A DNA stretch of 31,221 nucleotides from Chrysophaeum taylorii (lineage: Eukaryota > Sar > Pelagophyceae > Pelagomonadales > Pelagomonadaceae): contig JAQMWT010000194.1 in NCBI GenBank assembly GCA_029834535.1, positions 1-31,221 on the forward strand, in the 5' to 3' direction. The notes below the pieces were generated by a model. It had not been told where the DNA came from, did no database searches, and saw only the letters and a program-made list of their open reading frames with translations. The translations under genes were made by a program, and so were the position numbers. Shown here piece by piece: positions 1 through 31,221 of the stretch. Position 1 is the first letter of the stretch. Every line of letters starts with the position of its first letter.

Positions 1-36
1 TGTTGTGTACTTCGTTCAAATTGCATGTGCGAGGAT

Positions 37-131
37 TTCCCCGAGGCGGCGGCATGGGTAGGGGCGGTGAGGGCACAGCGAGCCCGGCCTATAGGTGGCG
101 ATCCCCCACCTGCGGTAGATGCGGCGAGTTT
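37..131 (+). repeat. dispersed repeat, partner of 5663-5759
   Basis: About 95 bp that recurs in direct orientation at 5663-5759 with a few substitutions and small indels; both copies end in GCGGCGAGTTT. No reading frame in it is recognisable. The right-hand copy ends five bases before the 5' LTR of retrotransposon copy 1, so the element integrated at the edge of this repeat. Family unknown. Confidence 0.75.
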
Positions 132-299
132 AGGCCGCCTTTGCATGGCGTTCAGGATCAGCCCCCGTCTTTTTGGCTGTTGACTTTGCCTTAAAGGGTG
201 TGTGTTTGATCATCAATGTCTGGCTTACTGCGACTCTGATGCACCTACACCAAGGACAGACAAACGTCCGCCCATCAGGCATCTCATACCCACAAACCC

Positions 300-440
300 A
301 CCCGTAGGCATGAAAACACCCACCCATAGCTAGCAGTCGACATTTAGACGAACAAACAATTTTATCCTTAGTAACCACCCACACCCCCTCAGCAGTCGAC
401 GTTTGAACAGACAAACAGACAAACAGACAAGCATCTTGTC
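300..440 (+). repeat. degenerate tandem units with GTCGACATTT / GACAAACAAAC core
   Basis: Two imperfect units share the order CCCACCC, then AGCAGTCGACATTT or AGCAGTCGACGTTT, then runs of GACAAAC. The same unit recurs at 1295-1570, once at 2525-2545 and in reverse at 5413-5480, so this is a dispersed minisatellite-like family. Minus-strand ORFs through it repeat the peptide FKCRLLRGG, which is a consequence of the tandem DNA and not evidence for a gene. Confidence 0.6.
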
Positions 441-1067
441 GATTAGATTGGGACAGTAAGGCCGTCGGACCGGCGGGGCAAGCCCCCAGAACCTGAGGCT
501 GCCCCCAAACCCTGAGGGCCTGCCCCAAACCCCGGACACCCGGACCCCCCACGGCCTCGAGGGCCGTCGCGTCTCGGGAGCCGACCACAAACGCCGTCGC
601 ACGCCGTGGAAATTCTGTCTTTTCGGTTCTTGAAGATTTCTGCGCAATTTTTCGTTCTTGGGTTAGGGTGGGTACCCTTTTCCTTGCTTTCCGTTGCGCG
701 AAGCGTTCTGGGGGTTAGCGTTATGCCTGTTTATTTTCGGCTTTGCGTTTTTTGCGGATGGACTATGTGATGGCCGAGGGCCGCTTTTAATGGAGTATTT
801 CCTTATAGACAATGTTTTTGGTGTAGGCGCCGGGGTGGCGGCGGGCGTACTGAGAAGGAGGGCGTGGCGCATAATCCATAGATAGCGGACGCGCCGTCGC
901 AGTCGACGGTCCAGAGGTTCTCGCGGCGAGGACGGCCGCTGCGGGAAGAGCGAGGCGTGGCCGCGGAAGCGGGCTTCGCCGTAGAGGCGAGCGGGAGGTC
1001 TTCGTCTTCTTCTTCTCCGTCGGCGATGGCCAGGCGCGGCCACGGGCGGTCGTCGTGGGCGCGCGGG
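441..1067. other. no recognisable gene
   Basis: GC-rich sequence with overlapping ORFs on both strands (for example minus 663-1043 and plus 957-1337) that are arginine-, proline- or serine-rich, as expected of open frames in high-GC noncoding DNA. A short tandem pair of CTGAGG/CTGCCCCAAACC units lies near 490-532. I see no domain, RNA gene or clear element end here. Confidence 0.4.
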
Positions 1068-1246
1068 CGCGCCAAGGATACAGGTTGGAGGAGCCTCGGT
1101 GACGACGATCGATCATGTGTCTGTACATTCAGTGGCCGTGCGACGGGTGAGGTTGCAGACTTAGCTCGCGATCAAAGTCAGCATGCCGTTGGTTGTCAGG
1201 GAGTCGAAAACTCGACTGTAAAGAGCGAGGCGTCGTCTTCCGACCC
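1068..1246 (-). pseudogene. Pif1/Helitron-type helicase fragment, short minus copy
   Basis: The reverse complement closely matches the middle of the plus-strand helicase fragment at about 1795-1985. It covers the region that in the longer copies leads into the N-G-T-R and VVTEAPP peptides. It has no continuous frame and is only about 180 bp. With 1616-2205 it forms an inverted pair around a foldback spacer (1250-1614). Assignment rests on similarity to the longer copies, which carry the diagnostic helicase motifs. Confidence 0.6.
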
Positions 1247-1249
1247 AAC

Positions 1250-1614
1250 GGCTGGCTCGTGGGCCTACATGATCCTTACCCTAAATCGAGGGACAACCCA
1301 CCCACATCCTTCATGCTCCCCACACACCCCCTCTTAGCAGTCGACATTTAAAGACAAACAAACAAACCCACCCATGCGCTGGTGCCCACACCCGCAACAT
1401 TGAGCGTTTAAAGACAAACAAACAAACAAACAAACAGACAAACCCACCACGTAAACTCATAGTCCCCACACACCCGCCAGCGCTTGATCGACGTTTAAAG
1501 ACAGACAAATCTGTTTGTTTGTTTGTTTGTTTGTCTGTCTGCCTGTCATTAAATGTCGACTGCTGTCTGTCCCTCGATTTAGGGTAAGGATCAGGTAGGC
1601 GCGAGAGCCAGACA
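1250..1614. repeat. foldback structure with inverted arms
   Basis: 1270-1295 is an exact 26-bp reverse complement of 1568-1593. The similarity continues outward with mismatches over roughly another 20 bp (GTAGGC...GAGCCAG on both sides). The spacer of about 270 bp is filled by TCGACATTT/GACAAAC repeat units. This could be a small foldback transposon or an inverted duplication left by rearrangement. No transposase is visible. Confidence 0.65.
1295..1570 (+). repeat. minisatellite array, GTCGACATTTAAAGACAAAC units, with (GTTT)n
   Basis: At least three units of about 65-85 bp share a (G/C)GACATTTAAAGACAAACAAAC core and a C-rich CCCCACACACCC segment. They are followed by a reversed unit beginning with a (GTTT)n run at about 1510-1535. 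1295-1355 is matched in inverted orientation at 5415-5476. No coding content is supported. Confidence 0.65.
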
Positions 1615-1615
1615 G

Positions 1616-2205
1616 TGATCCTCAAAGCCGTCTACGGCGACCTCGCAGACTATTTCCACGACCCGCGGCGGCTCTTTCAGCGCGCCATTCTCACGCCCCG
1701 TCGAAACGATGTTGTCGATGCTGACAACGCGCGCATGACCGCGGCCTTTTTTTCCCGGAGACGAGGCGTCGGAGTTCTTTTCGGCCGACTAGGTTGGGTC
1801 GGAAGACGACGCCTCGCTCTCAAGAGTCGAGTTTTGAACTCCCTGACAACCAACGGTATGCTGACTTTGATCGCGAGCTCAAAGTCTTCGCAACCTCGAC
1901 CCGTCGCACGGCCACGGCAACGGTACCAGATACATGATCGATCGTGTCGTTGTCACCGAGGCTCCTCCAACCTGTATCCCTTAAGGCCCGCCGACGCCAA
2001 ACGATCAACAAGAGCCAGAGGCAGACCCCCCGCGAGGTCGGCGTCCTCTTTCCCAAGCCCGTCTTCTGCCACGTCCAGCTCTACGTGGCTCTCTGTCGAT
2101 CGGCATCTCCGAGGATATACTCATCTGGGTCGACGACTCCACCCTACCCCACACGTGCTGCGCAATACCGATAAGCCCGCTCCCGGCGTCTACACGCGCA
2201 CTATA
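1616..2205 (+). pseudogene. decayed Pif1/Helitron-type helicase C-terminal fragment
   Basis: Peptides of the Pif1-like helicase family (including Helitron Rep-helicases) appear in order but in different frames. VYGDLADYFHDP and RAILTPRRNDVVDADNARM match the family segment usually read as RAILxPxNxxVxxIN. A GNGTR peptide near 1915 matches the family LCNGTRL motif. TINKSQ near 2001 and PVFCHVQLYVALCR match TINKSQGQT and PVFSHGQLYVALSR. About nine residues between RRQ and TINKSQ are missing relative to the usual RRQFP...TINKSQ. Frameshifts and stops make it nonfunctional. An inverted copy lies at 18722-19307. Whether the source was a Helitron or another Pif1-helicase element cannot be decided without the Rep domain, which is absent. 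Confidence 0.8.
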
Positions 2206-2530
2206 GGTGAACTTTACTGGGACCACGTGAACTTACTGGGGTTTGAGATTGGGACTAGGTGAACTGAGTGACCAGGTGAAACTGGGACCAAGTGAACATA
2301 CTGGGGTTTTTAGAGTAAAGGGTTTTTTGAGTAAACTCAAAGGTTGGCGGCGCGTGCGGATCAAAGCAGCTTAGATTGGCGGAGGCGAGAGCGACGAGCT
2401 CAAAGGAGTTGGTGTGAGCTAGGTGAACTTACTGACCAGGTGACCTTATATGAAACTTACTGAGACCAGACCTGAACTTACTAGGGTTAGAGATTGGGAC
2501 TAGGTGAACTTACTGGCCTGCACTTGTCGA
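2206..2530 (+). repeat. AGGTGAACTTACTGGGACC minisatellite, two blocks
   Basis: Degenerate units of roughly 18-20 bp (AGGTGAACTTACTGGGACC and variants, interspersed with GAGATTGGGACT) lie at about 2206-2315 and 2425-2520. They are separated by a segment containing the palindrome TTTGAGTAAACTCAAA. The whole arrangement directly follows the helicase fragment and recurs inverted at 18372-18721, so helicase remnant and minisatellite belong to one repeat unit. It may be a Helitron 3' region, but I could not identify a terminal CTRR and hairpin. Confidence 0.75.
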
Positions 2531-2667
2531 CATTTAAAGACAAACTTGTTAAGGGTTTATGGTGACCAAACTTATATGGTGGTTGGGAACTTGACTTCCC
2601 CTTACTTTTATCCTACCAACAACCGCAGCCAAAATTTCGTGGTATATTTAGGGCCCAATAATAATAA

Positions 2668-2712
2668 CCTCGGCTGAAAGTATATCTAGTGACGTCACAT
2701 TTAGCGCCGAGG
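2668..2712 (+). promoter_or_regulatory. CRE-like palindrome inside a short inverted repeat upstream of the 630-aa gene
   Basis: TGACGTCA at 2690-2697 is a perfect CRE/ATF (bZIP) site, 16 bases before the ATG at 2714. It is bracketed by CCTCGGC (2668-2674) and GCCGAGG (2706-2712), which are reverse complements. Because it is so close to the start codon it may lie in the 5' UTR or reflect a very short leader. A promoter role is inference. Confidence 0.4.
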
Positions 2713-2713
2713 T

Positions 2714-4606
2714 ATGGGCTGCAAGAAGCGGAGTGGTACGAAGAAGAAGAAGCAGGAAGCTCCTCCGGTGGCGTTCGTGGCGCCCGAGGCGTGGATCACC
2801 GATCGGTTCGCCGGCGCCACCGCCGGCGAGGAGGTCGCCGCGGATGCCGTTGAGGATGCCATCGCGCGCGCGGTCGAGGTGGGCTGCGCCAGACACAAGG
2901 GGCGAGTGTGCGGCGCCTTCGCCGTGGTCGAGGCCGTCGCGTCGGTGTGGCAGGTCCTGGGGAGCACCGTGCTCCTTGGTCGCGAGAGGACACCTTTGGA
3001 AGACGTAGCGATGCCGGAAGAAGCGGAAGCGCGAGAGATTGACGCGGGCGCGGCGCTGCAACACCATGGCAAAGCCCAGCGCCGCCTCGCGCGGCCAGTG
3101 ACAAACGAGCGACGGCCGAGGCCGCCGTCGGGCAGGAGCGAGGGGTGCGTGGACCCGCGGCTACCTCGCGCGCCGAGCGAGGCGAGACGTCGCCAGCTTT
3201 TTGACTTGGCGGACGCGCGACGCCGAGGGACCATCACCGCCGAGGAGTTCCACGCGTGGCTGACGCTCCAGGGGGGGATCTCCCTAAGCGAGGTGAAGAA
3301 GCTTGTGCAGGGGGCGCAAAAAATTGACCGCGAGACGTTCGCGGAAGTCCTGGCCGAGCTCGAGGCAGCCAACCCCGACAAGTGGGGCGTCGACGAGCGT
3401 TTGTGCGTATTCGCGTTGCCACAACCGCACGTCGATCTCGCCGCCGTCAAGGCCGACAGGGAACTCCGGGAGATCCTCCAGAACGCCCGCGAGAGCCAGC
3501 ATGTGCTGTCGGCGAAAAACCGTTTCTCGCAGCTCGCCAAGGAGAACGGCAACGAGTGTTGGGGTCGTCACGAGACCAAGGTCGTGGGCGCATTGTTGGG
3601 GACCCAAGTCCAGCCAGACGACCGGCTGCAGGGCATCGCGGCCCAAGTGAAAATCGTTAGTCCGAGCCGCAAGACGAGTCTGCGGCCCGCCTCGGCAGCG
3701 ACCAAATCCGACGCGACCTTCTCGCCCAAGCACGGGGGAAGCCGGGCGTCGACGTCCCGCGCGTCCACGTCGACCACGCCCATCCGGGGGCTCGCGTGCT
3801 CGAGGTCAGCGCCGTCCGTGCGCTTCCTTACGACCGGCGAGGAGGACGTCGTCGTCTTCCGCCCGCGCCGCGTCGACCAGACGTCTCTGGTCGAAAATCA
3901 CGCCTTCGTCCCGGCGCCCGGAGTCTCGGCGACCGACAAGATCGGTCGCCACAACACGAGGGTCCTCGTCCGGGGTGGGCCCGTTTGGCCCCACGACCCC
4001 AATCACATGACACGCCAGGCCTACGAAGATCTGATGCGACCCGCGACGGCGCCTGTCGAGCGGGAGGAACGAGACGAGCGCGTCCTCGCGCCCTGCCGGC
4101 GCCTCCGACAGACCTTGTTGAGGCGCGCCGACGACGACGAGGAGTGCACCGTCTTCGTCACGCCGCAGCACAGACACCTCGCTGCCGATCTGGGAAATTT
4201 GGACGACTTCGACGGGACTCCCCCCGCCTTCAAAGGGGCGGCGCAACTCTGCTCCGTGCTCGGATCCTCTTCATCGGCTCTCCCCACCGTTGACGACGAC
4301 CTCGCCGCGCTTGACCAGCTGGAAGCCGACTCCATCCGCGAACTTAGAGGGGAGAATGCCCTTGGCGGCGTTCATAGCCTCTCTGCCTTACCCGCGCAAC
4401 GACGCACCCTGCGTCTTAAGGCCCATTCCCTCGCCGGCCACATTGTCCGGCAGAGAACCGCGCCTTTCGGCAAAACAGCAATGGCCCACCAACGCCAGGC
4501 GCACCGACACACTCTCGATATCCTGCGCCAGAGATCGAGATCGAGATCGAGATCGAGATCTCTCCTCTTTTCCAAAGGGGGAGATACTCCGACACCCCCC
4601 TCATAA
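2714..4606 (+). CDS. uncharacterised 630-aa protein with degenerate EF-hand and SR-repeat tail
   Basis: A single uninterrupted GC-rich frame of 630 codons from ATG to TAA, with base use unlike the neighbouring transposons, so it is probably a host gene. The N-terminus begins M-G-C followed by a lysine-rich stretch, a possible acylation site if the initiator Met is removed. Residues about 160-183 form an EF-hand-like helix-loop-helix. Its 12-residue loop starts at D167 and ends at E178 with G and I at positions 6 and 8, but Arg replaces the usual acidic residues at positions 3 and 5, so calcium binding is doubtful. A second half-hand (KIDRETFAEVL) follows near residue 205. The middle is Ser/Thr/Ala/Arg-rich and probably disordered. 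The C-terminus has an RSRSRSRSRS run coded by a GATCGA microsatellite. I do not recognise the family. A complete intronless gene is likely, function unknown. Confidence 0.7.
   Translation: MGCKKRSGTKKKKQEAPPVAFVAPEAWITDRFAGATAGEEVAADAVEDAIARAVEVGCARHKGRVCGAFAVVEAVASVWQVLGSTVLLGRERTPLEDVAMPEEAEAREIDAGAALQHHGKAQRRLARPVTNERRPRPPSGRSEGCVDPRLPRAPSEARRRQLFDLADARRRGTITAEEFHAWLTLQGGISLSEVKKLVQGAQKIDRETFAEVLAELEAANPDKWGVDERLCVFALPQPHVDLAAVKADRELREILQNARESQHVLSAKNRFSQLAKENGNECWGRHETKVVGALLGTQVQPDDRLQGIAAQVKIVSPSRKTSLRPASAATKSDATFSPKHGGSRASTSRASTSTTPIRGLACSRSAPSVRFLTTGEEDVVVFRPRRVDQTSLVENHAFVPAPGVSATDKIGRHNTRVLVRGGPVWPHDPNHMTRQAYEDLMRPATAPVEREERDERVLAPCRRLRQTLLRRADDDEECTVFVTPQHRHLAADLGNLDDFDGTPPAFKGAAQLCSVLGSSSSALPTVDDDLAALDQLEADSIRELRGENALGGVHSLSALPAQRRTLRLKAHSLAGHIVRQRTAPFGKTAMAHQRQAHRHTLDILRQRSRSRSRSRSLLFSKGGDTPTPPS
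4531..4561 (+). repeat. GATCGA hexanucleotide microsatellite inside the CDS
   Basis: Five tandem GAGATC/GATCGA units in frame with the 630-aa gene encode alternating Arg-Ser. The unit length is a multiple of three, so expansion or contraction changes the RS tail without shifting the frame. Confidence 0.85.
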
Positions 4607-4779
4607 TAATTGCCGTGTCGACGGATCAAGCGTGCCAATCGACCGATCACGCAGTCAACTAGTAACAGCTTCTTGAACATAAAGTCAATCAAGCAAGCCG
4701 GCAGCAAAATAATCGCGGGCCATTGCGCTTCCATAGACGGGTCCGCTTCGAGTCAAGAATCGCGACGAGTGGAGTCCCG

Positions 4780-5057
4780 GCGTAGGTTGGCACCTATTCG
4801 CCTCCCGGGCGGGCCGGTTGGCAGCCGGAACGTTCGCAGTGGGTCGGGGTATGGCCGGGGGGTGAAGACGGAAGGTTATCGACGAGCTGGTTGTCAGTCA
4901 CATCGCGGTCTCCTCGTCGCATGGCGACAAGCTTGATGGTCACTCTCCGCCGACCGACCTTTCGGCGCTCCTCGTCTACAGGCCCGTGATTCCGGACTGG
5001 CTCCTGTCGGTCCGGCCTGGCTCCCATGCTCGGGAGAGGTCTGAAGTTAGTTAGTTT
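4780..5057 (+). mobile_element. SINE-like short interspersed element, copy A
   Basis: 278 bp that recur at 20255-20541 with only about five substitutions outside the tail. It starts GCGTAGGTTGGCACC and ends in a short TTAG-type tail (AAGTTAGTTAGTTT). It is flanked by an 11-bp direct repeat GTGGAGTCCCG at 4769-4779 and 5058-5068, a credible target-site duplication. A simple-repeat 3' tail plus variable-length duplication fits target-primed retroposition by a LINE, as for SINEs. I cannot see convincing pol III A and B boxes. A related GTGAGTGGAGTTCCGG just downstream means the flanking repeat could partly be local tandem sequence. Confidence 0.65.
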
Positions 5058-5068
5058 GTGGAGTCCCG

Positions 5069-5412
5069 CTAGAAATCTCGCGGTGAGTGGAGTTCCGGGA
5101 TCTCTCTATCCCTCCCTCCCTCCCTCCCTCCCTCCCTCCAGAAACGTCCGTTTGAAAACATCTTCTCCCTGCCGCCTTGACCCTTAGGAACCATTACAGC
5201 TTATGATCCTTGGCGAGGACGAGAAGCGCTTGGGCCTCACGTCCTGCTTCGGCGCTGTACACCCTTGGGGTGTCTTGCTGTTGGAAACTTCGAATCGAGA
5301 CACGAAGATTAGGCACTGTTTTTGTATTGAGACTGCTAAGTCGAGCTAACCCGAACGCTGATTGGTACTTAGCTCCGCATGACACGTTAGAAAGCATCAC
5401 CATCGACCACTG
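5069..5412. other. intergenic, (CCCT)n microsatellite, no gene seen
   Basis: Contains a CCCT run at about 5107-5140. The rest (5141-5412) carries small overlapping ORFs of under 70 codons on both strands with no recognisable features. Confidence 0.6.
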
Positions 5413-5480
5413 AGTCTTTAAATGTCGACTGCTAAGAGGGGGGTGTGTGTGGGGAGCATGAAGGATGTGGGTGGGTTTGT
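5413..5480 (-). repeat. inverted copy of the 1295-1355 repeat unit
   Basis: The reverse complement of 5415-5476 matches 1295-1355 almost exactly, including the AGCAGTCGACATTTAAAGAC core and the CTCCCCACACACCCC segment. It is an isolated unit of the family seen at 300-440 and 1295-1570. Confidence 0.75.
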
Positions 5481-5662
5481 GGGGTAGGAGGGATGTGCCT
5501 GACGGGCGGAGATAAGTACGCGGGACCTAGTCGGGGTCATCGCCGAGTCGTGGGGCAGGCGAAGAGAGGGCGGGCCCCGCCCGTAGGTCGTACGCATGCT
5601 GCCGCCGGACGTATGTGCGACGAAGGGTGACGTCCTGCTGGGATCGGGCGGCCTGGGTGGTG
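5481..5662. other. short intergenic stretch, nothing recognised
   Basis: GC-rich sequence between two repeats. The minus-strand ORF 5527-5775 runs through it and into the 5' LTR, which argues against it being a conserved gene. Confidence 0.4.
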
Positions 5663-5759
5663 TTCCCCGAGGCGGCGACATGGGTGAGGGCGGCGAGGGC
5701 ACAGAGAGCCCGGCCTAATGCGATGGCGATCTCCCACTCGCGGTAGATGCGGCGAGTTT
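5663..5759 (+). repeat. dispersed repeat, partner of 37-131
   Basis: Direct copy of the repeat at 37-131, interrupted on its right by insertion of retrotransposon copy 1 five bases later. After the 3' LTR, at 14978, I do not see the continuation found beyond 131 in the left copy. Confidence 0.75.
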
Positions 5760-5764
5760 GGGGC

Positions 5765-6103
5765 TGTGGCGGCAACTCCCGCTTTCTAAGGCTTACCCCT
5801 CTTCTAGCCCCCCCCCCTTATCAGGCGCACCCTACTCCGTTCTGATGATGTCAGTGTTCTCTACGACACCATCTTCCTTTTCCGTGACGTGCGTCACCCT
5901 GATTTCTGTTTTTCGATATATCCTTGATCATAAAGCAACAGCCGATCCTCAAGTTGTGAGGACCAGGCACGGAAGTTGTTTGTGGTCGTGTGGCGGGAGA
6001 ACGGCCATCCTCGTCCAGTGACCCCACCAAGGGCACGGACGCGATCGGCGAGCCAGGATTCGAAGGCACGCCAGGTAGCCCCTAAAATTCTCCTTACGCC
6101 ACA
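5765..6103 (+). repeat. 5' LTR of copy 1
   Basis: 339 bp, TGTGGCG...CGCCACA, with the 7-bp ends forming a perfect inverted repeat. It differs from the 3' LTR (14640-14977) by eight substitutions, all transitions, plus one C in the poly-C run, giving about 2.4 percent divergence. A TATA-like GATATATCC lies near 5917. The minus-strand ORF through the LTR recurs in all three LTRs simply because the LTR does. Confidence 0.93.
5844..5897 (+). promoter_or_regulatory. LTR inverted repeats with bZIP/CRE-like half sites
   Basis: In the 3' LTR (14718-14747) and in copy 2 (21082-21111), GATGATGTCA and TGACATCATC form a perfect 10-bp inverted repeat around a 10-base loop. In this 5' LTR the right arm carries two C-for-T differences. 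GTGACG-TG-CGTCAC follows at 5884-5897. TGATGTCA/TGACATCA and TGACG are half-site variants of bZIP (CRE-like) elements. The position in the LTR would suit a promoter or enhancer, but an RNA hairpin is an equal alternative. Confidence 0.45.
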
Positions 6104-6105
6104 GG

Positions 6106-6127
6106 TGGTGGAGGAACACGAGATTCG
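6106..6127 (+). other. primer-binding site (tRNA 3' end complement), mutated
   Basis: Starts TGG two bases after the LTR, as expected for priming by the CCA end of a tRNA. Copy 2 (21344-21365) preserves the ideal geometry. This copy has AACAC where copy 2 has TAT or similar, and is one base out of register, so priming would be impaired. The tRNA species is not identified. Confidence 0.7.
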
Positions 6128-6154
6128 AGCGACTATATCGGTCGCAGCGAACTA

Positions 6155-6475
6155 GTGCATCTTGCATTCTCTACACGGTCCGGACAAGCCGTGCGCGCCC
6201 AGATCAAGCGCGCCGACAAGGAATTCCAGAAGGACCATTGCCGTGGGAAAGTTCCCCGGCCGGATACGTTAGTCGTCGGAAGTGACGACGCGCGATTCGG
6301 TGCTAACCGACGTGCAACCCGGGTACCGCTGCCGCAGGCGATCGGAGTGAGATCGCAACTCATGGATAAGGCATTGTTTGCCGGGCAGAGACGAGTTCTG
6401 CCGCCCACCGGACTGATAGATTTGTCTGTGGAAGACGCACGCAACGACGATATTACGCGTGTCGTGGACGATTAG
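6155..6475 (+). CDS. leader ORF upstream of gag, ends in conserved TAG
   Basis: An open frame of 106 codons beginning at a GTG (no early ATG; the first in-frame ATG is near 6361), basic in its first half, ending TAG at 6473-6475. It lies in the same frame as gag, and no other stop separates it from the acidic Gag N-terminus. Copy 2 carries the same TAG, but lost one G upstream, so its frame ends early at 21652. It could be the true N-terminus of Gag reached by readthrough, a short upstream ORF, or untranslated leader that happens to be open. No domain recognised. Confidence 0.35.
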   Translation: MHLAFSTRSGQAVRAQIKRADKEFQKDHCRGKVPRPDTLVVGSDDARFGANRRATRVPLPQAIGVRSQLMDKALFAGQRRVLPPTGLIDLSVEDARNDDITRVVDD

Positions 6476-6568
6476 AAGTTCCATAGTCGAAGGAGCACGA
6501 GAACGACGACGACTCAACCATTTTGGACCCGCTCTGATCTCGGCCGACTAGAACGAGCCAGAGTCGAT

Positions 6569-9500
6569 ACGGAAGACGATGATGCTGCCGTCGAGCAGCT
6601 ACGATATGAAGAACCGCCAAGCCGTCAGGATGAGACGAACGAGCGGAATGACGATGATGATAATGATGACAATGAAGAAGAGCACGATACAGAAGTTGAC
6701 GAGGAAGATGAGCTAGACTACAACGACGGCAAGCCCACGGAGAGACCGACGGGAGGACGATCGGCAGCTCCGTCAACGCGTGCAGAACCCCCGGACGCAA
6801 CGAAAATGAATGAGTTCTACGAGGCTCACTTGCGGGCATTACGCGAAGAGAACGAACGCGCGCAAGAACGACTTTTAAATCAAATAGGGGAAGAGAACGA
6901 ACGAAAAGAACGGCTACAACGGAAGGAGAAAGAAGAACTAATAGAGTAACTGCGTCGGGCCAACGACGAACGAAAAGAACTGCTACAACGGAAGGAGAAA
7001 GAAGAATTAAAAGAGCAACTGCGTAGGGCCAACGCTCGAGCAGACGCCTTCCAAGATCAAATAAGCTCGTTGACACGTGAAAGAGACGAGTTGCGTACGC
7101 CGAGTCGATCAAGGCGAGCGAGCAGCACGGAGTCCCGAGCTGAGGCGGAGCCGCCAACTACACGATCACGCGCGAAAGCTAGGAAGCCGCGCTATGAAGA
7201 CGATGATGAAGAAGAAAAGGAGGAGACGCGCGGCGACGGAAGGATCGACACCCAAGAGTTCTTGATGGGGTTTACAGATCGATTCGCCAGCGCGTGAGCT
7301 AAGCACGATCGCAACAAAGAGCGGCGATCAACCTCTGGATTAAAAACCGAAACTTTTAAACTGGTTCTCGATGGACGCGATCAGGACCAGTTCGATATAG
7401 ATGCGGGCGCGATGATGAGTACGTTAGCCGAAGACCATTTCAGCTTGGAGAAACTACGATATCTGCTTCCCGCGACCCTGCGCGACACAGTCACACCGAT
7501 TTTTCGAGAACACTTAAAGAAGTATGAAGACCTGTGTAAAGACCTCGATCACCCAGCGTCTTTCTATTTACGTCGGGATATCGACGATGAGGAGTACGGT
7601 TCCGTGGTACGACGGACACGACGATTGAACGAGAAGTATTGCCTCAAGATTTTGAAATATTTCCGAGAGAGTTGTCCGCTGCCGGTGACGGCAGAGGAAT
7701 CGTTACGAAAGTTACAATGCACGATCCAAGCGACCGTTCCGAAAGGCTCTGGAGAACGCCACGTTCATACATATTGCATTAAATTTCAGCAAGAGGCCAT
7801 GGCGTACTGTTCCGTGGCCAACCGAGATCTCAACGATGTGGAGATCATATCTTACTTGATACGCGGACTGGAGTCCAGCGAATTGAAATCCCTCGTGCGA
7901 ACGATGCGCAGCGGACACCCGACGACGTATAAGACGCTTACGTCTACGTTGTCGCTGATTACACGGCTCGAGAACGACTTCGCAACAGCCATGGCGGAGA
8001 AGAACAGCCAAAACTCAATGAACCCATCGAGCGGGAAGCCGCAGAAGCCACCGTCTGGACGCGGAGGACGGGCTCTCGCCTCGGGAACGAAAGATAAAAC
8101 GACGAAATATGAAGCATTACGCCTCGAAGAGAATCCGAGAAAGTGGTTCGAGAGGACGTGCAAAGACTGTGGGTTTTTCTTAGCGACCCACGACAAGGAT
8201 GAACACGGGAGCCGCGTCATTTGCAACCACGAGCCCGACGACTATTATGTAGCGATGTGCAAATACATCGAAGACGGCAGAAAGCCCATTTCGCGAGGAC
8301 GATGGGAGAGCCGACAAAGGAAAGATAATCACTCGCGTGACGATGGCAGTTCTAATGCCACCCTCGGTTCGAGCGCTGCTCAAGATATTCAGAGCAGACT
8401 CAATGATATGGGCACGCAGCTAACCACGGTTATGGATACCGTGAAGCACTTAACAGATGGACAGGGCCGATCGTCTTCGACACGACCGGGCCGTCGAGAT
8501 AGCCGGAGCCCCCGACGCCGCGACAAGAGCCGTAGCAGCTCGCGCCAGCGCCGACGGAAAGATAGCAGAAGCTCTAGCAGACATTCACGCCGCCGCCGGC
8601 GACGAAGATCTCGCGATCGAAATTCGGACGATGGTCGTTACCGGGAAGACTCGGGACATTCGTCTACAACGTTCGCATTTACGACCCCTTGCGGTCAACA
8701 TTTACCATTAGGAGTGACGGTGTACCCAAACACGGACACCCGCACCGACGACGCAGCCGACGCCCTTGCCGCGGCCGCATTCGAAGATCTTGCTCGCCCA
8801 CCGATGGACGAGCCACCCAACGACGTGCTGACCAATCGTCGGTCTTTAGCACAGATTTATGAGCAGATGTCGAGCGATGAGCTCGAAGATTCGAGCGAGG
8901 AACTCGAAGCTCCACGATACTGGGAAGGCGATTCAGATCTGGAAGATGAAGAAGCTACACTTTGTGAACCAGTGTCCGCGATAGCGTTATTTGACGAGTC
9001 GTCCACGGACGACCCACCGTTTATTTTTGACGAGGAAGCCCTCGATGCCATCTGCTTATCTTTGGACCCTCCAGAGACGACCGTTGGCGACCGAACTGGC
9101 TGTGAGCCAGACATGGATTTCTGCAGTGATAGCTTGTGCGCTCATTCGACTGACGAGACGACGACCAGCGCGAGTAATGCAGACGACGATCTTACGATAG
9201 AGTTGACGTCGGGGACGACGCCATCTTTTCCTGCGGACCCCCCCGAAACGGTTTCGGTTACTACGGATCGAGCCACGGATACGCCGCCGGAAGAAAAGGA
9301 TAGATTTAAGAAGAAGATTAGCAGCGTTCTCAAGTGGGATGAAGACGAGCCGACATGGAACCTGCAGGATTGGTGGACGAGAACTCAGACTTTCTTGCTA
9401 AAGAAGCCACCAGAACAACCGCTCAGCTACGGACTCGAAGCCGCAGCCGACACGGAACCGATCGCCGATGATGGTGAGGATCAACCGGCGACGAATGAAT

Positions 9501-9794
9501 TCACAGATGCATTCTGGAACGACGAAATGAATGATTTATGGGAGGGGTCGTTTGCTTCCAAGAACTACGAAGACCAGGATCCCCTACCAGCGCTGATTCC
9601 CGCTGAGATTGTCTTGGAGGAAGAGCGGAAGCCGCCAGATAAAGAGGCTGACCCGAGCGTTATGGCGAATACGCCAACAACAGATGATACGAAAGCTCAA
9701 GCCGCGGTATCGATGCCCAACCCCGGAGAGGAGCGAGTCAGAGCCCGATGTGCTCACACTTCGTTGACACCGCGAGACGGCAAGACGATCGAAG
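6569..9794 (+). pseudogene. gag: gag of copy 1, broken by nonsense codons
   Basis: Aligned with copy 2, Gag should start at the codon 6569-6571, which is ACG here and ATG in copy 2 (21805). Order of parts: Asp/Glu-rich N-terminus; a coiled coil from about 6806; a capsid-like region from about 7412; a CKDCG...H...C patch near 8160-8225 that may bind zinc; an Arg/Ser-rich stretch at about 8470-8640; then a long acidic C-terminal region. Lesions: TAA at 6947-6949 (CAA in the duplicated unit), TGA at 7295-7297 (TTA in copy 2), and a 69-bp in-frame tandem duplication in the coiled coil (6899-6967, 6968-7036). The part from 7412 on is uninterrupted until the deletion junction at 9791-9794. A Gag role (RNA packaging, capsid) is inferred from position and composition. 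Confidence 0.75.
8464..8640 (+). other. SR-rich domain coding stretch in Gag
   Basis: Codes for dense Arg-Ser dipeptides (SRSPRRRDKSRSSSR and similar), conserved in copy 2 at about 23633-23809. It probably substitutes for or supplements a nucleocapsid in binding RNA. In host proteins such tracts mediate phosphorylation-dependent RNA and splicing-factor contacts. That the element uses it for nuclear retention or splicing control is speculation. Confidence 0.6.
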
Positions 9795-10482
9795 GTCAGA
9801 AGAAGATGAAAAGAAATGCCGCGAGATCACCGAAGCGGATATCCGCCGCCGATATGAAAAGGTTCAATGGCTTCCAATCACTTATCGCAAGGTGGTGATG
9901 CTGTTCAGTGGAGCCGGAGGCAGTACTTTAGGTCTCCAACGAGCCAACGAAATGTGTGGGACGTCGTTTCGAGTCGTGCTAGCCCTCGACGCGTCGGACG
10001 CCGCCAACCAGATACACCACAAGAACTTTCCGAACATTCCTGTGGTGCAGCACACACTGTGTGGTCGCTATGTTACAACCTTACGGTTGATCGAATCTTA
10101 TTTACCCTACGCGGAATGTTCGTCGTCGATGTGTATCGCGTCGCCACCCTGCGTACACTCCGCTCTGTGCAACTTGACCTCCAGAGATGTTGGGAAAGGA
10201 GTCACCGCTACCCACTGGACGATGAAATTATGCAAGATGGCTGGTTTCTTCATGTGGTTGATAGAGCAGGAGGCTTCGATTATTTCTTTCGTTGCACGTT
10301 TGCACCCTTACGTGTACGTCGTCAATTTTTACGACATAACTCCCAGTTTGATGAGCTGTCGCGTGCGATTGTTGGTTTCCAGCCATCCGCTCCATTTGCG
10401 CGCAGTTCCAAAGACTTGCAAGAATATGCAGCAAGAGTTCGCCGCAGCACTTGGCTACGCCGACGAACGACATTTACTTTAG
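9748..10482 (+). CDS. C5-cytosine DNA methyltransferase domain carried by the retrotransposon
   Basis: Transfers a methyl group from S-adenosylmethionine to C5 of cytosine, if active. Motif I is FSGAGGSTLGLQRA at residues 53-66 (SAM binding). ALDASDAANQIHHKNFP is the motif II-III region. SPPC with the catalytic Cys at residue 135 (codon 10150-10152) is motif IV. SCRVRLLVSS around R205-R207 resembles the QxRxRV motif VIII. A WLIEQ peptide may be a degenerate ENV motif VI, so the active-site Glu is uncertain. QEFAAALGYADE resembles motif IX. At 244 residues it is short for the family, with a reduced target-recognition part. The frame ends at TAG (10480-10482), where copy 2 has CAG; beyond it the same frame continues. 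The N-terminal 15 or so codons precede the deletion junction and are not native to the domain. It would be made as part of a polyprotein with protease and RT. Confidence 0.85.
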   Translation: MCSHFVDTARRQDDRRSEEDEKKCREITEADIRRRYEKVQWLPITYRKVVMLFSGAGGSTLGLQRANEMCGTSFRVVLALDASDAANQIHHKNFPNIPVVQHTLCGRYVTTLRLIESYLPYAECSSSMCIASPPCVHSALCNLTSRDVGKGVTATHWTMKLCKMAGFFMWLIEQEASIISFVARLHPYVYVVNFYDITPSLMSCRVRLLVSSHPLHLRAVPKTCKNMQQEFAAALGYADERHLL

Positions 10483-11009
10483 ATGAACAATTTAGGATCA
10501 TCACGAGCCGCGACAGACGCAGCTTACACCGTTGCGCGTGTCCCGCTTCGCGTAGGACCGCACCGTTCCGATTACAGATCTCTGAATCTGAAAATGACTT
10601 CGGAGTTGCTGACTATGCCCCTTGATTTTGATTGGGCCGGCTTCTCCAGGACGACCTCGTTGAAACACTTGGCGTCCGTCGTGCCACCTGACACTATGGC
10701 CTTATTAGTACTCGATCTGCACAACGCTGTGACCAAGGAATTTCACCTGAGCGGCGAAGCTTTGCCGTCGGCGTTGAGTCCTGCAGACCGACCGTTTGAT
10801 TATTATTTGCAAATTGATGAAACCACCCTTCGTCACGTACAAGTTCCGCTGTTAAACACGCGCACACGTGTCGTAAGATGGGTGTCGACTGATGAACTCC
10901 AAGATCACACTAAATGGACACCTCCAGAGGTACCGTTGATTCCGCCTGCAACAGATGAGCCGGGGACGTCTCATGCTTCTTCTGCTGCCCCCCCCCCCGA
11001 CAACCAAAT
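10483..11009 (+). CDS. linker between methyltransferase and reverse transcriptase
   Basis: Continues the methyltransferase frame after the amber codon and stays open to 11115. It starts MNNLG and contains a folded-looking middle part (around 10610-10900) followed by a Pro/Ser/Ala-rich hinge. Part may be the methyltransferase C-terminus (motif X), which is not visible upstream. No other domain recognised. The pol frame takes over at the C11 run (10988-10998). In copy 2 the run is C6, which joins the two frames, so the ancestral polyprotein was probably continuous here. Confidence 0.6.
10988..10998 (+). other. C11 homopolymer causing a frame change
   Basis: Eleven C in copy 1 against six in copy 2 (27897-27902). 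A difference of five shifts the frame between linker and RT. Replication slippage is the simplest cause; programmed or transcriptional slippage on the C run is an untested alternative. Confidence 0.6.
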
Positions 11010-14000
11010 TTGGACGTTCCGCCAGATCCTGAGCAAAATCGGGAAACGAAGATTAAGAGCGAGCCGAGTGTTCGTGTCAAAGGCGAGAGGATCAACAAAA
11101 GCCACCCGGAAGTGAAACTAAAATATGAGAAAAAGTTCGATGTGCCATGGAAAGATGCGCCGCGCGATGCTGAGGGTGCACCGCTGCCGCAAACTCCCGA
11201 GCATGTCAAGGATAACGAAGCAATGAAAGTTAAAATTCCTACGAAGGAAGAAGTTGACAAGGTTGTGCAGGAGCTGGGAATTCCTGACAATCCGCACTTA
11301 GATGACGAGGCGAAACTGATGCTCCGTCACTGTGCGCAATATTCTTGGGCCTTTTTGGACCCGATTATGAGACCTGTGGACTCGCCTCCTGTGTCTCTAC
11401 GATTCAAAGACGCGAATCCGCGACCGATTAAGATGACGCCCTACCGATTGACGCCTGCGAAGCTCGATTGTCTCCGCAAGCAGATCAGCGAGTGGTGCCG
11501 AGATGGAGTCATTCGTCCGGCCAACTCACCCTGGGGCTTTCCTGTGTTGATGCTTCCGAAGAAAGGAGCTGAGATTGGAACGTCCAACGCGTTCCGTGCT
11601 GCAGTTGACTTACGTCAGCTCAACGATCAATTGGTCAATGACAGTTGGCCGAACATTCGACAAGATGATGCTTTAGCTTTTCTCGCCATGAGACGATGGC
11701 GGACATGCATCGATATTAGATGGGGATACCACAACATTCGTTTGGATCCGGCAGCGCAGGACGCTGTCACGATGGTTAGCCCACTTGGCGCTCATAGTTT
11801 CTTGCGATTACCTCTAGGTGTGAAGACGGCCGGAGCTCTTTTCTGCAAGCAAATTGCGAGCGACCTTTCGAAATGGATGTATCAAGACTTGGTTGCGTTT
11901 GTTGACGATATTATGATGGGATCCGACGATCTTCATCGACATTTACAAGTTTTGATCGAAGTGATGTGTCATTTGGCACAGAGAGGGTACAGCGGTCGAA
12001 CCGCGAAGTTCCACCTTCTCAAGGATGATATAGAATTTCTGGGACACATTTCTACCCCAGAAGGCTTGAAGCCGAATCCGAAGACGCTGGAAGCACTGCA
12101 GAAGATGCCGATTCCAGGTACTTTGCCGAATACTTCCCCGAAGACCCAGATACGCTCTTTCATCGGCATGAGTAATTATTGCCGGCGATATGTGAAGGGC
12201 TATTCGAAGATTGTGGAACCGCTAAGACGATTATGCCTCGAAGGTGTAAAGTTCGAGTGGACGCCCGAGTGTCAGAAAGCTTGGGATACGATTATTGAAG
12301 CTTTGGTTGATTCCCGTGGAGTCTACCACCCCGATTATGATCTGCCTTTTCAGATCCGGTCCGATGCTTCCAAGGATGAACTTGGAGCATATCTCTTCCA
12401 GATTGTCGAAGTTAAGGACGATGCCGGAAGAGTGACTCGAGAAGAACGAGTGATTGAATATTGGAGCCGAGCTGTGCCGAAGGAGATGCGGAATTACGAG
12501 CCCCGTCGGCTAGAGCTGCTGGCAGTTATACTTTCTCTAGAGCACTTTCGAGCCTACATCGAAGGGCACCATACTGTTTTGGAGACCGATCACCGAAATT
12601 TGACGTTTTTACGTAAGGCGACGCACTCGTCTGGGCAGCTTGCTCGTTGGGCGATGCGCCTCGCCAATTTTGACCCTGAACTTGGTTACAAGCCGGTAAA
12701 GTCACCGGGAATGAGTATCCCTGACTGTCTCTCCCGCAACCCGATAGATCATGTCATCGAGACTGACGAATTTGGAGAACCTTTGAACCACGCGTATTTA
12801 GTGTTCCAAGAGTTTCCCCGACCTGTTGATGACCGAGGAGTTCCCGTCTCCGGCTGCCACTTCATGATGTCGTTTATTACGACCGAACTGCCGGAAGACG
12901 AGGAAAAAGATCCTGAAATGGATCCGACGAAATTGGCTACGTCTCACGCTACGAGACAACGTCGGAAGAACCGTGCGCGCGATGAGCCACAGATCTTCAA
13001 GGACGCAGCCGCATACAAAGATTATATCGATAAGATACCCGATAATATGACGCTCGCTGAGATCGCACGTGAGCAAGAATCTGATGCTACTTGCGAGGAT
13101 ATTCGCTACCTAATGGCCCACGGTCAGACGCCGCGACGTTCCCGAGCGAACGAACGATTCGAAGTCGTTAAAGACGTTCTTTACCGCATTTCTACTGATT
13201 TGCACCCGATGATTGTTGCACCTGCTACGTTGCGCAAGCGCATTATTCGACTCTACCATGACACTCCGGTTAACGGTGGTCATATGGGACGTCACAGTAC
13301 TGTCCAGGCTATCCAAGAACGATTTTGGTGGCCTCACATGTCGAACGAAGTTGGAGTCTTCATTTCTGAATGTTTAGTTTGCCAGAAAGCTCGTACGCCT
13401 GAGCCGAAACGAGCTGGACTCTTGCAGCAGCCCGTCTACGATGGTGATGGTGCTGTTCTCTGCATGGATTTATTTGGACCCTTGCCCAGCGCTGGTCCCG
13501 AGACGTATCTTCTAGTATTTTTTGATCCGTTCTCGCATTTCTTGATTCTGGGTGTTTTAAACGATAAGACTGCTGAGTCTGTCCTCGAGTCTTTTGTCAT
13601 TAACATCCTCCTCAAGGGCTACTTGCCCCAGATGATTCGTACCGACAACGGTAAGGAGTTCGTGAGCAAGTTGATGCGCGAGTTTTGCCATCTCTTTAAC
13701 AGACGATACCAAACTACGATTCCTTATCATGCCCAGTCGAATCCGGCTGAGCGTGTCAACCGATTTATCAAGGCCTTCCTCCGTGCTTGCCTTCAGGGCC
13801 GGAACATTGCGGATTGGCCTGACTTTGCTCATTATATTGCGTTTTGCCACAACCGCAAGTTTATTCCAGGCACGCAGATTTCTCCCTTTATGCTGCGCCT
13901 GAACCGTCAGCCGATGCTACCGACTGACTACACGCTTATAGATTTCGATACACGATTATTGCCGAAGACTCGCTCTGATGCAGTTGCCGAAACTCGTGAA

Positions 14001-14504
14001 CGATTGAAATATTATACAAAGATCGTCCGCGAGGCTCGTGATAAAGCTTTGAAGAAACAGCGATTGGCTTACAATGCTGATCATGTTGATGTTGAATACA
14101 AGGAAGGATCGCACGTTTTGCTCTACATTCCTTTCCTTCAGAACAAACTTCGACCGGAATGGCGAGGGCCGTTTATTATCAAGGAACGCCTTTCCCCGGT
14201 CACCTATAGGATTGAGTCTCTCGACTCTCCGCCCGAAGAACGACGTGTTCATGTTAGTCAGATCACGCCTGTGATGGTACCTCCGATCGTTGATCAAGCC
14301 ATCCGCAAACCCGAAGAAACCTTCCGTGATGATTATCAGCACGGTAAGTTTGTTGTTTTCCGGATTCCTGACCGGAAGCGCTCTGATTGGCGCAAGAAGA
14401 TTTATATTGCTGAAGTTTACGAGCTTTGCGATTACCAAAATGATCGTGTTGCTCTACATTTCTATTCTGATTTGGGTCCGAACGATGATGTCGCTTATTT
14501 CTAG
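11010..14504 (+). CDS. pol: pol: reverse transcriptase - RNase H - integrase
   Basis: Copies element RNA into DNA and integrates it. Open for 1164 codons from a TTG at 11010; it is expected as a polyprotein continuation, so this is not a true start. RT: D235 in DIRWGYH (motif A) and FVDD with D299-D300 (motif C). RNase H: D452 (SDASKDELG), E502 (RRLELLAV) and D527 (ETDHRNL). Integrase zinc finger: H750, H758, C788, C791. Integrase core: D820 (CMDLFGPL), D879 (RTDNGKEF) and E914 (NPAERVNRF), with 34 residues between the last two. A GPF-type module (EWRGPFIIKE) follows near residue 1050, with no chromodomain. The order RT-RH-INT is that of Ty3/gypsy. All catalytic residues are present, so this domain set could be active although upstream parts of copy 1 are broken. 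Ends with TAG 135 bp before the 3' LTR. Confidence 0.93.
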   Translation: MDVPPDPEQNRETKIKSEPSVRVKGERINKSHPEVKLKYEKKFDVPWKDAPRDAEGAPLPQTPEHVKDNEAMKVKIPTKEEVDKVVQELGIPDNPHLDDEAKLMLRHCAQYSWAFLDPIMRPVDSPPVSLRFKDANPRPIKMTPYRLTPAKLDCLRKQISEWCRDGVIRPANSPWGFPVLMLPKKGAEIGTSNAFRAAVDLRQLNDQLVNDSWPNIRQDDALAFLAMRRWRTCIDIRWGYHNIRLDPAAQDAVTMVSPLGAHSFLRLPLGVKTAGALFCKQIASDLSKWMYQDLVAFVDDIMMGSDDLHRHLQVLIEVMCHLAQRGYSGRTAKFHLLKDDIEFLGHISTPEGLKPNPKTLEALQKMPIPGTLPNTSPKTQIRSFIGMSNYCRRYVKGYSKIVEPLRRLCLEGVKFEWTPECQKAWDTIIEALVDSRGVYHPDYDLPFQIRSDASKDELGAYLFQIVEVKDDAGRVTREERVIEYWSRAVPKEMRNYEPRRLELLAVILSLEHFRAYIEGHHTVLETDHRNLTFLRKATHSSGQLARWAMRLANFDPELGYKPVKSPGMSIPDCLSRNPIDHVIETDEFGEPLNHAYLVFQEFPRPVDDRGVPVSGCHFMMSFITTELPEDEEKDPEMDPTKLATSHATRQRRKNRARDEPQIFKDAAAYKDYIDKIPDNMTLAEIAREQESDATCEDIRYLMAHGQTPRRSRANERFEVVKDVLYRISTDLHPMIVAPATLRKRIIRLYHDTPVNGGHMGRHSTVQAIQERFWWPHMSNEVGVFISECLVCQKARTPEPKRAGLLQQPVYDGDGAVLCMDLFGPLPSAGPETYLLVFFDPFSHFLILGVLNDKTAESVLESFVINILLKGYLPQMIRTDNGKEFVSKLMREFCHLFNRRYQTTIPYHAQSNPAERVNRFIKAFLRACLQGRNIADWPDFAHYIAFCHNRKFIPGTQISPFMLRLNRQPMLPTDYTLIDFDTRLLPKTRSDAVAETRERLKYYTKIVREARDKALKKQRLAYNADHVDVEYKEGSHVLLYIPFLQNKLRPEWRGPFIIKERLSPVTYRIESLDSPPEERRVHVSQITPVMVPPIVDQAIRKPEETFRDDYQHGKFVVFRIPDRKRSDWRKKIYIAEVYELCDYQNDRVALHFYSDLGPNDDVAYF

Positions 14505-14639
14505 CCGACCTCTCACCTTTCGCACCGCAAGCTCAAGCCCGAGTTCAGAAGATTCGTTCACGAGATGCTCGTAAGGCGAAGCCGCGCTCCTCGCGCTAGC
14601 ACCTCGCTGGGGCAGCTCGAATTCTTACCAGGGGAGTCC
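14505..14639 (+). other. 3' untranslated stretch with short polypurine tract
   Basis: 135 bp between pol and the 3' LTR. AGGGGAG at 14630-14636, three bases before the LTR, is the best candidate for the polypurine tract that primes plus-strand DNA synthesis. It is short, so the exact primer is uncertain. Confidence 0.5.
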
Positions 14640-14977
14640 TGTGGCGGCAACTCCCGCTTCCTAAGGCTTACTCCTCTTCTAGCCCCCCCCCTTATCAGGC
14701 GCACCCTACTCCGTTCTGATGATGTCAGTGTTCTCTATGACATCATCTTCCTTTTCCGTGACGTGCGTCACCCTGATTTCTGTTCTTCGATATATCCTTG
14801 ATCATAAAGCAACAGCCGATCCTCAAGTTGTGAGGACCAGGCACGGAGGTTGTTTGTGGTCGTGTGGCGGGAGAACGGCCATCCTCGTCCAGTGACCCCA
14901 CTAAGGGTACGGACGCGATCGGCGAGCCAGGATTCGAAGGCACGCCAGGTAGCCCCTAAAATTCTCCTTACGCCACA
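14640..14977 (+). repeat. 3' LTR of copy 1
   Basis: 338 bp, TGTGGCG...CGCCACA. Retains the perfect 10-bp inverted repeat at 14718-14747 and GTGACG-TG-CGTCAC at 14758-14771. See the 5' LTR for the all-transition differences. Confidence 0.93.
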
Positions 14978-16021
14978 GGGACCAATGAGTCGCCGAGTTA
15001 GCTCCACATGCAGGGGCTAGTTTCGCGAAGCTCTCAAGTTGGCTTGAACTTCGCTCATGTAACGCGTGATGGAATGGTTGTTCACACTACCCGTGGCACT
15101 TTTCAGCCCGAAGGACATGATCACCATCCGAGCCTTCTTGCCGCCCAGGCCAGGCGCCCGCCGCGCCTTCTGATAGCGCTTCTCACAAGCTTCTACTACC
15201 ATTGGAACTTTGGCAAGGCCGTGGACAATGGAGATCTGTCGGCAATGTATCGTGGCTGGTACGACAACTGGTTCGTTGAGGAGGTTAAGGAGATGGCAGC
15301 GTTCTGGTAGACGACTCGGCTCATCCCTTCCTTTGTCTCGTCGAGGGATGTCTACATTCTACATACTCCGCTGGCATGTCGCCGACGAAACTCACGACGA
15401 TGGTGATGGCAATGACGTTGGTCCATCCGAGGACGGCGAGCTGTGGCGCGCGATTCTGCCTCTGCCACTTATTTTATGACCTCGAACAGTGCGAACGCCC
15501 TTGACTCGCTTGACTTCCCTGCTTTCGCCGAGTTGTGGAAGGCCCACGTCGCAGGCCTCGAGCCTTCGAAGACTTCTCTTTCTGACTCTTCTGAAAGACG
15601 GCTAGTATCCAACGGCAGTATCACAAGGAGCACCTGCGTTTGTTCATTATCACCGAAACATCGTTTTGTCAGCGCCGGACGCGACGTCGACGACCCGTGA
15701 TGAAAACGTACTCCTCCGCGCACATCTCCGCGAGCCGTGGTGCGCTGAGGCGACGCCTTCCGTGAACCGACGGGGCAATTGTCTCTCATTTGGAAACAGG
15801 TCGCCCTAGTGTCAGCGTCCAACGCACCCGCTTTCAGTCTCGACGACCCAGTTCAAGCGCCTTCGACCCCAACTGCTGCGGGCACCAGGCTCCTCCCGCA
15901 GATGGCTCAAGTCCTCATTCAAGACCCTCAAGTCATCAACGCACCACTTATCGACACAACCCTCGAGGCTAGACTAACCCGATGCTCACCACAGTTCTCC
16001 TTTCTGCTCGACGCTCGGACT
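14978..16021. other. no recognisable gene; scattered ORFs of 60-118 codons
   Basis: Plus-strand ORFs at 15008-15310, 15443-15700 and 15779-16075 and minus ORFs at 15017-15202 and 15469-15822 overlap one another. Parts of 15008-15310 (ending in a Trp/Tyr-rich stretch) read like protein, but competing frames on both strands look no worse. It may be a decayed gene or old element split by frameshifts. I cannot name a family. Confidence 0.3.
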
Positions 16022-16085
16022 CCCGCCAATCTAAGCTGCTTTTGTTCAGCGCACGCTCCGCCCCTTATCCTTTGAGTGTGCTCCT
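16022..16085 (-). repeat. fragment related to the spacer of the helicase-linked minisatellite
   Basis: CGCCAATCTAAGCTGCTTT followed by GC-rich bases and CTTTGAGT resembles 18560-18610, the segment between the two minisatellite blocks, and its inverted counterpart near 2330-2390. A solitary, diverged piece of the same repeat unit. Confidence 0.5.
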
Positions 16086-16559
16086 AACCCCGATCCTATC
16101 CCGTGCCAGCCCGATGGGCGGTCTTTCTTAAACACACACGTGGCCTTAGATGCCGACGCTGCCACCGTTTGAAAATGAGCGATATTATCGCCACCGGCAA
16201 ACATGGCAGCCGACTCGCGAAATGCACGGCCGCATTCGATCTTAAAGTCAGACCGCAGTAACAACCTCGAGGGATACCTATATTGGGCTGTGAGCTTCTT
16301 TGTTACAAAGACGTCGCGTGTAAAGCCAACTGTGACGTTTATGAGCAAAGTGCATCCTTGCGCTTCCGACGTTGGGCTTCGGTTTGGACAGATAGCGAGT
16401 CGTGTTATGGTGCTGGAGGAGGAAAAGCGCCGTTCGCCCGCCCATTATCGCCGGCTCGTCCTTGAAAGGCCAGTCTTAATTCGAGCGGAACCGATAGCGA
16501 ATCGCCGGGTGGCGTTGAAGGACACAAAGCCGCCCTTTATTTGCCTCCTCTTATTTAGG
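16086..16559. other. two overlapping anonymous ORFs, no gene assigned
   Basis: Plus ORF 16203-16616 (137 codons) and minus ORF 16046-16348 (100 codons) overlap. The minus ORF has an ordinary-looking composition, starts with ATG and lies in the orientation of actin, but has no recognisable domain. The plus ORF is equally anonymous. Neither is supported beyond being open. Confidence 0.3.
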
Positions 16560-16694
16560 AAAATTTCTAGAGGTCGCGCCACAAAATCAGCGCCCGACGC
16601 GCGGAGTGGCGCTTAAGTACACGAAGTTCCCTTCTTTCGTTTTTCTCATCGTTTTTAATAAAATTTCTAGAGGTCGTGCCATAAAATCAGAGCC
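16560..16694. repeat. 35-bp direct repeat, 100-bp spacing
   Basis: 16560-16594 and 16660-16694 share AAAATTTCTAGAGGTCG and the following GCCACAAAATCAGCGCC with three or four differences, exactly 100 bp apart. It lies downstream of actin. Either a remnant tandem duplication or a pair of regulatory or element-end sequences; function unknown. Confidence 0.75.
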
Positions 16695-16995
16695 TAATGT
16701 TACACGTGTACATCGCATGTCAAGAGACTCAAACGCTTCACGACGAGTGGCTCTTCCTGGCAAAGGGTGATTTGCGGCTCGTGAACCTAGGCGTTTGAGC
16801 CATAGGGCGTCGCGACTTACGCTTTTTCTTGATGGAATAAGTAAATACTCTACAACAAGAAATCGCGATGAAAGCACGAGGCCTCACAGCACATAAGCAT
16901 GTAACGTAAGAGGGAGCGGTGCGGTCATTGGTTCCGTTGCGTGAGAACGAGCTGAGCTCTATGCATGAAGAGGGCTCTCGACGTAGCGCGTGCAT
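16695..16995 (-). other. 3' flank of actin
   Basis: Immediately downstream of the actin stop on the minus strand, expected to hold its 3' UTR. No clear AATAAA in the minus sense is seen here. The 85-codon minus ORF at 16738-16995 is Arg/Ser-rich and probably not coding. Confidence 0.5.
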
Positions 16996-18129
16996 TTAGA
17001 AGCACTTACGGTGGACAATAGCCGGGCCAGACTCATCGTATTCGGCTTTGGAGATCCACATAGATTGGAATGTGGAGAGCGACGATAGGATCGACCCGCC
17101 GATCCAAACTGAGTACTTACGCTCAGGAGGCGCAACAACCTTAATCTTCATCGTCGAAGGCGCAAGCGCCGTGAGTTCCTTCGTCATGCGCTCACCAATG
17201 CCCGGGTACATGGTGGTACCGCCCGAGAGTACGATGTTCGAGTAAAGATCCTTGCGGATGTCGACGTCGCACTTCATGATGGTCTGGAACGTGCAGTCGT
17301 GGACGCCCGAGGCTTCCTTCCCGATAAACGAGGGCTGGAAGAGCACTTCAGGGCAGCGGAATCGCTCGTTGCCGATGACGATGACGTTGCCGTCGGGAAG
17401 CTCGTAAGACTTTTCAAGAGCCGACGATTCAGCCGCGGTCTTCATCTCCTGGTCGAAATCGAGCGCAACGTAAGTGAGCTTCTCCTTGATGTCACGGACA
17501 ATCTCGCGCTCGGCGGTGGTCGTGAACGAGTAACCACGCTCCGTGAGGATCTTCATCATGTAATCAGTGAGGTCACGGCCCGCGAGATCGAGGCGCACAA
17601 TAGCGTGGGGTAGCGCGTAACCTTCGTAAATAGGAACCGTGTGCGAGACACCGTCACCAGAGTCGAGCACGCAGCCCGTCGTACGGCCCGAGGCATACAG
17701 CGAGAGCACGGCCTGGATATTCACGTACATCGCCGGGACGTTGAAGGTCTCGAACATGATCTGAGTCATGCGCTCGCGGTTCGCCTTGGGGTTAAGGGGG
17801 GCTTCCGTAAGGAGCACGGGGTGCTCCTCAGGCGCGACGCGGAGCTCGTTGTAGAAAGTGTGGTGCCAGATCTTCTCCATATCATCCCAGTTCGTGACAA
17901 TACCGTGCTCGATCGGGTACTTGAGGGTCAAAACGCCGCGCTTGGACTGGGCTTCGTCGCCGACGTAGGCGTCCTTCTGGTCCATGCCGACCATGATGCC
18001 GGGGTGCTTAGGGCGGCCGACGATCGAAGGGAACACGGCGCGCGGGGCGTCGTCGCCGGCGAAGCCAGCCTTGCACATGCCCGAGCCGTTGTCGACCACA
18101 AGCGCCTGGACATCCTCATCGTCAGCCAT
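16996..18129 (-). CDS. actin, complete and intronless
   Basis: Actin is the ATP-binding filament-forming protein of the cytoskeleton. The frame is 377 codons, the normal length, with no intron. It begins [17 protein letters not shown] with the phosphate-binding loop at residues about 13-20. It has the D-loop region [17 protein letters not shown], the second phosphate loop [11 protein letters not shown], the adenosine-site SGGTTMYPG and the C-terminus HRKCF. The start context on the minus strand is GGACCATGG, a strong Kozak match. Overall similarity, from memory, is highest to stramenopile actins, although actin is too conserved to place the lineage firmly. It is the only securely identified host gene here. 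Transposon-derived repeats begin about 245 bp upstream of its ATG. Confidence 0.98.
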
Positions 18130-18371
18130 GGTCCTCTTTGTTTGTTGATTTCGAATTGATTGTCGGCGAGTCTCTTATTAGTGGACAGTAGACGCTCGTG
18201 CACCGTTCCGTTGGAGTCAGGTTGTGCTGCGAGACTGTTAAGAATGTTCCGCCACTGTCTGTTTGCCCGATAAGGAGCGGCAGTTTTAGGCGGATACCAC
18301 CTTCAACGTACCCAGTCAGCTGCCTGACGACAATCTTAAAGTTATCACCACCACTTGAAGCTATAGATTCA
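18130..18371 (-). promoter_or_regulatory. 5' flank of actin (probable promoter region)
   Basis: About 240 bp between the actin ATG and the inverted minisatellite block. It should contain the 5' UTR and core promoter of a highly expressed gene. No canonical TATA box is evident near the start. No other gene fits here. Confidence 0.4.
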
Positions 18372-18721
18372 GACAAGTGCAACCCAGTAAGTTCACCTAG
18401 TCCCAATCTCTAACCCCATAAGTTCACCTGGTCCCAGTAAGTTCACCTGGTCAGTAAGTTCACCTAGTCCCAATCTCTTACCCCAGTAAGTTCGGCGTAA
18501 ACCGACTCGTGCTCACATCCACTCACCCCACTCTCTTTTGAGCTCGTCGCTCTCACCCCCGCCAATCTAAGCTGCTTTGATCCGCACACGCCGCCAACCT
18601 TTGAGTTTACTCTAAAAACCCCAGTAAGCTCACTTGGTCCCAGTAAGTTCACGTGGTCACTAAGGTCACCTAGTCCCAATCTCGAACCCCAGTAAGTTCA
18701 CCTGGTCTCAGCAAGTTCACC
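18372..18721 (-). repeat. inverted copy of the AGGTGAACTTACTGGG minisatellite blocks
   Basis: CCCAGTAAGTTCACCTGGTC units in two blocks (about 18372-18495 and 18620-18721), separated by a segment with CGCCAATCTAAGCTGCTTTG and a GAGTTTACTC half-palindrome. It is the reverse complement of 2206-2530 in content and order, adjoining the helicase remnant as there. Confidence 0.8.
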
Positions 18722-19307
18722 TACAGTGCGCGTGTAGACGCCGGGAGGGGGCTTATCGGTATTGCGCAGCACGTGTGGGGTAGGGTAGAGTCGTCGACCC
18801 AGAAGAGGATATCCTCAGGGTTGCCAATCGACAGGAAGCCACGTAGAGCTGGACGTGGCAGAAGACGGGCTTGGGCAAGAGGACGCCGACCTTGCGGGGC
18901 GTCTGCCCCTGGCTCTTGTTTATCGTTTGGCGTCGGTGGGGCTTAAGGGACACTGGTTGGAGGAGCCTCGGTGACACGACACCATAGATGATGTATCTGG
19001 CGCCGTTGCAGTGGCCGTACGACGGGTCGAGGTTGCGAAGACTTTAAGCTCGAGATCAAAGTCAGCATGCCGTTGGTTGTCAGGGAGTTGAAAACTCGAC
19101 TGTAAAAAGCGAGTCGTCGTCTTCCGACCCAACCTAGTCGGCCAAAAAGAACTCCGACGCCTCGTCTCCGGGAAAGGCCGCGGTTATGCACGCGTCGTCA
19201 GCATCGACAACATCGTTTCGACGGGGCGTGAGAAGGGCGCGCTGAAAGAGCCGCCGCGGGTCGTGGAAATAGTCTGCGAGGTCGCCGTAGACAGCTTGGA
19301 GGATCAA
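18722..19307 (-). pseudogene. decayed Pif1/Helitron-type helicase fragment, minus copy
   Basis: Inverted copy of 1616-2205. Minus-strand peptides in order: LILQAVYGDLADYFHDP; RALLTPRRNDVVDADDA; FPGDEASEFFLAD; DFDLELKV; a CNGAR peptide; TINKSQGQT; KVGVLLPKPVFCHVQLYVA. These follow the conserved order of the Pif1-like helicase C-terminal half in Helitron proteins. Here the GQT of TINKSQGQT is intact (the plus copy has RQT). Both copies lack the residues between RRQ and TINKSQ, so that deletion predates their separation. Frames change at least twice. The minus ORF 19134-19655 extends the fragment upstream without further recognisable helicase motifs. Confidence 0.82.
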
Positions 19308-19511
19308 TGTCGGTAAACCGCTTCCTAGCTCGCCCCTTCGTGGAGAGCGACGGCGGACCGCCGCGCGGCCCGGGATGGCGACACAAACCGTCCGGCGCTC
19401 GGCGAGCGGGAGATCGTGCGGGAAAACGAAAGAGGCGCAAGTTCCTTTGAAAAGGAACTGGTACTCGAGTGGGCGAAGAGAAAGTGTACAAGCGCGCTGT
19501 TGATGCGTTGA

Positions 19512-19997
19512 AGCGCTTGTGGCGTCTTCGAGACGATCGCTTTTCTCGAGCGCGAACGTGCGGCCCGTCGCGACAAGATGGGGCGATTGCGGACCGCTCG
19601 TCGTGAAGCTCTTGCCGCCGGCGACGAGGATTCGGCGATGCTGCTTGAGCGTCAACGCGAGGCCAAGCGTATTGCAATTGCAGAGCGGCGTGATGATCGT
19701 CTAGAAGAAGCGCACGCCGGCGACGAGGACGCGATGCTCGCGCTCGAGGACGAACGCGAGGCTCATCGTCTGCGCCACGTCGCAAGGCGCGACAAACGTT
19801 TAGAAGAAACGCACGCCGGCGACGAGGACGCGATGCGCGCGCTCGAGGACGAACGCGAGAGTGATCGTCTGCGCCACGCCGTATGCCGCGAGAGTCGCAG
19901 GGAAGCTAAGCGAGCTGGTCCTAGTCACCAGCAGCACTCCTCCCCCCCCCTTCTAACTTTTTTTTTTTCAACCAAAGCCCTGCCGCGCCGGCCCTAA
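19512..19997 (+). CDS. short charged repeat protein, possibly a transposon N-terminal fragment
   Basis: The frame is open from 19512, first ATG 19578, stop at 19997. It encodes three repeats of about 33 residues rich in Arg, Glu, Ala and Asp. The last two are coded by a clear 99-bp tandem repeat (19690-19788 and 19789-19887) and contain HAGDEDAM and ALEDERE. Arg/Glu-rich short repeats occur at the N-terminus of many Helitron proteins, and helicase debris lies just to the left but on the opposite strand, so a link is only a guess. The C-terminus runs through a poly-C and poly-T tract (19940-19970), which looks noncoding. It could equally be a decayed host gene. Confidence 0.4.
   Translation, partial: SACGVFETIAFLERERAARRDKMGRLRTARREALAAGDEDSAMLLERQREAKRIAIAERRDDRLEEAHAGDEDAMLALEDEREAHRLRHVARRDKRLEETHAGDEDAMRALEDERESDRLRHAVCRESRREAKRAGPSHQQHSSPPLLTFFFSTKALPRRP
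19690..19887 (+). repeat. 99-bp tandem repeat, two units
   Basis: Two in-frame 99-bp units about 90 percent alike, containing ACGCCGGCGACGAGGACGCG. A more diverged third unit precedes them. The 33-codon period keeps the reading frame. Confidence 0.85.
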
Positions 19998-20103
19998 TTA
20001 TGGTTTGCAACTCCCAGGCTCAAAGAGCCAGAATGGATGAGCGAAAGGAAACAAGGAAGCACCAAGAATACAAAGGATATGCGCGCAGAGGGGAAGACGG
20101 ATG

Positions 20104-20560
20104 AAGCAAGGACGCACATTCTCATCAGAGGCGAAGGTAGGAAGAAGGGAGCAAGGCAAGATTCCTTGTACACTTACCCTGATCGCCGACTGCGGTTGCG
20201 ATGGAGGACGGTGCCTCATTAATCCTGAGCCTTGCGAGGGCATCCGCCCTCCCGGCGTAGGTTGGCACCTATTCGCCTCCCGGGCGGGCCGGTTGGCAGC
20301 CGGAACGTTCGCAGTGGGACGGGGTATGGCCGGGGGGCGAATACGGAAGGTTATCGACGAGTTGGTTGTCAGTCACATCGCGGTCTCCTCGTCGCATGGC
20401 GACAAGCTTGATGGTCACTCTCCGCCGACCGACCTTTCGGCGCTCCTCGTCTACAGGCCCGTGATTCCGGGCTGGCTCCTGTCGGTCCGGCCTGGCTCCC
20501 ATGCTCGGGAGAGGTCTGAAGTTAGTTAGTTAGTTAGTTAGAGAATGTGCGTCCTTGCTT
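20104..20560. repeat. segment bounded by a perfect 20-bp inverted repeat
   Basis: AAGCAAGGACGCACATTCTC at 20104-20123 is the exact reverse complement of 20541-20560. The segment contains 130 bp of unassigned sequence and then SINE-like copy B. No flanking target duplication is evident. It may be a small TIR element that received the SINE-like insertion, or a foldback. Confidence 0.6.
20255..20541 (+). mobile_element. SINE-like short interspersed element, copy B
   Basis: Second copy of the 4780-5057 element, about 98 percent identical over the body, with a longer (GTTA)n tail at about 20519-20541. The tail difference between copies (two versus five or so units) is typical of retroposed elements with simple-repeat 3' ends. 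A flanking duplication like that of copy A is not seen here. A minus-strand 77-codon ORF is open in both copies, but near-identity makes that uninformative. Confidence 0.65.
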
Positions 20561-20563
20561 ATA

Positions 20564-20818
20564 GGGTCGGATAAGAAAGTTCGCACGAGCCGTTAACTAT
20601 GTTTCAGTTTGTACTAAGACATACTCAACGGATCGCTGAGCTATGTTCATTTGTACTCAAGCCGTATGTGCCGCCACGCCGCGAGATCGTCGCGATGGAA
20701 CTAGTCCCCATAGTGAAGTCGGCATCCTTTCGTCCCCTCACGCAAAAAAAGGGAAAAGCCCACGCGTTGTAGGACCCGTCGTTGCGGCGCGGGCTAGTCT
20801 CGTTTTCTTATCCGACCC
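20564..20818. mobile_element. MITE-like element with TA target duplication
   Basis: 255 bp beginning GGGTCGGATAAGAAA and ending with its exact reverse complement, flanked on both sides by TA (20562-20563 and 20819-20820). Short TIRs plus a TA duplication fit a Tc1/mariner-type nonautonomous element. No transposase ORF inside. It sits directly next to the 20-bp inverted repeat at 20541-20560. Confidence 0.7.
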
Positions 20819-20820
20819 TA

Positions 20821-21003
20821 CTCGCAAGAAGGAGTGACGCAAGGAGCTCAAAGAGGGCAAGGGGAGAGAAGAATAAAGAGTACCCGTGGGCTTGGTGATG
20901 AAAATAAATATTTAAATAAGTAAAGAAAATAAATAAAATAGACACGAGGAGACGACGATAAGCGACGGTTGCAGCATGATGCCAGACCTCCCAAACAGGC
21001 CTC
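20821..21003. other. AT-rich intergenic stretch, no gene
   Basis: About 180 bp, including a run of AAATAAATA-type sequence at about 20895-20945 that stands out from the GC-rich surroundings. It ends at the 5' LTR of copy 2. Confidence 0.5.
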
Positions 21004-21341
21004 TGTGGCGGCAACTCCCGCCCCCTAAGGCTTACCCCTCTTCTAGCCGCCCCGCTTATCAGGGGCACCCTACTCCGTTCTGATGATGTCAGTGTTCTCT
21101 ATGACATCATCTTCCTTTTCCGCGACATGCGTCACCCTGATTTCTGTGTTTCGATATATCCTTGATCATAAAGCAACAGCCGATCCTCAAGTTGTGAGGA
21201 CCAGGCACGGAAGTTGTTTGTGGTTGTGTGGCGGGAGAACGGCCATCCTCGTCCAGTGACTCCACCAAGGGCACGGACGCGAGCGGCGAGCCAGGATTCG
21301 AAGGCACGCCAGGTAGCCCCTAAAATTCTCCTTACGCCACA
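21004..21341 (+). repeat. 5' LTR of copy 2
   Basis: 338 bp, TGTGGCG...CGCCACA. The perfect 10-bp inverted repeat (21082-21111) is intact. The GTGACG palindrome is changed to GCGACATGCGTCAC, and the poly-C run is interrupted by G. It has diverged from both copy-1 LTRs, so it derives from a separate insertion event. Confidence 0.92.
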
Positions 21342-21343
21342 GG

Positions 21344-21365
21344 TGGTGGAGGATATGAGATTCGA
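21344..21365 (+). other. primer-binding site, intact tRNA geometry
   Basis: Begins TGG two bases after the LTR. Read as its complement it gives CCA, a discriminator A, a 7-base acceptor strand ATCCTCC, a 5-base T-stem strand CTCAT and the start of a TTCGAAT T-loop, exactly the spacing of a tRNA 3' end. A tRNA whose acceptor begins GGAGGAT is predicted as primer; which amino acid it carries is not known. Confidence 0.8.
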
Positions 21366-21391
21366 GCGACTATATCGGTCGCAGCGAACTA

Positions 21392-21652
21392 GTGCATCTT
21401 GCATTCTCTACACGGTCCGGACAAGCCGTGCGCGCCCTGATCAAGCGCGCCGACAAGGAATTCCAGAAGGACCACTGCCGTGGGAAAGTTCCCCGGCCGG
21501 ATACGTTAGTCGTCGGAAGTGACGACGCGCGATTCGGTGCTAGCCGACGCGCAACCCGGGTACCGCTGCCGCAGGCGAGCGGAGTGAGATCGCAACTCAC
21601 GGATAAGCATTGTTTGCCGGGCAGAGACGAGTTCTGCCGCCCACCGGACTGA
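21392..21652 (+). pseudogene. leader ORF, copy 2, frameshifted
   Basis: Matches 6155-6475. A missing G near 21606 (AAGCATTG against AAGGCATTG in copy 1) shifts the frame and ends it at 21652. The conserved TAG equivalent to 6473-6475 is still present near 21710. Confidence 0.4.
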
Positions 21653-21804
21653 TAGATTTGTCGGTGGAAGACGCACGCAACGACGATATTACGCGTGTCG
21701 TGGACGATTAGAAGTTCCAGATTCGAAGGAGCACGAGAACGACGACGACTCAACCATTTTGGACCCGCTCTGATCTCGGCCGACTAGAACGAGCCAGAGC
21801 CGAT

Positions 21805-24800
21805 ATGGAAGACGATGATGCTGCCGTCGAGCAGCTACGATATGAAGAACCGCCAAGCCGTCAGGATGAGACGAGCGAGCGGAATGACGATGATGATAAT
21901 GACGACGATGAAGAAGAGCACGACACAGAAGTTGACGACGAGGAAGAAGAGCTAGACTACAACGAGGCAAGCCCACGGAGAGACCGACGGGAGGACGATC
22001 GACAGCTCCGTCAGCGCGTGCAGAACCCCCGGACGCAACGAAAATGAATGAGTTCTACGAGGCTCACTTGCGGGCATTACGCGAAGAGAACGAACGCGCG
22101 CAAGAACGACTTTTAAATCAAATAGGGGAAGAGAACGAACGAAAAGAACGGCTACAACGGAAGGAGAAAGAAGAATTAAAAGAGCAACTGCGTAGGGCCA
22201 ACGCTCGAGCAGACGCCTTCCAAGATCAAATAAGCTCGTTGACACGTGAAAGAGACGAGTTGCGTACGCCGAGTCGATCAAGGCGAGCGAGCAGCACGGA
22301 GTCCCGAGCTGAGGCGGAGCCGCCAACTACACGATCACACGCGAAAGCTAGGAAGCCGCGCTATGAAGACGATGATGAAGAAGAAAAGGAGGAGACGCGC
22401 GGCGACGGAAGGATCGACACCCAAGAGTTCTTGATGGGGTTTACAGATCGATTCGCCAGCGCGTTAGCTAAACACGATCGCAACAAAGAGCGGCGATCAA
22501 CCTCTGGATTAAAAACCGAAACTTTTAAACTGGTTCTCGATGGACGCGATCAGGACCAGTTCGATATAGATGCGGGCGCGATGATGAGTACGTTAGCCGA
22601 AGACCATTTCAGCTTGGAGAAACTACGATATCTGCTTCCCGCGACCCTGCGCGACACAGTCACACCGATTTTTCGAGAACACTTAAAGAAGTATGAAGAC
22701 CTGTGTAAAGACCTCGATCACCCAGCGTCTTTCTATTTACGTCGGGATATCGACGATGAGGAGTACGGTTCCGTGGTACGACGGACACGACGATTGAACG
22801 AGAAGTATTGCCTCAAGATTTTGAAATATTTCCGAGAGAGTTGTCCGCTGCCGGTGACGGCAGAGGAATCGTTACGAAAGTTACAATGCACGATCCACGC
22901 GACCGTTCCGAAAGGCTCTGGAGAACGCCACGTTCATACATATTGCATTAAATTTCAGCAAGAGGCCATGGCGTACTGTTCCGTGGCCAACCGAGATCTC
23001 AACGATGTGGAGATCATATCTTACTTGATACGCGGACTGGAGTCCAGCGAATTGAAATCCCTCGTGCGAACGATGCGCAGCGGACACCCGACGACGTATA
23101 AGACGCTTACGTCTACGTTGTCGCTGATTACACGGCTCGAGAACGACTTCGCAACAGCCATGGCGGAGAAGAACAGCCAAAACTCAATGAACCCATCGAG
23201 CGGGAAGCCGCAGAAGCCACCGTCTGGACGCGGAGGACGGGCTCTCGCCTCGGGAACGAAAGATAAAACGACGAAATATGAAGCATTACGCCTCGAAGAG
23301 AATCCGGAAAAGTGGTTCGAGAGGACATGCAAGGATTGTGGGTTTTTCTTAACGACCCACGACAAGGATGAACACGGGAACCGAGTCATCTGCAACCGCG
23401 AGCCCGACGACTATTATGTAGCGATGTGCAAATACATCGAAGACGGCAGAAAGCCCATTTCGCGAGGACGATGGGAGAGCCGACAAAGGAAAGATAGTCA
23501 TTCGCGTGACGACTGCAGTTCTAATGCCACCCTCGGTTCGAGCGCTGCTCAAGATATTCAGAGCAGACTCCATGATATGGGCACGCAGCTGACCACGGTT
23601 ATGGATTCCGTGAAGCACTTAACAGATGGACACGGCCGATCGTCTTCGACACGACCGGGCCGTCGAGATAGCCGGAGCCCCCGACGCCGCGACAAGAGCC
23701 GTAGCAGCTCGCGCCAGCGCCGACGGAAAGATAGCAGAAGCTCTAGCAGACATTCACGCCGCCGCCGGCGACGAAGATCTCGCGATCGAAATTCGGACGA
23801 TGGTCGTTACCGGGAAGACTCGGGACATTCGTCTGCAACGTTCGCGTTTACGACCCCTTGCGGTCAACAGTTACCATTAGGAGTGATGGTGTACCCGAAC
23901 ACGACACTCGCACCGACGACGCAGCCGACGCCCTTGCCGCGGCCGCATTCGAAGATCTTGCTCGCCCACCGATGGACGAGCCACCCAACGACGTGCTGAC
24001 CAATCGTCGGTCTTTGGCACAGATTTATGAGCAGATGTCGAGCGATGAGCTCGAAGATTCGAGCGAGGAACTCGAAGCTCCACGATACTGGGAAGGCGAT
24101 TCAGATCTGGAAGATGAAGAAGCTACACTTTGTGAACCAGTGTCCGCGATAACGTTATTTGACGAGTCGTCCACGGACGACCCGCCGTTTATTTTTGACG
24201 AGGAAGCCCTCGATGCCATCTGCTTATCTTTGGACCCTCCAGAGACGACCGTTGGCGACCGAACTGGCTGTGAGCCAGACATGGGTTTCTGCAGTGATAG
24301 CTTGTGCGCTCATTCGACTGACGAGACGACGACCAGCGCGAGTAATGCAGACGACGATCTTACGATAGAGTTGACGTCGGGGACGACGCCATCTTTTCCT
24401 GCGGACCCCCCCGAAACGGTTTCGGTTACTACGGATCGAGCCACGGATACGCCGCCGGAAGAAAAGGATAGATTTAAGAAGAAGATTAGCAGCGTTCTCA
24501 AGTGGGACGAAGACGAGCCGACGTGGAACCTGCAGGATTGGTGGACGAGAACTCAAAACTTCTTGCTAAAGAAGCCACCAGAACAGCCGCTCAGCTACGT
24601 ACTCGAAGCTGCAGCCAACACGGAACCGATCGCCGATGATGGTGAAGATCAACCGGCGACGAATGAATTCACAGGTGCATTCTGGAACGACGAAATGAAT
24701 GATTTATGGGAGGGGTCGTTTGCTTCCAAGAACTACGAAGACCAGGATCCCCTACCAGCGTTGGTTACTACGGATCGAGCCACGGATACGCCGCCGGAAG

Positions 24801-25663
24801 AAAAGGATAGATTTAAGAAGACTAGCAGCGTTCTCAAGTGGGACGAAGACGAGCCGACGTGGAACCTGCAGGATTGGTGGACGAGAACTCAAAACTTCTT
24901 GCTAGAGAAGCCACCAGAACAACCGCTCAGCTACGTACTCGAAGCTGCAGCCAACACGAAACCGATCGCCGATGATGGTGAAGATCAACCGGCGACGAAT
25001 GAATTCACAGATGCATTCTGGAACGACGAAATGAATGATTTATGGGAGGGGTCGTTTGCTTCCAAGAACTACGAAGACCAGGATCCCCTACCAGCGTTGG
25101 TTACTACGGATCGAGCCACGGATACGCCGCCGGAAGAAAAGGATAGATTTAAGAAGAAGACTAGCAGCGTTCTCAAGTGGGACGAAGACGAGCCGACGTG
25201 GAACCTGCAGGATTGGTGGACGAGAACTCAAAACTTCTTGCTAGAGAAGCCACCAGAACAACCGCTCAGCTACGTACTCGAAGCTGCAGCCAACACGGAA
25301 CCGATCGCCGATGATGATGAAGATCAACCGGCGACGAATGAATTCACAGATGCATTCTGGAACGACGAAATGAATGATTTATGGGAGGGGTCGTTTGCTT
25401 CCAAGAACTACGAAGACCAGGATCCCCTACCAGCGTTTATTCCCTCCGAGATTGTCTTGGAGGAAGAGCGGAAGCCGCCAGATAAAGAGGCTGACGCGAG
25501 CGTTATGGCGATGACGCCAACAACAGATGATACGAAAGCTCAAGCCGCGGTATCGATGCCCAACCCCGGAGATGAGCGAGTAAGAGCCCGATGTGCTCAC
25601 ACTTCGTTGACACCGCGAGACGGCAAGACGATCGAAGATGATTTGGTTACCTCAGTTGTTTAG
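21805..25663 (+). pseudogene. gag: gag of copy 2, two frameshifts and a triplicated segment
   Basis: Starts ATG at 21805 with an Asp/Glu-rich N-terminus. A one-base loss near 21966 shifts frame. The main ORF 22044-23999 (651 codons) holds the coiled coil (about residues 12-75), the capsid-like region (about 180-390), a CKDCG...H...C patch near residue 430 and the SR stretch near 530-590. Another one-base loss near 23896 (ACACGACAC against ACACGGACAC in copy 1) moves the acidic C-terminus to the frame 23858-25663. That part contains three tandem copies of a 112-113-residue unit, where copy 1 has one. The TAG at 25661-25663 is the natural-looking Gag end, with protease in the -1 frame beyond it. 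Confidence 0.75.
24425..25437 (+). repeat. three tandem 336-339-bp units in gag
   Basis: Units begin GTTACTACGGATCGAGCC at 24425, 24764 and 25100. The second lacks one AAG codon, so it is 336 bp. Each unit encodes an acidic, Trp-rich segment (KWDEDEPTWNLQDWW, FWNDEMNDLWEG). The frame is kept throughout. Copy 1 has a single unit (from about 9257). Near-identity of the units suggests a recent expansion. Confidence 0.92.
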
Positions 25664-26001
25664 ATACGGGTACTCTTACGTTTATAGCCTGTCACATCTA
25701 CAGGAATCGTGACGGACCGAAATTCTCGACGACCATCGGTGTCGATGGAATGGCAGATGTTTCTTATATTTGCCGAGAAATGGTCACAAAGTTGGCCAAA
25801 GATCAGTTGATTTTCGATGAAGGCGAACTTCCGATTAAGCGCAAGCTGTACGGATCAGGGTTGAATACGACGACGATCTATCGTTGGATCGCCATTCGGG
25901 TCGCCCTCGCCGACGACATCGCTGCCCCCATTGTCGCTATTGTAGCCGATACGAACTATCTGTTCCTGTCGGGAGGGAACGAGTCGATGCACCCTTCGTG
26001 A
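25664..26001 (+). pseudogene. retropepsin-like aspartic protease domain, atypical active site
   Basis: Cleaves the polyprotein, if active. In the -1 frame relative to gag, the peptide FIACHIYRNRDG is followed by TIGVDGMADVSYI and later APIVAIVADTNYLFLSG. This order fits the strand, active-site turn and C-terminal strand of a retropepsin (xxDTGAxxSxI ... hydrophobic strand with a Gly). The catalytic Asp would be codon 25744-25746, but the usual D-T-G is D-G-M. The frame stops at 25999-26001, and the next domain continues in another frame, so one base is missing or extra near 25995. An in-frame DTG at 25663-25671 precedes the first strand and is probably coincidental. The segment is absent from copy 1. 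Confidence 0.5.
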
Positions 26002-26720
26002 CCTTTCGATCTATTTACGATCGAGATCCGATAGCCGTACCGATTTACAATCATCAACACGATGCCTTTCGGAAGAGTCTCGACCTGGTCAAGACTCGAG
26101 TTTACGCTCGTTTGAGCACGATTAAAGATCTCCGAAACCCGCCGCCGGAACGTACGGTAGCCTTGGCTACGCGAGGACATGCTACGACCAAATTCTCCCC
26201 AGCTCCGGGAGAAGCCGCGCAGGAAGTAGTTGCTTACGCTGCGCGCACGCTTCAAATCGAGCCCGGTCGAACTTACAATCTACCGGTAATTTTGTCGAAG
26301 CCTATGGAAATGGGACAGGTTTTCGTCGCTACGTTTGCTGAGAACGAGCAGTTGGGAGTTGTCGAAGGAATGTGCTCTTCTTGCAAAGAGCACGACCGGT
26401 CCGCTGCTCGGGTGGCGGTTACTGCCACGGAAGAAGTGCCGACGGTCGTCACTCAAGGCGAAGTCCTTGCGATTGGCGGTATCGTTAGGTACGAAGACGA
26501 GTTGAACGTCTCTACGATCAACGAACTTACGAAAAAATGTGAAGAAGGATACGACAAGGGGAACCTTTCTTTCACGGTTTCTGTCGCTAGTCACTTGACG
26601 CTATGCGACGAATCTCCCCCGCCGATGCTGCTGAGCACGGTGCAGAAGGACGCTACGACCGCTATGGCGGACAAGTCCACCCTCAAACGACCTGAAGGCA
26701 GCGACGATTTCGCTAGAAGG
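26002..26720 (+). CDS. post-protease beta-rich domain and linker
   Basis: Same open frame as the methyltransferase (25884-27548). The part about 26250-26480 has alternating hydrophobic strands and the peptides IEPGRTYNLPVIL and VPTVVTQGEVLAIG. These resemble the beta-domain that follows protease in many gypsy elements (pattern: proline-rich start, V-V-N-x-x-x-x-P-V, G-x-x-L-A). A Cys pair (MCSSCKEH) lies in the middle. It ends in a charged linker leading to the methyltransferase. Deleted in copy 1. Confidence 0.45.
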
Positions 26721-27548
26721 TCAGAAGAAGATGAAAAGAAATGCCGCGAGATCACCGACGCGGAGATCCGCCGCCGATATGAAAAGGTTCAATGGCTTCC
26801 AATCACTTATCGCAAGGTGGTGATGCTGTTCAGTGGAGCCGGAGGCAGTACTTTAGGTCTCCAACGAGCCAACGAAATGTGTGGGACGTCGTTTCGAGTC
26901 GTGTTAGCACTCGATGCGTCGGATACCGCCAACCAGATACACCACAAGAACTTTCCGAACATTCCTGTGGTGCAGCACACACTGTGTGGTCGCTATGTTA
27001 CAACCTTACGGTTGATCGAATCTTATTTACCCTACGCGGAATGTTCGTCGTCGATGTGTATCGCGTCGCCACCCTGCGTACACTCCGCTCTATGCAACTT
27101 GACCTCCAGAGATGTTGGGAAAGGAGTCACCGCTACCCACTGGACGATGAAATTATGCAAGACGGCTGGTTTCTTCATGTGGTTGATAGAGCAGGAGGCT
27201 TCGATTATTTCTTACGTTGCACGTTTGCCCTTTACGTACGTCGTCAATTTTTACGACATAACTCCCAGTTTGATGAGCTGTCGCGTGCGATTGTTGGTTT
27301 CCAGCCATCCGCTCCATTTGCGCGCAGTTCCAAAGACTTGCAAGAATATGCAGCAAGAGTTCGCCGCAGCACTTGGCTACGCCGACGAACGACATTTACT
27401 TCAGATGAACAATTTAGGGATCATCACGAGCCGCGACAGACGCAGCTTATACCGTTACGCGTGTCCCGCTTCGCGTAGGACCGCACCGTTCCGATTACAG
27501 ATCTCTGAATCTGAAAATGACTTCGGAGTTGCTGACGATGCCCCTTGA
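26721..27548 (+). CDS. C5-cytosine DNA methyltransferase domain, copy 2
   Basis: Open frame continuous with the post-protease domain. It has the same motifs as copy 1: FSGAGGSTLGLQRA, ALDASDTANQ, SPPC with the catalytic Cys at codon 27075-27077, and SCRVRLLVSS. Differences from copy 1 are few, several synonymous, and one indel near 27225 is a net loss of 3 bp, so the frame is kept. After HLLQMNNLG (CAG where copy 1 has TAG) an extra G (TTAGGG against TTAGG) shifts the frame into an arginine-rich run that stops at 27548. The natural continuation is the frame seen in copy 1. The N-terminal context is intact here, so this copy better shows the native polyprotein order. Confidence 0.83.
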   Translation, partial: SEEDEKKCREITDAEIRRRYEKVQWLPITYRKVVMLFSGAGGSTLGLQRANEMCGTSFRVVLALDASDTANQIHHKNFPNIPVVQHTLCGRYVTTLRLIESYLPYAECSSSMCIASPPCVHSALCNLTSRDVGKGVTATHWTMKLCKTAGFFMWLIEQEASIISYVARLPFTYVVNFYDITPSLMSCRVRLLVSSHPLHLRAVPKTCKNMQQEFAAALGYADERHLLQMNNLGIITSRDRRSLYRYACPASRRTAPFRLQISESENDFGVADDAP

Positions 27549-30500
27549 TTTTGATTGGGCCGGCTTCTCCAGGACGACCTCGTTGAAACACTTGGCGTCC
27601 GTCGTGCCACCTGACACGATGACCTATTATTCTCGATCTGCACAACTGTGACCAAGGAATTTCACCTGAGCGGCGAAGCGCCGTCAGCGTTGAGTCCGCA
27701 GACCGACCGTTTGATTATTTTGCAAATTGATGAAACCACCGCGTCACGTACAAGTTCCGCTGTTAAACACGCGCACATGTGTAATAAGATGGGTCGACTG
27801 ATGACTCTCCAAGATCGCACCAAATGGGAACCTCAGAGGTACCGTTGATTCCGCCTGCAACAGATGAGCCGGGGACGTCTCATGCTTCTTCTGCTGCCCC
27901 CCGACAACCAAATTTGGACGTTCCGCCAGATCCGAGCGAGATCGGGAACCGAAGATTAAGAGCGAGCCGAGTGTTCGTGTCAAAGGCGAGAGGATCAACA
28001 AAAGCCACCGGAAGTGAAACTAAAATACGAGAAAAAGTGTGCCATGGAAAGATGCGCCGCGCGATGCTGAGGGTGCCGCCGCAAACTCCTGAGCATGTCA
28101 AGGACAACGAAGCAGAAAGTTAAAATTCCTACGAAGGAAGAAGTTGACAAGGTTGTGCAGGAGCTGGGAATTCCGGACAATCCGCACTTAGATGACGAGG
28201 CGAAACTGATGCTCCGTCACTGTGTGCAATATTCTTGGGCCTTTTTCGACCCGATTATGAGACCTGTGGACTCGCCTCCTGTGTCTCTACGATTCAAAGA
28301 CGCGAATCCGCGACCGATTAAGATGACGCCCTACCGATTGACGCCTGCGAAGCTCGATTGTCTCCGCAAGCAGATCAGCGAGTGGTGCCGAGATCAGGTG
28401 TCCGGCCAACTCACCTGGGGCTTTCCTGTGTTGATGCTTCCGAAGAAAGGAGCGAGATTGGAACGTCAAACGCGTTCCCGTGCTGCAGTTGACTTACGTC
28501 AGCTCAACGATCAATTGGTCAATGACAGTTGGCCGAACATTCGACAAGATGATGCTTTGCTTTCTCGCCATGAGACGATGGCGGACATGCATTGATATTA
28601 GATGGGGATACCACAACCTTCGTCTGGATCCGGCAGCGCAGGACGCTGTCACGATGGTTAGCCCACTTGGCGCTCATAGTTTCTTGCGATTACCTCTAGG
28701 TGTGAAGACGGCCGGAGCTCTTTCTGCAAGCAAATGGCGAGCGACCTTTCGAAATGGATGTATCAAGACTTGGTTGCGTTTGTTGACGATATTATGATCC
28801 GAACGATCTTCATCGACATTTACAAGTTTTGATCGAAGTGATGTGTCATTTGGCACAGAGAGGGTACAGCGGTCGAACCGCGAAGTTCCACCTTCTCAAG
28901 GATGATATAGAATTTCTGGGACACATACCCCCAGAAGGCTTGAAGCCGAATCCGAAGACGCTGGAAGCACTGCAGAAGATGCCGATTCAGGTACTTTGCC
29001 GAATACTTCCCAGACCCAGATACGCTCTTTCATCGGCATGAGTAATTGCCGGCGATATGTGAAGGGCTACTCGAAGATTGTGGAACCGCTGAGACGATTA
29101 TGCCTCGAAGGTGTAAAGTTCGAGTGGACGCCCGAGTGTCAAAGCTTGGGATACGATTATTGAAGCTTGGTTGATTCCCGTGGAGTCTACCACCCCGATT
29201 ATGATCTGCCTTTTCAGATCCGATCCGATGCTTCCAAGGATGGACTTGGAGCATCTCTTCCAGATTGTCGAAGTCAAGGACGATGCCGGAAGAGTGACTC
29301 GAGAAGAACGAGTGATTGAATATTGGAGCCGAGCTGTGCCGAAGGAGATGCGGAATTACGAGCCCCGTCGGCTAGAGCTGCAGTTATACTTTCTCTGAGA
29401 GCCGAGCCTACATCGAAGGGCACCGGACTGTTTGGAGACCGATCACCGAAATTTGACGTTTTTACGTAAGGCGACGCCGTCTGGGCAGCTTGCTCGTTGG
29501 GCGATGCGCCTCGCCAATTTTGACCCTGAACTTGGTTACAAGCCGGGAAAGTCACCGGGAATGAGTATCCCTGACTGTCTCCCGCAACCGATAGATCACG
29601 TCATCGAGACTGACGAGTTTGGAGAACCTTGAACCACGCTTATTTAGTGTTCCAAGAGTTTCGACCTGTTGATGACCGAGGCGTCTCCGGCTGCCACTTC
29701 ATAATGTCGTTTATTACGACCGAACTGCCGGAAGACGAGGACGAAGATGCTGAAAGGATCCGATGAAATTGGCTACGTCTCACGCTACGAGACAACGTCG
29801 GAAGAACCGTGCGCGCGATGAGCCACAGATCTTCAAGGACGCAGCCGCTTACAAAGATTATATCGATAAGATACCCGATAATATGACGCTCGCTGAGATC
29901 GCACGTGAGCAAGAATCTGATGCTACTTGCGAGGATATTCGCTACCGAATGGCCCAAGGTCAGACGCCGCGACGTTCCCGAGCGAACGAACGTTCGAAGT
30001 CGTTAAAGGCGCTTTACCGCATTTCTGCTGATTTGCACCGATGATTGTTGCACCTGCTACGTTGCGCAAGCGCATTATTCGACTCTACCATGACACTCCG
30101 GTTAACGGTGGTCATATGGGACGTCACAGTACCGTCCAGGCTATCCAAGAACGATTTTGGTGGCCTCACGTGTCGAACGAAGTTGGAGTCTTCATTGCTG
30201 AATGTTTGGTTTGCCAGCTCGTACGCCTGAGCCGAAACAGGCTGGACTCTGCAGCAGCCCGTCTACGATGGTGATGGTGCTGTTCTTTGCATGGATTTTG
30301 GACCCTTGCCCAGCGCTGGTCCCGAGCATATCTTCTGTGTTTTTTGATCCGTTCTCGCATTTCTTGATTCTGGATGTTTTGAACGATAAGACTGCTGAGT
30401 CTGTCCTCGAGTCTTTTGTCATTAACATCCTCAAAGACTTACCCCAGATGATTCGTACCGACAACGGTAAGGAGTTCGTGAACAAGTTGATGCGCGAGTT

Positions 30501-31221
30501 TTGCCATCTCTTTAACACACGATATAAACTACGATTCCATCATGCCCAGTCGAACCCGGCTGAGCGTGTCAACCGATCAAGGCCTTCCTCCGTGCTTGCC
30601 TTCAGGGCCGGAACATCACGGATTGGCCTGACTTTGCTCATTATATGCGCGTTTTGCTACAACCGGGTTATTCCAGGCACGCAGATTTCTCCCTTTATGC
30701 TGCGCCTGAACCGTCAGCCGATGCTGTCGACTGACTACACGCTTATGGTTTGATACGTTGGGTAGCCGAAGACTCGCTCTGATGCAGTCGCCGAAACTCG
30801 TGAACGATTGAAATATTAACGCAAAGATCGTCCGCGAGGCTCGTGATAAAGCGAAGAAACAGCGTTGGCTTACAATGCTGATCATGTTGATGTTGAATCC
30901 AGAACAAACTTCGACCGGAATGGCGAGGGCCGTTTATTATCAAGAACGCTTTCCCGGTCACCTATAGGGATTAGTCTCTCGACTCTCCGCCCGAAGAACG
31001 GCGTGTTCATGTTAGTCAGATCACGCCTGTGATGGTACCTCCGATCGTTGATCAAGCCATCCGCAAACGAAGAAACCTTTGCGTGATGTTCATCAGCACG
31101 ATAAGTTTGTTGTTTTCGATTCCGACCGGAAGCGCTCTGATTAGCGCAAGAAGATTTCGCAAGTTTACGAGCGCGATTCGCCAAAATGATGGTATTTAAC
31201 TGTTTCATTTGATTGGAGTCC
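27549..31221 (+). pseudogene. pol: linker and pol of copy 2, riddled with short deletions
   Basis: Follows copy 1 from about 10620 to about 14480, with recognisable RT, RNase H and integrase peptides in successive frames (for example 28095-28595, 28829-29041, 29763-30044, 30041-30274, 30202-30753). From about 27610 on, losses of 1-5 bases occur every few tens of bases, including at the FVDD region (28775-28800) and before the integrase core. Substitutions remain rare. No full domain is uninterrupted. The last 35 bases diverge more strongly. The run of C that is 11 long in copy 1 is 6 here. The pattern may be decay or uncorrected sequencing error at a contig end. Confidence 0.85.

Follow-up and report, generated by a model that had tools for sequence, protein, structure and literature searches.

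The window analyzed here, the whole 31,221-base stretch of DNA (contig C194 of assembly G000), contains two copies of one LTR retrotransposon on the forward strand. Copy 1 extends from 5764 to 14979, and copy 2 starts at 21003 and is truncated by the contig end. The LTRs of copy 1 (5764..6105, 342 bases, and 14639..14979, 341 bases) are 97.4% identical, differing by 8 substitutions and 1 gap, and the 5' LTR of copy 2 (21003..21343) is 95.6% identical to 5764-6105. A perfect target-site duplication was not seen when the flanks of copy 1 were inspected by eye. Between the LTRs, the open reading frame (ORF) at 7412..9898 was labeled gag-like only from its position and an Arg/Ser-rich stretch, without a Pfam match at E ≤ 0.01; its counterpart in copy 2 (22044..23999) has no Pfam match either. 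The pol frame of copy 1 (11010..14504) encodes a reverse transcriptase (RT; RVT_1, 1.1e-12), an RNase H (RT_RNaseH, 1.2e-25), and an integrase (Integrase_H2C2, 2.1e-18; rve, 4.6e-12). LTRs around gag-pol and an RVT_1-bearing RT followed by RNase H and integrase identify a Ty3/gypsy element.

Other repeats accompany the two copies. The gag-pol junction of copy 2 carries three tandem units of c. 339 bases (24424-25437), of which copy 1 has one. A 285-base repeat (4775-5059 and 20250-20534, 98% identical) lies upstream of each copy, beyond the LTRs. An inverted repeat of c. 0.94 kb (1611-2528/18372-19311, 85% identical) flanks copy 1 together with an intronless actin gene of 377 aa (16996-18129, reverse strand; PF00022, 7e-146), which is located between both elements.

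Both copies in the window are decayed. Copy 1 lacks approximately 1.08 kb present in copy 2 between gag and the methyltransferase (MTase), with the join at c. 9791, as delimited by the matching blocks 9256-9794/25099-25637 and 9791-14450/26716-31196. The gag-like frame 7412-9898 crosses this join and continues in the wrong frame. Judging from stop-free copies elsewhere in the genome, the missing segment would encode a putative protease-like part and a linker. Because both window copies are broken, the functional statements made below rest on copies elsewhere.

Between gag and pol of copy 1, the ORF at 9748..10482 encodes motifs I to VIII of a C5-cytosine MTase: motif I, FSGAGG, for SAM binding (9904..9921); motif IV, SPPC, with the catalytic Cys (10141..10152); motif VI, WLIEQE (10255..10272), whose Glu (10264-10266) takes the place of the ENV Glu and which corresponds to strand E169-173 in the structure model; and motif VIII, R-V-R (10360..10368). 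The spacing of 38 residues from Cys to Glu is the same as in M.HhaI. A previous interpretation of this DNA from its letters (hereafter, the sequence-only reading) placed a C5-MTase at 9748-10482, between LTRs and in the strand and order of gag-pol. The domain is genuine, its strand and order are right in the two copies of the window as in numerous copies elsewhere, and the LTRs do surround it in copy 1. The interval covers motifs I-VIII but is only part of the domain: the remainder lies past the stop in the same frame (10483..10692), where motifs IX (10591-10620) and X (10660-10692) align with relatives, and the first c. 15 residues are not domain because of the deletion join at c. 9791. The motif order from I to X is thus intact, with the stop of copy 1 splitting VIII from IX-X. 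In copy 2, the ORF at 25884..27548 joins the protease-side linker to motifs I-VIII (26829-27296), and motifs IX-X (27523..27615) are in a different frame. A match to DUF4964 on 10483-11115 (E 4.9e-4, under the cut-off) was rejected as spurious; it overlaps the MTase C-terminal and linker sequence and falls to 0.019 in another copy.

The residues expected for catalysis are strongly conserved. The Cys, the Glu, and both Arg were found in 36/36 gypsy places scored for them (a set dominated by high-scoring matches), and these residues are invariant over the seven rows of alignments A3 and A4. The G-x-G-G of motif I is invariant in both alignments, from which the related protein P0001, having lost a clear motif I, was excluded. 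Other positions are more variable: the second Pro of motif IV is missing in one of the 36 places, its PP is absent from some relatives (SVDC, TPDC), and the N-V of motif VI is not kept, being E-Q in every aligned member except P0005.

The sequence-only reading had also proposed, as checks, a significant profile hit over motifs I-VIII and a Rossmann-like SAM-binding fold. PF00145 scored 20.0 bits (E 5.1e-4) on the ORF of copy 1 and 20.7 bits (E 3.2e-4) on that of copy 2, both below the 22-bit cut-off, and reached 24.9 and 25.9 bits (E 1.7e-5 and 8.2e-6), above it, in two copies elsewhere; its alignment spans just positions 2-52 of 324. The fold was examined with structure predictions, which were built from 7 sequences. 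The model of the window ORF (pLDDT 71) has the C5-MTase fold, all among the 50 Foldseek matches listed being C5-MTases, with human DNMT2 as the best (3e-8). The model of the whole domain is nearest to DNMT1 and bacterial DNA MTases, although the differences are small. With motifs I-X in order, the right predicted fold, and Cys, Glu, and Arg-x-Arg kept, the domain is, by alignment and modeling, a complete C5-MTase.

Searching the same assembly (70.8 Mb, 697 contigs) at the protein level revealed at least 150 MTase places, each with E ≤ 4e-130 (the best 150 from a pool of 964 candidates), and an internal stop was absent in 125 of the 150 scored; the gypsy copy counts are lower bounds. Identity to the window ORF was mostly 89-97% or 81-84%, with few values between, which separates subfamilies A and B. 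Ten places of up to ten kilobases, picked for long open frames or for belonging to subfamily B, were examined. L006 (3026 aa) and L007 (3005 aa) each have a single open frame in which the motifs of MTase, RT, and integrase can be recognized, and the open frame of L015 (2393 aa) contains those of MTase and RT. In these copies, the MTase belongs to the polyprotein and shares its reading frame with pol. The spread of the element was recent, since the nearest copies are nearly identical: nearest neighbors in subfamily A (28 copies) differ by a median of 0.9%, and two subfamily B copies differ by 6 mismatches in 1297 columns.

The MTase had a median dN/dS of 0.094 at dS 1.46 (Nei-Gojobori, own script; 160 A-B pairs) in 28 stop-free copies with a longest match of ≥360 aa, a set from which frameshifted or stop-bearing copies, window copy 2 included, were dropped. 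In 10 longer copies, dN/dS was 0.056 for the MTase, 0.028 for the RT, and 0.144 for the protease-linker (24 A-B pairs each), as well as 0.031 for RNase H and 0.062 for integrase (20 pairs each); with dS near saturation (1.3-2.8), the ranking outweighs the values, and the choice of stop-free copies biases them downward. The interval taken as gag yielded no pairs. These ratios indicate that the gypsy MTase is under purifying selection of about the strength acting on integrase.

Against the protein database, the MTase domain alone (450 aa) gave 5436 candidates and 0 at E ≤ 0.001. Because length limits hide polyproteins from such a search, the polyprotein itself (residues 1340-2500) was used as query, and 21 proteins were found. 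Seven of them (P0001-P0007) have a window-type MTase located before the RT, two (P0012 and P0016) have different C5-MTases at other positions, and in the remaining 12, some possibly incomplete, the family HMM found no MTase at E < 1. As an MMETSP transcript, P0001 shows that a relative is transcribed. The RT and MTase trees were free of well-supported conflict, and in both a fully supported split separates P0005-P0007 from a group made up of P0001-P0004 and the window element; at finer levels the MTase tree is poorly resolved, with 2 of 6 inner branches well supported and very long branches (4.24 for P0001). Because the MTase precedes the RT in P0001-P0007 and the two trees do not conflict, it looks like an old acquisition traveling with the RT in this gypsy lineage, and not the new acquisition in this exact position that had been suggested. 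When a single origin of the MTase was tried on the RT tree, two changes were needed because P0012, with its other MTase, falls among open branches. A viral or bacterial source was also sought, in searches sensitive to close relatives only: queries A1, a piece of P0004, and A2 gave 31, 5, and 110 pattern matches in viral contigs and A1 gave 58 in genome contigs, 0 of them confirmed.

A scan of the own genome with PF00145 produced 57 matches. One is a DNMT2-like gene (L016, 360 aa, 4.1e-19), and another is a DNMT5-like gene (L030) whose 2086-aa frame combines PF00145 (9.1e-17) with SNF2-rel_dom (PF00176, 3.3e-13). All 55 remaining matches were assigned to a single Ty1/copia family, 49 by overlap with copia-family places and six by 80-94% identity to the family; a copia MTase query had 131 matches in the genome. 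The DNMT2-like and DNMT5-like genes were thus the only ones found besides retroelements, and the absence of host DNMT1, DNMT3, and DNMT6 is provisional because PF00145 misses divergent and intron-split genes and even the gypsy family, none of whose copies was among the 57 matches.

In the copia ORF of 1952 aa at L024:3597-9452, RVT_2 (1.6e-38) and PF00145 (1.1e-7) share one frame; the rve match (0.0061) is below its cut-off. The copia MTase sits before the integrase, has the motifs LPCQ and VENV, and retains Cys, Glu, and Arg in 15/15 places. Its dN/dS of 0.106 (14 most diverged pairs, 11 copies) indicates that it is kept under purifying selection. Three PDB sequences matched its profile with E ≤ 1 (E 0.012-0.016), each of them a cytosine-specific methyltransferase, and a related domain (25% identity) occupies the same position in P0022, a copia polyprotein of metagenomic origin. 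A shared origin of the gypsy and copia MTases was considered and gained no support, the hhalign probability being 0.5% and similarity not detectable between these shallow profiles (Neff 1.2-1.3). The CpG observed/expected ratio was 1.01-1.04 in copia loci L024, L025, and L026, where TG and CA were about 1.1, and 1.20-1.28 in gypsy loci L006, L007, L011, and L012, which, with the flanks counted in, hints at a mild loss of CG confined to copia.

Retrotransposon-borne C5-MTases are a kind already known, a precedent also named in the sequence-only reading. De Mendoza et al. 2018 (PMC5890265) describe a Klebsormidium gypsy element with Dnmt3 and Symbiodinium LINE and DIRS elements with MTases, with purifying selection and congruent trees, and attribute de novo CG methylation to the DIRS type. 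KnitGypsy-Dnmt3 of Klebsormidium nitens resembles the window family in being a Ty3/gypsy element whose Pol polyprotein includes a C5-MTase, with preserved catalytic residues and Ka/Ks < 0.2 (PMC5890265); an MTase in Pol under purifying selection was likewise found here. The likeness described here is one of location in Pol. As far as that text goes, the KnitGypsy MTase is of the Dnmt3 class and its host has a plant-like DNMT set, whereas the window family has no class placement (its profile did not find DNMT3 in the PDB at E ≤ 1) and only DNMT2- and DNMT5-like genes were found here beside retroelements. SymbioDIRS-Dnmt3 and SymbioLINE-Dnmt are also retrotransposon C5-MTases with hundreds of copies, purifying selection, agreeing MTase and RT trees, and a host with Dnmt5 and Dnmt2 (PMC5890265). 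They are borne by DIRS and LINE elements, in contrast to the LTR element with a DDE integrase in the window, and the LINE type is reported there as CG-depleted, whereas CG depletion was not found in the gypsy copies here.

Furthermore, a 2019 opinion mentions in passing that gypsy and DIRS elements carry adenine and cytosine MTases in several groups, including stramenopiles (PMC6338049). A 2025 paper refers to DNMT3s embedded in 'LTR Copia and DIRS' (PMC12344493) and refers for this to the 2018 paper, which itself names Gypsy; copia-borne MTases may therefore already have been mentioned in print, and we do not deny a copia precedent. In the brown alga Ectocarpus, the relevant part of PMC12477816 describes Sola1-1_Ec32, also a transposon carrying its own DNA MTase, but a DNA transposon with an enzyme of N4-cytosine or N6-adenine type, a ParB-like domain, and the MTase on the strand opposite to the transposase. 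The metagenomic gypsy polyproteins P0012 and P0016 share PF00145 with the window family but have canonical MTases, in P0012 (residues 2256-2552; PF00145, 1e-29) between RNase H and integrase and in P0016 on the N-terminal side by motif reading, along with an exonuclease (PF01612) and a chromodomain (PF00385). Since their MTase positions differ, these are separate captures. The copia family of the same genome and P0022 likewise hold a C5-MTase inside an LTR-retrotransposon polyprotein under purifying selection, yet belong to the RVT_2 superfamily, with the MTase before the integrase and PCQ and ENV motifs.

We consider it fairly probable that the Ty3/gypsy polyprotein, ordered gag, protease, C5-cytosine MTase, RT, RNase H, and integrase, uses its MTase to methylate the element's own cDNA. 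The element protease would free the MTase from the polyprotein; the MTase would be packaged alongside RT with the genome RNA and would methylate cytosines of the new double-stranded cDNA, before or at integration. A host DNMT5-like enzyme would then keep the mark, which could damp or disguise new copies and spare the host. DNMT5 is regarded as a maintenance enzyme for CG methylation that works from hemimethylated DNA (PMC7862722), and in Cryptococcus methylation persisted long after the de novo enzyme was lost (PMC13297926). In a host with a DNMT5-type enzyme only, element-borne MTases could be the de novo source. The stronger proposal, that the retrotransposon MTases of two LTR superfamilies are the sole de novo cytosine MTases and the host supplies only DNMT5-type maintenance, appears improbable.

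In 50 copies in three alignments, private C-to-T changes were not raised at CG (29/9,694 CG against 62/21,895 other C sites, p 0.82), and CpG decay was not found in the gypsy copies, whose observed/expected ratio (1.20-1.34) resembles that of host loci (1.13-1.42). The same null would also be expected from another methylation context, little exposure, or good repair. The self-methylation proposed in the sequence-only reading gained no signal from this test, and we infer it, as we do every functional step. Also speaking against methylation are the E-Q form of motif VI in most members, the PP missing from motif IV of some relatives, and the loss of a clear motif I in P0001. In other gypsy clades, moreover, elements that lack an MTase are able to transpose.

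Several other explanations account for parts of these observations. The fold could be kept for binding (nucleic acid or SAM sensing) or for polyprotein structure, without methylation; E-Q in place of E-N-V, the degenerate PP of several relatives, the motif I lost in P0001, and the absent CpG-decay signature are in line with this. However, a binder does not need the catalytic Cys, and the invariance of Cys, Glu, and both Arg, in the mostly top-scoring 36 gypsy places as in A3 and A4, makes this explanation unlikely. The substrate of a DNMT2-like activity could instead be RNA, such as the genomic RNA of the element or its tRNA primer. This fits the missing CpG decay and the best Foldseek match of the window model, and de Mendoza et al. 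raised RNA methylation for a LINE type inactive on DNA in yeast (PMC5890265). The whole-domain model leans, by small margins, toward DNMT1 and bacterial DNA MTases, and we regard an RNA substrate as quite unlikely.

Action in trans, on target chromatin or host gene expression and not on the element's own cDNA, would agree with the high copy number (at least 150 places) and with the presence of an MTase in both LTR families of one genome. The location in Pol beside RT points instead to the particle, and host loci are not CG-poor; trans action thus seems very unlikely. Lastly, a misreading, either of a fortuitous similarity or of a host gene that an inserted element has come to surround, might be suspected from the weak Pfam score, below the cut-off for the window ORF, but it is already refuted and deserves almost no credence: the PF00145 scores, the genome copies, the fold, and the selection together place the resemblance beyond chance. 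Methylation of the element's own cDNA stays our preferred reading.

DNA methylation is one of the chief weapons of hosts against transposons. In this genome, two LTR superfamilies, Ty3/gypsy and Ty1/copia, each retain a C5-MTase under what the substitution ratios suggest is purifying selection, and these elements may help to write the very marks that cells use for silencing them. Judged against the open-licence literature, the apparent novelty lies in the divergent E-Q lineage, in its position ahead of RT, and in its spread. It also lies in the coexistence of this lineage with a copia family that bears an MTase of its own, in a genome where the search turned up just DNMT5- and DNMT2-like genes besides. 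MTase-bearing elements are probably undercounted in protist genomes, since the gypsy MTase is too divergent for a genome scan with PF00145. The question of whether transposons can supply de novo methylation to a maintenance-only host has become testable. If the stronger proposal were true, retrotransposons would be de novo writers of the host methylome, with new copies arriving marked and the host copying the mark, which would reverse the familiar sequence of events, with transposons marked by their hosts.
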